Below are positions 1 through 49,122 of a stretch of 49,122 nt of DNA, piece after piece. The stretch comes from Acidobacteriota bacterium (lineage in GTDB: Bacteria; Acidobacteriota; Thermoanaerobaculia; Gp7-AA8), in assembly GCA_021781455.1 (NCBI GenBank), contig JAJXWV010000063.1, positions 1 through 49,122 on the forward strand. The letters are read 5' to 3'. The first letter of the stretch is position 1. Each line of letters begins with the position of its first letter. A model generated the notes under the pieces. It did not search any database, was not told where the DNA came from, and saw only the letters and a program-made list of their open reading frames with translations. The position numbers were made by a program, and so were the translations under genes.

Positions 1-18
1 TGACATGCCTGCGCCACA

Positions 19-903
<885 letters not shown>

Positions 904-966
904 GTGCACTCCTTTCGAGTGCGCGGATTCTATAGAACGAGAGGAGTTTCTGAGTTGCCTTCGGCG

Positions 967-1038
967 GGTCACCAGGTCACCCGGTCACCGGGTTCAGAAG
1001 GTCAACCTGCCCCAGTGACCTGGTGACCCGGCGACCCG
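967..1038. repeat. Inverted octamer arrays (GGTCACCN)
   Basis: Three copies of GGTCACC with an 8-base period (967-989) face three copies of the complementary word GTGACC-G (1015-1038) across a 25-base centre. The locus lies between the divergent dehydrogenase and MFS genes. It is one of about ten loci here built as short-word tandem arrays in inverted orientation. Confidence 0.85.
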
Positions 1039-1078
1039 AACCCAGCAAATCATCCTCTTCGCTTGATATCGTCCCCGC

Positions 1079-2260
1079 GTGCCCGCCGACCGCGACACCC
1101 GCCTCCGGCCGCAGGTCATCATCCTCGGCCTCGTCTCGCTGCTGAACGATTCCGCGAGCGAGATGATCTATCCGCTGCTGCCGGTGTTTCTGACCTCCAC
1201 GCTCGGCGCATCGGCGGTGGTGGTGGGGCTGATCGAAGGGGCGGCCGACGCGCTGGCCTCGATCCTCAAGCTCGTCGCCGGCGCGTGGTCCGATCGGGTG
1301 ACGCGACGGCGTCCGATGATCACCAGCGGCTACACGCTGGCGGCCCTGTCGCGCGGGCTGATCGCGGTGGCGCGGGCATGGCCGACGGTGCTGGTGGCAC
1401 GGTTGATCGACCGCACCGGCAAGGGAATCCGCTCCGCCCCGCGCGACGCGATGATCGCCGACGTCACGCCCGAGAATGCGCGCGGCAAGGCCTTCGGCTT
1501 CCACCGCGCGCTCGACCACACCGGCGCCATCATCGGGCCGCTGTTCGCCATGCTCCTCCTGGACTGGATTCACCTCGACGAGCGGACGGTGTTCGCGATC
1601 TCGGTGATCCCGGGGCTGATCGGCGTGCTGCTGATCCTCACGTTTCTGAAGGAGCCGCCGCGCGAGGCCCGCGCCACGCGCGTGGAGCTGGCTCCGGTCG
1701 GAGAGCTGCCGGCGTCGTTCTGGCGAGCCATTGCAGCCGTCGGCCTCTTTTCTCTGGCGAACTCGAGCGACGCGTTCCTGCTGCTCCAGGCCCACGTGGC
1801 CGGCGTCCCGACGGCGATGCTCCCCGCGCTCTGGGCGGCCCATCACGTCATCAAGGCCCTCTTCTCGACCCGCGCCGGAGCCCTGTCCGACCGCATCGAC
1901 CGGCGCTGGCTGCTCGTGATCGGCTGGACGTCGTACGCGATCATCTACTTCGTTTTCCCGCATGCGAGGTCGATGACCGCGTTCGTGGTGCTCTTCGTCC
2001 TCTACGCGATCCCGTTCACGCTGACGGAAGGGGCGGAGCGGGCGTGGATCGCCCAGTACGCTCCCTCCGCGATCCGCGGCCGCAGCTTCGGCTACTACTA
2101 CCTGACCAACGGCGTCTGCGTCCTCCTCGGCACGGCGCTGTTCGGCTGGATCTACGAACGCGTCGGCCATCAGGGAGCGTTCGAAGTCGGCGCTGCGCTC
2201 GCCCTGGTGGCTGCAGCCTGGGTGCTGATGATGCAGTTCGGCGAGAAGCGGATCGCATAG
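1079..2260 (+). CDS. MFS transporter
   Basis: A 393-residue integral membrane protein of the major facilitator superfamily with about 12 hydrophobic segments. Loop 2-3 carries the MFS signature region (GAWSDRVTRRRP, about residues 68-79), and the second half carries the matching GALSDRIDRRW. The segment DRTGKGIRSAPRDAMIAD (about residues 113-130) is typical of a subgroup of drug- or metabolite-exporter-like MFS proteins often annotated only as MFS transporter. Substrate cannot be deduced. Start is a GTG at 1079; no strong ribosome site is visible and no better in-frame start lies nearby. It converges on the PRPP synthetase gene, with a repeat element filling the gap. Confidence 0.88.
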   Translation: MPADRDTRLRPQVIILGLVSLLNDSASEMIYPLLPVFLTSTLGASAVVVGLIEGAADALASILKLVAGAWSDRVTRRRPMITSGYTLAALSRGLIAVARAWPTVLVARLIDRTGKGIRSAPRDAMIADVTPENARGKAFGFHRALDHTGAIIGPLFAMLLLDWIHLDERTVFAISVIPGLIGVLLILTFLKEPPREARATRVELAPVGELPASFWRAIAAVGLFSLANSSDAFLLLQAHVAGVPTAMLPALWAAHHVIKALFSTRAGALSDRIDRRWLLVIGWTSYAIIYFVFPHARSMTAFVVLFVLYAIPFTLTEGAERAWIAQYAPSAIRGRSFGYYYLTNGVCVLLGTALFGWIYERVGHQGAFEVGAALALVAAAWVLMMQFGEKRIA

Positions 2261-2265
2261 AGCCC

Positions 2266-2624
2266 AACCACAGAGGCGCAGAGAGCACGGAGGTTCCCTG
2301 GTTCCTCTGAACTAACCTCCAAATTCTCCGCGCCGCGAAGAGATTCTGTCGGGCGCTACGCGCCCTTCAACACTGATGAACCAACGCGAGTTCGGCGGCC
2401 TGACGGTCGCCGCTAAATTGTTTCGGCGGCTACGCCGCCTGTTCTTGCCCTGACCGAAGAGTTGGCCACGGTCAAAGCCGGCGAAGCCGGCGACATCATT
2501 TAGCGGCGGCCGTCAGGCCGCCGAACCGGGACACGCATTGAATGATTGAGGGCGCGTAGCGTCCGACAGCATTTCGGTTGCGAACGGGGCGAGCCTGCGC
2601 TGTGTTCTCTGTGCCTCTGTGGTT
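2266..2624. mobile_element. Composite palindromic element with ACCACAGAGG ends
   Basis: The whole convergent gap is filled by a 359-bp element. Its ends are a perfect 11-bp inverted repeat, AACCACAGAGG (2266-2276) and CCTCTGTGGTT (2614-2624). Inside, a 28-bp module (2391-2418) reading TTCGGCGGCCTGACGG then TCGCCGCTAAAT is repeated in inverted orientation at 2498-2525 with one mismatch. Next to it is GGCGGCTACGCCGCC. The inner module also occurs at 21453-21479 and 21596-21621. No coding capacity is seen, so it looks like a non-autonomous MITE- or REP-like element. Confidence 0.7.
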
Positions 2625-2629
2625 GGTTC

Positions 2630-3541
<912 letters not shown>

Positions 3542-3639
3542 TTCGAGCCGCGCCGACGGAGAGGGATCTCCCGCCAACCCCGGTCGGGCGCGCGGCGCAG
3601 AGCTCGCGGGAGATTCCTCCCCGCGCTTCCGCCGGCTTC

Positions 3640-3835
3640 CAAGAAACTCCCAGTGTTTATGCGGGCTCTGGGGTTCGTTGCCCTTCTCCCCGCCGCAGCG
3701 GGGAGAAGGTGCCGAAGGCGGATGAGGGGTCTCCTTTTGAACCAGAACGAGACCCCTCACCCCGGCCCTCTCCCCGCTGCGGCGGGGAGAGGGGCAACGA
3801 TCGAACGTTTCTTCTCTCCGGTGTCGCGCCTGCGC
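3640..3835. repeat. Dispersed hairpin repeat, copy A
   Basis: The gap between the pncB-like and prs genes (3542-3903) is mostly this repeat. It contains CTTCTCCCCGCCGCAGCGGG and CCTCTCCCCGCTGCGGCGGG, which form strong hairpins, within a segment that is nearly identical to 30770-30945, down to the leading TTCCAAGAAACTC and TATGCGGGCTCTGG. A short decayed relative is at 29670-29730. No gene is seen here. Confidence 0.85.
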
Positions 3836-3903
3836 GATTCGAGCGCTCGGAATGACAGGCACGTCGTCGCGCTTCCGCCGGCCCGCCATGACAGGCGCCC
3901 GCT

Positions 3904-5370
3904 TCACGCTGCTCCCCCGCGCGTTCCCAGGATCAGTCGCGTCTTCAGATCGAAAAGCCGCTGCTCGAGGCCGACGGGATAGCGATGGGGATTCACGAAG
4001 CGCTTGACGCCGGGATGAAAGCGGGCGAAGTCGCGCTCGCGCCGCTGCCGGATCTCCTCGAGCGGCGGCGGCTCGTACACGCGCTTACCTCCGCGAAACA
4101 CCGGCACGAGCAACTCCTCCGACTGATGGTCCGTGTCGAACGTCTTCCGCCGCGTCAGGTCGAGGGGGTCGACGATCGTGGGCGACGGATCTCCGATCAG
4201 CTCGTCGAGGATCATGTCGCCCGCCGCCTCGCCGTTGCGCACGAAACGCCGCACCTGCAGCATTCCCGGCGTGGAGATCTTCGCGGTCTGTTCCGAGACC
4301 TTGATCCGGTGCACCCATTCGCTTCCACGGTGGCGCATGGCAGAGAGTTTATACACGCCCCCGAGGGCCGGCTGGTCGAAGCCGGTGACCAGGCGCGTGC
4401 CCACGCCCCACAAATTGATCGCCGCGCCCTGGTCCTTGAGGCTCAGGATCACGTGCTCATCGAGCTCGTTGCTCGCCGCGATCAGCGCTTTCGGAAAGCC
4501 GGCCGCGTCGAGCCTTTTGCGCGCTTCGATCGAGAGGTAGGCAAGATCTCCGGAATCGAGGCGGACGCCGATCAGATCGTGGCCGCGTTCGCGCAGTCTG
4601 CGCCCGATCTCGATGGCGTGGTCGACTCCCTCAAGCGTGTTGTACGTGTCGACCAGCAGCAGGACGTTGTTCGGCATGACCTCGGTGTAAGCCTCGAACG
4701 CCTCCATCTCGTGATCGAAGATCATCACCCAGCTGTGGGCGTGCGTTCCCTTGACCGGGATTCCGAAGCGCGCGCCGGCGAGAACGTCCGAGGTGCCGGC
4801 CACACCGCCGATCCAGGCGGCGCGCGCCGCGGAAAGGGCGCCATCAGGACCCTGCGCGCGCCGCAATCCGAACTCGAGCACCGGATCGCCTCCTGCGGCG
4901 TAGACCACGCGCGCCGCCTTCGTCGCGATCAGCGTCTGGAAATTGACGATGTTCAGCAGCGCGGCCTCGACGATCTGCGCCTGGGCGATCGGCCCGCGCA
5001 CGCGCAGCAGCGGTTCCTGCGCGAAAACGATCGTTCCCTCGGGAATCGCATCGACATCGCAGGTGAATCGGAGATCGCGGAGCTGATCGAGGAACTCGCG
5101 CGGAAAGATCGGCTTGCCGTCGTTGCCCGACACGGTGCGCAGATAGTCGAGGTCGTCCGAGGAGAAGCGAAACTCTTCGAGATAACGGATCGTGTCCTCG
5201 AGGCCGGCTGCCACGGCATAGCCGCCGGCGAACGGCTCCTCGCGGAAGAAGAGATGAAAGACGGCTTCGTCCTCGATCTTTCCGCACTTCCAGTAGCCGT
5301 ACGCCATCGTCAGCTCGTAGAGATCGGTGAGGAGTGCTTGAGTGAACACGATTTGAGCGCGTGCAAGCAT
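3904..5370 (-). CDS. pncB: Nicotinate phosphoribosyltransferase
   Basis: The 488-residue cytoplasmic enzyme joins nicotinate and PRPP to give nicotinate mononucleotide in the Preiss-Handler NAD salvage route. Family marks are the N-terminal LLTDLYELTMAYGYW, the KGTHAHSWVM segment holding the phosphorylatable histidine, the GVRLDSGDLAYLS segment, and GVGTRLVTG followed by ALGGVYKL near the C-terminus. Length fits the larger bacterial/eukaryotic class. Start at ATG 5370 keeps the full N-terminus; a GTG at 5349 is possible and neither has an obvious ribosome site. The PRPP synthetase follows on the same strand, separated by a 362-base repeat-filled gap. Confidence 0.93.
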   Translation of the reverse strand: MLARAQIVFTQALLTDLYELTMAYGYWKCGKIEDEAVFHLFFREEPFAGGYAVAAGLEDTIRYLEEFRFSSDDLDYLRTVSGNDGKPIFPREFLDQLRDLRFTCDVDAIPEGTIVFAQEPLLRVRGPIAQAQIVEAALLNIVNFQTLIATKAARVVYAAGGDPVLEFGLRRAQGPDGALSAARAAWIGGVAGTSDVLAGARFGIPVKGTHAHSWVMIFDHEMEAFEAYTEVMPNNVLLLVDTYNTLEGVDHAIEIGRRLRERGHDLIGVRLDSGDLAYLSIEARKRLDAAGFPKALIAASNELDEHVILSLKDQGAAINLWGVGTRLVTGFDQPALGGVYKLSAMRHRGSEWVHRIKVSEQTAKISTPGMLQVRRFVRNGEAAGDMILDELIGDPSPTIVDPLDLTRRKTFDTDHQSEELLVPVFRGGKRVYEPPPLEEIRQRRERDFARFHPGVKRFVNPHRYPVGLEQRLFDLKTRLILGTRGGAA

Positions 5371-5440
5371 GAGGCCGGTTCACCGGGTTGCGCGGTGACG
5401 AGGCGACGCTTTCCAGCCTGTCATCCTCCAGTAGGCCACC

Positions 5441-5522
5441 GTAGGGACGCGCAGCAGCGCGTCCGCAACCCCCGCGGCAGAGGCACGACCAGAGCTGCGG
5501 ACGCGCTGCTGCGCGTCCCTAC
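5441..5522. repeat. Perfect 27-bp inverted repeat
   Basis: The arms at 5441-5467 and 5496-5522 (beginning GTAGGGACGCGCAGCAGCGC) are perfectly complementary over 27 bases with a 28-base loop. The arm itself is an internal near-palindrome. A related single arm starts at 14462. It lies between the convergently arranged terminator of the yebC-like gene and the start of pncB. Confidence 0.9.
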
Positions 5523-5530
5523 AGGTATGA

Positions 5531-5565
5531 CCAAAATCAAAAAGGCGGCCGTGGGGCCGCCTTCA
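5531..5565 (-). terminator. Rho-independent terminator of the yebC-like gene
   Basis: On the minus strand a 9-bp stem AAGGCGGCC/GGCCGCCTT (5542-5550 with 5555-5563) is followed by TTTTTGATTTT. It begins about 25 bases after the stop codon of the yebC-like gene. Confidence 0.85.
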
Positions 5566-5587
5566 ACCCGGATCGTGTGAAATCGCC

Positions 5588-6334
5588 CTACGCCTCTTCC
5601 ATCATCTCCGCGGGGATGTCGAAGTTCGTCCAGACGTTCTGGACGTCTTCGTGCTCGTCGAGCAGCTCGATCAGCTTGATGGCCTGCCGGGCTTTCCCCT
5701 CGTCGAGGCTGACGTAGTTCGACGGGATCATGCCGAGCTTCGCCTCCACGGTCGGAATCTTGTTGCTCTCCAGCGCCTGACGCACTGGCTCGAAGGCCTC
5801 CGGCGAGGTGTAGACCTCGAAGACCTCGTTGTCGTCGCTCTGCAGGTCGTCGGCGCCTGCTTCGAGCACGATCTCCATCAGCTTGTCCTCGCTGACGGCG
5901 CTCTTCTCGACGGCGAAGAAGCCCTTCTTCTCGAACTGGAAGCGGACCGATCCGGGCGTGCCGAGGTTGCCGCCCGCCTTTTCGAAGATGTGCCGGATCT
6001 CGGGTGTGGTGCGATTGGTGTTGTCGGTCATCGTCTCGACCATCACCGCGACGCCGCCCGGACCGTACCCTTCGTAGGTGAGCTCTTCGATCGTCGCCCC
6101 TTCGAGCTCGCCGGTGCCCCGCTTGATGGCGCGGTCGATGTTGTCCTTCGGCATGTTGGCCGCCTTCGCCTCGGCGATGGCTGCGCGAAGTCGCGGGTTG
6201 CCGTTCGGATCACCGCCGCCCATGCGCGCGGCGACGGTCATTTCCTTCAGGATGCGCGTGAAGAGGTTGCCGCGCTTGGCGTCGGCAGCACCTTTCTTGT
6301 GCTTGATGCTGCTCCATTTATTGTGGCCAGACAT
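5588..6334 (-). CDS. yebC: YebC/PmpR family protein
   Basis: A 248-residue protein of the YebC/TACO1 family, DNA- or ribosome-associated regulators that affect transcription or translation of proline-rich stretches. The diagnostic N-terminus MSGHNKWSSIKHKKGAADAK is intact, as are NMPKDNIDRAIKRGTG (about residues 54-69) and YEGYGPGGVAVMVE. Length is normal. ATG 6334 is preceded by AAAAGGAG at good spacing; the longer open frame adds 14 residues without support. It stands as a single gene with its own terminator. Confidence 0.95.
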   Translation of the reverse strand: MSGHNKWSSIKHKKGAADAKRGNLFTRILKEMTVAARMGGGDPNGNPRLRAAIAEAKAANMPKDNIDRAIKRGTGELEGATIEELTYEGYGPGGVAVMVETMTDNTNRTTPEIRHIFEKAGGNLGTPGSVRFQFEKKGFFAVEKSAVSEDKLMEIVLEAGADDLQSDDNEVFEVYTSPEAFEPVRQALESNKIPTVEAKLGMIPSNYVSLDEGKARQAIKLIELLDEHEDVQNVWTNFDIPAEMMEEA

Positions 6335-6536
6335 GGCGGGCTCCTTTTGCGGAAGGGAAACGGGCTGACGCCGCACGTCTCCGGGAAATCGAGGGCGCGA
6401 TTATAGTCGGAACGCGAAGGCGCGGTCGAGGCATGGGTAACTCGTAAGTGCGTGCATTTGTTCCCATTTCGAGCACGGTTCGCTGGCCGCCGACCGCCGC
6501 TAAAATCAGCCACAGCCGCGAGCGATCTGAAGAAAT

Positions 6537-6734
6537 ATGAGCCCCGAGTTCCCGATCCGCATCATTTTCGACGACGGCGATTGCGTCGTGGCCGACTCGC
6601 CCGAAGATCTGCTCGGCAAGATCGAGACGATCGACTCCACGCGGCCGGAGAACCACGTCTGGGTGCGCGACGCGTTGGATCGAACGGTCCGCCTCCGGAT
6701 GCACAGCGGTTTCGTCGAAGAAATCGAGATCTAG
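6537..6734 (+). CDS. Small conserved-looking protein of unknown function
   Basis: A 65-residue acidic protein, predicted soluble, beginning MSPEFPIRIIFDDGD. It contains SPEDLLGKIETIDST and a C-terminal VRLRMHSGFVEEIEI, a pattern suggestive of a small beta-rich fold. Upstream GAAGAA is a weak ribosome site. It is divergent from the yebC-like gene and convergent with the S46 peptidase, with no operon partner. I do not recognise the family. Coding is supported mainly by its position in an otherwise empty gap and a regular amino-acid composition. Confidence 0.6.
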   Translation: MSPEFPIRIIFDDGDCVVADSPEDLLGKIETIDSTRPENHVWVRDALDRTVRLRMHSGFVEEIEI

Positions 6735-6771
6735 GAGTGCGGGCATCCTGCCCGGCGACTCTTCGTCCGAA

Positions 6772-6804
6772 CAAAAAAAGCGCCCGGGCAGGATGCCCGG
6801 GCGC
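6772..6804 (-). terminator. Terminator of the S46 peptidase gene
   Basis: On the minus strand an 11-bp stem GCGCCCGGGCA/TGCCCGGGCGC (6794-6804 with 6780-6790) is followed by seven T residues. It lies 38 bases past the peptidase stop codon. The stem is the same palindrome type as the repeat at 16946-16970, so a dispersed palindrome seems to have been used as a terminator. Confidence 0.8.
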
Positions 6805-6841
6805 AGGCGGGCCAGACGCCCGCAGTGCGAATGACGTCCGT

Positions 6842-8986
6842 TTAGAACTTCGGCGTGATGCCCATCTCCTGCAGCAGGTTGTGGGCGCCGTCGACGGCGT
6901 CCATGACCCACAGCATGTACATCGAATCGACCTGGATGGAGCGGGTGATTTCCGGATCGACGATGAAGTCGTTGCCGAGGGATTCGTAGGTGCCGTCGAA
7001 GAGAAGGCCGCAGAGCTCACCGTTGGCGTTGAGCGTCGGCGATCCGGAGTTGCCGCCGGTGGTGTCGACGGTAGAGAGGAAATTGACCGCGACGGTTCCG
7101 AGCTGCGGGTCGGCGTAGCCGGCAGTCTTGTTCGACTCGATGGCCTGGATCTCGTTCTTCGGTGCGTCGAATTCGCCGGAGTAGGTGTTCTTCTGCAGGA
7201 TGCCGTTGAGGGTCGTCAGCGGCGTGTAGTAGACGCCGTCGCGCGGCGCGTAGCCCTTGACCGTTCCGAACGTCATGCGCAGCGTGCCGTTGGCGTCGGG
7301 ATAGAGCAGGCGTCCGCTGGAAGTGCGGAGAGCTTCGAAGTAGAGCGGACGAACGCGTGACATCGCGCCGGCGATCTCTTCGTCGCGGTTCTCGATCTGC
7401 AGGTCGAGCGGCGTGATCGCTGCCGCGAGGTCGAGCATCGCGTCGTGGCGCGCGGCCAGCTGCGCCGTGGTCTCGCTCTGCATGGCCTTGCGCTGGCTCA
7501 GCTCGGCGATCTTCGTGTTTGCGTAAAGCTGGTCGAGGAACGGCTCGACCCCGCCCGCCTTCTGGACGGCCGCGTCGAGCGGCATGATCCGCTGATCGGC
7601 GGGGAGCTTCGATGCTTCCACGAGGAAATAGCGCAGGCCGGCGCGGTCGCTGGCCGGCTCGATCGACTTCTGCGCCCGAACCGTGCCCTCTGCCAGACGC
7701 GGCCAGTCGCGCTCCTGGTATCCCGCTCTGCGGTCGAGGTCCTTCTTCGGTCTCTCGATGCTCAGCCGGTAGATCGTCATCGCCTGGGTGAACATCGGCG
7801 ACGACCTTTCCATCCAGGTGAGAACCATGTCCCGCTGCCGCGTCGAGGCGATCCTCTGCTGGAGCGCGTTCATCGTGTCGAGGACGCCGGCGTATTTCTT
7901 CGCGTCCGGATGCGCTGCGATGTACGCCGCAAGATCCGCTTCACGCTTCTGCCGCTGCGCGATGATCCCGAATTTCTGGAATCCGCTCAGCGTGCCCTGG
8001 TAGTTCTTCAGGACGTTGTCGTTCCCCTTGATCCGGCTGGCGTTCGCGATCTCCACGGTTTTGTTGCTCTTCCCCTGCTCGCGAAGGATGGTGTTGAGGT
8101 CCGTCGCGTAGCGGATGATCGTCGGATAGGTGAACTCCTTCATGCTCTTCACTTCGGCGGCCGTGCGGTAACGGAACGTGCGGCCGGGATATCCCGCCAC
8201 GATGACCATGTCGCCCGGCTTCACGCCGGAGGTGGCCACCTTCAGGATGTGCTGCGGGTGGTAGGGAACGTTGTCCTTCGAGTAGTCGGCCGGCTTGCCG
8301 TCCTTACCGACGTAGGCGCGGAGGAATGACCAGTCGCCGGTGTGGCGCGGCCACATCCAGTTGTCGGTCTCGCCGCCGAAGTCGCCGATGCCGAAGGGGG
8401 GCGCGTAGACCAGGCGCACGTCGCGGATCTCCATCTGGGTGGTGCGCAGCCACTGCGCCCCTTCGAAGAACGAGGCCACCCGGCAGCGGACGCCGCCCGG
8501 TTTCTCGCACTCTTCGACGAGGAGCTTGCCGTTGCGCTGGATGGCCTTCTCACGCTCGGCGTCGGAGAGCTTCGGGCTGAGGTTCCCGATCACGCGGTTC
8601 GTCACGTCCTCCATCTTCGTGGTGACGAAGACGCGCTGGCCCGGTCCCGCCGGCAGCTCTTCCTCCCTGGTCTTCGCCAGGAAACCGTTGGTGATGAGGT
8701 CGCGCTGCGGCGTGGAGTTGTATTGAAGCGCTCCGAAGCCGCAGTGGTGGTTCGTGACCACGAGCCCGTCCGGCGAGACGAACGACGCGCTGCAGCCGCC
8801 CAGCGAGATCACGGCGCCGAGCGGATCGCCGGTCAGGTCGGCCAGCTTGTTCGGATCGAATTTGATGCCCATCTTCTGCAGCTCGGGCGCGAGCTGAGGG
8901 ATCTGCTGCGGCATCCACATCCCCTCGTCGGCGGTGGCCGCCACGGCGAACAGGGCTGCAGCGAGAAATGCCAATGCTTTCTTCAC
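6842..8986 (-). CDS. S46 family dipeptidyl-peptidase (DPP7-like)
   Basis: A 714-residue secreted serine exopeptidase that removes dipeptides from the N-terminus of oligopeptides in the periplasm. It has a signal peptide (residues 1-19), the TNHHCG motif holding the catalytic His (about residue 81), DNWMWPRHTGDW for the catalytic Asp region, and GGNSGSP for the nucleophile Ser near the C-terminus. The residue 18 positions after the nucleophile is Gly (in LLFDG). In the family this marks DPP7-type specificity for hydrophobic residues, while Arg marks the Asp/Glu-specific DPP11. Start is GTG 8986 with AAGGAG just upstream; the frame is open for another 1.3 kb but that stretch is antisense to the next gene. 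Confidence 0.93.
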   Translation of the reverse strand: MKKALAFLAAALFAVAATADEGMWMPQQIPQLAPELQKMGIKFDPNKLADLTGDPLGAVISLGGCSASFVSPDGLVVTNHHCGFGALQYNSTPQRDLITNGFLAKTREEELPAGPGQRVFVTTKMEDVTNRVIGNLSPKLSDAEREKAIQRNGKLLVEECEKPGGVRCRVASFFEGAQWLRTTQMEIRDVRLVYAPPFGIGDFGGETDNWMWPRHTGDWSFLRAYVGKDGKPADYSKDNVPYHPQHILKVATSGVKPGDMVIVAGYPGRTFRYRTAAEVKSMKEFTYPTIIRYATDLNTILREQGKSNKTVEIANASRIKGNDNVLKNYQGTLSGFQKFGIIAQRQKREADLAAYIAAHPDAKKYAGVLDTMNALQQRIASTRQRDMVLTWMERSSPMFTQAMTIYRLSIERPKKDLDRRAGYQERDWPRLAEGTVRAQKSIEPASDRAGLRYFLVEASKLPADQRIMPLDAAVQKAGGVEPFLDQLYANTKIAELSQRKAMQSETTAQLAARHDAMLDLAAAITPLDLQIENRDEEIAGAMSRVRPLYFEALRTSSGRLLYPDANGTLRMTFGTVKGYAPRDGVYYTPLTTLNGILQKNTYSGEFDAPKNEIQAIESNKTAGYADPQLGTVAVNFLSTVDTTGGNSGSPTLNANGELCGLLFDGTYESLGNDFIVDPEITRSIQVDSMYMLWVMDAVDGAHNLLQEMGITPKF

Positions 8987-9104
8987 GGAGGCTCCTTCTG
9001 ATTGATTGATATTGCCGTCCCGCCCGGTGGGCACGTCTGCGGAGACGCGAGTCGGTGCATTGTAATGGAGAGCGGTCCCGGCAATACGGCCGCGATCCCG
9101 TAAC

Positions 9105-9153
9105 ACCGCCGGGCGGGACGCCCGGCGGGTGCGGGCGGGACGCCCGCACTCCC
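9105..9153. repeat. Twin GC-rich palindromes between divergent genes
   Basis: CCGCCGGGCGGGACGCCCGG and GCGGGCGGGACGCCCGC are adjacent hairpins in the 297-base divergent gap between the peptidase and the SPFH gene. The same palindromes recur at 28860-28945. Nothing else recognisable was found in 8987-9283 apart from the ribosome sites of both genes. Confidence 0.7.
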
Positions 9154-9283
9154 AGGCCGCGGTTTGGCCGGTGTAAACTCGGCAGATAGAACCGAGAGCA
9201 AGGGGCCGGACGCGACTGTGGCATCGTCGCGACTGAAACCGCCCCGCCGGCATTGCGTACGCTTGAGGTCGAGGGAGGAAGCC

Positions 9284-10435
9284 GTGAGCTTTTTCGACAA
9301 CCTGAAAAAAGAGGCCAGCAGCCAGTTCATCGAGATCATCCAGTGGCTCGACGATTCGCCGGACACGCTCGTCTATCGGTTCCCGGTCTACAACGCCGAG
9401 ATCAAGATGGGCGCGCAGCTGACGGTCCGCGAGAACCAGGCCGCCGTGTTCATCAACATGGGAAAGGCGGCGGACGTTTTCGCCCCCGGCCAGTACACCC
9501 TCTCCACCCAGACCATCCCCATCCTGACCGCGTTGCGCGGATGGAAGTACGGCTTCCAGTCGCCGTTCAAGGCCGACGTCTACTTCTTCAACACGCGGCT
9601 CTACACCGATCTGAAGTGGGGCACGACCAATCCCGTGATGATGCGCGACAAAGATTTCGGGATGATCCGCCTGCGGGCATTCGGCACGTACGCCATGCGC
9701 GTGGTCGACGCGAAGAAGTTCTTCGAGGAGATCGTCGGAACGCGGGGGCTGACGACCACGGCCGACATCATCGGGCAGCTGCGGTCGACGATCCTGTCGC
9801 GGCTCACCGACGCCATTGCCGAGGCGAACATCCCGGCGCTCGACCTGGCTTCCAAGTACGACGAGCTGAGCTCCACGGCCGTCGAGAAGATCGGGCCGGA
9901 GTTCACCCGCTACGGCCTCGAGCTGTCGCGTTTTTACGTGGAGAACATCTCCCTGCCCGAGGAAGTGGAAGCGGCCATCGACCAGCGCAGCAAGCTCGGT
10001 GTCCTCGGCGACCGCCTCGGCCAGTACACGCAGCTGCAGACCGCGGAATCGATTCCCCTTGCCGCCTCGAATCCGGGCGGGATCGCCGGAATGGGCGCGG
10101 GACTCGGCGCAGGATTCGCGATCGGCGGAGCCATGGGCCAGGCGTTCGGCGCGTCCGGAACGGCCGCACCACCTCCGCCCCAGGGCTCGACGGCGCCTCC
10201 TCCCCCGCCGGGATCCGGCGGCGCATCGGCCGCTCCGCGCTGGTCGCTGGCGATCGACGGTAAGACGTACGGGCCTTACACCGATGACGCGCTGCGCGCG
10301 ATGATTCAGTCGGGCCAGGTGGCTCCGGGCACACAAGCCTGGCGTCCGGGCGCGCCGGGATGGGCGCCGGTGAGCGAGTTCGCGGAGCTGGGACTGAGCT
10401 CGCCGCCTCCGCCTCCACCACCGCCGGCGAAGTAA
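9284..10435 (+). CDS. SPFH domain protein with C-terminal GYF_2 domain
   Basis: The 383-residue protein begins with an SPFH/Band-7 domain of the virion-core-protein (YdjI) type (about residues 20-250). This is followed by a glycine-rich stretch (GGIAGMGAGLGAGFAIGGAM), a proline-rich linker, a GYF_2/DUF4339 domain (WSLAIDGKTYGPYTDDALRA, about residues 325-375) and a terminal polyproline run. Such proteins are thought to scaffold membrane-associated assemblies; no enzymatic role is indicated. There is no N-terminal hydrophobic segment. GTG 9284 was chosen because GGGAGGAA lies just upstream; the frame is open 120 bases further 5' without a ribosome site. Confidence 0.85.
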   Translation: MSFFDNLKKEASSQFIEIIQWLDDSPDTLVYRFPVYNAEIKMGAQLTVRENQAAVFINMGKAADVFAPGQYTLSTQTIPILTALRGWKYGFQSPFKADVYFFNTRLYTDLKWGTTNPVMMRDKDFGMIRLRAFGTYAMRVVDAKKFFEEIVGTRGLTTTADIIGQLRSTILSRLTDAIAEANIPALDLASKYDELSSTAVEKIGPEFTRYGLELSRFYVENISLPEEVEAAIDQRSKLGVLGDRLGQYTQLQTAESIPLAASNPGGIAGMGAGLGAGFAIGGAMGQAFGASGTAAPPPPQGSTAPPPPPGSGGASAAPRWSLAIDGKTYGPYTDDALRAMIQSGQVAPGTQAWRPGAPGWAPVSEFAELGLSSPPPPPPPPAK

Positions 10436-10450
10436 GCCGATTGCGCTTCC

Positions 10451-10574
10451 GTCACTCTGAGCCGGCGCGGTGAAGAGTCTCGAGCGGACAAATCGTCCCG
10501 GTAAGAGACTCTTCGCCGCGCTTCACCGCTCCCGCCCATCCACCGCCCCCGCGGTTCCGCCGGCTCAGAGTGAC
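10451..10574. mobile_element. Element with 17-bp GTCACTCTGAGCCGGCG inverted ends, copy 1
   Basis: A 124-bp element with perfect 17-bp terminal inverted repeats (10451-10467 and 10558-10574). An inner hairpin has GAAGAGTCTC facing GAGACTCTTC around ATCGTCCCGG. Related copies are at 11716-11857 and 43504-43672. No coding capacity. Confidence 0.85.
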
Positions 10575-10601
10575 GGGGCGCGGTTCCGCCGGGGCGCGCA
10601 G

Positions 10602-11651
10602 TTACAGCCTCTTCAGAATCGCCTGTCCCGCAGCCTTCGTTCCCAGCGAGCCGCCGATGTCCTTCGTGGTCTCGCCCGCGGCGATCGCTTCGACGACGGC
10701 CGTCTCGACGGCGGCGGCGGCCTCGTCGAAGCCGAGGTACTCGAGCATCATCGCCGCGGTCAGCACGGCACCGATGGGGTTCGAAACGTCCTTGCCGGTG
10801 TACTTCGGCGCGCTGCCGTGAATCGGCTCGAAGAGCGACACCTTCCCCGGATTGATGTTGCCCGACGCCGCCATTCCCAGGCCGCCCTGCAGCGCCGCGC
10901 CGAGGTCCGTGACGATGTCGCCGAACATGTTGTTGGTCACGATCACGTCGAACATCTCCGGCGCCCGCACCATCTGCATCGTCAGCGCGTCGACGAACAT
11001 GTGGAAGTGCTCGATGTCCGGGTACTCCCTGGCCACGTCTTCGAACGTGCGCACCCAGAGGTCGCCGCCGAAGCGCATGACGTTGTTCTTGTCCGACATG
11101 CAGACCGACTTGCGGCCGGTGCGCTTCGCATACTCGAAGGCATGGCGAATGATCCGCTCCACTCCTTTTCGTGTGGAGACGTCTTCCTGCGTCGCGATCT
11201 CGTCCGGCGTTCCCTTCTTGAATATCCCGCCCATCCCCACGTACGCACCCTCGGTGTTCTCGCGAAAGATCACCATGTCGATGTCCTTCGGCCCCTTGTT
11301 CTTCAGCGGCGAGAGCCCGGCGTTGAGCAGTTTCACGGGGCGGTAATTGACGTAGAGGTCGAGCTGGAAGCGCATGCCCAGAAGGATGTCGGCGGCGTGC
11401 TTCATGTCGGGGACGCGCGGATCGCCGAAGGCGCCGAGGTAGACGGCGTCGTAGTGGTTGCGGATGTCGTCCATGGCGCCGGGAGGCATGGAGATGCCGG
11501 TGCGCAGGTACTCGTCGGCGTTCCAGCCGAAGTGCGTGAACTCGAGACCAAGCCTCCGCTCTTCGTTGAGACGATCGAGGACCTGCATCCCCACGGCGAT
11601 CACTTCGGGACCGATCCCGTCGCCCGGAACCACGGCGATGCGTGTGTTCAT
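10602..11651 (-). CDS. Isopropylmalate/isocitrate dehydrogenase family protein
   Basis: A 349-residue NAD(P)-dependent beta-decarboxylating dehydrogenase. The family marks are GDGIGPEV (residues 9-16), the FRENTEGAYVG loop, SDKNNVMR and the Mg-binding NNMFGDIVTDLGAALQGGLG. Length suits 3-isopropylmalate dehydrogenase (leucine synthesis), but the RENTE loop is also seen in isocitrate, homoisocitrate, 3-methylmalate and tartrate dehydrogenases, so substrate is left open. No leuA, leuC or leuD gene is nearby. ATG 11651 follows GGAGGAG. The gene is flanked on both sides by copies of the same inverted-end element, which is unusual. Confidence 0.88.
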   Translation of the reverse strand: MNTRIAVVPGDGIGPEVIAVGMQVLDRLNEERRLGLEFTHFGWNADEYLRTGISMPPGAMDDIRNHYDAVYLGAFGDPRVPDMKHAADILLGMRFQLDLYVNYRPVKLLNAGLSPLKNKGPKDIDMVIFRENTEGAYVGMGGIFKKGTPDEIATQEDVSTRKGVERIIRHAFEYAKRTGRKSVCMSDKNNVMRFGGDLWVRTFEDVAREYPDIEHFHMFVDALTMQMVRAPEMFDVIVTNNMFGDIVTDLGAALQGGLGMAASGNINPGKVSLFEPIHGSAPKYTGKDVSNPIGAVLTAAMMLEYLGFDEAAAAVETAVVEAIAAGETTKDIGGSLGTKAAGQAILKRL

Positions 11652-11715
11652 TGAACTCTCCTCCGGAAAAGCGGGCGGATTATACGAGGAGGTGAGTTCT
11701 CCGCGGGACGCAAAC

Positions 11716-11857
11716 GCCGTCGGGGCGGTCGGGTGGAAGCGGCGGAGCGCGGCGAAGAGTCTCCAGCCGACAAATCGTCCCGGTAAGAGACTCTTCGCCG
11801 CGCTCCGCCGCTCCACCCACCCAACCTTCCTCGCGGCTCCGCCGGCTCAGAGCGACG
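11716..11857. mobile_element. Element with GTCACTCTGAG-type end, copy 2
   Basis: It shares the core ACAAATCGTCCCGGTAAGAG and the inner hairpin with copy 1 and keeps the right end (GCCGGCTCAGAGCGAC), but the left terminal repeat is missing or diverged. It lies just upstream of the dehydrogenase gene, opposite copy 1 on its other side. Confidence 0.75.
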
Positions 11858-11897
11858 GGGGCGCGCGGCTTCGCCGGCTCTGCTGACGCTCGCCGCC

Positions 11898-13823
11898 CTA
11901 ACCCAGCTCCGGAAGCTTCGCCCCGTTCTTCAGTGCGGCGGCGAACAGGTCACCGACTTTCGCCAGGCGGGCCGGCATGGTCCGGATGTTGTACTTCTTC
12001 GGGTCGAGCTTCCGGTTCACCTCTTCCCACTTCAGCGGCGCGGAGACCGGCGCGCCGTCGATGCCGCGGGGCGAGTACGGCGCGACCATGGTCTTGCCGT
12101 AGGCGTTCTGCATGCAGTCGAGATACAGCCGGCCGCGCCGTTTCTGCAGCGCGCGCTCGATGGTCATCTCCGGAACTTCGCGCGTGACCGCGGCGGCGAT
12201 CGAGCAGGCGAACGCGTTGGCCTGTTCGTGCGTGTATCCGGCGGCCAGCGGCACGAAGACGTGAATGCCGCGCTTGCCGGAGGTCTTCGGCACACTCGGC
12301 AGCTCGAGCTGCTCGAGCAGTCCGCGCATGATGATCGCCGCGTCGATGGCCTGCTCGATGCCCTTCCCTTTCGCCGGATCGAGGTCGAAGACCACCCAGT
12401 CGGGCTCGTTGAGCGACTCGCCGCGCGACGACCACATGTGCACCGTCAGCACCGACATCTGCGCCAGCCATTGCAGCGTTTCGGGCCCGTCGACGACGAG
12501 GTGCCTGACCTTGCTGCGTGTGCCGGTGCGCGTCGGCGTCTCGATCGTGGTCATCCACGGCCGCGCCTCGGGCCCGAGGTTCTGATGGAACCACGACGGC
12601 TTGTCGATGCCCTGATTCCAGTGTTCCAGCGACAGCGGACGATCGCGGAGCGCAGCGATCATCGGCTTCGAGACCGCGTCGTAGTAGGCGGCGATGTCCG
12701 CCTTCGTATAGCCGTCGTGCGGATAGAGGACCCGCTCCGGATGCGTGAGGACGATTGCTGGCGCCGCCGATTCGCCACGCTTCTCCACACCTTTCTGCTT
12801 CGACATTCGCGCCTTCGCCGCGGTCTTCGCCGTCCCTGCGCTCCGCGCTCTGCCCCCTGCGCTCTTCTTCGTCGAGTGCTCGCTCACGACCTTTTCCCGC
12901 ACGACTTCCTCCGGCGATTTGTCGAACCTCAGTCCGAGGAATGAAGGATGGCGCAGCTTGTTGTCCGCGGTCCATTCGGTGAACGCGACCTGCGCGACGA
13001 GGCGCGGCCGCACCCAGTGCGCGTCGCGGATGCGAGGCGCATCCTTGATCATCGCGCTGGGAACGGAATCCTTCTCCAGCTTCTGCACGAGCTCCGCGCG
13101 CATCTTCGACGTGAATCCCGTCCCGACTTTTCCGGCGTAATGCAGCGCGCCGTCAGGGCCGCTGACCGCGAGATGGAGCGCGCCGATCTCGCGATTCGTG
13201 GCGGTGCTGAGGTTGTAACCGACGATGACCATCTCCTGCTGGTTGATGGCCTTGACCTTGAGCCACGCCTTCGAGCGGCGGCCTTCGTAAGGCGAATCGA
13301 GGCGCTTGGCGATGATGCCTTCGTATCCGGCGAGGGCGGCCTCCTTCAGCGCGTCGACGCCGCTTTCTTCGAGCCGCTGCGCCAGCCCTACCCCCGCGGG
13401 CGCGCGCTTCAGCAGTTTCTCCAGAGCCGCTCGCCTCTCGACGTAGGGCTGCCTGCGCAGGTCGCGGCCGTCCAGCCAGAGCACGTCGAAGACGAACAGC
13501 AGCTCGCGATTCCCGCCCTGCAGCAGCTGGAAGCGCGGAACGCCGGCGGCGTCCACGGCCACGATCTCTCCATCGAGCACGACTTCGCGCGCCTTCAGAT
13601 GCTCGAGTGCCGTGGCCACATGCGGAAATCGCGGAATCAGATCGAGCTCGTTCCGGCTCCAGATCGCGAGGTGCCCCTCGACCAGCGCCGCGACGGCCCG
13701 GAAACCGTCGTACTTCAGCTCATACGCCCATACCGATTCGTCCGGCGGCGGCTCTCCGACCAGCGTGGCCAGCATCGGCGGGAAGACCTTGCGCAGCAGC
13801 GCCGCGGGTGTCGTCTTCGTCAT
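11898..13823 (-). CDS. ligD: LigD-type ATP-dependent DNA ligase/polymerase (LIG-POL)
   Basis: The 641-residue protein has an N-terminal ATP-dependent DNA ligase domain (about residues 15-310) with the nucleotidyl-lysine motif ELKYDGFR (Lys37) and DGEIVAVD. A lysine-rich linker follows, then an archaeo-eukaryotic-primase-type polymerase domain (about 355-635) with LYPHDGYTKADIAAYYDAV, the metal-binding VVFDLDPAKG, and SGKRGIHVFVPL. These enzymes repair double-strand breaks by non-homologous end joining with Ku. The phosphoesterase domain found in many LigD proteins is absent, so the layout is LIG-POL. No ku gene is in the window. ATG 13823 has only a weak ribosome site. Confidence 0.93.
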   Translation of the reverse strand: MTKTTPAALLRKVFPPMLATLVGEPPPDESVWAYELKYDGFRAVAALVEGHLAIWSRNELDLIPRFPHVATALEHLKAREVVLDGEIVAVDAAGVPRFQLLQGGNRELLFVFDVLWLDGRDLRRQPYVERRAALEKLLKRAPAGVGLAQRLEESGVDALKEAALAGYEGIIAKRLDSPYEGRRSKAWLKVKAINQQEMVIVGYNLSTATNREIGALHLAVSGPDGALHYAGKVGTGFTSKMRAELVQKLEKDSVPSAMIKDAPRIRDAHWVRPRLVAQVAFTEWTADNKLRHPSFLGLRFDKSPEEVVREKVVSEHSTKKSAGGRARSAGTAKTAAKARMSKQKGVEKRGESAAPAIVLTHPERVLYPHDGYTKADIAAYYDAVSKPMIAALRDRPLSLEHWNQGIDKPSWFHQNLGPEARPWMTTIETPTRTGTRSKVRHLVVDGPETLQWLAQMSVLTVHMWSSRGESLNEPDWVVFDLDPAKGKGIEQAIDAAIIMRGLLEQLELPSVPKTSGKRGIHVFVPLAAGYTHEQANAFACSIAAAVTREVPEMTIERALQKRRGRLYLDCMQNAYGKTMVAPYSPRGIDGAPVSAPLKWEEVNRKLDPKKYNIRTMPARLAKVGDLFAAALKNGAKLPELG

Positions 13824-13918
13824 TGCAGAGACTCGCTGACATGCACAGGCGTTGCCGCCAGGTGGTTCATGGTCGGCAGGCCGAGGAAGACCAGCGGCTC
13901 CGGCCCTTCGCGTAGCAT

Positions 13919-14155
13919 GTGCCCGTGGGACGTTACATCAAGAAATTCGCGCGCATCGGGCAGGCCCTTGGGCCGAGCGAAGAGCGCGGATTCGCGCTGT
14001 GGGTCGGCTACGATATCGCCGGCGTCACGAACGATCTCTCCGAGCTCGGATTCATCCGCGTGGACGGCTGGAGCGACGAGCAGCTCGCCCCCTACGACGT
14101 CGTCACGTTCAAGCCCGTCACCGCCGCGGAGCTCGGAATCGAGGGGAAGCCATGA
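13919..14155 (+). CDS. Small unknown protein A
   Basis: A 78-residue protein starting at GTG 13919 (VPVGRYIKKFARIGQALG), with an aromatic, acidic middle (RGFALWVGYDIAGVTNDL) and no membrane segment or signal peptide. The family is not recognised. Its stop codon overlaps the start of the next gene by four bases (ATGA at 14152), which indicates translational coupling. It is divergent from ligD with a 95-base gap. No ribosome site is seen, and a GTG at 13925 is an alternative start. Confidence 0.6.
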   Translation: MPVGRYIKKFARIGQALGPSEERGFALWVGYDIAGVTNDLSELGFIRVDGWSDEQLAPYDVVTFKPVTAAELGIEGKP

Positions 14156-14463
14156 TCCTGCAACCACCGAAATCGACATTCGCACTGAGCGCCGGACAGA
14201 TCAAGTCGATGGCCGCCGCCCTGGCCACCGACCTGCGCAAGGCCGGAGCCGGAGCGCAGGAGCCGTCCGCTCCGACCGGCGGCGGGTCGCGCCAGCGCGG
14301 GCTTCCCGAGGAGTTGCGGCAGCGCTTCATCGAAGTGAGGACGGCGCTCTTTCAGCGCGGCATCCTCGACCCGGTGCTCTCGCGGTTCGACACCTCGACC
14401 GTGCCCCAGGCGACGACTCTCGCGATCGCCGACGCGCTGGAGAAGATCGCCGCCGCGATGTAG
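14152..14463 (+). CDS. Small unknown protein B
   Basis: A 103-residue soluble protein with an Ala-rich helical N-terminus (SAGQIKSMAAALATDLRKAG), a Gly/Pro linker and a helical second half (LPEELRQRFIEVRTALFQRG). The family is not recognised. It overlaps the preceding small gene through ATGA and is probably co-translated with it. The helical hairpin pattern suggests a protein-protein interaction module, but this is inference only. Confidence 0.6.
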   Translation: MILQPPKSTFALSAGQIKSMAAALATDLRKAGAGAQEPSAPTGGGSRQRGLPEELRQRFIEVRTALFQRGILDPVLSRFDTSTVPQATTLAIADALEKIAAAM

Positions 14464-14492
14464 GGACGCGCGGCAGCGCGGGGGAACGTGCT

Positions 14493-14564
14493 CCTGGCTC
14501 CTGGCTCTCGGCTCTTGGCTCTTGGGAACCGGGACCCCAACAACCAAGAGCCAACAGCCAACAA
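14493..14564. repeat. Inverted heptamer arrays (CTTGGCT/CCAACAG)
   Basis: Five consecutive 7-base units (CCTGGCT, CCTGGCT, CTCGGCT, CTTGGCT, CTTGGGA; 14493-14527) face three inverted units (CCAAGAG, CCAACAG, CCAACAA; 14544-14564). It lies between the small-protein pair and the TonB-like gene; the rest of 14464-14663 shows nothing else. Confidence 0.85.
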
Positions 14565-14663
14565 CGGGATCGCCTGAAGTGACGCTACAATAGCTTCCTT
14601 CGTACATGCCGCGATGCGCCCGCCCGGTGCGTTGTAGCAGACGCGCAACACCCGGGATCCCAA

Positions 14664-15440
14664 ATGTTCGAGACCGTCTCCCCCGAAGCATTCATACGCT
14701 CGCATCGAAAGCTCTGGTACGAGACTCTGCCAGTCTCGCTCGGGGTCCATTTCGTTGCGGTCGGACTCGTCATCGCCAGCGCCGCCACGCAATTTCAGTT
14801 TCCCGACCAGCCGCCCCATCTGATGTTCGCGTACAGCGTCGCGGATCTCAACACCGCACCGCCTCCTCCTCCGCCACCCCCTCCTCCTCCGCGACAGGCG
14901 GAGGCTCCCAAACCGGCGGAAGCCATCCCCGACGACAAGATCGTGGCTCCGACCGTTATCCCCGACACCATCCCCGACGTCCAGCCGGCCGTGTTCAAGC
15001 AGGCCGACATCGCCCCGGCCGAGCCGCATGAATCCGCGGGCGTCCCGGACGGAGTTTCCGGCGGCGACCCGAATGCCGGCGTGGTCGGCGGGGTTGTCGG
15101 CGGCCAGCCGAAGGGCGTCCTCGGCGGCGTGCTCATGGACGACGGCAAAGTGCACTTCGAACGGAACAAGCCTCTGCCGCTCTACATCGAACGGCAGGAC
15201 TACCCCACCTATCCCGAAGAGCTTCGCAGCCGCGGGATCGAAGACGACGTGGTGGTCCGCTACTTCATCGACGTGAAGGGCCATGTGCGGGAAGTGCTCA
15301 TCCTGGAGCATGCGAAGCACAGGGATTTCGACCAGGCCGCCGTGGAAGCGATTCGCGCCTGGCGATTCCGTCCGCTGATCGTCGACGGCGAGGCTCGCGA
15401 GGTCGTTCACGAACTGGCGATCTACTTCCGGCTGAAGTGA
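14664..15440 (+). CDS. TonB family energy-transducer protein
   Basis: The 258-residue protein has a cytoplasmic N-terminus, one membrane anchor (about residues 23-45), a periplasmic proline-rich spacer starting with eleven consecutive prolines (about 67-77), a Gly/Val-rich stretch and a C-terminal TonB domain (about 165-258). The C-terminal domain has YPEELRSRGIEDDVVVRYFI and AIRAWRFRPL. TonB couples the inner-membrane proton gradient to outer-membrane receptors; a receptor gene is present at 36.7-39.5 kb, though pairing is not shown. No exbB or exbD is adjacent. ATG 14664 lacks a strong ribosome site but gives the expected topology. Confidence 0.9.
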   Translation: MFETVSPEAFIRSHRKLWYETLPVSLGVHFVAVGLVIASAATQFQFPDQPPHLMFAYSVADLNTAPPPPPPPPPPPRQAEAPKPAEAIPDDKIVAPTVIPDTIPDVQPAVFKQADIAPAEPHESAGVPDGVSGGDPNAGVVGGVVGGQPKGVLGGVLMDDGKVHFERNKPLPLYIERQDYPTYPEELRSRGIEDDVVVRYFIDVKGHVREVLILEHAKHRDFDQAAVEAIRAWRFRPLIVDGEAREVVHELAIYFRLK

Positions 15441-15450
15441 CGAACGACGA

Positions 15451-15525
15451 GTGCTGAGTACTCAGTGCTGAGTACTGAGTTGCCGTAGCGAGCACGGAGT
15501 CCGGTCCCACTCAGTACTCAGCACT
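15451..15525. repeat. Inverted heptamer arrays (GTGCTGA/ACTCAGT)
   Basis: Four 7-base units (GTGCTGA, GTACTCA, GTGCTGA, GTACTGA; 15451-15478) face inverted units (ACTCAGT, ACTCAGC, ACT; 15509-15525). It fills the gap between two convergent genes and could act as a bidirectional terminator-like structure. Confidence 0.85.
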
Positions 15526-15921
15526 TCATTTGCGCCAGTTCTTCCAGCTCTCGGTGATATCGAAGAAGAACTTGTATTTCCCGCCCATCGGGGTTTCCAC
15601 GTCGATCACGTCATAGCGACGGCCGTTCAGGGAGCCGGTGCCGCCGCCACTCCGCCGGAAACGACCGACCTGGTGGTAGATCCACTCGTTCTCGAAGTCG
15701 ATCCCGCCATTGGGTGCGTCGGCCGGCACCTCGACGGCCGTCTGGGTCGAATCGCCGGCATGATCGACGAGGCTTGACGCCGCGACCTCGGGCTGCGAGC
15801 TCTGCTCCTTCTGCGCTGCCTGTGCCACGGCCGCATGCGATGGGACGGCGGCCCTGGATGTCGCGCAGCTCGCCGCCAGAGCCGTGACGGCGAGAATCGA
15901 GATCGAGTCGCGCATCTTCAT
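15526..15921 (-). CDS. Putative lipoprotein, unknown function
   Basis: A 131-residue protein with an N-terminal hydrophobic signal and a possible lipobox (ALAASC, Cys19), followed by a low-complexity Ala/Gln/Ser segment. A conserved-looking C-terminal part (IDFENEWIYHQVGRF to KYKFFFDITESWKNW) follows. The lipobox has Ala at -3 rather than the preferred Leu, so lipidation is uncertain. Start is taken at ATG 15921; ATG 15915 or 15954 are alternatives and none has a strong ribosome site. The family is not recognised. It lies just downstream of the L,D-transpeptidase on the same strand, which hints at an envelope role. Confidence 0.65.
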   Translation of the reverse strand: MKMRDSISILAVTALAASCATSRAAVPSHAAVAQAAQKEQSSQPEVAASSLVDHAGDSTQTAVEVPADAPNGGIDFENEWIYHQVGRFRRSGGGTGSLNGRRYDVIDVETPMGGKYKFFFDITESWKNWRK

Positions 15922-15977
15922 GCCGACCCGAAACCGCGTCTGCCGCGAAGCCATTTCGACGACGAACCCGCGCGCTG

Positions 15978-16790
15978 TCAGTTCTTCTTCTTCAGGTAAT
16001 CGAGATCGCTGTGGTGCTCGGGCGCGTCTCCCCTCGCCTGCTGGGGCGGGTTGCTCTCGAAGATGTAGACGTCGGTTCCCACCCTCGCCGTGTGGTAGAC
16101 GAGGTCGATCATTCGATCCGGCAGCCTGATACAGCCGTGCGAAACCGCCTTGCCGATCGAGCTCGGGTCATCGGTGCCGTGGATGAAGATGCCTTCGCCG
16201 AGGCTGAGGGCGTACTTGCCCATGACACCCCTGACGTCGCGCTTCGGAGAACCAGGCGGCGGAATGCGCTGGTCGGCCTCGATGAACGCCCAGTCCGGCT
16301 TGTGCCAGATGGGATTGGCGATCTTCGCCAGGACTTTCAGGTGCCCTTCGGGCGTGTGGAACATCCACTCGTCATCGCCATGAACGAGAACCTTCCCGCT
16401 GCCGACCGCTGCCGGCGATTTGTCGAGGAGCCGCCCGTCTTTGAACAGGTACGCGGTCCGCGTGCTGAGGTCGACGGCGATCACGGGACCGGTGCGAGGA
16501 GCCTCCGGGGGGAGGATGTCGTTGGCGGAATCCTGTTGGGGCTGGTCGCAGGGGCGGAATTGCCACCAGTGACACGGCTCCGCATTCGTCGGTGCCGTGC
16601 CGGTCGTTGCATTCTGCGGATCGTCGGGTGCCGTGGGAGCGGCTGACGCAGCGGGCGCCGTTTGGGCCGCGGGCCGGCTGGAAGGCCGGACCGTTCGGTG
16701 TCCGGGAGCGGCGGCGAAGAGGGGCGTTGCGATGAGCACTGAACCGACGACGAGGGTCGCTCGCGCAAGAGATCCAAAATCGCTTTTCAA
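15978..16790 (-). CDS. L,D-transpeptidase (YkuD domain)
   Basis: A 270-residue envelope enzyme expected to form 3-3 peptidoglycan cross-links or anchor proteins to the wall. It has an N-terminal membrane/signal segment, an Ala/Pro/Thr-rich linker and a YkuD domain (about residues 100-245) with the catalytic set HGTDDPSSIG and SHGCIRLPD (His204, Cys220 counting from the chosen start). I chose TTG 16790 because GGGAGG lies six bases upstream and the signal segment then begins sensibly; an ATG at 16862 would add 24 residues without a ribosome site. A possible lipoprotein gene follows 57 bases downstream. Confidence 0.88.
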   Translation of the reverse strand: MKSDFGSLARATLVVGSVLIATPLFAAAPGHRTVRPSSRPAAQTAPAASAAPTAPDDPQNATTGTAPTNAEPCHWWQFRPCDQPQQDSANDILPPEAPRTGPVIAVDLSTRTAYLFKDGRLLDKSPAAVGSGKVLVHGDDEWMFHTPEGHLKVLAKIANPIWHKPDWAFIEADQRIPPPGSPKRDVRGVMGKYALSLGEGIFIHGTDDPSSIGKAVSHGCIRLPDRMIDLVYHTARVGTDVYIFESNPPQQARGDAPEHHSDLDYLKKKN

Positions 16791-16945
16791 GACCACCCTC
16801 CCACTCGAATTGGCGGAGGCAAGACCAGGGAAGCAAGCGGCCTGGAGTTGCCACAACCACAAATAACCATGTGCGAATTCGGCGCCAGATCGCTGGTTTC
16901 CTCAACGATTCACAGGATGGAGGAGTGCCGGCTTCCAGCCGGCCG

Positions 16946-16970
16946 GTGCCCGGGCATCCTGCCCGGGCAC
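16946..16970. repeat. GC-rich palindrome GTGCCCGGGCA
   Basis: GTGCCCGGGCA/TGCCCGGGCAC forms an 11-bp stem with a 3-base loop followed by TTTAAAA. It sits in the 302-base gap between the L,D-transpeptidase and the tRNA and matches the palindrome at 6780-6804. A second weaker palindrome (GCCGGCTTCCAGCCGGC) lies just 5'. Nothing else recognisable in 16791-17092. Confidence 0.7.
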
Positions 16971-17092
16971 TTTAAAACCCCAACAGAGTCGCCGGCTTGG
17001 AAGCTCGGCGAGTGGCCGCAGGATGCCGGCGCCCCTGCCACAGAAATGGCGCTGGGGCTCGATCCGGTTTATCGTTGCGCCGCCAACCGATC

Positions 17093-17169
17093 GGCCCCGT
17101 AGCTCAGCTGGACAGAGCAGGAGTTTCCTAAACTCAAGGTCGCGTGTTCGAGTCACGCCGGGGCCACCA
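17093..17169 (+). tRNA. tRNA-Arg (anticodon CCT)
   Basis: A complete cloverleaf can be drawn: acceptor GGCCCCG/CGGGGCC, D stem GCTC/GAGC, anticodon loop TTCCTAA with CCT at 17127-17129, T arm GCGTG-TTCGAGT-CACGC, discriminator A and an encoded CCA (17167-17169). The first anticodon-stem pair is a G-A mismatch. It decodes AGG, a rare codon in GC-rich genomes. Confidence 0.95.
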
Positions 17170-17307
17170 CCACTCGGGGACAGCGGGCAGCGGGCGGGGC
17201 GCAGGATCATCGCTCGCTGCGTGGCGCCTAACAGCTTCCGCCCGATTAAACGCGGCGTCGCACTCAGCCAAATCTCAGTTACAGATCGAGAACGCCCGCG
17301 CTTACAA

Positions 17308-17323
17308 TGTGATGGCTGTCACA
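17308..17323. promoter_or_regulatory. CRP/FNR-type palindrome TGTGA-N6-TCACA
   Basis: The site reads TGTGATGGCTGTCACA, a perfect TGTGA-N6-TCACA core preceded by AA. Its 3' edge is 81 bases before the ECF sigma gene start. In sequence of this composition a chance perfect match is expected far less than once in the window. Whether a CRP-family protein binds is inferred. Confidence 0.5.
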
Positions 17324-17403
17324 CCCGTAAGTTTGCCCCCCTCTCTACCGTCACAACGACCGATCACGACTGGCGACCAAGCCTCGGTTTCGCGAGTGTT
17401 TGT

Positions 17404-18015
17404 ATGACAACTCCATCTCCATTCCCGAGCGCCCCGGCTCTTCCGGACCCTACGCCGGACACCGAGATCGTGCAGCGGGTTCTCGCCGGCGAGACCGCTC
17501 TGTTCGAGCTGCTCGTCCATCGCTACAGCCAGCGCATCTACCGGACCATGCGCGCGATTCTCAACAGCGACGACGTCGACGATGCCATGCAGCAGGCATT
17601 CATCAGCGCCTACACGCATCTTGGCCAGTTCGCCGGGCGGTCGAGCTTCGCCACGTGGCTGACACGGATCGCCATCAACGAAGCGCGGGCCCGCCTTCGC
17701 CCTGCCCGCCGCGGATGGTCCGCCGAGCGGCCGGATGACGAAACCCTCGAGGCGGTCCGCTCCGAGCAACCGAATCCGGAGGAACAGCTGATCGGCCGTG
17801 AGCTGCAGCAGGCCGTCGACGCCGGCATCGATCAGCTCCCCGAGTCGTATCGCACCGTGCTCCAGCTGCGGCAGATGGACGGCCTAACAACTGCCGCGGT
17901 CGCGGCACGCCTCGGCGTGCACAACGACGTGGTCAAGACCCGCCTCTACCGCGCCCGCCGCATCGTGCGCGACAACATCGAGGATCACCTCAACGAGCCG
18001 CGCCGCGGTAACTGA
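17404..18015 (+). CDS. ECF RNA polymerase sigma factor
   Basis: A 203-residue sigma-70 family protein of the extracytoplasmic-function class. Region 2 (about residues 33-105) includes LVHRYSQRIYRTMRAIL and the DVDDAMQQAFISAYTHL core-binding helix, followed by FATWLTRIAINEAR. Region 4 (about 135-190) includes LPESYRTVLQLRQMDGLTTA and a helix-turn-helix ending VKTRLYRARRIV. Start ATG 17404 has no ribosome site, so leaderless or weak initiation is possible. No anti-sigma gene is adjacent; the next gene is convergent. A CRP/FNR-like palindrome lies upstream. Confidence 0.93.
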   Translation: MTTPSPFPSAPALPDPTPDTEIVQRVLAGETALFELLVHRYSQRIYRTMRAILNSDDVDDAMQQAFISAYTHLGQFAGRSSFATWLTRIAINEARARLRPARRGWSAERPDDETLEAVRSEQPNPEEQLIGRELQQAVDAGIDQLPESYRTVLQLRQMDGLTTAAVAARLGVHNDVVKTRLYRARRIVRDNIEDHLNEPRRGN

Positions 18016-18033
18016 TTTGCCACCCGACCACCC

Positions 18034-18126
18034 GGTTGCGGGGTTGCGCGGTTACGCGGTGGGAGGACGATCGTGAGCGCTTAAGCCGATCGTCAGTGTC
18101 TAAACCGCGGAACCGCGCAACCGCGT
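18034..18126. repeat. Inverted octamer arrays (GGTTGCGC/AACCGCGC)
   Basis: Three 8-base units GGTTGCGG, GGTTGCGC, GGTTACGC (18034-18057) face AACCGCGG, AACCGCGC, AACCGCGT (18103-18126). Inside is a further inverted pair GACGATCG/CGATCGTC. It fills the gap between the convergent sigma and PIN-like genes. The same word is used at 46795-46886. Confidence 0.85.
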
Positions 18127-18141
18127 AACCCCGTCCTCCAG

Positions 18142-19053
18142 TTACCGCGACAGGTCCACACCCACGGCACGCAGTGCGGACGCACAATCCTGGTGCACGC
18201 GGGCCAGGGCGTCGAAGTCCTCTTCCCGCCGCATCAGCCGCCGCTGTGCCTTGGCAGCGAAGTTGACCACGCGTGCCGGGAGCGCCATGGCCTCGACGTA
18301 CGGCACGATCGTCAGGTTCGAAAAATCGTAGATGTCCGTGCGGGTTGGAGCTTCCTCGTCCTCCGACAGCAGCGCCTCGAAGGACTCAACGAAAAAGCGC
18401 CATCCGGGCGCGCGGCTCGGCTTGTCGAACAGCCAGTCGACGAAGCGTTCGCCCGCAGCTTCATCGCCGGGGTGAAGCTGCGTCAGCTGCAGCCAGCGCT
18501 CCAGCGCCTTGCGGAACTTTTCCTTGTCCCACATCGCCCCTGATTCGCGGTCGCCGTGCAGCGACGCGCGCAGGCGCTGCTCGTCCTCTTCGGAAAGTCC
18601 GAAGCCGTGCTTGTCCGCGAGGAGGTAGAGCAGTTGCTGGCGTAAGCCGGCGAAGCGGAGCGTGCGCTCCGCGTCGATCTTCAGGATGACGTCGTCGAAG
18701 GTGTCCGACCCCGCCTCGTAATCGCCGTAAAACGCCTCGGCATACGGATCGATCGCCTGCGGCTCGCGACCTTCCCGGAATGCGCTCACCGCTTCGCGCA
18801 GTTCGCTCTCCGGGATCACGGCGTGGCGGATGTACCCGAGGCTAAACCGCTGCAGCCCCACGGCGTGTTCGGCGACGCTCATGCTCCGCTCGTCGCCGTC
18901 GATGAGCCCCGCCACGTTGGAGAACGCGAGGACGAGCTCCACGTTCGCAAGCCGGCAGCGCTCCGCCAGCACCGGGGGCGGCAGCGGCTCGTCCCTGTTC
19001 AACAGGTCATTCAATGCATTCGTGTCGAGAAAGACGCGTGCGGATCGAGTCAT
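18142..19053 (-). CDS. Large PIN-like domain protein
   Basis: A 303-residue soluble protein that opens with VFLDTNALNDLLN, the first acidic motif of PIN-type ribonucleases, and continues with LANVELVLAFSNVAGLIDGD and DPYAEAFYGDYEAGSDTFDD, which carry further acidic residues. It is about twice the length of a VapC toxin, with a long helical C-terminal half (to residue 303). No antitoxin gene adjoins it. Nuclease activity is inferred from the fold only. ATG 19053 gives the PIN motif at the expected N-terminal position; no good ribosome site. It lies downstream of a broken kinase gene. Confidence 0.75.
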   Translation of the reverse strand: MTRSARVFLDTNALNDLLNRDEPLPPPVLAERCRLANVELVLAFSNVAGLIDGDERSMSVAEHAVGLQRFSLGYIRHAVIPESELREAVSAFREGREPQAIDPYAEAFYGDYEAGSDTFDDVILKIDAERTLRFAGLRQQLLYLLADKHGFGLSEEDEQRLRASLHGDRESGAMWDKEKFRKALERWLQLTQLHPGDEAAGERFVDWLFDKPSRAPGWRFFVESFEALLSEDEEAPTRTDIYDFSNLTIVPYVEAMALPARVVNFAAKAQRRLMRREEDFDALARVHQDCASALRAVGVDLSR

Positions 19054-19128
19054 GGGCAAGTGTGTGGAAACGCTGCGTGACCGCAGGGCGCTTCGGTGCT
19101 CCGAATGATGCCACAACCCCACCCGCCC

Positions 19129-20055
19129 TCACGCGGTCTGCTGCGACGGAACCACTGTGGCCGGCTCCCGGTCGCCGCTGCCACGGAAGACGCGAAGAAT
19201 CTCAGGAATGCGGATCGCGTGCGGGACGCCCAGCAGGAGCATCAACATGCCCCGGGCCGCGGAGCGCTGCGACACGTCAAAGCCGCCCGGCTGACCATCT
19301 CGCCGACGCCTTCCGCCGAGGTCTTGCGCAGCTCGATCTGATTCGGCGCTTCGGCCTGCACGTGCACGACACTGCTCGCCTGCTCGCGCCTTTCCGCAAA
19401 CGGGTCCTGGTCGCGGCTATCGAAGGCTGTTCTCGTCCGCGATCCGGCCGCAGTGTCCTTCTTGCGTTGAACGAGTGTGAAGTACGGCTGGATCTCGGTC
19501 TCATTCTTCAGCGTGTACGCTTCGCCCCAGACGACAACGGATGCGCCGAGCTTCTCGCCGAGAGCCCGTGCTTCCTCGTGCGAGCGCACCGGCTGCTTGG
19601 TTTCGTCGATCCCGGCGACGCGAACGTTCGCGGCGCCGAGCTTCGACATGATCGACCGCTCGATCAGCGCCGCCATGACGCGGCCTTCCTTCGCCGAATC
19701 CGTGTCGGGCCCGTAGAACGGAGTCACTGTCGCCGAACGAGTAGATGCGGACGACGTTTGCGTGCTCGATGGTGGCCAGCGCACGCGCCTCGCGGAGAAA
19801 GCGCGTGCGGCTCTGCGGATTCGCGGCGAGCCGCTGGGAGACGATCTCGATGGCCACGCGCCGGCCGAGGGAGAGCTCTGTGGCCAGGAAGACCTCGCCC
19901 ATGCCTCCTTCGCAGAGCCGGTGGTGGACGTCGTAGCCGGAGATCTGCGGGACGTCCTGCAGCGTGCGGGCGCGCGTCAACTCCTGAGTCGCGCACATCT
20001 CGCACTCGGTCGCTCCCGATGGCAGAGAATTCCCGCAATTCGGGCAGAAGCTCAT
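19129..20055 (-). pseudogene. Broken Ser/Thr protein kinase gene
   Basis: The reading starts at ATG 20055 with a zinc ribbon (CPNCG...CEMC, first 26 residues) and a kinase N-lobe: RLCEGGMGEVFLATE glycine loop, then VAIEIVSQRL where the invariant Lys of VAIK is Glu, then LREARALATIEHANVVRIYSFGD. At about 19720-19735 the frame shifts and the kinase catalytic loop, DFG and C-lobe are absent. The reading resumes in another frame as a non-kinase module (FYGPDTDSAKEGRVMAALIE to LGASVVVWGEAYTLKNETE), then shifts again near 19280 to a hydrophobic tail (RGMLMLLLGVPHAIRIPEIL) ending at the TGA at 19129. Loss of the catalytic half together with two frameshifts argues for true decay rather than a sequencing slip. 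Confidence 0.75.
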
Positions 20056-20154
20056 GTTGTCGCTGGCGTTTAAACTGCGTTCGAGTATACCGCCGCCCCT
20101 TGCGGCCTCGCGCCGGGCGCGGCGATATGATTGCGCCCTCAACAGGAGGATCCG

Positions 20155-21240
20155 ATGCTTAAGACCACCCTGACGCTCTGTGCCGCACTGGCCGCCACCA
20201 CGCTCTTCGCGCAGCCGGTACCGCAGACGCCGCCTCCGGCGCAGCCGGCCGCGCAGACCGCTTCGCCCGCTCAGCCGGCGGCCGCTGCTCCCGATGCTAA
20301 AAGCGCACCGTTGCCCCGCGACGAGAAGGTCGAGATGGTGACGTCCGACCTCAAGGCTCTCTCCCGCATCGCCACCCTGGCCACCGACCTGCCGGCTATG
20401 CGGCAGGTGATGCTGGCCATGATCGACGGCGACGTCGAGGCGCTGCGCGAGCGGCGTCCTGACGACACATACCGGTGGGCCTCACTGCAGCGCGAGGAGG
20501 CCTCGCGCGTCAAGGACGAGAAGACGATTGAGCGCGTTCAGAGCGAGAAAGACCTGCGCGAAGTGACATTGACGGCCCCCAACGCCTACCGCGTCGAGGT
20601 CACCGTGCCGGCCAAGCGCGACCTCCTCTCCGCAAACAATCGCGTCTACATCCGCAACATCATCGTCGACTCGACCGGATCCGACGGCAAGACCGTTCAT
20701 CACGAGATTCCGGTCAACGCGTGGGTCAACCCCGGCGACTCGAACGGCGTTCCGCTGCCGGAGATCGGCAAGAGCGTCAAGGCCACGGCCGAGTTGGGCG
20801 TGGAGAGCGGCAACAAGCGGGCCCGGGCGGAAGTCGCGCTCGTGCAGGCGAAGCTGGTCGACGATCCGGCGAGCCCGTACTTCCCGGCGGTGAATCGCCT
20901 TCTGCAGATCCGCGAGTTCGTGGTGGCCAAGGACATGAACCGCGGCCAGCTGAAGAACACCATCGACGAAGCGCTGCTGGCGATGCCGGGCGAGTTGGAG
21001 AAGCGCGCCGCCGAACAGGCTGCGGCGGCCGAACAGCGCAAACTCGAAGCCGCGAGCGGCACGAAGAAGGGCTCGATCGCCCTCGGAGACGCCACGCCCG
21101 ACGTCGTCGCCGCATTGCAGGAAGTCTCGCGCCTCCTCGGCGGAACTCTGCAGGAGCAGACCGACGCCCGCACGCGCCTGCAGGCATTGATCGATACTCT
21201 CCAGCCGAAGCCCGCCGCAGCGGCGATCCCACAGCCGTAG
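20155..21240 (+). CDS. Exported protein of unknown function
   Basis: A 361-residue protein with a signal peptide (about residues 1-21), a Pro/Ala/Gln-rich low-complexity stretch (22-58), a globular middle with VYIRNIIVDST and HHEIPVNAWVN, and a helical C-terminal half rich in Ala, Glu and Gln (about 245-345). The family is not recognised. ATG 20155 follows AGGAGGA at ideal spacing. It stands upstream of the redox cluster on the same strand, but a 760-base repeat-filled gap separates them, so a shared transcript is doubtful. Confidence 0.75.
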   Translation: MLKTTLTLCAALAATTLFAQPVPQTPPPAQPAAQTASPAQPAAAAPDAKSAPLPRDEKVEMVTSDLKALSRIATLATDLPAMRQVMLAMIDGDVEALRERRPDDTYRWASLQREEASRVKDEKTIERVQSEKDLREVTLTAPNAYRVEVTVPAKRDLLSANNRVYIRNIIVDSTGSDGKTVHHEIPVNAWVNPGDSNGVPLPEIGKSVKATAELGVESGNKRARAEVALVQAKLVDDPASPYFPAVNRLLQIREFVVAKDMNRGQLKNTIDEALLAMPGELEKRAAEQAAAAEQRKLEAASGTKKGSIALGDATPDVVAALQEVSRLLGGTLQEQTDARTRLQALIDTLQPKPAAAAIPQP

Positions 21241-21280
21241 GATCACTCGGGACCTTCTCCCCGCAGCGGGAGAGGTCCCG

Positions 21281-21764
21281 AATTGAGAATTGAGAACTTG
21301 GGGGTCGTCCGGGATTTCCGTGGGTGAGATGGGATTGGCTTCGACAGCTGGGTTCATGGCTGCTGAGTCGATCGTTTGCGGAGAGCCCCTCACCGCTAGC
21401 CGTCTGACGTCCAAGTCGCCAGTGGGGTCGAGGCGGCGGAGCCGCCGACATCATTTAGCGGCGCGCCGTCAGGCCGCCGTTCGATCGGGCCGACCCAGCG
21501 TCCGAGCACGCGCAGCGCGCGACAGATCCACGGTCTGTTTCTGCGGCCTTCTGTCGGGCACTTCGCGCCCTCGTACGCTGATGCGATCGCTTCTCCGGCG
21601 GCCTGACGGCCGCCGCTAAATTCTTACGGCGGCTACGCCGCCTTAAATCCGCCGCTCCGCGGTGGGAGTGCCCTCTTCGAAATTTCGCCGGACGCACTGA
21701 ATATCCTGAAGAACCAGAATTGAGAATTTGAGCCTTTCTCAATTCTCAATTCTCAATTCTCAAT
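21281..21764. mobile_element. Composite palindromic element with heptamer ends
   Basis: The left end carries AATTGAG twice (21281-21294). The right end carries four perfect copies of TCTCAAT (21737-21764), its reverse complement in phase. Inside are two inverted copies of the ATTTAGCGGCG...GTCAGGCCGCCG module (21453-21479 and 21596-21621) shared with 2391-2525, and GGCGGCTACGCCGCC. No gene is seen in 21241-22003. Confidence 0.75.
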
Positions 21765-21938
21765 TCCAGCCCCCCCGCCAATCGCAACAATTCATCAACC
21801 CCTGTCGGATCTCCCTACGCACAGTCGTCGATTCCCACACGCTGCGCGGCAAAACCTGCCTTCGGCCATGCCGGTCGATTCGGCCTAACACCCCACGGCG
21901 TCGGGACTTCCGACAATTTCGCGAATTCGGAAAGCGTC

Positions 21939-21954
21939 CGGCACAGCGCTTGAG
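21939..21954 (+). promoter_or_regulatory. Possible sigma-54 promoter (-24/-12)
   Basis: CGGCACAGCGCTTGAG resembles TGGCAC-N5-TTGC: the GGCAC block and TTG are present at the right spacing, but the -12 C is replaced by A. It lies about 50 bases before the first gene of the redox cluster. It is a weak match, worth noting because a sigma-54 activator is encoded at 31.1 kb. Confidence 0.3.
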
Positions 21955-22003
21955 GTTGCCCCGGTTGCGCGGCCCGATGACGGCCTCGCGATCGGAGGAA
22001 ACC

Positions 22004-22252
22004 ATGACCGCAGCGGAAGTCTTCGAGCTCAACATCGTGAACGCCCTGCTGGGACTCGCCACGCTGGTCTGCATTCTGGCCGTCGTGTGGGGAGTGGTCT
22101 CGGAAGTTGCGGCGCGGATGCGCGCACGCGTGAACGCCTACGCCGACAGCCACACCTTCGCCATGCCGGAGCTCGGCCTGACGATGGCTGACGGCGGCGA
22201 GAAGGTCGACGCAAAGGCCGACGAGAAGAAGGACGACGAGGCGAAGAAGTAA
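22004..22252 (+). CDS. Small membrane protein of the redox cluster
   Basis: An 82-residue protein with one membrane helix (about residues 10-33, VNALLGLATLVCILAVVWGV) and a charged C-terminal tail rich in Lys, Asp and Glu. The family is not recognised. ATG 22004 follows GGAGGAAACC. It is the first gene of a closely spaced run extending to 28852, so it is likely a small accessory or anchor subunit of the membrane redox complex. That role is inferred from context only. Confidence 0.7.
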   Translation: MTAAEVFELNIVNALLGLATLVCILAVVWGVVSEVAARMRARVNAYADSHTFAMPELGLTMADGGEKVDAKADEKKDDEAKK

Positions 22253-22335
22253 TCGATTCGCCAGTGGCCAGTGACCGGACGCCGGAGTGCAGAGCCGGCG
22301 CCGATCGCTCCACCGAACCATCACAGGAGCCGGCC

Positions 22336-23310
22336 ATGAAGTGTCCGTTTCTCAGAGACGTCAACGTCAAGTACTGCGAGGTGTCGGCGTATCGGAAGAT
22401 GATCCTGAGCGCCTCGACCGACACCGGCACCGAGCGGTGCTCTTCCCACAACTACGCGCAGTGCCCGGCCGCAGTGCCCCGTCTGCAGGGGCTTCCCCGC
22501 ACGGAGCGCTGCCCGTTCCTCCACCTTTCGCAGGCGGAGTTCTGCGCGGCTGCCTCGGTGACGAAGTACGTGCCAGCCACCAACGATCTGCTCTCGCGCT
22601 GCAACTCGGACGGACATCTCTACTGCGAGCTGTTCCTCACCCGTGCCGATCCCACCGGCGCGCGCCGTCCCCGGACCGTGGGCACCCACGTTCCCGCGGT
22701 GGGCGACCGCATGCCTTCCGTCGAGGGCATTCCCGTTCCGCCGCAGCTCTCCTACACGCCGAACCACATGTGGCTCGACGTCGCCGAGGACGGCTTCTGC
22801 CACGTCGGGATCGACGGCTTTGCCGCAAAAGTGATCGGCTCGGCCGAGAAGGTCACCTTCGCCACGTCCCGCGCGGTCGGCCGGCCCGTCGCCATGCTGA
22901 CCGTCAACGGCGTCGACCTGCAGATGGTCTTCCCGAATCCACTGCACCTGTCGGCAGCCAACCTCTATCTCCGCACGGCGCCGTCGAAGATGACGTCCGA
23001 TCCGTACGGTGCGGGCTGGCTGTTCGAAGGATTCGAGCCCACCGGAGCCGGTGCCACCGTCGGCTCTGCGGCGCGCGAGGGGCTCATCTCCGGCGAGCAC
23101 GCGCTGGCCTGGATGCATGCCGAGTCGGAGCGTCTGACGCAGTTCGTCCATGAGCAGGTTGCCGCGCCGTCGCCCGCCGGCGAGCAGTTCATGGCCGACG
23201 GCGGCGGTGCCGTCATCGACGGAGTGGCCGCACACCTCGATCGTCAGGGGCTCATCAATCTCATGACCGCGTTCTTTGCACCGCAGCTCACATGGCGGAG
23301 GTCGTGGTGA
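22336..23310 (+). CDS. Cys-rich GcvH-like protein without lipoyl lysine
   Basis: The 324-residue protein has two parts. Residues 1-100 contain a duplicated cysteine module, C3-x10-C14-x20-C35-x7-C43 and C59-x10-C70-x18-C89-x7-C97, each opening with CPFL; it could bind metal or Fe-S. From about residue 138 a glycine-cleavage H-protein fold follows (YTPNHMWLDV to GAGWLFEG). The lipoyl lysine of true GcvH aligns to Gly191 in TVNGVDLQMVFP, so it should not carry lipoate. A C-terminal helical tail follows. No signal peptide or membrane helix is seen. ATG 22336 follows CAGGAG. Its end overlaps the cytochrome start by four bases (GTGA). Function unknown. Confidence 0.8.
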   Translation: MKCPFLRDVNVKYCEVSAYRKMILSASTDTGTERCSSHNYAQCPAAVPRLQGLPRTERCPFLHLSQAEFCAAASVTKYVPATNDLLSRCNSDGHLYCELFLTRADPTGARRPRTVGTHVPAVGDRMPSVEGIPVPPQLSYTPNHMWLDVAEDGFCHVGIDGFAAKVIGSAEKVTFATSRAVGRPVAMLTVNGVDLQMVFPNPLHLSAANLYLRTAPSKMTSDPYGAGWLFEGFEPTGAGATVGSAAREGLISGEHALAWMHAESERLTQFVHEQVAAPSPAGEQFMADGGGAVIDGVAAHLDRQGLINLMTAFFAPQLTWRRSW

Positions 23311-23897
23311 AACTACGCGGGTTCATCCCATTCGGTGTCGGACTGCTCGTGGCACTGGGCGGCGGATGGTTCGCCGTTCCTCGAGCGATGTACCGGCGCA
23401 CTGAGCAGCCCATCCAGTTCAGCCACAAGACCCACACCAGCGAGAAGGTGGGCATGTCCTGTCAGGACTGCCACTCCCTGAGCGCAGACGGAAAGTTCAG
23501 CGGGATTCCGCGGCTGGAGACCTGCGCCCCGTGCCATACCGAGCCGCAGGGCAAGAGCGCCGAAGAGAAGCGCCTGGTGGACGAGTACGTGTCGAAGAAC
23601 CGCGAGATTCCGTGGCTCGTCTATGCGCGGCAGCCGGAGAACGTCTACTTCTCCCATGCGCCGCACATCAAGCTCGCCGGGATCAAGTGCGAGCGTTGCC
23701 ACGGCCCGCACGGCTCGACCGGCCGCCTGCGCTCCTACGAGCAGAACCGCATCAGCACCTATGCCCGCGACGTCGAAGGCTACTCGCTGGTCAAGCTCAA
23801 CGCCGCGGACTGGCAGCAGGGCATGAAGATGAACGACTGCTCGCACTGCCACCAGCAGCGCGGCGTCCAGGAGAGTTGTCTGACGTGCCACAAGTAG
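23307..23897 (+). CDS. Membrane-anchored pentahaem cytochrome c
   Basis: A 196-residue protein with an N-terminal membrane anchor (about residues 6-26) and five CXXCH haem-c sites (CQDCH, CAPCH, CERCH, CSHCH, CLTCH) in a cytochrome c7/QrcA/ActA-like arrangement. Distal-ligand-type FSHKTH and FSHAPH motifs are also present. It would sit on the periplasmic face and pass electrons between the quinone-reactive complex and soluble cytochromes. GTG 23307 overlaps the preceding stop as GTGA with GGAGG upstream; ATG 23292 is an alternative. The gene order cytochrome, molybdopterin-family subunit, ferredoxin, NrfD follows that of qrcABCD. Confidence 0.9.
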   Translation: MKLRGFIPFGVGLLVALGGGWFAVPRAMYRRTEQPIQFSHKTHTSEKVGMSCQDCHSLSADGKFSGIPRLETCAPCHTEPQGKSAEEKRLVDEYVSKNREIPWLVYARQPENVYFSHAPHIKLAGIKCERCHGPHGSTGRLRSYEQNRISTYARDVEGYSLVKLNAADWQQGMKMNDCSHCHQQRGVQESCLTCHK

Positions 23898-23963
23898 ATC
23901 GCAGATCGCAGATCGCAGGCCGGGATTCAGCTCCCGAGACCTGACACCCGACACCCGACACCC
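23897..23963. repeat. Two heptamer arrays inside the redox operon
   Basis: Three copies of GATCGCA (23897-23917) and three copies of GACACCC (23943-23963) are separated by 25 bases. The second array abuts GGAGGA, the ribosome site of the next gene. These two words are unrelated to each other, unlike the inverted arrays elsewhere. Confidence 0.9.
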
Positions 23964-23972
23964 GGAGGACGC

Positions 23973-26012
23973 ATGAAGATGAACGTGACGCGGCGCGATG
24001 TCCTGAAGTTCGCCGGCGGCGGTGCCGTCGGAGCGATGCTCACACCGGCGCCGTGGAGGGCGATCGACGACCTGGCCATCTGGACGCAGAACTGGCGCTG
24101 GATCCCTCGACCGCCGAAGGGTCCCTCCACGATGCGCAACACCGCCTGCGCGCTCTGCCCGGCCGGGTGCGCGCTCCAGGCGCGCTGCATCGGCGGACTG
24201 CCGGTGAGCATGCACGCCGCAATCGCAGCTTCACCGCTCTGCCCGCTCGGCCTGACGGGACATCACCTTCCCTACCATCCGGCTCGCATCGCACGTCCGC
24301 AGCGCGTGATTCACGCCGGCGGCTCGACTCGGCGCATTCCGGTGCCGCTCGACACCGTCGTGATCGCAATGGCCGGCGGAATCGCGGAGGCGCGGCGCGC
24401 GTCGTGCTCCGTGGCCGTGCTGGACCTGCGCCCCGGCCGCAGCCTGTCGTGGGCGTGGCAGCGCTTTGTGGCCGCCATTTCGAACGGCGTCTACATCCCG
24501 GCACCCGGTCGCGAGGGAGCAAACCTCACCGCCCTGCAGGAAATGATCGGATCGGGCGACGGCGTCGGACTCGACCTGGACGGCGTTCGCACGATCGTCA
24601 GCTTCCGCGCGCCGCTGGCGGAGGGATGGGGACATCGAAGAGCTCTCGACCGTTTGCAGGACGGCCTGCGTCTGATCCAGGTCGAGCCGCTTCGATCGCG
24701 GACGGCCTCCGTTGCGCAGCGCTGGCTGGCGGCGAGACCGGGCAGCGAGGCCGCGCTCGCGTGCGGCATCGCCAATGTCCTGATGGCGGACAGGTCAGTT
24801 CCGTTCGACGCCAGCTACGAATGCTTCACACCGGATACCGTGTCAGCCCTGACGGGCGTGCCCGCCGATGCGATCGTCGCCACGGCGCGCGAGCTCGCGC
24901 AGAACGGGCCGTCGCTGGTGATCGCCGGCGAAGGCCTGGGACGGCACGCCGAGGAGGCCATCCTCGGTTTGAACCTGCTCCTGGGCAACAACGCCCTCGT
25001 TCCGCGGAGCGAGCTCCCGGCGCCTTACCCCGACGAAGCTCTGATCGCTCCGCAGGAGATCGATCGTGTCCCTGACCGCTCCATCGCCGTGCTGCTCGTC
25101 GACGGATCCGGGGGCGATGTTCGTTTCCCGTGGCCGCTCGTCCGCCGGAAACTGCGCGTGGACGCGCTGGTGGTCGCCCTCTCGCCGTTCTTTGCGGGAA
25201 GCGCGCAACGCGCCGACTACGTGGTTCCGGTCCTGCCGTACCTCGAGACGATTCACGAGCTGCCGACGCCGATCGACGCGCCTGCAGCAAGGCTGGCGAT
25301 CGCGGCGCCGCTGCTCCCGCCGCGCAGCAGTGCCGTCGACCCGGCCCGATTCCTGCGCGACATCGCACGCGCGTCGAGGATCGACATTCCCGGCGACTGG
25401 AAAACGAGCGAGGAGCTCATGCGCGCCCGCGTCGCCGTCATTCAGGCGAAGGGCGAAGGAACCGTCACGACGATCGCCGACGGCAGCACGAAGGCGGCCG
25501 CCGATTTCGCGTCAGCCGACGAGCTCTGGGAATCGCTGATTGCCGGGGCGGTCTGGGACGGCCAGAAGGCGACGGCGTCGTTCGCTCGCAAACGTCCGCG
25601 GCCTGCGCTGCCGCCGGAGAAGGAGCTCGTTCCCCTAAAACCGCTGATCGCCATCGCGCACATCCCCCGCGACGTCACCGCGTCCGCGGCCGTGTCGCCG
25701 GTCATGACGAAGCTTTACCAGGAATCGGGACTGCGCCGCACGGGCCACATGGTGGTGATCAATCCCGCAACGGCCGGGCAGCTGCGCCTGACCAGCGGTG
25801 CGGCGGCGCGGCTGGAGACCGCCGCCGGATCGACGCGCGTCGTGATCGCCACCGATCACGCCGTGATGCCGGGTGTCGTCGAAGTGAGCGCTGCGCCCGA
25901 TGCCGCGGCACTCGGAGAAAAGGGCGGCGGCGAAGCGTCGATGATCGACCTGCTCGTTCCCGATGCCAGCGGCTCATGGCAAAGCGTTGCTGCCCGTCTG
26001 GTGGAGGCATAG
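23973..26012 (+). CDS. Tat-exported molybdopterin oxidoreductase family subunit (QrcB/ActB-like)
   Basis: A 679-residue protein with a twin-arginine signal (TRRDVLKF, residues 6-13) and an N-terminal [4Fe-4S] motif C59-x2-C62-x3-C66-x23-C90. Molybdopterin-oxidoreductase domains follow, and a C-terminal dinucleotide-binding-like domain (TGHMVVINPATAGQLRLTSGAAA). It is short for a catalytic CISM subunit. I cannot identify a convincing Mo-ligating Ser, Cys or Sec, which fits the Qrc and alternative complex III subunits that have lost the metal. The likely role is structural and electron transfer in a quinone-linked complex on the periplasmic side. The cognate ferredoxin gene begins immediately after its stop. 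Confidence 0.85.
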   Translation: MKMNVTRRDVLKFAGGGAVGAMLTPAPWRAIDDLAIWTQNWRWIPRPPKGPSTMRNTACALCPAGCALQARCIGGLPVSMHAAIAASPLCPLGLTGHHLPYHPARIARPQRVIHAGGSTRRIPVPLDTVVIAMAGGIAEARRASCSVAVLDLRPGRSLSWAWQRFVAAISNGVYIPAPGREGANLTALQEMIGSGDGVGLDLDGVRTIVSFRAPLAEGWGHRRALDRLQDGLRLIQVEPLRSRTASVAQRWLAARPGSEAALACGIANVLMADRSVPFDASYECFTPDTVSALTGVPADAIVATARELAQNGPSLVIAGEGLGRHAEEAILGLNLLLGNNALVPRSELPAPYPDEALIAPQEIDRVPDRSIAVLLVDGSGGDVRFPWPLVRRKLRVDALVVALSPFFAGSAQRADYVVPVLPYLETIHELPTPIDAPAARLAIAAPLLPPRSSAVDPARFLRDIARASRIDIPGDWKTSEELMRARVAVIQAKGEGTVTTIADGSTKAAADFASADELWESLIAGAVWDGQKATASFARKRPRPALPPEKELVPLKPLIAIAHIPRDVTASAAVSPVMTKLYQESGLRRTGHMVVINPATAGQLRLTSGAAARLETAAGSTRVVIATDHAVMPGVVEVSAAPDAAALGEKGGGEASMIDLLVPDASGSWQSVAARLVEA

Positions 26013-26786
26013 ATGGCAACCGAACAAAAGCCGAAGTCGCGGTTCGGAATGGTGATCGACCTCGATCGCTGCAACGGATGCGGTGCCTGTGCCGCGGCCT
26101 GCGCGGTGGAGAACAACGTGCCGCCGGCGCACCCGACGGCCACCGACCGCACCGGGCTGACCTGGATGCGCGTCTACCGCGCCGACAACCGCCGCCCGTT
26201 CCCCGACAACCGCTCCGTCTACTTCCCCGTTTCCTGCCAGCACTGCGGGAACCACACGCCCTGCATGGCGGTCTGCCCGCAGAACGCCGTCGACATCAAT
26301 CCCGAGACCGGCGTGGTCAGCCAGATCCCGGTGCGCTGCCTCGGCTGCCGCTATTGCATGGCCGCCTGCCCGTTCCACGCGCGCTACTTCAACTGGTTCG
26401 ACCCCAAGTGGCCGCACGAGATGGAGAACGCCCTCAATCCCGACGTCTCCGTGCGCATGCGCGGCGTCGTCGAGAAGTGCAACTTCTGCCACTCCCGATG
26501 GCAGGCCGCCGTGGCCAGGGCCGCGGCGAACGGCAATCACGACATCGATCCCGCAGACTACGTTCCGGCCTGCGTCGAGGCCTGCCCGGAGAAGGCCATG
26601 ACCTTCGGCAACCTCGACGATCCGAAGAGCGAAGTGGCCAGGCAGTCGAAGGCGCCTATCGTTTTCCGGCTCCTGGCCAGGCTCAACACCGACCCCAAGG
26701 TCTACTACCGGTCCGACCGCGACTGGGTGCGCCGCCTCGGCGACACCGATGTGGCTCAGGGCGAAAGCGAGGTCTCCCGTGGATAA
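26013..26786 (+). CDS. Four-cluster ferredoxin subunit (QrcC/PsrB-like)
   Basis: A 257-residue electron-transfer subunit with cysteine groups for four [4Fe-4S] clusters: CNGCGACAAAC, CQHCGNHTPCMAVCP, CLGCRYCMAACP, and CNFC paired with a later CVEACP. It would carry electrons between the NrfD-type membrane subunit and the molybdopterin-family subunit. It starts directly after the preceding stop codon. Its last eight bases overlap the start of the NrfD-like gene, which indicates tight co-translation. Confidence 0.93.
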   Translation: MATEQKPKSRFGMVIDLDRCNGCGACAAACAVENNVPPAHPTATDRTGLTWMRVYRADNRRPFPDNRSVYFPVSCQHCGNHTPCMAVCPQNAVDINPETGVVSQIPVRCLGCRYCMAACPFHARYFNWFDPKWPHEMENALNPDVSVRMRGVVEKCNFCHSRWQAAVARAAANGNHDIDPADYVPACVEACPEKAMTFGNLDDPKSEVARQSKAPIVFRLLARLNTDPKVYYRSDRDWVRRLGDTDVAQGESEVSRG

Positions 26787-28011
26787 CAGCTTCATCAGCC
26801 GCGGCATCCGCCGCTGCTCGACGCCAAAGTTCCTGGCCTGGCTCGCTCCCTGGGCGGTCCTGCTCGGGTTAGGCGTGTTTGCCATCGGGCTCTGCCTGAT
26901 CAAGGGCCTCAATCAGACCAACATGGACAATCGCTTCGCCTTCGGCCTGTGGATCTTCCTCGACCTCACGGTCATCGCCCTCGGCGCCGGCGCGTTCTTC
27001 ACCGGATTCCTGCTCTACATCCTGCGGCGCGAGGAGCTGCGCGCCGTCATCAACAGCGCCGTGGTCATCGGCTTCATCTGTTACTCCGGAGCGGTGCTCA
27101 TCCTGGCGGTCGACGTCGGTCAGCCGCTGCGGGCCTGGTTCACCTTCTGGCATCCCAACGTGCACTCGATGCTGACCGAGGTCACCTTCTGCATCACCTG
27201 CTACCTCGGAATCCTGGCCATCGAGTACGCGCCGATCGTGCTCAAGAACCGGCAGCTGCGAGATGTCCCTTCATTCCTCCTCTTCGAGCATCAGCTGCAC
27301 AAGGTCATGCCGCTGTTCGCGGCGGTGGGAACGTTCCTGTCGTTCTTCCACCAGGGCTCGCTCGGCGGTCTGTACGGCGTGCTCCAGGGACGGCCGTTCG
27401 CCTTCCGCGACGGATTCGCGATCTGGCCTTCGACGTTCTTCCTCTTCATCCTGTCGGCGATCGCCACGGGGCCGGCCTTCGTGCTGCTGACCACGTGGAT
27501 GGTCTCGAAAATCTCGGGCAAGCAGCTGGTCCGCCACAGCGTGTTCGCGCTGCTGGCCCAGATCTCCGGCTGGCTGTTGATCGCGTACGTCGGACTGAAG
27601 AGCCTCGACACCCTGGTGTGGCTGAACGTGACCGCACCGCGCAGTGGCGTCAGCGCGATCCGCTTCTACGGCTGGCAGCCGTTCGCGAGCTGGATGCTGG
27701 TGGTGGAGATCGTGGTGCTCGGGCTTCTGCCCGCGCTGATCTTCCTCTCGCCGTCGCGGCGCCGCAGCACGCCCTGGCTGATCACGGCATCGCTGCTGGC
27801 CTGCGGAGGCGTGGCCGTCAACCGCTTCGTGATGACCATCCAGACGCTGGCCGTGCCGACGCTGAGGTTCGAGCCGTTCATGCTCTATTTTCCGAGCTGG
27901 CAGGAGATCGCCGCCTTCGTATTCGTGATTGCGTATGGCGTGATCCTCTACTCGTTGTCGTTCCGATACCTGACGCTGTTCCCGCAGGAGCGGGAGCTGC
28001 AGCAGCAGTGA
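26779..28011 (+). CDS. NrfD/PsrC-type quinone-reactive membrane subunit
   Basis: A 410-residue integral membrane protein with about ten helices, of the NrfD/PsrC/QrcD family that exchanges electrons with the quinone pool. Features include FGLWIFLDLTVIALGAGAFF in the second helix region, LAVDVGQPLRAWFTFWHPN, and FLSFFHQGSLGGLYGV. GTG 26779 is preceded by GAGGT and overlaps the ferredoxin stop. The open frame begins 30 bases earlier but without support. The second GcvH-like gene follows after ten bases. Confidence 0.92.
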   Translation: MDNSFISRGIRRCSTPKFLAWLAPWAVLLGLGVFAIGLCLIKGLNQTNMDNRFAFGLWIFLDLTVIALGAGAFFTGFLLYILRREELRAVINSAVVIGFICYSGAVLILAVDVGQPLRAWFTFWHPNVHSMLTEVTFCITCYLGILAIEYAPIVLKNRQLRDVPSFLLFEHQLHKVMPLFAAVGTFLSFFHQGSLGGLYGVLQGRPFAFRDGFAIWPSTFFLFILSAIATGPAFVLLTTWMVSKISGKQLVRHSVFALLAQISGWLLIAYVGLKSLDTLVWLNVTAPRSGVSAIRFYGWQPFASWMLVVEIVVLGLLPALIFLSPSRRRSTPWLITASLLACGGVAVNRFVMTIQTLAVPTLRFEPFMLYFPSWQEIAAFVFVIAYGVILYSLSFRYLTLFPQERELQQQ

Positions 28012-28021
28012 GGAGGCGCAA

Positions 28022-28852
28022 GTGTTTCCGGGAATCTACGACTTCCATTGGGACGCCGGGCACATCATCTTCCTGGGGATCTTCTACACGGTGCTGGTGA
28101 TCGTGGTGTCGACGATCGCCATCGCCATGCGGCGGGCCATCCTCGACTTCCGCGGCGAGCGCGCCGAGGCCCTGCGATGGCACGCAGACTTCGAGGATCT
28201 TCCCGACCGGTGGCGGCGCTGCAGGCACGAGCTCACCGGCGAGGTGGCCAGCCGCGTCTGCCCGAACGCGTTCGACTGCCGGCACTGCACGGAGCATCCG
28301 AAGTTCGTCGCCGCGCGCACCCCGTCCACGCTGGCGGCGACTCACGGCGCGGTCGTGGCCGGCTTCGCCGTTCCGGCCGACCGCCTCTACCACCGCGGCC
28401 ACACCTGGGTGCGTCAGGACGACTATGGCGTGCTGACCATCGGTCTCGATGATTTCGGTGCCCATCTCCTCGGCACGCCGGACGAGATCCGGTTGCCGAG
28501 GATCGGATCGCACGTCGTCACGAACGGCACCGGATGGCGGGCGAAGAAGAACGGCGTGGCCGTGCGCATCCTCGCTCCCATCGACGGCGAAGTGGTCGAC
28601 GTCGGGGGTCCGGACAAGGGCTGGTACCTGAAGGTCAGGCCGGACAATCCGCCCGACACGCGCCATCTGCTCACCGTGACGGAAGCCAAGCTGTGGATGT
28701 TGCGCGAGCTCGAGCGGCTGCAGACGTCGGTGGCCACCGAAGGAGTGGGCGCCGCCCTGGCCGACGGCGGCCTGCCGGTGGAAAACCTGTCGGAAGCGAT
28801 CCCGGCGGACCGGCGCGATGCCGTGATGGGGATGATGTTCCTGAACGCATAG
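28022..28852 (+). CDS. Membrane-anchored GcvH-like protein without lipoyl lysine
   Basis: A 276-residue protein with one N-terminal membrane helix (about residues 14-36), a cysteine motif (C67-x12-C80-x5-C86-x2-C89, within RVCPNAFDCRHC), and a GcvH fold (about 117-225) opening with YHRGHTWVRQ. The position of the lipoyl lysine is Gly178 in KKNGVAVRILAP, the same substitution as in the other GcvH-like protein of this cluster. A helical C-terminal tail follows. GTG 28022 follows GAGGAGG. It is the last gene of the cluster. Two lipoate-less homologues flanking one respiratory complex suggest an assembly or structural role, but none is established. Confidence 0.82.
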   Translation: MFPGIYDFHWDAGHIIFLGIFYTVLVIVVSTIAIAMRRAILDFRGERAEALRWHADFEDLPDRWRRCRHELTGEVASRVCPNAFDCRHCTEHPKFVAARTPSTLAATHGAVVAGFAVPADRLYHRGHTWVRQDDYGVLTIGLDDFGAHLLGTPDEIRLPRIGSHVVTNGTGWRAKKNGVAVRILAPIDGEVVDVGGPDKGWYLKVRPDNPPDTRHLLTVTEAKLWMLRELERLQTSVATEGVGAALADGGLPVENLSEAIPADRRDAVMGMMFLNA

Positions 28853-28853
28853 G

Positions 28854-28950
28854 AGTGCGGGCGTCCCCCCGCACAAGGAGTGCGGGCGTCCCGCCCGCAA
28901 CCGCCGGGCGTCCTCGCCCGGCGGTGAAGGTTCCGCCCGCACGGGTGCCC
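28854..28950. repeat. Cluster of GC-rich palindromes
   Basis: Several copies of GTGCGGGCGTCC and its complement, together with CCGCCGGGCG...CGCCCGGCGG, form overlapping hairpins straight after the redox cluster. They match those at 9105-9153. They may end transcription of the cluster, although there is no T run. Confidence 0.65.
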
Positions 28951-28964
28951 GGAATTTACACACA

Positions 28965-28984
28965 GTGCATGCGTTTTGATGCAC
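28965..28984. promoter_or_regulatory. Possible antitoxin operator GTGCAT-N8-ATGCAC
   Basis: A 6-bp inverted repeat with an 8-base spacer sits directly before the antitoxin start codon. Its position fits autoregulation by a ribbon-helix-helix antitoxin. Inferred only. Confidence 0.35.
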
Positions 28985-29218
28985 ATGGCATCCTTGCAGA
29001 TCCGCGACATCCCGGCTGAGCTCTATGAAGCGCTGACCGAACGCGCCAGACGGAACCGGCGGAGTCTCGCGCAGCAGGCCGTGACGGACCTGTCGCGAAT
29101 CGACGAGCTGGAAGCGCGCAAGCGTCGTGACCTCGCCGTCGAACGCCTTCGCGGCATTCCATCGCGACGGATCAAGCTGGACCCTGTTCGCATCGTGCGC
29201 GCGGATCGCCAGCGATGA
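28985..29218 (+). CDS. FitA/VapB-type ribbon-helix-helix antitoxin
   Basis: A 77-residue protein with an N-terminal ribbon-helix-helix domain (MASLQIRDIPAELYEALTER, then RNRRSLAQQAVTDL) and a basic C-terminal tail expected to wrap the toxin. It should neutralise the adjacent PIN toxin and repress the operon. ATG 28985 was chosen; ATG 28979 adds two residues, and no ribosome site is visible for either. Its stop overlaps the toxin start as ATGA, the usual arrangement for such pairs. Confidence 0.85.
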   Translation: MASLQIRDIPAELYEALTERARRNRRSLAQQAVTDLSRIDELEARKRRDLAVERLRGIPSRRIKLDPVRIVRADRQR

Positions 29219-29625
29219 GAATCGTCCTCGATGCCTCGGCGGCTCTGGCGGCCGTCGTCGGCCGGTCCCCGGCCGCCGGCGTGCTCGATGTCCTGGCGAG
29301 CGCGTCGATCGTTCTCGCTCCGGACCTTTTCGCATCGGAGATTGCAGACGGGCTGTGGAAGTACGTCTCCGCTGGTGAGCTCACGGGCGACCAGGCGTCG
29401 ACCGCGCTGGATGCCGCACTCGACCTCGTCGAGCGCCTCGTCCCCACGTCCTCGCTCGCGCAGGAAGCCTTGCGCGAGGCCACTCACTATCGGAATGCGG
29501 TCTACGACCTCTGCTACGCAATCGCCGCCCGCCGCGAGGGATGCGCGGTGCTCACGCTCGACCGCCGGCTGCAGACTCTCCTCAAGAAGATGGGTATTCC
29601 GGTCGCCGCGATCAAGAAACCGTAG
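29215..29625 (+). CDS. vapC: VapC-type PIN toxin
   Basis: A 136-residue PIN-domain ribonuclease. Acidic residues of the active site are visible in IVLDASAAL (Asp6), the SEIADGLWKY segment, YRNAVYDLCYA and VLTLDRRL. Length is typical for VapC. It overlaps the FitA-like antitoxin by four bases. The RNA target is unknown; VapC proteins often cut tRNA or rRNA. Confidence 0.9.
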   Translation: MRIVLDASAALAAVVGRSPAAGVLDVLASASIVLAPDLFASEIADGLWKYVSAGELTGDQASTALDAALDLVERLVPTSSLAQEALREATHYRNAVYDLCYAIAARREGCAVLTLDRRLQTLLKKMGIPVAAIKKP

Positions 29626-29669
29626 GCTCGGGAGAACAGTTCCACCGGGACGCTCGCCACTGGAGGTCG

Positions 29670-29730
29670 TGTTCGTTTGCCCTTCTCCCCCGCCCCAGGG
29701 AAGAGGTGCCGAAGGCGGATGAGGTGTGTT
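29670..29730. repeat. Decayed fragment of the dispersed hairpin repeat
   Basis: TTCGTTTGCCCTTCTCCCCC followed by AGGTGCCGAAGGCGGATGAG matches the left half of the repeats at 3640-3835 and 30770-30945, with several differences and the right half missing. Confidence 0.7.
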
Positions 29731-29765
29731 TCTTCAGGAGCGAGACCCTGGGCGCTCTCCTGCTG

Positions 29766-29939
29766 CCGCGGGGCGTCGAAGGCGCGGAAAGAAACCATGG
29801 AAACGACGAACGAAAAGCCAGACGCCACGACTTCAATGGGCCGCGGCTTCGAAGCCGCGGAAAGGCGTCACTAACAATGGAGGAACGCATGACTCTTGAA
29901 GCGCTTCAATGGGGCCGCGGCTTCGATTGATCGCAAGAC
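29766..29939. CRISPR. Decayed CRISPR-like array remnant
   Basis: A repeat reading CTTCAATGGG followed by the perfect palindrome CCGCGGCTTCGAAGCCGCGG and AAAG (29831-29864) is followed 73 bases later by a second unit CTTCAATGGGGCCGCGGCTTCGA with a diverged 3' end (29904-29939). Upstream, CCGCGG...TCGAAGG-CGCGGAAAG ends exactly 73 bases before the matching point of the first unit (29791 versus 29864), which suggests a third, degraded unit. Both intervening spacers are 39 bases and unrelated. Repeat length (about 35), hairpin and period fit CRISPR, but no cas genes are in the window and only three units exist. Confidence 0.45.
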
Positions 29940-29967
29940 ACTTCCAAACGCGAGCCCTTTCCATCCG

Positions 29968-30414
29968 TCAACGCCATTGCGCCAGGTCGAAGCCTGATCG
30001 AAGTGGATCGAGGAATTGGACGCCTTCCAGACGGCGGCCGCTTGCAAAGTCTTCTGTGAAGATCGTCGGAACCTGATTGAGGCGGGCGGTGGCCCAGATC
30101 TGCGCGTCGTAGTAGCTCAGTTTGTGTTGCCGCACTCCCCGTGCGGCCTCCAGCACGATGAAACGGGTGAGGTCGAACACCGGAAATGCAATGGCCAGCA
30201 GCGATGCCTGAGCGAGCGCGTCGCCGATGGCGAGGATGGGACGAGTTCCCCGTGTGGTGGCGGCGATGAACTCGCCGAGGATCTGGCCACTGAGGCGCCC
30301 AAGGCCGCTTTCGATCAGCGTCTCGAGAACGGCGACCGCACGGGCATGCCTCACGTCGTCGGATCGAGAGTGGGCGTAGACGAGGATGTTGGTGTCGATC
30401 AGGACCTGGTCCAT
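29968..30414 (-). CDS. PIN-domain toxin (second VapC-type)
   Basis: A 148-residue PIN-domain ribonuclease with VLIDTNILVYAHS (first Asp at 7), ILGEFIAATTR (Glu), and the downstream KLSYYDAQIWATA acidic site followed by IFTEDF. It belongs to a different PIN subgroup from the toxin at 29215. Its start overlaps the end of the upstream antitoxin gene by 16 bases. Confidence 0.87.
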   Translation of the reverse strand: MDQVLIDTNILVYAHSRSDDVRHARAVAVLETLIESGLGRLSGQILGEFIAATTRGTRPILAIGDALAQASLLAIAFPVFDLTRFIVLEAARGVRQHKLSYYDAQIWATARLNQVPTIFTEDFASGRRLEGVQFLDPLRSGFDLAQWR

Positions 30415-30689
30415 CGGCCAATCCGATCCTCATAAAGCGAGTCGCGCTTCAGGCGGCCTCTGCGAGATGGGCCGGGCTTCGCCTCGAGCGAGCGAATGAA
30501 CGCCAGGAGCTTGCGACCCGCTTCAGGGTCCGCCACGCGGGATGCGCGGGCCGGCCCGGCGGTCTCGGACTGGTCGAGGATCTCGCGGATGATTTCCGCT
30601 TCAGTGACTCCCCCCTGCCGGGCTCGTCGCTTGAGCAGTCGATCGTGTCGCTGCTCGAGATAGACCTGCTTGCGGATCATGCGGCTCAT
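30399..30689 (-). CDS. CopG-like ribbon-helix-helix antitoxin
   Basis: A 96-residue protein with MIRKQVYLEQRHDRLLKRRA and a GGVTEAEIIREILDQ helix typical of CopG/ribbon-helix-helix antitoxins, followed by a variable toxin-binding tail. ATG 30689 was chosen (ATG 30680 is possible). The frame is open further upstream, but that region contains the repeated operator-like sequence. It pairs with the overlapping PIN toxin downstream. Confidence 0.82.
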   Translation of the reverse strand: MSRMIRKQVYLEQRHDRLLKRRARQGGVTEAEIIREILDQSETAGPARASRVADPEAGRKLLAFIRSLEAKPGPSRRGRLKRDSLYEDRIGRWTRS

Positions 30690-30694
30690 GCTTA

Positions 30695-30715
30695 CATACA
30701 TCGTAGCATACATCG
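30695..30715 (-). promoter_or_regulatory. Direct-repeat operator CATACATCG-TAG-CATACATCG
   Basis: Two perfect 9-base direct repeats with a 12-base period lie 5 bases upstream of the antitoxin start. About one helical turn of spacing suits cooperative binding by a ribbon-helix-helix repressor, so autoregulation is likely. The AT-rich composition also suits the promoter. Confidence 0.55.
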
Positions 30716-30769
30716 CGCCCGTGACCGGGAACGATCGCCGCTGCCGCTTCTCCGAGATCCCTCGCTGAC

Positions 30770-30945
30770 TTTCCAAGAAACTCTCAGTGTATATGCGGGC
30801 TCTGGCGTTCGTTGCCCTTCTCCCCGCCGCAGCGGGGAGAAGGTGCCGAAGGGGGATGAGGGGCCTTTCTCTCGAACAAGAACGAGACCCCTCACCCCGG
30901 CCCTCTCCCCGCTGCGGCGGGGAGAGGGGGAACGATCGAATCGAA
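30770..30945. repeat. Dispersed hairpin repeat, copy B
   Basis: Nearly identical to 3640-3835, in the same orientation, including TTCCAAGAAACTC, TATGCGGGCTCTGG and both GGGGAGAGG-type hairpins. It lies between the antitoxin gene and the end of the response-regulator gene. Confidence 0.85.
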
Positions 30946-30949
30946 CGTC

Positions 30950-31005
30950 TCGCGTCTCCGGTGTCGCGTCTCCGGTCTCGCGTCTCCGGTGTCGCGTCTC
31001 CGCGA
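30950..31005. repeat. Four copies of TCGCGTCTCCGGTG
   Basis: A 14-base unit (two related heptamers, TCGCGTC and TCCGGTG) is repeated four times with small changes in the last positions. It directly follows dispersed hairpin repeat B. No inverted partner array was seen. Nothing else recognisable in 30716-31092. Confidence 0.85.
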
Positions 31006-31092
31006 CTCGAGTGCTCGGGGACGACAAGGGCGCGCGCACCGCTCGTGATCTCTGCACAGCCTCTCAGCTGCGCCCGGAACGCCCGCGCTCCC

Positions 31093-32445
31093 TCACCGCT
31101 CGATGGCGTACTTCTTCATCCGGTCGTACAGCGTGGAGCGATCGATGCCGAGGCTCGAGGCGGCTTCCTTGATGTTGCCGTTCGTCCGGCGGAGCGTCGC
31201 CATGATCACCTGCCGCTGCACGTCGTCGAGCAGCACGTTGTCGGGCGCCACCCATCCGTTGGAGGTCTTCGCCTGCTGCAGGAATCCGAAGTCCTCCTCG
31301 GTCAGCACGTGCGTCCTGGCCGTGACCAGCGCGCGCTCGACGGCGTTCTCCAGCTCGCGCACGTTGCCGGGCCACTCGTGGTCGAGCAGCAGCTTCAGCG
31401 CGCTCTCCGAGATCTCGTGCACGTCTTTTCCGAGCTCGTGCGACAGCCGGTCCAGGAACGAATGCGCCAGCAGCGGGATGTCCTCGCGCCGGTCGCGCAG
31501 CGGCGGGATCTGGATGGTGATCACGTTGAGCCGGTAGAAGAGGTCGTCGCGGAACGTTCCCGCCGCGACCGCCTCCTGAAGGTTGACGCGCGTCGCTGCG
31601 ATCGCCCGCACGTCCACTTTCACTTCCTCCCCTCCGCCCACGCGGAAGAACGAGCGCTCCTGCAGGACGCGCAGGAGGTCGACCTGCAGCTTCGGGGAGA
31701 TGTCGCCGATCTCGTCGAGGAAGATCGTGCCGCCATCGGCCATCTCGAACTTGCCGCGCTTCCGGTCGTTCGCTCCCGTGAACGATCCCTTCTCGTGGCC
31801 GAACAGCTCCGACTCCAGCAGCGTCTCCGCCAGCGCCGCACACGACACCGCCACGAACGGCTTGTCGGCGCGATTGCCCGAGTAGTGGATGGCCCGCGCC
31901 ACGAGCTCCTTCCCGGTTCCGCTGCCGCCCAGGATCAGCACCGTGCTGCGCAGACTGGCGATGTCGCGGATCAGGTCGAAGATCTCGACCATCTTCGGGT
32001 TCTTGGAGACGATGTCGTGAAAGCTGTAGTGCTTGGACAGCTTCTTGCGCAGGATCAGGTTCTCGCGCTGCAGGTTCTTCACCTTGATGATCCGCTCGAC
32101 GAGCAGCGAGATCTCCTCGGGGCTGCACGGCTTGACCACGTACTCCTGTGCGCCTTCCTTCATCGCCGTGATGGCGGTGTCCACCGTGGCGTAGGCGGTC
32201 ATGATGATCACGGACGCATCCGCATGCCGCTTGCGGATCTCCAGCATGGTCTCGATGCCGTCGATCCCGGGCATCTTCAGATCGAGGAAGTAAATCGCGT
32301 AGTCCCTGACCGCCGCCTTGGCGAGGGCCTCCTGTCCCGAGGCCGCGGTTTCGACCGAATACCCGTCCTCGGCCAGCCATTCCGCGAGCGACTCGCGCAT
32401 GACCGGCTCGTCGTCGACGACCAGGATTTCCCAATGCTTTCTCAC
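31093..32445 (-). CDS. NtrC-family sigma-54 response regulator
   Basis: A 450-residue transcription activator. The receiver domain (residues 5-118) has phospho-acceptor Asp55 in YFLDLKMPG and Lys105. The AAA+ domain (about 140-375) has Walker A GGSGTGKE (173-180), the sigma-54 contact loop GSFTGA (220-225, Ser where most have Ala) and [12 protein letters not shown] Fis-type helix-turn-helix closes the protein ([20 protein letters not shown]). It would activate sigma-54 promoters when phosphorylated by the partner kinase. Its start overlaps the archaemetzincin stop by four bases (32442-32445), so the three genes form one operon. The nearby redox cluster is a plausible target. Confidence 0.95.
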
Positions 32446-32999
32446 TTGATTGCCCCCGTCGTGGAAGTGTTGATGGCGTCGCGCAGCAGAGTCGCGCAGT
32501 CACCGCAGAATTCGGCTTGTTTCTCGTCGAGCAGCTGCAGGTTCGTGGACAGCCGCATCGTGCACAGCGGGTCGCTGCAGTGGGTTAGGCCGAAGCAGTG
32601 CCCGATCTCGTGCAGCGCCTCCTTGCGAACGCGCAGCAGGAACAGCGCGTGGTTGGGCGGAAGACCGTAGAACTCCTGGCGCAGGCGCGACAGCGACAAC
32701 ACCGCCGCCGGCCCGTTGAGCTGCGCCTGGCCGTAAACGAACGACAGCATGGGGATGAAGATGTCGTGATCGGTGATCACCATCAGCTTGAGGGCGTCGG
32801 CGGGCCTGCGGTCGAGCGCCTCGCGCAGCACGAGAGTCGAGCTGTATTGATTGCGCGCCGCGTCGTACGCGTATTCCGGATCGGGAAACGGCCCGAGGCG
32901 GCGCGTCTCCATGCCGAACGTCGTTGACAAGCACACCTCCGCGTACGCAATGGCCTCTTCCTCCGCCGGTCCGGCCGCGGCCACCGCGATCACGGCCAT
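32442..32999 (-). CDS. Archaemetzincin (zinc metalloprotease)
   Basis: The 185-residue protein has the full archaemetzincin signature: HEIGHCFGLTHC (His130, Glu131, His134, His140) followed by C146 and M148, and a later CGDC (165-168) that completes the structural zinc site. This makes it a predicted zinc-dependent peptidase. There is no signal peptide, so it is likely cytoplasmic. It is placed between a sensor kinase gene (3-base gap) and its response regulator gene (4-base overlap). This suggests it acts in, or is controlled with, that signalling pathway. The substrate is unknown. Confidence 0.93.
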   Translation of the reverse strand: MAVIAVAAAGPAEEEAIAYAEVCLSTTFGMETRRLGPFPDPEYAYDAARNQYSSTLVLREALDRRPADALKLMVITDHDIFIPMLSFVYGQAQLNGPAAVLSLSRLRQEFYGLPPNHALFLLRVRKEALHEIGHCFGLTHCSDPLCTMRLSTNLQLLDEKQAEFCGDCATLLRDAINTSTTGAIK

Positions 33000-33002
33000 C
33001 GC

Positions 33003-34622
33003 TCAGACCCCGGCGGCCAGGACCGCCCCGTTCTCGACCTCCACCGTCTTCACGGGAAGCGTGACCTGGAACGTGCTCCCCTGGCCGACCTTGCTCTCGA
33101 CCTCGATGTCTCCGCCGTGGGCCTCGATGATTCCGTAGACCACGGCCAGCCCCAGGCCGACTCCCTTCCCTTCTTCCTTGGTCGTGAAGAACGGGTCGAA
33201 AATCTTGCGAATCACTTCGGGCGGCATGCCCGAGCCGCTGTCGGTGACGTCGAGCGTCACCGACTTGCGGTCCGACGACGGCCGCGACCGCACCGTCACC
33301 GTCCCTCCGCCCTTGATCGCCTCCGCCGCGTTCATCACCAGGTTGATCACGACCTGCTGGATCTGCGACTGGTCGCAATGGATCTTCGGAACGTCCTCGG
33401 CCAGATCGAGGTGGAGGTCCACGTTCGACAGCTGGAGCTTGTGGGCGAGCAGCGAGACCGTGGTGCGCACGATCGCGTTCAGGTCGGCGTCGCTGGTCTG
33501 CGGCTTCGACCGTCGCGAGAACGACAGCAGGTCCGAGACGATGCGCCCGACCCGCGCCGTCTCCGACGAGACCTGGCCGAGGTAGCGGCGGAAGTCGGGC
33601 ACCCGGTTCGGAGGGATGCCGTCGTCCTTCAGGACGCGCTGCATCAGCATGGACAGGTTCAGCACGCCGGAGATCGGATTGTTGATCTCGTGAGCGACGC
33701 TCGCGGCGAGCTGGCCGAGCGACGCCAGGCGGTCGGTCTGCACGAGCTTCTGCTGCGCGCTCCGCAGCTGACGCGTGCGCTCCTCGACCTTGTTCTCGAG
33801 CTTCGCCGTGAACTCCTCGTTCTCGGCCCTGGACGCCTGGAGGCGTTCGCGCATGGTGTTGAACGAGTGCGCCAGCTGGTTGAGCTCCTCGCTGGAGGTG
33901 ATGGCGATCGGGTGGTCGAGCTGCATCTCGCTGATGGCCTTCGTCGCCCCGATGAGCTTGAGGATCGGTTTCTCGACGAAGCGGCCGGTGAAGAAGACGA
34001 GGAACACGCCGATCATCAGGATCTCCAGAATCGTCATCACGGCCGTGCGGGTGCGGAGGTTGCGCATCTCGTCGTCGACGTGGCTGGCGTCGATGGTCAG
34101 GTCGAGGACGCCCAGGACGCTGACGCTGGCCGGGTGAGCGTGGCAGCTGGCGTTGGCGCAGGAGGGCTCGTTGTAGATCGGCGTGATCATGGCCAGCGTG
34201 CGATGGCCGTCGGGCGAGCGGAAGGTCCGGGCGCGGGAAGGAGCGTCGATCTTGACCAGCGGCGTCGAAGATTTCGAGTGACAGGGCGTGCAGACTTCGG
34301 CGCGCTCGTCGAGGTGCAGCTTCTCCTGCTGTGCGGTGGAGAACATCAGCACGCCGTCCTTGTTGAACATGCGGATCTTCTCGACGCCCTGTTTTTCGGC
34401 GATGGTCTTCATGACCGTGTAGGCGTCGTCGCGGCGGTCGGCGAGCATGGCCTGCCAGGTCGCGCTGGTGATGCTGCGGGAGAGCTGATCGGCACCGCGG
34501 GTCATGCTCTCGAGGAGCTGCTTCTCCTGGTCGTGGATGTTGATCCAGAGCGTGGCGGCCTTGACGCCGAGCACGAGGAGCGCAACGGAGAGGATCAGCT
34601 TTGTGGCAAGGCGTCGTGGCAC
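33003..34622 (-). CDS. Sensor histidine kinase with c-haem sites in its periplasmic domain
   Basis: A 539-residue membrane kinase. Transmembrane helix 1 is at about residues 6-27, a periplasmic domain at 28-193, helix 2 at about 194-212, then HAMP, a coiled coil, a HisKA domain with phosphorylated His311 in [10 protein letters not shown], and an HATPase domain ([28 protein letters not shown]). The periplasmic domain carries CTPCH (111-115), a standard haem-c motif, and CANASCH (155-161), a CX4CH motif of the kind seen in some cytochromes c3. It probably senses redox state or a haem ligand. GTG 34622 with GGAGGT upstream is chosen over the longer open frame. First gene of the operon. Confidence 0.92.
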
Positions 34623-34764
34623 GGGACCTCCGGAGGAGGCGCGGCGCAAGTGGCCTGGCGCGACCGTGTGGGATTGTCCGGCACGGCTCGGCCCGACGCC
34701 GATGACGCGGGTCGCGCGGCAGGGGTGATGGAGGTCATGGGGAGGGTGGTCGCGCGAGAGCTCT

Positions 34765-34922
34765 AACCACAGAGGCAGAGAGGAAAGACGTGTCATCCTG
34801 AGAGACCCTGCGGAAAACCAGGGTCCGCGACTCCAGCCACTGAATCTTCACCACAGAGGCACAGAGACACCGAGGTACACTGAGTTTTTCTCTGTGAATC
34901 TCTGTGTCTCTGCGTCTCTGTG
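34765..34922. repeat. ACCACAGAGG copies and inverted octamer arrays
   Basis: AACCACAGAGG occurs at 34765-34775. At 34852-34875 three octamers (CACAGAGG, CACAGAGA, CACCGAGG) face TCTCTGTG, TCTCTGTG, TCTCTGCG, TCTCTGTG (34889-34922). It occupies the gap between the glycosyltransferase gene end and the kinase gene start. The word equals the terminal repeat of the composite elements at 2266, 42186 and 48651. Confidence 0.8.
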
Positions 34923-34967
34923 AGTGCTTGATTGGCGCCTAACTAAATCACCGAGACGCCGACAAAG

Positions 34968-36719
34968 CTACGGCCCCTCGAGCGCGCGCAGCAATCCTTC
35001 GGCCTGTGGATAGGCCGGGCGCAACCGCAGCGCGGCTCGGGCGTTCTCGCGAGCCGCGTTGATATTGCCGGCCTGCGCTTGAAGGACGGCGATGTTGAGG
35101 AGATCGCTGGCGTCGCCGGGCTCGAGCTGGTGCGCGGCCCCGAACGCCGCCAGCGCCAGCTCGGGGCGCTCCGATTTCACGAAGCCAGCGCCGAGCTCGC
35201 GCGCCATCTGCGCCGCTTCACTCCCCTCCTCCGGCGCATGCGGAACGGCCTCGAGCTGCTGGATCATCGGCAGCTCGCGTTCAGGTGCACCCGCTGCGCC
35301 GTACGCCAGGGCGCTTCGAATGTAGAGCGTGGCCGGGTCGCGCGTCATCGCTCCGGTCGCGGCAACCCATTGCGCCGCGTCGTCGAAGCGATGGTTCTCG
35401 ATGAGGTAGACGACCATGTTGGTCCGCTCATGCGCCCTGCCGTCGTCGAGGCCGAGGTTCCAGCAGACAGCGATGGCGATGACAACGGCAACGATCCATG
35501 TCCAGAGACGCGGCCGCACGAACATCGAACCCGCCGTGATGCACATCGGAATCAGCAGCGGCAACCGATAGCGCGACGAGACGAAGAAGATCGCCACTGA
35601 GATCGCATACAGCGGAACGAACGTCGCCCATAGCGCGAACTGGCGGTCCCGCAGCCTGCCGGCCGCACCGGCCAGGCCGAGCGGAAACAGTAGCCACGGC
35701 CCGACGAACAGCAGTAGAAGCGGCGAACGTGTGTCGTGCTGGAAAAACGAGTAGCTGTAGTTGAGCGCCAGGTCGGTCCGGTTGAACGTGTACGCGATCT
35801 TCCGGAGAAAGAGCACGAACGCCGCCCCCGCATTCGATCGGATCCAGCCCCACGCCTGGTCGTAGAAGTACGACGATGCCTCCTCGGCGCTCACCGAATT
35901 GCGGTGCATCGCTAGCGCGGCAACGCGCAGCGTGTCGTCTTCCTGGCCCGCGATCGTCGGCCGGATTCCGGGCACGTGGTGGTACGTGCCGTCGGCCGCG
36001 GCGTTGTTGCCGATGTAGAAATTGAGTCCTCCGTGCGAAGCGATCAGCACGAACTGGTGCGAGACGGCGTAATTGCGGATCGACACCGGCATGATCGGGA
36101 CGAAAACGGCCACCGCAAGCACCAGAGCGTTCCGCCACCCGCGAAGCCGGAGAACGCCAGCAGCGAGCAGTGGGACCCAAAGCAGCGCATTCGGCCGGTT
36201 CAGGACGAGGAGGCCGAGCGCAGCGCCGGTCAGGGCAAACATGCGAAGAGATCCGCTCTGCAGCGCCAGCGTGAGTGCCCAGAGGGTCAGCGCAACGAGA
36301 AGAGGATCGAGCGCCGCCTGCAGGATCGTCACTTCGTAGAAGGAGATGACGCCGGTGAGGATCGCCAGGATGGCGCCGATCGTGGCCGCGCGGTCGTCGA
36401 ACCACCGCCTGGCCGTGTCGAAGATCAGGACCACGGCCAGGCTGCCGAGGACGATCTGCACGATGCGCGCAGCCCTGAGCGACACACCGAGAGCGCGCAG
36501 GAAATAGAGGTAGAGCGGCGAGACGAAGAACGCCTTCGCCGGCAGCTGCTTCGCCAGTGCAATGTAGACGGACGTATCGAGATCTCCGCGCGGCTGCAGC
36601 AGAGGGTGGTCCTTCAGCGCGATCAGCACCGCTGCCTTGACGATCAGCGCGGCGCTGAAAAGAAAAAACGCCCGACGCCATGGAAAGCGCCGGGCGTTCG
36701 TCGACTGCGGTTTGATCAA
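34968..36719 (-). CDS. GT-C glycosyltransferase (PMT/ArnT-like) with C-terminal TPRs
   Basis: A 583-residue membrane protein with about ten or more helices over residues 15-430. An acidic first-loop motif (PRGDLDTSVYIALAK) is typical of GT-C enzymes that use lipid-linked sugars. A soluble C-terminal tetratricopeptide region follows (about 470-580, ending NIAVLQAQAGNINAARENAR). It likely transfers a sugar to an extracytoplasmic acceptor. The start is a TTG at 36719 with a weak ribosome site, four bases after the receptor stop. A terminator-like hairpin overlaps its first codons, and the poly-T encodes part of the first helix, so expression from the upstream gene may be limited. Confidence 0.8.
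   Translation of the reverse strand: MIKPQSTNARRFPWRRAFFLFSAALIVKAAVLIALKDHPLLQPRGDLDTSVYIALAKQLPAKAFFVSPLYLYFLRALGVSLRAARIVQIVLGSLAVVLIFDTARRWFDDRAATIGAILAILTGVISFYEVTILQAALDPLLVALTLWALTLALQSGSLRMFALTGAALGLLVLNRPNALLWVPLLAAGVLRLRGWRNALVLAVAVFVPIMPVSIRNYAVSHQFVLIASHGGLNFYIGNNAAADGTYHHVPGIRPTIAGQEDDTLRVAALAMHRNSVSAEEASSYFYDQAWGWIRSNAGAAFVLFLRKIAYTFNRTDLALNYSYSFFQHDTRSPLLLLFVGPWLLFPLGLAGAAGRLRDRQFALWATFVPLYAISVAIFFVSSRYRLPLLIPMCITAGSMFVRPRLWTWIVAVVIAIAVCWNLGLDDGRAHERTNMVVYLIENHRFDDAAQWVAATGAMTRDPATLYIRSALAYGAAGAPERELPMIQQLEAVPHAPEEGSEAAQMARELGAGFVKSERPELALAAFGAAHQLEPGDASDLLNIAVLQAQAGNINAARENARAALRLRPAYPQAEGLLRALEGP
36655..36698 (-). terminator. Terminator-like hairpin inside the glycosyltransferase 5' end
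   Basis: On the minus strand AACGCCCGGCGC (36698-36687) pairs with GCGTCGGGCGTT (36678-36667), 11 pairs with one mismatch, followed by TTTTTTCTTTTC. It follows the receptor stop by 25 bases but lies within the glycosyltransferase reading frame. Confidence 0.75.
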
Positions 36720-36723
36720 ATCT

Positions 36724-39456
36724 CTAGAAGTCTACCCGCACCGAGGCGATGTAGCGCCGCGGATTCGCGTACGACGTGGGATGACCGAAATTCGGGTTTG
36801 GCTGCGTCGTCCCCTGCGGGGCGATGTAGTACGTCGCCGGATCGTTCGTCATGACCGCCGTGTCGAAGTATTCGGTCCGATCGACCGTGAGCACAGTCTG
36901 GGTGTTGAAGACGTTGAGCACGCGGGCCTCGAAGGTCGCGCGCATGCCGCGCGTCATCCCCAGACCGTACGACGCGCTCAGGTCGACGTTCTGCCAGTTC
37001 GGATTGTGGTAGGTCCCGACCGGATTCAGATACCGGCGGAATCCCTCGTACACCGCATCGCGGCCGAGGGCGTTCCAGGGAGAGCCCGATTCGAACCGGT
37101 AGTAGCCGCCGAAGTTGAGGTTCGGGATCACTTCGTAGCTGGCGAACGCCTTGAAGACGTGCGTGCGGTTCTGGAGCAGCGGACCCCAGCGGAACGGATC
37201 GGTGACCATGATGCCCGGACCGTCGTCGATCGCCGATGCGGTGTTGTACGTGCCGCCGCCGTTCGGAACGTCAAAGTCGTAGTTGCCGTACAGCCGGCTC
37301 CACGTGTAGTTGATGTCGGCCGACCACTTGTTGTTCAGATGGCGCTGCGCGTCGACCGTGATGGCGTAGTAGCGGCGCTTCGCCGGGATGTTGCCGGCGA
37401 CGTAGTTGCCGTCAGGGCCGCCGTCCGGCATCGGCGACGGATAGTCTTCGATGAAGTCGTGCGTCGTGCGGAACATACCGTACGCATCGAGTGACCACAC
37501 CGCAGCAAACGGAGTCGCATAGCCGAGCAGGAACTCGTCGGTGTACGTCGGCTTCGTGCCCGGCGCGATCGGTGCGGCGAAGCTGAGGCCGCTGCGCGGT
37601 TTGTCGGAGAGGAGTGCCCCCGTGACCGGGTCGAAGTATGCGGTCGACAGGATGATCGTGTGCGGCGCCAGTCCGCGGGCCGTGCTCTTCTGCTCCATGT
37701 TCGAGTAGCGGCCGATGTTTGCGTAGATCTTGTCACCGGAGTTCTCGCGGAGGTTGTAGTTGACGCCGATGCGCGGCTGGATCTCATCGCCGAAGCCGAA
37801 CTTCAGGAACGTCAGGGTCTGCCCCTGCCACTTCTGTCCGAACTCGTCACGATCGAGCAGCACGCCGACGTTCAGGTTCAGGCGCGAATTCACACTGACC
37901 GAGTCCTGCGCGTAGGCGCTGTAGGTCTTGCCGAACCCGAGCAGTGGCGGCTGGTCGGGGTAGTAGCTCGCCCGGATCTGGTTGCTCAGGACCGTGATCG
38001 AGCCCCAGCCGTTCGAAAGCCGGCTCAGGTGTTCCTCGCCGTAGTTGTATCCGACACCAGCTTTGACCTGGTGCGTCATCCCGCCGAAGTCGAAGAACTG
38101 CGAGACCGAAAGTTTGTTGTCGTTGTTCTTGTAGTCCTGGGTGCTCAGGCGGACGTAGTACGCGCCGCCATGGACCATTTTGCCACTGCCGCCCGGATCG
38201 AGAATCGAGACCGAACCCATGTGCCGCAGATCGTTCGGGTTGAAGGTCGGCTTGAATCCGAGATCAGTCTGCGCCACGAAGTGGTTGGCTTCGCTCGAGC
38301 GCAGGATCCTGGCCTCGATCAGAGTGTTCTGGGTCGCGTTCCAGTTGTAGTCGAGCGTTGCGATGCGATTCGTGTTTTTGAAGTTGAAGGCCGTTTCCGG
38401 CAGATCGTACGTTCCGACGCCGGTGTTCGGATCGTTCAGCGGAATGTGACGATAGCTCGCCGCGATGAACTGCGAGGACGTCGGCGTGGCCGTCAGTTTT
38501 CCGAACGTTTCCTTGATCGTCTGCTTTTCGTCGGCAACCGGCCCGAAGAAGTTGGACCGCCCCGTCGTGTTGATCGTCTCGTACCTTCCGGACGCATAGC
38601 CGAAAATGTGATCCTTCCAGATTGGCCCGCCGAGGCTGATCGCCGACCGAGAACGGTCTGTATTCGCGCTGAAGTTCGGATCCTTCGCCTTCGCCGCCCA
38701 GCTGCCCGGCTGATATTCCTGACGCGCAGCTCCCTCGAACTGATTGGTCCCCGACTTCGTGACGGCGTTGATGACCAGGCCGGTCGAACGCCCGAACTCG
38801 GCCGAGAATCCCGCCTTCTTCACGTTGAAGTCCTGGATGTCGAGCTCGTTCGCGTCGGTGTTGCCGATGCTGACGTAGCCGAACAGCGGATTCGTGACGC
38901 TGGCCCCGTCGAGCAGGAACATGTTCTCCTGCCGGCCGCCGCCCGCGACCGGAGCGAACCCGGTGTCTGCCGCGACGCCCGGCGCGAGCTGGAACAGCCC
39001 CTGGTACGTACGAGGCATCGGAAGCCTCTCGATCGTTTTCGCGTCGTAGTTGAAGTTGACCTCCGTCGACTTCATGTCCACGACCGGTGCGGCCGAGGTG
39101 ACCGTGATCGTCTCCGACAGGGTCGGGTTCAGCTTCAGATTCACGGCCGTGTCCTTGTCGACCGAGACCGCGACTCGCGCGCGTGCCGTGCCGAGGCCCG
39201 CCAGCGTGGCGACGACCGTGTAATTGCCGGGAGGCAGGTTCTGCACGGCGTAATTGCCGCTCGTTTCAGTGACGGTCTCTTTTCCCTTCGGCAGGACCGG
39301 ACCGGTGACGGTCACTGTCACCCCGGGAAGAGGCGCGCCGTTATTGTCACGGATCACGCCACTAATCGAGCCATAGACGTCTGCATACAACTCTGCCGCG
39401 CTGATGAGAGACAGTGCGGCAAGTGCGAGCAACCTCGCAAAAGCCTTGACGCTCAT
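36724..39456 (-). CDS. TonB-dependent receptor with carboxypeptidase-regulatory domain
   Basis: A 910-residue outer-membrane protein with a signal peptide (about 1-25), a CarboxypepD_reg/Cna-B-like domain (about 28-110; SGVIRDNNGAPLPGVTVTV), a plug domain (about 115-235; ENMFLLDGASVTNPLFGY, NAVTKSGTNQFEG) and a beta-barrel ending in Phe (ASVRVDF). Such Oar-like receptors are expanded in Acidobacteriota and are thought to import glycans or peptides. The substrate is unknown. ATG 39456 follows AAGGAG. A terminator-like hairpin lies just after its stop. The 185-base region upstream (39457-39641) is AT-richer and presumably holds its promoter, but no confident -35/-10 pair was identified. Confidence 0.93.
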   Translation of the reverse strand: MSVKAFARLLALAALSLISAAELYADVYGSISGVIRDNNGAPLPGVTVTVTGPVLPKGKETVTETSGNYAVQNLPPGNYTVVATLAGLGTARARVAVSVDKDTAVNLKLNPTLSETITVTSAAPVVDMKSTEVNFNYDAKTIERLPMPRTYQGLFQLAPGVAADTGFAPVAGGGRQENMFLLDGASVTNPLFGYVSIGNTDANELDIQDFNVKKAGFSAEFGRSTGLVINAVTKSGTNQFEGAARQEYQPGSWAAKAKDPNFSANTDRSRSAISLGGPIWKDHIFGYASGRYETINTTGRSNFFGPVADEKQTIKETFGKLTATPTSSQFIAASYRHIPLNDPNTGVGTYDLPETAFNFKNTNRIATLDYNWNATQNTLIEARILRSSEANHFVAQTDLGFKPTFNPNDLRHMGSVSILDPGGSGKMVHGGAYYVRLSTQDYKNNDNKLSVSQFFDFGGMTHQVKAGVGYNYGEEHLSRLSNGWGSITVLSNQIRASYYPDQPPLLGFGKTYSAYAQDSVSVNSRLNLNVGVLLDRDEFGQKWQGQTLTFLKFGFGDEIQPRIGVNYNLRENSGDKIYANIGRYSNMEQKSTARGLAPHTIILSTAYFDPVTGALLSDKPRSGLSFAAPIAPGTKPTYTDEFLLGYATPFAAVWSLDAYGMFRTTHDFIEDYPSPMPDGGPDGNYVAGNIPAKRRYYAITVDAQRHLNNKWSADINYTWSRLYGNYDFDVPNGGGTYNTASAIDDGPGIMVTDPFRWGPLLQNRTHVFKAFASYEVIPNLNFGGYYRFESGSPWNALGRDAVYEGFRRYLNPVGTYHNPNWQNVDLSASYGLGMTRGMRATFEARVLNVFNTQTVLTVDRTEYFDTAVMTNDPATYYIAPQGTTQPNPNFGHPTSYANPRRYIASVRVDF

Positions 39457-39641
39457 GGGAAAGTCTCCTTATGTTTTGGACGCTTGTTATTGCACCGATT
39501 GTGACAGGATGGTAACAGAAGTTTCCAGAACTGGCGCATGAGATCGTTAGTTATCCTTTTTTTCGCGCTGAAAGTGCGAGTGATTGCCCCTCGGATCGAC
39601 GAGCGCAGGATGCAAAGCCTTCGGTTTAGACTGACTCGCCG

Positions 39642-40784
39642 ATGAACAGCCGCGAGCGAATGGACGCCGCCATGCGTCCGCCGCAGCAGCCCAACCGGGT
39701 CCCCGTGATGTGCCAGCTCGCGCTCGGGCACTACTTCCTCAACACCGGCCTTCCCGCGGCCGAGATCTGGCACGACTCGGAAATGTTCGCTGGCGCGCTC
39801 CTCCTGCTGCAGCGGCGCTACGGATTCGACGGCATCCTCGTGAACCTTCCCGGCCGCGATCCTGACTGGCGTGATGCGATCGCAGACATCGAGGAACGCG
39901 AAGGGCGTACCCGGATCCGCTGGAGAGAGGGGCCGGTCACAGTCGTTCCGCCCGACGACAATCCACGCGTTCTCGGCGCCGATGGCCGCAAGCGCCGCCC
40001 TCCGGCGCTCGCCGATCTCCACCCGCAGCAACTCTTCTACATCGAGCCGCATGACCGCCTCGGCGTCGTGATGCTTGCCGATTTTCCGGACTGGCAGTTC
40101 GACACGCTCTCCCGGGTTCGCGCTCTCGCACCCGACGTGTCGGTGCACGGCGAGATCTTTTCTCCGTTCTCCCAGCTCATCGAACTCCTCGGTCCGGCCC
40201 AGGCGATGCTGGCGCTCGCCGACGATCCGCGGAAAGTGAAGGCCTGCCTCGAACGGCTCGTCGAAGGGGCGGCCACGCTCGGCGCGGAATTGATCCGCGC
40301 GGGCGCCGACGCCGTGCTGATCTCGTCCGCGTATGCGGGCGCGGGCTTCATCTCGCGCGGCCATTACGAGGAGTTCGTGCTCCCGTTCGAGAGCCGGGTG
40401 ATTGAAAAGATCAAAGCGGATGCGCCCAGTGCGATCGTCTACACGCACACCTGCGGCGCGATCGGAGACCGGTTCGACCTGATGGAAGCGACCGGCACCA
40501 ACGGCGTCGACACGCTCGACCCACCACCGCTCGGCACGGTCGATCTCGCTGACGCGCGCCGGCGTCTGAGCAAACATGTCTTCATCAAAGGCAATATCGA
40601 TCCCGTGAACACGGCTTTGCGCGGTACACCCGAGGACTGCCACCGAGAGGCACTGGAGCGCATCGCCATCGCCGGACCGCGCGGCTACATCCTGAGCACA
40701 GCCTGCTCGGTCTCGCCACACACGCCCCCGGACAATGTCGAAGCCATTGCGCGCGCGGCCACGGAGTCGCCATGCGCCGTCTGA
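39642..40784 (+). CDS. Uroporphyrinogen-decarboxylase-family methyltransferase
   Basis: A 380-residue UroD-fold protein of the MtaA/CmuA-type cobamide methyltransferase group rather than a haem-pathway enzyme. Supporting marks are the metal-site HTCG (in IVYTHTCGAIGDRF) and STACSVSPHTP near the C-terminus, and the adjacent corrinoid protein and MetH-activation genes. It probably moves a methyl group from a donor onto the corrinoid cofactor, or between corrinoid and an acceptor. The donor is unknown. The next gene overlaps it by 13 bases, which indicates an operon. ATG 39642 has no clear ribosome site. Confidence 0.85.
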   Translation: MNSRERMDAAMRPPQQPNRVPVMCQLALGHYFLNTGLPAAEIWHDSEMFAGALLLLQRRYGFDGILVNLPGRDPDWRDAIADIEEREGRTRIRWREGPVTVVPPDDNPRVLGADGRKRRPPALADLHPQQLFYIEPHDRLGVVMLADFPDWQFDTLSRVRALAPDVSVHGEIFSPFSQLIELLGPAQAMLALADDPRKVKACLERLVEGAATLGAELIRAGADAVLISSAYAGAGFISRGHYEEFVLPFESRVIEKIKADAPSAIVYTHTCGAIGDRFDLMEATGTNGVDTLDPPPLGTVDLADARRRLSKHVFIKGNIDPVNTALRGTPEDCHREALERIAIAGPRGYILSTACSVSPHTPPDNVEAIARAATESPCAV

Positions 40785-41476
40785 TCCGATTCGCATTCGA
40801 CGACGTCCGCCCGGCCGACGAAGAGGTGCTGACGCGGATGGGAATGCCGGGCGACGCGCCGGTTGCGCCTGCGGTGCGCACTCTGCTCGACGACGCGCTG
40901 GAGAAGATCGCCGCGCTCGCCGAACCGCGCGGCGTCTTCCAATCGATCTCGAAAGCCGACTACGAGATGGTGTACCGCGGCGAAGGACGCAATGCCGCCG
41001 AGTCGCCACTGGAACTGATCGCGCCCCGCGCCGAGGCGCTGGCGTTGTTCGTGGGAACGATCGGAGAGAACACGGGAAAAGAGATCCGCACGCTGTTCAG
41101 GAAGGACGATCCCGCCCTGGCCATGATGCTCGACGCGTTCGCATCCGAAACGACGAACCGCGTTGCGGAAGCGCTGTCGAGGACGTTCCTTCACGAGCTC
41201 CACGGCCAGATCAGCGCCGCCGCGCGAGTCCTCCCGTACAGCCCGGGGTACTGTGGATGGCACGTCACCGGGCAGCGGGCGCTCTTCGCCGCAATCCATC
41301 CGCACGACATCGGCGTGACGCTGCAGCCGAGCTGCCTGATGACGCCGCTCAAGTCGGTCTCCGGCGTTCTCGTCGCCGGCGATGCTGCCGTGCATCGCTT
41401 CCGTCCGCAATGGGCTTTCTGCGACGAATGCCGTGAGCGCGATTGCGGACCGCGCATGGCGTCCGTGCGATCATGA
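40772..41476 (+). CDS. MetH activation-domain-like protein
   Basis: A 234-residue protein resembling the reactivation domain of B12-dependent methionine synthase as a separate polypeptide. The key segment is YSPGYCGWHVTGQ with HPHDIGVTLQPSCLMTPLKS (about residues 152-192), which matches the SAM-binding region. A cysteine cluster CDECRERDC near the C-terminus is not part of classical MetH and may bind metal. It is predicted to support reductive methylation of oxidised corrinoid by SAM. It overlaps the UroD-like gene by 13 bases, and the corrinoid protein gene starts four bases downstream. Confidence 0.85.
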   Translation: MRRLIRFAFDDVRPADEEVLTRMGMPGDAPVAPAVRTLLDDALEKIAALAEPRGVFQSISKADYEMVYRGEGRNAAESPLELIAPRAEALALFVGTIGENTGKEIRTLFRKDDPALAMMLDAFASETTNRVAEALSRTFLHELHGQISAAARVLPYSPGYCGWHVTGQRALFAAIHPHDIGVTLQPSCLMTPLKSVSGVLVAGDAAVHRFRPQWAFCDECRERDCGPRMASVRS

Positions 41477-41480
41477 AGGC

Positions 41481-42125
41481 ATGTCTTTCGACAAGCTCAG
41501 GTTCGCCATTCAGGACGGCGACGCGGCCGCCGCGAAAACGCTGACCAGCGCACTCGTCGACTCCGGCTCCGTTCCCGCAGAGATCCTCAATCAGGCGATG
41601 CTGCCGGGCATGTCCGTCGTCGGCGCGCGATTTCGCGATCGCGAGATCTTCCTGCCCGACGTCCTCCTCGCCGCACGGGCGATGAAAGCGGCCATGGCCG
41701 TGCTCGAGCCGCTGCTCCTCCGCGACCGTGTCCCTTCCGCGGGCGCGATCGTCCTCGGCACCGTGCGCGGCGACCTCCACGACATCGGAAAGAACCTCGT
41801 CTCGGTCATGCTCCAGGGCGCCGGCTACCGCGTCGTCGACCTCGGCAGCGACGTCGAGCCGGACGCCTTCATCGACGCCGCTGTCGACGAAGGAGCGTCG
41901 GTGATCGGAATGTCGGCGCTGCTCACCACGACCATGACGGAGATGGCCGCGGTCGTCGGACGCATTCGCGAGCGAGAGCTTCATGGACGCGTACGAACGA
42001 TCGTCGGAGGTGCCGCGGTGTCCGAAGCGTTCGCTTGCGAGATCGGCGCCGACGCCTACGCTTCGGACGCCATGACCGCGGTCGATCGCGTGAAGGCGAT
42101 GATGGCGGCGAATCCGTCAATCTGA
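41481..42125 (+). CDS. Corrinoid (B12)-binding methyl-carrier protein
   Basis: A 214-residue protein with an N-terminal helical cap domain (about 1-82) and a B12-binding Rossmann domain (about 86-214). The base-off ligand motif DLHDIGKN (residues 98-105) puts His100 as the cobalt ligand, and a GG (IVGGAAVS) contacts the nucleotide tail. It shuttles a methyl group on cobalt between methyltransferases. ATG 41481 is preceded by GAAGG. A repeat element separates it from the homocysteine methyltransferase gene. Confidence 0.93.
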   Translation: MSFDKLRFAIQDGDAAAAKTLTSALVDSGSVPAEILNQAMLPGMSVVGARFRDREIFLPDVLLAARAMKAAMAVLEPLLLRDRVPSAGAIVLGTVRGDLHDIGKNLVSVMLQGAGYRVVDLGSDVEPDAFIDAAVDEGASVIGMSALLTTTMTEMAAVVGRIRERELHGRVRTIVGGAAVSEAFACEIGADAYASDAMTAVDRVKAMMAANPSI

Positions 42126-42185
42126 GCGGCTGGGCCGCTGGGATTGTGCAGAAAATCGACTCTGGTCGTCTGCCGCTACATTGAA

Positions 42186-42534
42186 TTCACCACAGAGAAC
42201 ACAGCACAGGCTCGCTCCGCTCGCCCGCAAGCGAGATCGCCTCATAGGTCCCCTCGCCCCGCGGCGCGATGCACCAACCGCTCGGATCGAAGGTCCGCGG
42301 GGCGAGGGGACCGGTCGCCCGATCGTTTTGGCACAAGGAAATCTTCGCGTGGCGTGCAGAAACTTCGAGCTGGTAGTACAGAGAAGGCTCTCCGCTTGCG
42401 CGTGATCGAAGGTGTTCCACTTGAGAGCCGCGGAAGGGAAAAAAAGACCTTGGCGCACGGGACGCAACCCCGCAGGTCGGTAAGTACCGAGAGTGGGACT
42501 GAATCTCTGTGTTCTCAGTGCTCTCTGTGGTGAA
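42186..42534. mobile_element. Composite element with 13-bp TTCACCACAGAGA inverted ends
   Basis: Perfect 13-bp terminal inverted repeats (42186-42198 and 42522-42534) enclose an inner hairpin (GGTCCCCTCGCCCCGCGG facing CCGCGGGGCGAGGGGACC) and blocks such as CAAGGAAATCTTCGC. The inner blocks recur in reverse order and orientation at 48651-48894. It fills most of the gap 42126-42590 within the corrinoid gene set. No coding capacity is seen. Confidence 0.8.
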
Positions 42535-42590
42535 TCTCCGTGGTGAATGGCAGGGCGGTAATCGAGGCACAACCTTCAAAATGACGGAAC

Positions 42591-43478
42591 ATGAAGATGA
42601 TGCTCACCTTTCGACAGCGGCTCGCTTCGAACACGATCATCGGCGACGGCGGCTGGGGCGCGCTCCTCGGCGATCGCGGGCTGCCGGCCGGTGCGGCGCC
42701 CGAGCGATGGACGCTGGAGAAGCCGGAGATCATCGAGGAGATCGCCCGTGCCTACGTCGACGCCCGCGCCGAGCTGATCACGACGAATACATTCGGTGGC
42801 TCTCCGATCCGCCTCGCGCAGCACCGCCTCGGCGATCGGGTCGAGGAGATCAATCGCCGCGCCGTGGAGATCGTGCGCAAGGCCGCCGCAGGCCGCGCCT
42901 TCGTCAGCGCTTCCATCGGCCCGACGGGACGACTCCTCGCGCCGTTAGGCGATGCCGATCCCGCCGATGTCGAGCGAGGCTTCGCACAGCAGGCAGGCGT
43001 GCTCGTCGACGCCGGCGCGGACCTCGTCTGCATCGAGACCATGACCGATCTCGAGGAAGCACTGCTCGCCGTGCGTGCCGTGCGGTCGGTCTCGGCCGAG
43101 ATCCCCGTGATCGCCACGATGACGTTCGACCTGACGCCGCGCGGCCCGTTCACGGTCATGGGCGTGTCGGTCCCGCAGGCGGCCGGAGCGCTCGCCGCGG
43201 CGGGAGCGGACGTCGTCGGGTCGAACTGCGGAGCGGGAGTTGAGGAGATGCTCGTCGTGGCGGAGGCGTTCCTGGCATGCGCGAACGTGCCGGTGGCGAT
43301 TCAGCCGAACGCCGGTCTGCCGCTGCTGAAAGATGGAAGGTTGACGTATCCCGATTCCCCCGCGCGTTTCGCCGAAGCCGTGGCCCCGCTGGCCGCGCGC
43401 GGCGTGCGCATCCTCGGCGGCTGCTGCGGAACGACGCCGGCCCACATCCACGCGTTGCGCGAGCGGGTCGGTCGTTAG
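42591..43478 (+). CDS. Homocysteine S-methyltransferase (MetH N-domain/MmuM family)
   Basis: A 295-residue zinc-dependent methyltransferase with the cysteine set Cys213 (GSNCG) and Cys278-Cys279 (GGCCGTTP) that activates homocysteine thiolate, plus ETMTDLEEALLAVRA and SIGPTG from the same fold. It is the stand-alone equivalent of the first MetH domain and would take a methyl group from the corrinoid protein (or S-methylmethionine) to make methionine. The start may be ATG 42591, 42597 or 42600; the first is reported. Confidence 0.9.
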   Translation: MKMMLTFRQRLASNTIIGDGGWGALLGDRGLPAGAAPERWTLEKPEIIEEIARAYVDARAELITTNTFGGSPIRLAQHRLGDRVEEINRRAVEIVRKAAAGRAFVSASIGPTGRLLAPLGDADPADVERGFAQQAGVLVDAGADLVCIETMTDLEEALLAVRAVRSVSAEIPVIATMTFDLTPRGPFTVMGVSVPQAAGALAAAGADVVGSNCGAGVEEMLVVAEAFLACANVPVAIQPNAGLPLLKDGRLTYPDSPARFAEAVAPLAARGVRILGGCCGTTPAHIHALRERVGR

Positions 43479-43503
43479 GCCGTTCCGATCGGTGTGGAGC
43501 CCC

Positions 43504-43672
43504 GTCACTCTGAGCCGGCGGAGCCGCATGGGAGGGTGGGCAGGGCGGAGCGGCGAAGCGCGGCGAAGAGTCTCTAACCTGCTAATCGTCCCGGTAAGAG
43601 ATCCTTCGCCGCGCTTCACCGCTCCCGCCGTCCACCACCCCCGCGGTTCCGCCGGCTCAGGGTCAGGATGAC
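43504..43672. mobile_element. Element with GTCACTCTGAGCCGGCG end, copy 3
   Basis: It shares the left end GTCACTCTGAGCCGGCG, the core AATCGTCCCGGTAAGAGA and the right-hand GCCGGCTCAG with copies 1 and 2, but is longer and imperfect at the right end. It lies between the convergent homocysteine methyltransferase and lipoprotein genes. Confidence 0.75.
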
Positions 43673-43716
43673 GGGGGAGCGGTTGCGCCGGCTCAGGATG
43701 ACGTGGGAGCGGCCAC

Positions 43717-44190
43717 TCAGTGGTCCGGCACCACAACGCCGACCTTCACCGTCGATCTGCCGCGCACTCCGTTGTCGTCGATGGTGCGGGCTTCGACTCG
43801 GGCCGAAGCGCCGGAGAGAAGAAGAGCGGCGGGAAGCGTCCAGCGTTTGGAGAAGCTGAAGCGGAGGTACTTGCCTGCCTCGATCGACGCCGGATAGCCG
43901 CGGTCCGTGATGAAGCTCGGCGGAAACGTCTGGCTGCGCACGACCACGCTCTTGAAGGCCATGGCCTCGACGGTGAAGTCCTCGATCCGCACCCCCACGC
44001 CGCCCGCCTCCCGCATGATGATGTCGAAGTTCAGCTCGTACAGGTCACGACCGAGGGGATGGGCCACGATCGGATTCGGCTCCACGGAGAGCTCCAGGCG
44101 GCCGCGCAATGGGACAGCCTGTTCGTGAGGCAGACCGGAGCATCCGAAAAGCCCCAGAACAGCGGCGAGCGCGAGGATCGAGCGGCTCAT
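43717..44190 (-). CDS. Putative lipoprotein, unknown function
   Basis: A 157-residue protein with a lipoprotein signal (LFGC, Cys17) and a compact beta-rich domain (ELSVEPNPIVAHPLGRDLYE, VRIEDFTVEAMAF, SARVEARTIDDNGVRG) resembling an immunoglobulin-like or carbohydrate-associated module. The family is not recognised. It is downstream of the GH94 gene on the same strand, with a 200-base gap holding a half-copy of the ACCACAGAG repeat. Confidence 0.7.
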   Translation of the reverse strand: MSRSILALAAVLGLFGCSGLPHEQAVPLRGRLELSVEPNPIVAHPLGRDLYELNFDIIMREAGGVGVRIEDFTVEAMAFKSVVVRSQTFPPSFITDRGYPASIEAGKYLRFSFSKRWTLPAALLLSGASARVEARTIDDNGVRGRSTVKVGVVVPDH

Positions 44191-44342
44191 GGTCTCAGGC
44201 TATTCATTCGTCCGGCCGCTCCACAAGTTTCACGGACCTTCGCGCCGAAGGGGACCGACTCTGCGGCCGGCCGCCGAATCATCGATGAGCGTCTACCAAT
44301 CATCGGTTCGCCTCACCCTCATTGGGTTGCGGCCATCCGGCC

Positions 44343-44386
44343 TCTCTGTGTCCTCTGTGCTCTTTGTGGTGAGCTCTCGTGGTGAA
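44343..44386. repeat. Solitary ACCACAGAG-type end
   Basis: CTCTGTGTCCTCTGTGCTCT then TTGTGGTGA matches the right end of the composite elements at 42186 and 48651. No partner end is present, so it is a relic. Confidence 0.65.
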
Positions 44387-44392
44387 AATCTC

Positions 44393-46690
44393 TCAACCGG
44401 GAATGACGCTGCCGGCCTCCACCCGTTTCCCATCGACCCTGATCGAGTCGCCTTCGATGGCGATCTCGATCGTCTTCCCTCGCCATGGACGCGTCATCCG
44501 CACGCGATTCCATGACGGCGGCAGGCAGGGGTCGATGCGCAGGCCTTCCCACTCCGGGCGGACGCCGAAGACCCATTCCGAGACGATGCGGTGGAGCCAG
44601 GCCGCCGATCCGGTGTACCAGGTCCAGCCGGCGCGGCCGTACCACGGCGACTGCGGTCCGTCGACGTTGCCGGGCAGGACGTACGGCTCGGCCCAGTAGC
44701 GCTCCGGGTCCTTGTTGGTGGCGTCGATTGCGTCTAACAGAAATCCGACGAGCTCGCGGTCCTTCATCTTCGCCGCAGCGCCGATGGCCCACGTGGCGGC
44801 ATGAGTGTAGACGCCGCCGTTCTCGCGCAGGCCCGGCGCGTAGCGGGTGATGTAGCCGATGCGCTCGTCGGGCGTGTCGTAGGCCGGCGCCAGAAGGAGC
44901 GCCCCCGACTCGCTGACGAGATGCTCGCGCACCGCGGCCATGCAGCTTTTCGCGCGATCAGGCGGTGCGACGTCGTTGAGGACCGCCCAGGTCTGGGCGT
45001 TGAGATAGATCCTCCCCTGCTGGTTCGAGGCGCTCCCGATCTTCTCCCCCGAGTCGAGGGTGGCACGCCAGTACCAGCGGCCGTCCCAGGCCACGTCGTT
45101 GATGACGCCGACCAGCCGCTTGCGGCGCTCGTCGTAGTCGGCGGCGAACGCCGCACGTCCGGTGCGCCGATGGATCTCCGACCAGTCGCGCAGCAGCCCG
45201 GCCAGGAAGTGCCCGAGCCACACCGACTCGCCCTTCTCCTCGAGGCCGACCGCGGAGAGTCCGTCGTTCCAGTCGCCCGCGCCGATCAGCGGCAGGCCCC
45301 GAGGACTGGTGCGGCCAAAGACGCGCTCGAACGCGCGCCGCACGTGCTCCTCGAGCGGCGCCGGCGTCTCCTCGTCGAGAAACGGCGCCTGATCCGCGAG
45401 CACGCTGGCGTCGCCGGCCTCGCGGATGTAGCTCGCGGTCACGAACGAAAGCCAGAGCAGGTCGTCGGTCATTTTCGTGACGTGTCCCTGCTCGGACAGC
45501 GGGTGCCACCAGTGGTACACCGAGCCATCGGCGAACTGATGCGCAGCGTGAAGGGCGATCTGATCGCGGCAGTGCGCCGGGTCGATCGTCAGCCACACCT
45601 GCGAGTCCTGCAGCTGGTCGCGGAAGCCGAAGGCGCCGCTCTGCTGGTAATAGCCGGCACGGCCCCACAGCCGCGCGGAGATGGCCTGGTATCGGACCCA
45701 GTCGTTGATGAACGAGTCGAAACGGCGGTCGGGCGTCTCCATCCGATGTTCCGCCAGCCGTTCGCTCCACGATGCATTCACCTCCTCGAGAGCGCGCTCC
45801 ATGGTCGCGACGTCCAGCGATTTCGCCAGCAGTGACGCGGCCGCATCATGGTCGCGATCGACGGCGATCGCGAAGCCGATCGACTTCTCCTCGCCCGCCG
45901 CGAGCTCGACGGCCATGCGCATGGCCCCGACCGGATCGTGATGACGCCCGAAAAACGACGGCCACTCCGGTTCCGCGAGAGCCGCCGGCGCGCGCAGGGT
46001 TCCGTTGCGGCCGGTGAATGCGGCCTTGTCGCCTTCCGCAGTGACGACGGCGCCGGTCGTCCCGAAGCCGGCCACGTAAGGGAAGTCGCGGTTCCAGTGG
46101 CCCCAGCGCTTCGAGCCGACGTCCCACATGTGATTCCAGCCGAAGACGGCATTCTCCCGGCGAGCGGTCTCGATGAAGAGCTTGTGGAACTCGCGCCGCG
46201 GCGCGGGCGTGACCCCGCAGCACCATTCGAGATACCCGGTGAGCTCGAGCCTGCGGCTCTTCGCGCTCCGATTCCGGAGCTTCACGATCCAGAGCTCGAC
46301 GGTTTTGTGGGCGTGAGCGAAGAGCGTCCAGCTGCTGGCGATCCCGCTGTTCTCGATTTCGAAGGTCGTGTACCCGATGCCGTGACGGCAGGCGAACGAA
46401 TCGCCATCGTTCCAGACGGGCGCCGGGGAAAGAGACCACAGCGCACCCGATTCCGCGTCGCGCAGGTAGAGGAACTTGCCGCTCGTGTCGACCGCGAAAT
46501 CCTGTTGCCACCAGTTGACGACGGCCAGCTGCGAGTTGTCGATCCAGGTGAAGCCGCTGCCGCTCTGGGCGACGGCGAGGCCGAAGCGCGGGTTGGCGAT
46601 GACATTGGCCCACGGCCGCGGCGGGCGTGGATCGGTGATGACGTACTCGCGGCCATCCTCCGAGAAATGGCCGTAACGGTTGCTGGTCAT
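44393..46690 (-). CDS. GH94-family glycoside phosphorylase-like protein
   Basis: A 765-residue protein of the cellobiose/cyclic-glucan phosphorylase family (GH94), which splits beta-glucosidic bonds with inorganic phosphate. It has an N-terminal beta-sandwich (about 1-270; NPRFGLAVAQSGSGFTW), a linker, and an (alpha/alpha)6 catalytic domain with AFGFRDQLQDSQVWL, VYHWWHPL and GAGDWNDGLS, which holds the catalytic Asp. A C-terminal beta-domain follows. Which disaccharide it acts on is not clear. No signal peptide, so it is cytoplasmic. ATG 46690 is preceded by AGAGGAG; the open frame extends 96 bases further without support. Confidence 0.9.
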   Translation of the reverse strand: MTSNRYGHFSEDGREYVITDPRPPRPWANVIANPRFGLAVAQSGSGFTWIDNSQLAVVNWWQQDFAVDTSGKFLYLRDAESGALWSLSPAPVWNDGDSFACRHGIGYTTFEIENSGIASSWTLFAHAHKTVELWIVKLRNRSAKSRRLELTGYLEWCCGVTPAPRREFHKLFIETARRENAVFGWNHMWDVGSKRWGHWNRDFPYVAGFGTTGAVVTAEGDKAAFTGRNGTLRAPAALAEPEWPSFFGRHHDPVGAMRMAVELAAGEEKSIGFAIAVDRDHDAAASLLAKSLDVATMERALEEVNASWSERLAEHRMETPDRRFDSFINDWVRYQAISARLWGRAGYYQQSGAFGFRDQLQDSQVWLTIDPAHCRDQIALHAAHQFADGSVYHWWHPLSEQGHVTKMTDDLLWLSFVTASYIREAGDASVLADQAPFLDEETPAPLEEHVRRAFERVFGRTSPRGLPLIGAGDWNDGLSAVGLEEKGESVWLGHFLAGLLRDWSEIHRRTGRAAFAADYDERRKRLVGVINDVAWDGRWYWRATLDSGEKIGSASNQQGRIYLNAQTWAVLNDVAPPDRAKSCMAAVREHLVSESGALLLAPAYDTPDERIGYITRYAPGLRENGGVYTHAATWAIGAAAKMKDRELVGFLLDAIDATNKDPERYWAEPYVLPGNVDGPQSPWYGRAGWTWYTGSAAWLHRIVSEWVFGVRPEWEGLRIDPCLPPSWNRVRMTRPWRGKTIEIAIEGDSIRVDGKRVEAGSVIPG

Positions 46691-46794
46691 TCCGGGCTCC
46701 TCTTGGGGCGAACGCGATGCGGAAACCGTGCGCGTGCCGTGTCGCCGGGCGAGACTACCATTCCCCGCCAGGGAGGGCTGGCGCAAAACAGGCC

Positions 46795-46886
46795 GCGGTT
46801 GCGCGGTTCTGCGGTTCCGCGGTTACGCGGCGGGCGACAGGCGCGTGTTGATATCCACCGCGGAACCGCGCAACCGCGCAACCGCG
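46795..46886. repeat. Inverted octamer arrays (GCGGTTNC/AACCGCGC)
   Basis: Four octamers (GCGGTTGC, GCGGTTCT, GCGGTTCC, GCGGTTAC; 46795-46826) face GAACCGCG, CAACCGCG, CAACCGCG (46863-46886). The word is shared with 18034-18126, but the spacer between arms differs. Confidence 0.85.
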
Positions 46887-46903
46887 TAACCCTGCACCGG
46901 GTC

Positions 46904-47788
46904 CTACTGCTGAACGAGGAGCTTGTTCTTTGCCAGGAAGGCGTCGATCAGAGCATTGACCTCGGCCGGCTTCTCCGTGTGCAGGAAGTGGCTCACGCCG
47001 TCGAGCACGACGTAATCGAGGTTCGGGGCGAGCTTGTGTGCGTAGGCCTCGTACTCCGGAGTCCACATCGGGGTCCTGGCGTGGATCAGCAGCATCGGGA
47101 CGCGGATCGGGTCGTCGTTCCAGAGGCTGAGATCGAACATGCCGGCGGCGGTGCTGGCCACCACGTGCTGCGGCGTGGCCAGCATGACCTCGCGGATGTG
47201 CGTCTTGTACGGCGTGTCCGGCGCGGCGGCCAGCATGCCGTCGATCATCTGTGCTGCAGTGGCCTGATAGGCGGGGCCGTGCAGATTGGCCATGACCATG
47301 TCGATGGTCTTCTGGCTGGTGATCATGGCCTTGACCGAGCCGTCGAGCGAGACGATGCCCGCCGTCCGTTTCGGGTAGAGGCGGTAGAACTGCCGCGACA
47401 CCGGCATGCCCATGCTGTGGCCGACGAGCACCGCGCGCCTGACGTGGGCGTCGTCGAGAACGCGGCGGATCGCGTCGGCGAAGACGCTCTGCGTGTACTC
47501 GATCTCCGGCTTGTCGCTGGCGCCGTGGCCCGGCAGGTCGATGGCGATCACGTGCATGCGGTTCGCGAAATGCGGGACCTGCCCGGCGAAGTAGCTCATG
47601 TCGCACGTCCAGCCGTGCACGAAGACGAGAGCGTCCTTCCCGCTGCCCCACGACTTGTAATGAATGCGGCCGGTCGGTCCGCCGGCCCAGTGGGAGGGAG
47701 CGTCGCTGATGACGTCCGGGAGCGCCACGCCGGCGGAGGTGAGCATGGCGAAGAAAGCGACCGAAGCGACGCGGCGGAAGCGATTCAT
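46904..47788 (-). CDS. Exported alpha/beta hydrolase
   Basis: A 294-residue hydrolase with an N-terminal signal segment (about 1-23), oxyanion-hole HGW (58-60), nucleophile elbow GHSMG (Ser125) and a C-terminal catalytic His in DGVSHFLH. It is expected to act on an ester, amide or lactone in the periplasm or envelope, but the substrate is unknown. ATG 47788 follows GGAGG at good spacing. The methyltransferase gene ends 28 bases upstream on the same strand, so the two may be co-transcribed. Confidence 0.9.
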   Translation of the reverse strand: MNRFRRVASVAFFAMLTSAGVALPDVISDAPSHWAGGPTGRIHYKSWGSGKDALVFVHGWTCDMSYFAGQVPHFANRMHVIAIDLPGHGASDKPEIEYTQSVFADAIRRVLDDAHVRRAVLVGHSMGMPVSRQFYRLYPKRTAGIVSLDGSVKAMITSQKTIDMVMANLHGPAYQATAAQMIDGMLAAAPDTPYKTHIREVMLATPQHVVASTAAGMFDLSLWNDDPIRVPMLLIHARTPMWTPEYEAYAHKLAPNLDYVVLDGVSHFLHTEKPAEVNALIDAFLAKNKLLVQQ

Positions 47789-47816
47789 CGATGACCTCCG
47801 AGCTGTGAGCTCGGCG

Positions 47817-48551
47817 TCACGATACTCGGGCGAGCACGAACAGCGCTGTGATGGTCGGCCGGGTGCGCAGACCGGCCTCGTCGGTCTCCTCGAACGTGAA
47901 GTCGTCGATCGTCAACGAGCTGCGGCGGCGCGACGAGAAATCGGGAACTGCGCCGGGCCGGGGCTGATGGAGAAAAGTTCGGGAACGGAATCCGGCGCTG
48001 CCAAATAGCTGCAGCCAATCGTCGACGGAGAGGATCGAGCGGTGGTAGTGAATTCCGCTGTGCAGGTTCCGCTCGTTCTCGTCTCGCACCGGCGGCACGG
48101 CGACGATGACCGTCCCATCCATGGATAACACCTTTCGCGCCCCGCCGAGAAAGCGCTCGGGATGATGAAGGTGCTCGATCGAGTTCGAGGCCACGATCAC
48201 GTCCACCGATCCGGCGGGAAGGTCGAGCTGCTCGAGGCCGGCCACCTCGAAGCGAACGCCGGGTGAAGCGTAATGCCGCCGCGCGTAGCGGATGCTGGCG
48301 CGGTCGAGATCGACTCCCAGGACCGAGACCGCGCCGCGACGCGCGAGCTCCGATGTGCCGTAGCCGGTTCCACATCCGGCGTCGAGAACGCGCCGGCCCT
48401 CGCAGAATGCCGCCGCGAACCCGTAGAGCGACTGATGCGCGACGAACAGGTCGTTGGCCACACCCGGCCACACGGACTCGCTGAACGGGCGCAGGCCCGC
48501 CAGAACCTTGCGGGTTCCATTGACGATGCGCAGGAGCGTCTGATTGGTCAT
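47817..48551 (-). CDS. Class I SAM-dependent methyltransferase
   Basis: A 244-residue soluble methyltransferase with SAM-binding motif VLDAGCGTGYGT (residues 55-66), the acidic VLGVDLDRASI, and SVDVIVASNSIEHLHHPERF (motif for the post-I/IV region). It resembles the UbiE/Methyltransf_11 group, and the acceptor is unknown. ATG 48551 is used. A heptamer array lies directly upstream. Confidence 0.87.
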   Translation of the reverse strand: MTNQTLLRIVNGTRKVLAGLRPFSESVWPGVANDLFVAHQSLYGFAAAFCEGRRVLDAGCGTGYGTSELARRGAVSVLGVDLDRASIRYARRHYASPGVRFEVAGLEQLDLPAGSVDVIVASNSIEHLHHPERFLGGARKVLSMDGTVIVAVPPVRDENERNLHSGIHYHRSILSVDDWLQLFGSAGFRSRTFLHQPRPGAVPDFSSRRRSSLTIDDFTFEETDEAGLRTRPTITALFVLARVS

Positions 48552-48560
48552 GAATATTGC

Positions 48561-48588
48561 GATTTAGGATTTGAGATTGATGATTTAG
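48561..48588. repeat. Four heptamers GATTTAG
   Basis: GATTTAG, GATTTGA, GATTGAT, GATTTAG occur in perfect 7-base phase just upstream of the methyltransferase start codon. They are AT-rich in contrast to their surroundings. Confidence 0.85.
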
Positions 48589-48650
48589 GCTCTTCGTGAA
48601 CTGCAGTGCGTAGGCGGTTCGACTGTCGCCGCCCGCGACGGGTTTTCTTG

Positions 48651-48894
48651 ACCACAGAGAGCACAGAGACGCTTGCGCGATGAACTCTCTGTACCACTAA
48701 CTCGAAGGTTCTGCGCGCCGGGCGAAGATTTCCTTGAAGAAACGGCAGGGCGACCGGTCCCCTCGCCTCCGTGCTCCCCGACGAACAACCTCGCAGAATT
48801 GACCCGCACGGGGCGAGGGGACCTATGAGGCTAGCTTCAGTTGCGGGCGATTGGAGCGAGCCTGTGCTGTGCTCTCTGTGTGCTCTGTGGTGAA
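48651..48894. mobile_element. Composite ACCACAGAG-ended element, inverted copy
   Basis: The ends are ACCACAGAG (48651-48659) and CTCTGTGGT (48883-48891). Inner blocks GCGAAGATTTCCTTG, GGGCGACCGGTCCCCTCGCC and GGGGCGAGGGGACCTATGAG are the reverse complements of blocks at 42241-42348, so it is an inverted relative of the 42186 element with a different middle. Between it and 49045 no gene was seen. Confidence 0.75.
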
Positions 48895-49045
48895 AAAACA
48901 AGCGAGCCGATACCTTAGCTGCGTCTCGGACAATTCAGCTGACTCATGTGGGATCGCTAATCTTTGGCCAGCGCACCATCATCGTGTAGATGTCACCCCA
49001 ATGGCCTTAAGTTAAGCGACACTATGGCCGAAGTGGGAGGGTGTG

Positions 49046-49122
49046 ATGGGCGGCCAGAGGAAAGAACGAGACCTGGAAGGGTTGGGTGTGTTGGATGTGG
49101 CGTTTCCGCTTGAGGAAGTGCG
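49046..49122 (+). CDS. IS4-family transposase, N-terminal fragment (cut by window edge)
   Basis: Only 25 codons are visible (MGGQRKERDLEGLGVLDVAF, then PLEEV). They resemble the start of the IS4-type N-terminal domain, in which a short leader is followed by an AFPLEEV-like helix. GGGAGG precedes ATG 49046. The sequence GGCCTTAAGTTAAGCGACAC (49001-49020) just upstream may be part of the element's left end, but the end cannot be fixed without the other side. Confidence 0.5.
   Translation, partial: MGGQRKERDLEGLGVLDVAFPLEEV

Follow-up and report, generated by a model that had tools for sequence, protein, structure and literature searches.

GcvH-like proteins lacking the lipoyl lysine accompany a Qrc-type operon in Acidobacteriota and other phyla

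Why should genes resembling a quinone-reducing respiratory complex be enclosed by two relatives of GcvH that lack the lysine to which lipoate is normally attached? We addressed this question for a stretch of 49,122 nucleotides from contig JAJXWV010000063.1 of an Acidobacteriota bacterium (GCA_021781455.1), referred to here as the window. Positions 22004–28852 of its forward strand form a compact operon of seven genes, in which no gap exceeds 83 bp and two pairs of neighbors overlap. In 5′ to 3′ order they encode a small one-helix membrane protein (22004–22252), GcvH-like protein A (GcvA, 22336–23310), a QrcA-like membrane-anchored pentaheme cytochrome c (23292–23897), a QrcB-like Tat-exported subunit of the molybdopterin family (23973–26012), a QrcC-like four-cluster ferredoxin subunit (26013–26786), a QrcD-like integral membrane subunit of the NrfD family (26779–28011) and GcvH-like protein B (GcvB, 28022–28852). 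The gene order and tight spacing described in an earlier note, made from the sequence alone, are borne out by these coordinates; that note named six of the genes and left out the first, which lies in the same interval.

Two aspects of the proposed match to qrcABCD need to be distinguished: (i) the gene order and the assignment of QrcA and QrcD stand and (ii) QrcB is divergent. The order A-B-C-D is that of Qrc in Desulfobacterota (N. vulgaris), and QrcA and QrcD exceed the curated NCBIfam cut-offs (NF041781, 213.5 bits against 180 and NF041784, 588 bits against 570). QrcC comes near its cut-off without reaching it (NF041782, 352 against 400 bits) and QrcB matches weakly (NF041783, 221.6 against 440 bits), yet the Qrc models are the best-scoring families for both proteins. 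The five hemes read from the window's cytochrome are a general feature, since five CxxCH motifs are present in 66 of 66 QrcA homologues, whereas Desulfovibrio QrcA has six hemes (PMC8076601). QrcB carries the motif C-x2-C-x3-C-x23-C, with its four cysteines 98–100% conserved, in contrast to the Desulfovibrio subunit, which is described as cofactor-free. QrcB also matches 2vpw_A weakly and has a proline where PsrA (2vpw) has a cysteine that we take to be its Mo ligand. No solved structure is similar to QrcD by sequence at an E-value of 0.01.

The catalytic residues of QrcC and QrcD are kept. In the Qrc of N. vulgaris, QrcC Y113 and QrcD D70, Y110, D120, S138, Y150 and R358 have been mutated, and Y113, D70, Y110, S138 and Y150 are essential (PMC13059093). 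The homologues of the window's proteins have 16 cysteines and Y114 100% conserved in QrcC, and D72, Y112, D122, S140, Y152 and R359 100% conserved in QrcD (numbered from the ORF start at 26749). With counterparts assigned by a near-constant offset and by context, every essential residue therefore has an invariant equivalent: Y114, which like the Desulfovibrio tyrosine sits between two cysteine ligands, and the D/Y/S/Y positions D72, Y112, S140 and Y152. Because these residues are kept, menaquinone reduction with cytoplasmic proton uptake is plausible for the window's complex. Alternative complex III is similar in combining a multiheme cytochrome with molybdopterin-like, FeS and NrfD-type membrane subunits, but its B subunit is fused and it has two subunits of the NrfD type, where the operon encodes QrcB and QrcC separately and has one NrfD-type gene; QrcD is also phylogenetically apart from ActC (PMC6303296). 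Relative to the Qrc of N. vulgaris, the flanking GcvH-like proteins and the small membrane protein are the window's addition; the complex purified from Desulfovibrio is described as having just four subunits (PMC13059093).

The earlier note placed two GcvH-fold proteins on either side of the complex, and both profile and structure comparisons agree with it. Against PF01597 (GCV_H, cut-off 22.2 bits), GcvA passes narrowly with 22.6 bits over residues 138–230 and GcvB scores 35.7 bits over residues 122–195. Single-chain AlphaFold2 models are confident for both (pLDDT 87.8 for GcvA and 91.1 for GcvB), and the best match of each C-terminal domain is the GcvH-fold structure 1htp (Z 15.6, rmsd 2.0, 128 residues aligned for GcvA; Z 12.6, rmsd 1.8, 118 residues aligned for GcvB). 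The genome encodes a separate, true GcvH, and alignment with it puts G192 of GcvA and G178 of GcvB at the lipoyl lysine position. A glycine had been proposed there in both proteins, correctly at residue 178 of the second, but at residue 191 of the first, which should read 192. The lysine of the ESVKA motif is absent from both; across homologues the position is glycine in most and variable in others, with scattered lysines and none conserved. Since the fold is kept while the lysine position is glycine or variable, A and B fall outside the lipoyl-carrying GcvH family.

There are other differences from GcvH. No gcvP or gcvT is seen beside genes of the window's type, GcvB has an N-terminal membrane helix, both proteins carry a DGG motif described below, and the cysteine motifs reported as additions are real and invariant. 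GcvA has eight such cysteines (C3, C14, C35, C43, C59, C70, C89 and C97; 8/8 in 56 sequences) in two modules, C-x10-C-x20-C-x7-C and C-x10-C-x18-C-x7-C, and GcvB has four (C67, C80, C86 and C89; 4/4 in 66 sequences) in the module C-x12-C-x5-C-x2-C. Fold searches say little about these modules because matches to the GcvH domain filled the result lists. Retention of the GcvH fold would suit cofactor carriers with a lipoyl or other group attached elsewhere, but we consider this highly improbable in view of the glycine or variable residue at the lysine position, the unconserved nature of the scattered lysines and the presence of a true GcvH in the genome. LbpA, the lipoate-binding GcvH-like protein of the sHdr pathway, is a GcvH-like protein outside glycine cleavage, as are A and B, but it carries lipoate, whereas A and B lack the lysine.

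A QrcD scan of 84,980 species genomes returned 79 loci with 60–83% identity, of which 78 are counted because L163 is the contig already taken as L065. Going by record titles, they belong to about seven phyla (Acidobacteriota, Bacteroidota, Ignavibacteriota, Kryptoniota, KSB1, Eiseniibacteriota and Myxococcota), and the window is nearest to Thermoanaerobaculia in a tree of the carriers. The co-occurrence suggested from the single locus is conserved: where the contig extends far enough, GcvA is found upstream of QrcA in 56 of 57 loci and GcvB downstream of QrcD in 72 of 72, and the small protein precedes GcvA in all 56 testable loci. The sole exception, L133 (Myxococcota), has the other genes but neither GcvA nor the small protein, so neither of these two is strictly required. 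Pairwise distances of GcvA or GcvB correlate with those of the Qrc subunits at 0.72–0.82, and with each other at 0.83, values that partly reflect shared phylogeny. Recurrence of the seven-gene arrangement far beyond chance is thus confirmed, and the association of GcvH-like genes with the Qrc-type complex is well supported. Outside the operon and a neighboring kinase–protease–regulator set, no further flanking gene is conserved in more than eight loci. In the phylum of L171, which is Myxococcota, QrcD-like scores above 380 bits came only from carriers already known, and plasmid records gave, among the matches listed, only distant NrfD proteins with at most 28% identity.

The physiological setting differs from that of Qrc as described from sulfate-reducing Desulfobacterota (PMC13059093) and from one sulfate-reducing acidobacterium (PMC10564751). 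DsrA exceeds its cut-off in just 3 of 45 carriers and is absent from the source genome, and a tie to sulfate reduction is rejected on these grounds. Heme-copper oxidases are encoded in 28 of 30 carriers. NiFe-hydrogenase-family matches occur in 26 of 30, and are full-length in only part of these.

A membrane helix followed by positive charge is found in 96% of GcvB proteins and in 100% of the small proteins, and most GcvA proteins, including that of the window, have no helix. From hydropathy and charge, GcvB and the small protein are predicted to be oriented N-out/C-in and GcvA to be cytoplasmic; all three proteins would then face the cytoplasm, next to a complex with periplasmic cofactor subunits. 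The reading that we favor, and hold to be probable if only slightly so, is that the operon, under sigma-54 control, encodes a periplasmic cytochrome:menaquinone oxidoreductase of the Qrc type and, on its cytoplasmic face, an extra module that is not lipoylated. QrcABCD would be the oxidoreductase, with a direction of electron flow that we infer, and the module would comprise the small anchored protein, soluble GcvA and membrane-anchored GcvB. The GcvH-like domains would serve as protein-binding scaffolds rather than lipoyl carriers, the cysteine modules would most likely be metal-binding, with Zn or an Fe–S cluster, and the assembly may dock on the cytoplasmic side of QrcD. The earlier note had offered structural subunit, assembly factor or metal carrier as possible roles for the two GcvH-like proteins.

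Additional contexts for these proteins come from 149 genomes of the phylum, where GcvH-like genes without the lysine are often near other FeS/NrfD genes, and similar modules accompany NrfD clusters that have no QrcB-like match. Nearly all matches to the cysteine modules of A and B, leaving aside a few that are short and weak, lie in NrfD, GcvH-like or kinase–protease–regulator clusters. Homologues mostly outside the cluster, or a lysine at the lipoylation position, would have refuted the earlier note by its own terms, and neither is seen. The alternative of generic, ubiquitous cysteine domains is likewise rejected for this phylum. In L084, both kinds of module are fused to a GcvH domain beside a kinase–protease–regulator set, with no NrfD in the 20 kb fetched. 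L085–L087 encode a membrane-anchored receiver fused to a lysine-less GcvH domain, next to kinase and FeS/NrfD genes, and eight further genomes of the family have similar GcvH-like proteins of about 370 residues. The literature searched, from which subscription journals were mostly absent, contained no paper linking GcvH-like proteins with NrfD or Qrc, and none tying archaemetzincin to two-component systems.

These contexts bear on whether the GcvH-like proteins could be assembly or maturation factors, for example delivering Fe–S clusters to QrcB or QrcC or assisting insertion of the complex. Cysteine-rich modules suit metal handling, QrcB has its conserved four-cysteine motif, and ahead of Tat export QrcB and QrcC would mature in the cytoplasm, where the GcvH-like proteins are predicted to lie. 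We nevertheless regard such a role as distinctly unlikely: similar modules stand beside NrfD clusters without a QrcB-like match and, in L084, without NrfD, and neither the motif common to the three added proteins nor the co-conserved small anchor would be explained.

On the reverse strand of the window, positions 31093–34796 encode a sigma-54-dependent response regulator (31093–32445; PF00158 and PF00072), an archaemetzincin protease (32442–32999; NF033823, 149.5 bits, cut-off 145) and a histidine kinase with HisKA, HATPase_c and HAMP domains and one CxxCH in its sensor region (33003–34796). More than half of the fetched loci have homologues of this set next to the operon, a count to which many contigs are too short to contribute. 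The archaemetzincin motif HExxHxxGxxHC plus a further cysteine is present in the window and intact in 44 of 44 homologues from carrier loci, and the kinase CxxCH is kept in 38 of 43. Few functions have, to our knowledge, been assigned to archaemetzincins in bacteria. A scan for −24/−12 sites upstream of the small gene, with weights of our own, gave a score of at least 17 in 42 of 59 loci, against expectations of 7 (shuffles) and about 10 (random windows). The window's candidate site (21938–21953, forward strand, ccGGCACagcgcTTGA) is among the weaker ones, scoring 15.7, and its final position departs from the GC consensus. The adjacent CxxCH-sensor kinase and sigma-54 regulator may switch the operon on.

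A short motif, most often ADGG, is common to the small protein, GcvA and GcvB; in the window it appears as the conserved TMADGG tail of the small protein, as MADGG in GcvA and as LADGG in GcvB. It sits in low-confidence stretches of both GcvH-like models, which are probably flexible. In a first sample, checked protein by protein in all but a few cases, archaemetzincin is encoded in 29 of 40 genomes, and the lysine-less GcvH-like proteins from those 29 have DGG or DGA, bar one truncated and two marginal matches. The 11 genomes without archaemetzincin, all of one family, have lysine-less GcvH-like proteins with neither. Of 44 further operon carriers, three are without archaemetzincin (L133, L155 and L176); GcvB of L155 and L176 reads TRDGR or TEDGQ, and that of L133 keeps TDGG. 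DGG is thus absent or degraded in 13 of the 14 sampled genomes without archaemetzincin, which represent two lineages at most and include absences that incomplete metagenome assemblies may exaggerate. We hypothesize that the motif is tied to archaemetzincin. A specific form of this proposal, which we judge unlikely, is that DGG is a site of recognition or cleavage by the protease, and that heme-sensing kinase, sigma-54 regulator and protease control the complex through its lipoate-less GcvH-like cytoplasmic subunits; if true, this would be a proteolytic redox-control system of an undescribed type.

It is also possible that the GcvH-like proteins are signaling adaptors rather than subunits, either informing the kinase, archaemetzincin and sigma-54 regulator of the redox complex's state or receiving output from them. 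The receiver fusions of L085–L087, the similar proteins of about 370 residues in eight other members of the family, the cysteine-module GcvH protein beside the regulatory set of L084 and the tracking of archaemetzincin by DGG could all be understood in this way. We find it rather unlikely, however, because GcvA and GcvB lie inside a structural operon, bracket qrcABCD and diverge together with the Qrc subunits, and because L133 and L155 retain GcvB though their genomes show no archaemetzincin.

The accessory-module reading is favored by the conserved order, the parallel divergence, the confident folds, the lack of a conserved lysine, the predicted topology, the invariant counterparts of the essential QrcC and QrcD residues, the confinement of the cysteine modules to particular clusters and the sigma-54 sites, as well as by the lysine-less GcvH-like genes of other NrfD clusters in the phylum. 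Against it stand such genes beside the regulatory set of L084 with no NrfD nearby, and receiver fusions, which also fit a signaling role. The loss of GcvA and the small protein in L133, the four subunits of Desulfovibrio Qrc and the imperfect −24/−12 site of the window also count against it. Taken with the kinase, archaemetzincin and regulator, the small membrane protein, the DGG motif and the sigma-54 sites, features that the earlier note had missed, shift the weight toward a regulated accessory module.

Most likely, the operon represents a widespread, undescribed Qrc-type variant with a non-lipoyl GcvH-like module, predicted to lie on the cytoplasmic face. Its occurrence in mostly oxidase-bearing Acidobacteriota, in Bacteroidota/Ignavibacteriota and in others gives Qrc, an energy-conserving module, a wider range. 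The conservation of two GcvH-like proteins unable to carry lipoate at the usual site suggests a role for the GcvH fold outside lipoate chemistry, and the link of an archaemetzincin to a respiratory operon whose added proteins have the DGG motif in common is directly testable.

The operon and the regulator-protease-kinase set lie near each other in most related loci. Within the window, two toxin-antitoxin-like gene pairs (28976-30776), the toxins of which were called PIN-type by eye, are located between them.

The window's genome contains a second pair of iron-sulfur and NrfD-family subunit genes, on contig G000:C35 (L099:7784-13606), accompanied by a separate kinase, a sigma-54 regulator and an archaemetzincin of its own. 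The short ORF that follows this cluster is similar to the N-terminus of a third GcvH-like protein without the lipoyl lysine, encoded on contig G000:C84 (L101:8957-9691) and carrying a membrane helix and an LAQDGG motif. No iron-sulfur, NrfD or regulator match was found around this third gene within the fetched 18 kb.

At three fetched loci (L066:8446-9616, L073:6694-7309 and L079:8511-8900), 2 or 3 tiny membrane proteins are encoded in tandem; they carry a FAQDGG tail and adjoin a four-cysteine GcvH-like gene and FeS/NrfD genes. At locus L084, the kinase-region ORF (5327-7357) has a two-cluster ferredoxin-like stretch at its start and adjoins an archaemetzincin and a sigma-54 regulator; the same neighbourhood encodes a protein with several four-cysteine modules fused to a GcvH domain. 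Fusions of a different kind, joining a membrane-anchored, lysine-less GcvH domain to a receiver domain, are encoded beside kinase and FeS/NrfD genes at L085:7431-9077, L086:7248-8585 and L087:7927-9048.

Follow-up and report, generated by a model that had tools for sequence, protein, structure and literature searches.

The window, i.e. the whole stretch of 49,122 nucleotides analysed here from an Acidobacteriota bacterium (contig JAJXWV010000063.1), carries four ORFs between positions 39642 and 43478, all intact and all on the + strand. Pfam profiles bore out the names given to them in the original prediction: a UroD-type methyltransferase (UroD), a MetH activation-like protein (Act), a corrinoid protein (Corr) and a homocysteine methyltransferase (HMT). 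UroD, Act and Corr form a tight run, the UroD and Act ORFs overlapping by 13 nt and the Corr ATG lying 4 nt past the end of Act (a further in-frame ATG is found upstream at 41382). HMT is set off by 465 nt containing dispersed repeat material. Since Corr and HMT adjoin directly, with no gap, in locus L008 and in the same-genus locus L085, the 465-nt gap is most simply explained as an insertion. L008 displays the identical four parts in the identical order, so that the grouping in the window is not due to chance. The Rfam search gave no match at the operon, the sole match being a tRNA at 17093.

Table 1. Features of the four-gene cluster and the evidence for each
Feature	Position	Strand	Evidence
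UROD-fold corrinoid methyltransferase, predicted methyl-donor subunit (UroD)	39642..40784	+	URO-D 134 bits; zinc triad H269, C271, C355
MetH activation-domain-like protein (Act)	40772..41476	+	Met_synt_B12 31.8 bits; model fold match
Corrinoid-binding protein (Corr)	41481..42125	+	B12-binding_2 and B12-binding; GDLHDIG motif
Dispersed repeat material, Corr-HMT gap	42186..42535 (pieces 42186-42384, 42480-42535)	.	59 matches within this genome
Homocysteine S-methyltransferase, MetH N-terminal type (HMT)	42591..43478	+	S-methyl_trans; NCG and GGCCG motifs

The His-Cys-Cys zinc triad of UroD was found in 40/40 homologues, in an alignment of 40 of the 70 sequences, and aligns with the H-x-C...C of MtaA (PDB 4ay7). 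The same positions are Y, R or K, and H in the two HemE controls from the family (L082, a 62 aa extract, was left out), and H, D and G in one distant UroD. The predicted structure (pLDDT 94.8) was compared with known folds, resulting in a Z score of 35.4 for MtaA 4ay7 (rmsd 2.4, 319 aligned residues, 19% identity), tied as top match with human UROD (Z 35.3). Identity with HemE was ruled out, the hemE model giving 51.8 bits for a cut-off of 302.95 and the triad residues differing in the HemE controls. UroD thus resembles the soluble coenzyme M methyltransferases of the MtaA/MtbA type by its top fold match and its zinc triad, but it stays below the curated cut-offs of MtaA, MtbA and mtaA_cmuA (67-93 bits versus 235-600) and its acceptor would here be homocysteine, through a second enzyme.

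In a 2023 preprint, His-Cys-Cys is the stated signature of S/Se-methyltransferases (PMC10418091). Judging by the zinc ligands alone, an S- or Se-methyl compound (thioether, thiol or selenide) is the favoured methyl donor, with somewhat less than even odds. Alternatively, the donor could be a haloalkane or some other methylated compound lacking S and Se, as for CmuA or CdmB, with the same flow to homocysteine. The TIGR01463 mtaA_cmuA model does match 40/40 members, the window UroD reaching 83.4 bits, far under the cut-off of 235.4. However, CdmB is described as needing no zinc (PMC13222342) while the triad is invariant here, and such a donor seems very unlikely.

Act matched Met_synt_B12 above the cut-off of 25, although partially (profile positions 120-252 of 273). 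Its model (pLDDT 80.2) adopts the fold of the AdoMet-binding reactivation domain, with a Z score of 19.6 for 1j6r (rmsd 2.3, 193 aligned) and 15.7 for the MetH reactivation domain 6bm5 (rmsd 3.2, 205 aligned), the next other fold having a Z score of 5.2. We take RxxxGY to be the AdoMet-binding motif of the MetH activation domain, with an AdoMet-binding Arg. In Act, SPGY is kept, and the alignments differ on the Arg, which is either displaced through an insertion of three residues or exchanged for Pro. No intact RACo was detected in the genome (PF14574, E 0.001). Corr contains the B12-binding_2 (74 bits) and B12-binding (86.5 bits) domains, and HMT matches S-methyl_trans over its full length (212 bits), its best PDB match being 1q7m, a 5-methyltetrahydrofolate S-homocysteine methyltransferase (E 1.8e-46). 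The cluster therefore holds two features of a split MetH, the homocysteine-binding S-methyl_trans domain and the corrinoid-binding module. Neither Pterin_bind nor MTHFR was found among the four genes or six scanned neighbours; a match to the MetH pterin region sits on another contig of the genome (C62).

A complete MetH is encoded in the same genome (G000:C43:106219-109722, 1682.7 bits). The four-gene set is consequently an accessory system, and a role as the cell's sole methionine synthase is rejected for this genome. Similarly, 32/39 outside genomes with this UroD hold a MetH match over the cut-off, namely 21/24 of those with UroD near Corr or HMT and 11/15 of the others. In the first group it is missing in G012, G016 and G024; MetE matches were found in G012 and G016 and none in G024, for which assembly gaps are likely because MetH is present in its close relatives G179 and G180. 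In the second group it is missing in G177, G178, G183 and G185, the last two holding fragments. The idea that a full split methionine synthase takes the place of MetH was thus not upheld. A complete MetH together with UroD genes scattered among unrelated pathways had been named as what would overturn the original prediction: the former exists, and the latter was not seen in the near clade, where 20/34 UroD loci have Corr, HMT, RACo or Act nearby, as do 15/19 of the loci flanked on each side by 3 kb or more.

We then considered 20 loci of the class with a close free-standing Corr, mostly the best-scoring matches, about a dozen weaker ones falling outside the count; the loci of G028, G029 and G037 were obtained separately. 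A methyltransferase of the MttB family, an amine-type one, lies near Corr in 16/20, HMT in 15/20 and both in 13/20. Five loci (L117, L120, L121, L123 and L124) exhibit the ordering MttB-Act-Corr-HMT, which is the order of the window with MttB for UroD. These MttB proteins score 241-255 bits with PF06253 and match TIGR02369 over nearly its full length, below its cut-off. When these sister loci were searched by BLAST with L090 proteins, no MTHFR or pterin gene was labelled. In the HMT tree (37 rows), the window, L085 and L008 fall within a 16-row set (97/92) together with 11 MttB-coupled rows, apart from the UroD-coupled rows of Ignavibacteria and KSB1, and the UroD label must change three times or more along starred branches. 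The Corr tree (43 rows) gave no resolved position of the window relative to the MttB-coupled rows. From gene order and the HMT tree, the Act-Corr-HMT set, in this class usually coupled to MttB, here has its donor subunit exchanged for one of the UroD family. UroD was said to replace the pterin module; it rather replaces the MttB-type donor subunit of the sister operons. With no pterin gene in the cluster and MttB-coupled sister operons, the donor is probably, as predicted, something other than methyl-tetrahydrofolate. The opposite case, in which methyl-tetrahydrofolate binding has been taken over by the UROD-fold protein of a split, folate-dependent methionine synthase, draws on MetE, a methylfolate-binding member of the same fold superfamily that is among the fold matches of UroD (3rpd, Z 22.8; 1xdj, Z 21.0), and on the MTHFR of the L058 operon. 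It is highly improbable given the frequency of MetH in the outside genomes, the presence of both UroD and Pterin_bind in L090, the MttB in the place of UroD in sister operons, and a His-Cys-Cys site matched to sulfur or selenium as a soft ligand.

UroD was detected in 1/148 genomes of the class (E 1e-25) and in 69 outside loci, all 69 from records titled as metagenome-assembled genomes; plasmid records carry distant UroDs only, all below 60% identity. The UroD tree was restricted to sequences longer than 300 aa (66/70). UroD, Corr and HMT distances correlate (r 0.91-0.96) over the 11 loci in which all three genes are long enough. In L085, UroD is an in-frame remnant, a deletion that may be a mis-assembly (480 contigs). 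Given this remnant and the repeat between Corr and HMT, some decay of the window system is possible. A decaying relic, with UroD gained by transfer, the operon split by the repeat and the donor gene already gone in a sister species, would agree with these two observations and with the rarity of UroD in the class. Against it stand four intact ORFs with conserved catalytic motifs, as well as the doubt on the L085 deletion, and we consider it improbable. The neighbours of the outside UroD loci (SSF symporters, PhyH, GH28, sulfatase, GHMP kinase) often relate to sugars and point to no consistent substrate; Pfam was run on four sets of 10 proteins, some of them from the module itself, and the picture was mixed.

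Among the closest known systems is MtgBCDE of Ruegeria and Phaeobacter, described as a split methionine synthase and glycine betaine demethylase (PMC12478193). Both are split sets for making methionine (predicted to be so in the present case), with the donor methyltransferase, the corrinoid protein and the homocysteine subunit of MetH type as separate proteins; MtgBCDE, as described there, has an MttB-family donor (PF06253) and a shared pterin subunit, MtgD, whereas the present set has a UROD-fold donor, no pterin gene in the cluster and a MetH elsewhere in the genome. An MttB-family donor beside Corr is found in the sister class loci and not in the window. By analogy with MtgBCDE, UroD could strip methyl groups for carbon or energy, homocysteine being one acceptor only and the methyl passing to folate through a reversed MetH or a pterin methyltransferase elsewhere. 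PMC12478193 describes shared methionine and betaine use, the L058 operon includes an MTHFR + DUF5981 gene, and L090 has MTHFR and Pterin_bind beside Corr-HMT, its pterin gene and UroD being in one operon. However, the four genes, their six scanned neighbours and the MttB-Act-Corr-HMT sister loci gave no MTHFR or pterin gene, and such a catabolic role appears unlikely. Type 1 mlp clusters, reported in PMC10418091 only from obligate anaerobes, also comprise a UroD-family methyltransferase with a His-Cys-Cys zinc site and a corrinoid protein, with no folate methyltransferase in the cluster as described there. They have several Mlps and a Ram/RACE activator; in the window, a single UroD is accompanied by an HMT acceptor within the operon, and there is no RACo. 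Mlp2 and Mlp3 do not occur together in this genome, which holds a single PF01208 match. The core methionine synthases MesA-D (PMC7857596) make methionine without methylfolate, as the present set would, but are presented as MetE-C-type single enzymes, while the homocysteine enzyme of the window is of MetH-N type with its own corrinoid protein. Within the titles and abstracts of the open-access literature searched, neither a UroD-Corr-HMT nor a MttB-Act-Corr-HMT operon is described.

We propose that the cluster encodes an accessory, folate-independent "methyl compound : homocysteine" methyltransferase making methionine, with UroD as exchanged donor subunit (probability about 0.6, for the system and its acceptor). 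UroD would demethylate a small methylated compound and pass the methyl group to the Co(I) of Corr, the MetH-type HMT would move it from Corr to homocysteine, yielding methionine, and Act would reactivate or dock Corr.

Several observations count against this proposal: the fold score tied with human UROD, the lack of a consistent substrate hint from neighbours of the outside loci, the occurrence of UroD in so few class genomes with a remnant in L085, the failure to detect an intact RACo in the genome, the displaced or replaced Arg of Act, and the unresolved Corr tree. In its favour, UroD-RACo-Act-Corr-HMT operons are conserved in L022 and L023.

If the accessory methyltransferase is real, methionine would be entered through a sulfur-type (or other UroD-type) donor in addition to the betaine-type one already known, and corrinoid systems of this kind would keep their homocysteine end while exchanging the donor subunit between families. 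The substrate would become testable through subunit swaps in one host. A route would then be overlooked when the methionine prototrophy or methyl-sulfur turnover of uncultured bacteria is predicted from their genes. More tentatively, Act-Corr-HMT may be a plug-in methionine-making chassis that works alongside MetH, bypasses folate and is fitted with different donor enzymes in different lineages. MttB would then act on methylated amines, a His-Cys-Cys UroD on methylated sulfur or selenium compounds and a His-x-Asp UroD on methyl ethers. Methionine would in that case be made directly from environmental methyl compounds.

Coordinates of the four-gene cluster in the window
Gene	Position	Strand	Status
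UroD	39642-40784	+	intact ORF
Act, MetH-activation-like	40772-41476	+	intact ORF
Corr, corrinoid protein	41481-42125	+	intact ORF
HMT	42591-43478	+	intact ORF

The four gene types of the original prediction, a UROD-fold corrinoid methyltransferase (UroD), an activation-like protein (Act), a corrinoid protein (Corr) and a MetH-type homocysteine methyltransferase (HMT), were all recovered as intact plus-strand genes. The UroD and Act frames overlap and Corr adjoins Act. The 465 nt separating Corr from HMT carry a repeat matching 59 times in the genome (G000); the two genes adjoin in L008 (Acidobacteria MAG) and in L085 (G037, same genus as the window). The repeat family is dispersed, with window copies at 42186-42535 and 48686-48880, the second being included in the 59 matches. 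Upstream lies a TonB-dependent receptor-like gene (36724-39456, minus strand) and downstream a GH94 phosphorylase-family gene (44393-46786, minus strand).

UroD scored far below all curated cut-offs, the best model being a CoM-methyltransferase subfamily (92.9 of 244 bits); the HemE model gave 51.8 bits for a cut-off of 302.95. The same five curated models matched all 40 homologues scanned. The best fit of its AlphaFold model (pLDDT 94.8) was to MtaA (Z 35.4, rmsd 2.4, 319 aligned), with human UROD level at Z 35.3, so the fold by itself is not decisive. Residues H269, C271 and C355, invariant in 40/40 homologues, align with the H-x-C...C of MtaA. At these zinc-triad columns, two HemE proteins of the window's family carry Tyr, Arg or Lys, and His, and a distant UroD in locus L090 carries His, Asp and Gly. 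Judged from the aligned residues, it is the zinc site, not the fold, that decides the predicted assignment. UroD is the sole PF01208 match in the whole of G000; long HemE-like matches occur in 3/18 genomes of the family. CxxCH motifs are present in the window protein at 33003-34796, despite the lack of a HemE-type PF01208 match in G000.

UroD was found in 1/148 genomes of the window's class. Among near-clade outside loci of the UroD tree, Corr, HMT, RACo (PF14574 protein) or Act lay nearby in 20/34, and in 15/19 where at least 3 kb were present on both sides; in two other clades (12 and 7 rows), no row had Corr or HMT near. Complete UroD>RACo>Act>Corr>HMT sets occur in L022 and L023. UroD, Corr and HMT distances were correlated over 11 loci (r 0.91-0.96, 0/2000 permutations as high), the pattern that co-inheritance would give, with species history still contained in the distances. 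In G037, UroD is an in-frame remnant (L085:4555-4710, contig C272; about residues 1-25 joined to 350-378) beside intact Act, Corr and HMT, 62-73% identical to the window's. Either the deletion is genuine and spares what lies downstream, or this 480-contig genome is misassembled at that point. The nearly identical UroD neighbourhoods of L028 and L030, assigned to a gammaproteobacterium and Ignavibacteriales, reflect either recent transfer or binning error. A conserved protein of ~110 aa lies near HMT in Planctomycetota/Verrucomicrobiota clusters (L058:7547-7876, L066:12870 on, L068:3309-3638); the L068 copy, when scanned, had no Pfam match.

The match to 1j6r (Z 19.6, rmsd 2.3, 193 aligned) shows that Act retains an activation-domain type of fold. 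Its AdoMet-binding Arg is displaced or lost, and the search of G000 gave no intact RACo, only a 48-bit fragment on contig C62; a part of Act in reactivating Corr is therefore putative. This 3866-base contig (L079) holds the RACo-like fragment with an in-frame stop, a pterin-binding-type gene matching MetH 343-581 and, by eye, an enoyl-CoA hydratase-like gene.

The idea that the cluster replaces MetH was not borne out. G000, rated 100% complete in 90 contigs, encodes a full MetH (C43:106219-109722, 1682.7 bits), and the genome search for MetE gave no match. A further HMT-type match, a 644-aa frame at C43:174473, is probably of the bifunctional HMT/MTHFR type, given its length. MetH exceeded the cut-off in 17/18 genomes of the family, in 21/24 outside genomes with UroD near Corr or HMT, and in 11/15 near-clade genomes with neither on the available UroD stretch. 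The cluster is thus an addition to MetH.

MtgBCDE, as described in PMC12478193, is the working precedent, with separate donor, corrinoid and homocysteine subunits, common to betaine demethylation and methionine synthesis. The window differs in its UROD-fold donor, its operon without a pterin gene and its genomic MetH. The L090 operon groups UroD, Corr, HMT, MTHFR and Pterin_bind, so in that locus the folate module is not replaced by UroD, which there is of another clade than the window's. In L090:2391-8951 (G175:C23), a GH10 xylanase-family gene directly precedes this His-x-Asp UroD; the operon is a candidate for methyl-ether (perhaps methylated sugar) demethylation.

Free-standing close Corr homologues occur in many of the 148 class genomes. 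In exactly 20 such loci, mostly the best-scoring, we looked at the neighbourhood of Corr and found a gene of the amine-type methyltransferase family MttB in 16, HMT in 15, both in 13, Act in 13 and UroD in none. The order MttB>Act>Corr>HMT in L117, L120, L121, L123 and L124 (MttB identified by Pfam) is that of the window, which has UroD where those have MttB. We read UroD as the putative methyl-donor subunit: it stands where a known donor family stands elsewhere, and two further loci fit this reading, the L090 operon with its separate folate module and the Gemmatimonadetes genome of L009 (G172), in which MttB>Corr>RACo is coupled to HMT. Ten MttB proteins, checked by NCBIfam, read through the model with no stop, so pyrrolysine is unneeded in those frames. 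Corr>HMT>Act>MttB is the order in two genomes of the window's own family, G028 and G029, the Act of G029 having been located by tblastn alone. A 16-row set of the HMT tree (97/92), with 11 MttB-coupled rows, takes in the window, L085 and L008 and is separate from the UroD-coupled Ignavibacteria/Bacteroidota/KSB1 rows; the starred branches force at least 3 changes of UroD label. The Corr tree, too, places the window and L085 outside the Ignavibacteria set (99/97), and no more exactly than that. From the frequencies in the class, we infer that the exchange ran from MttB to UroD.
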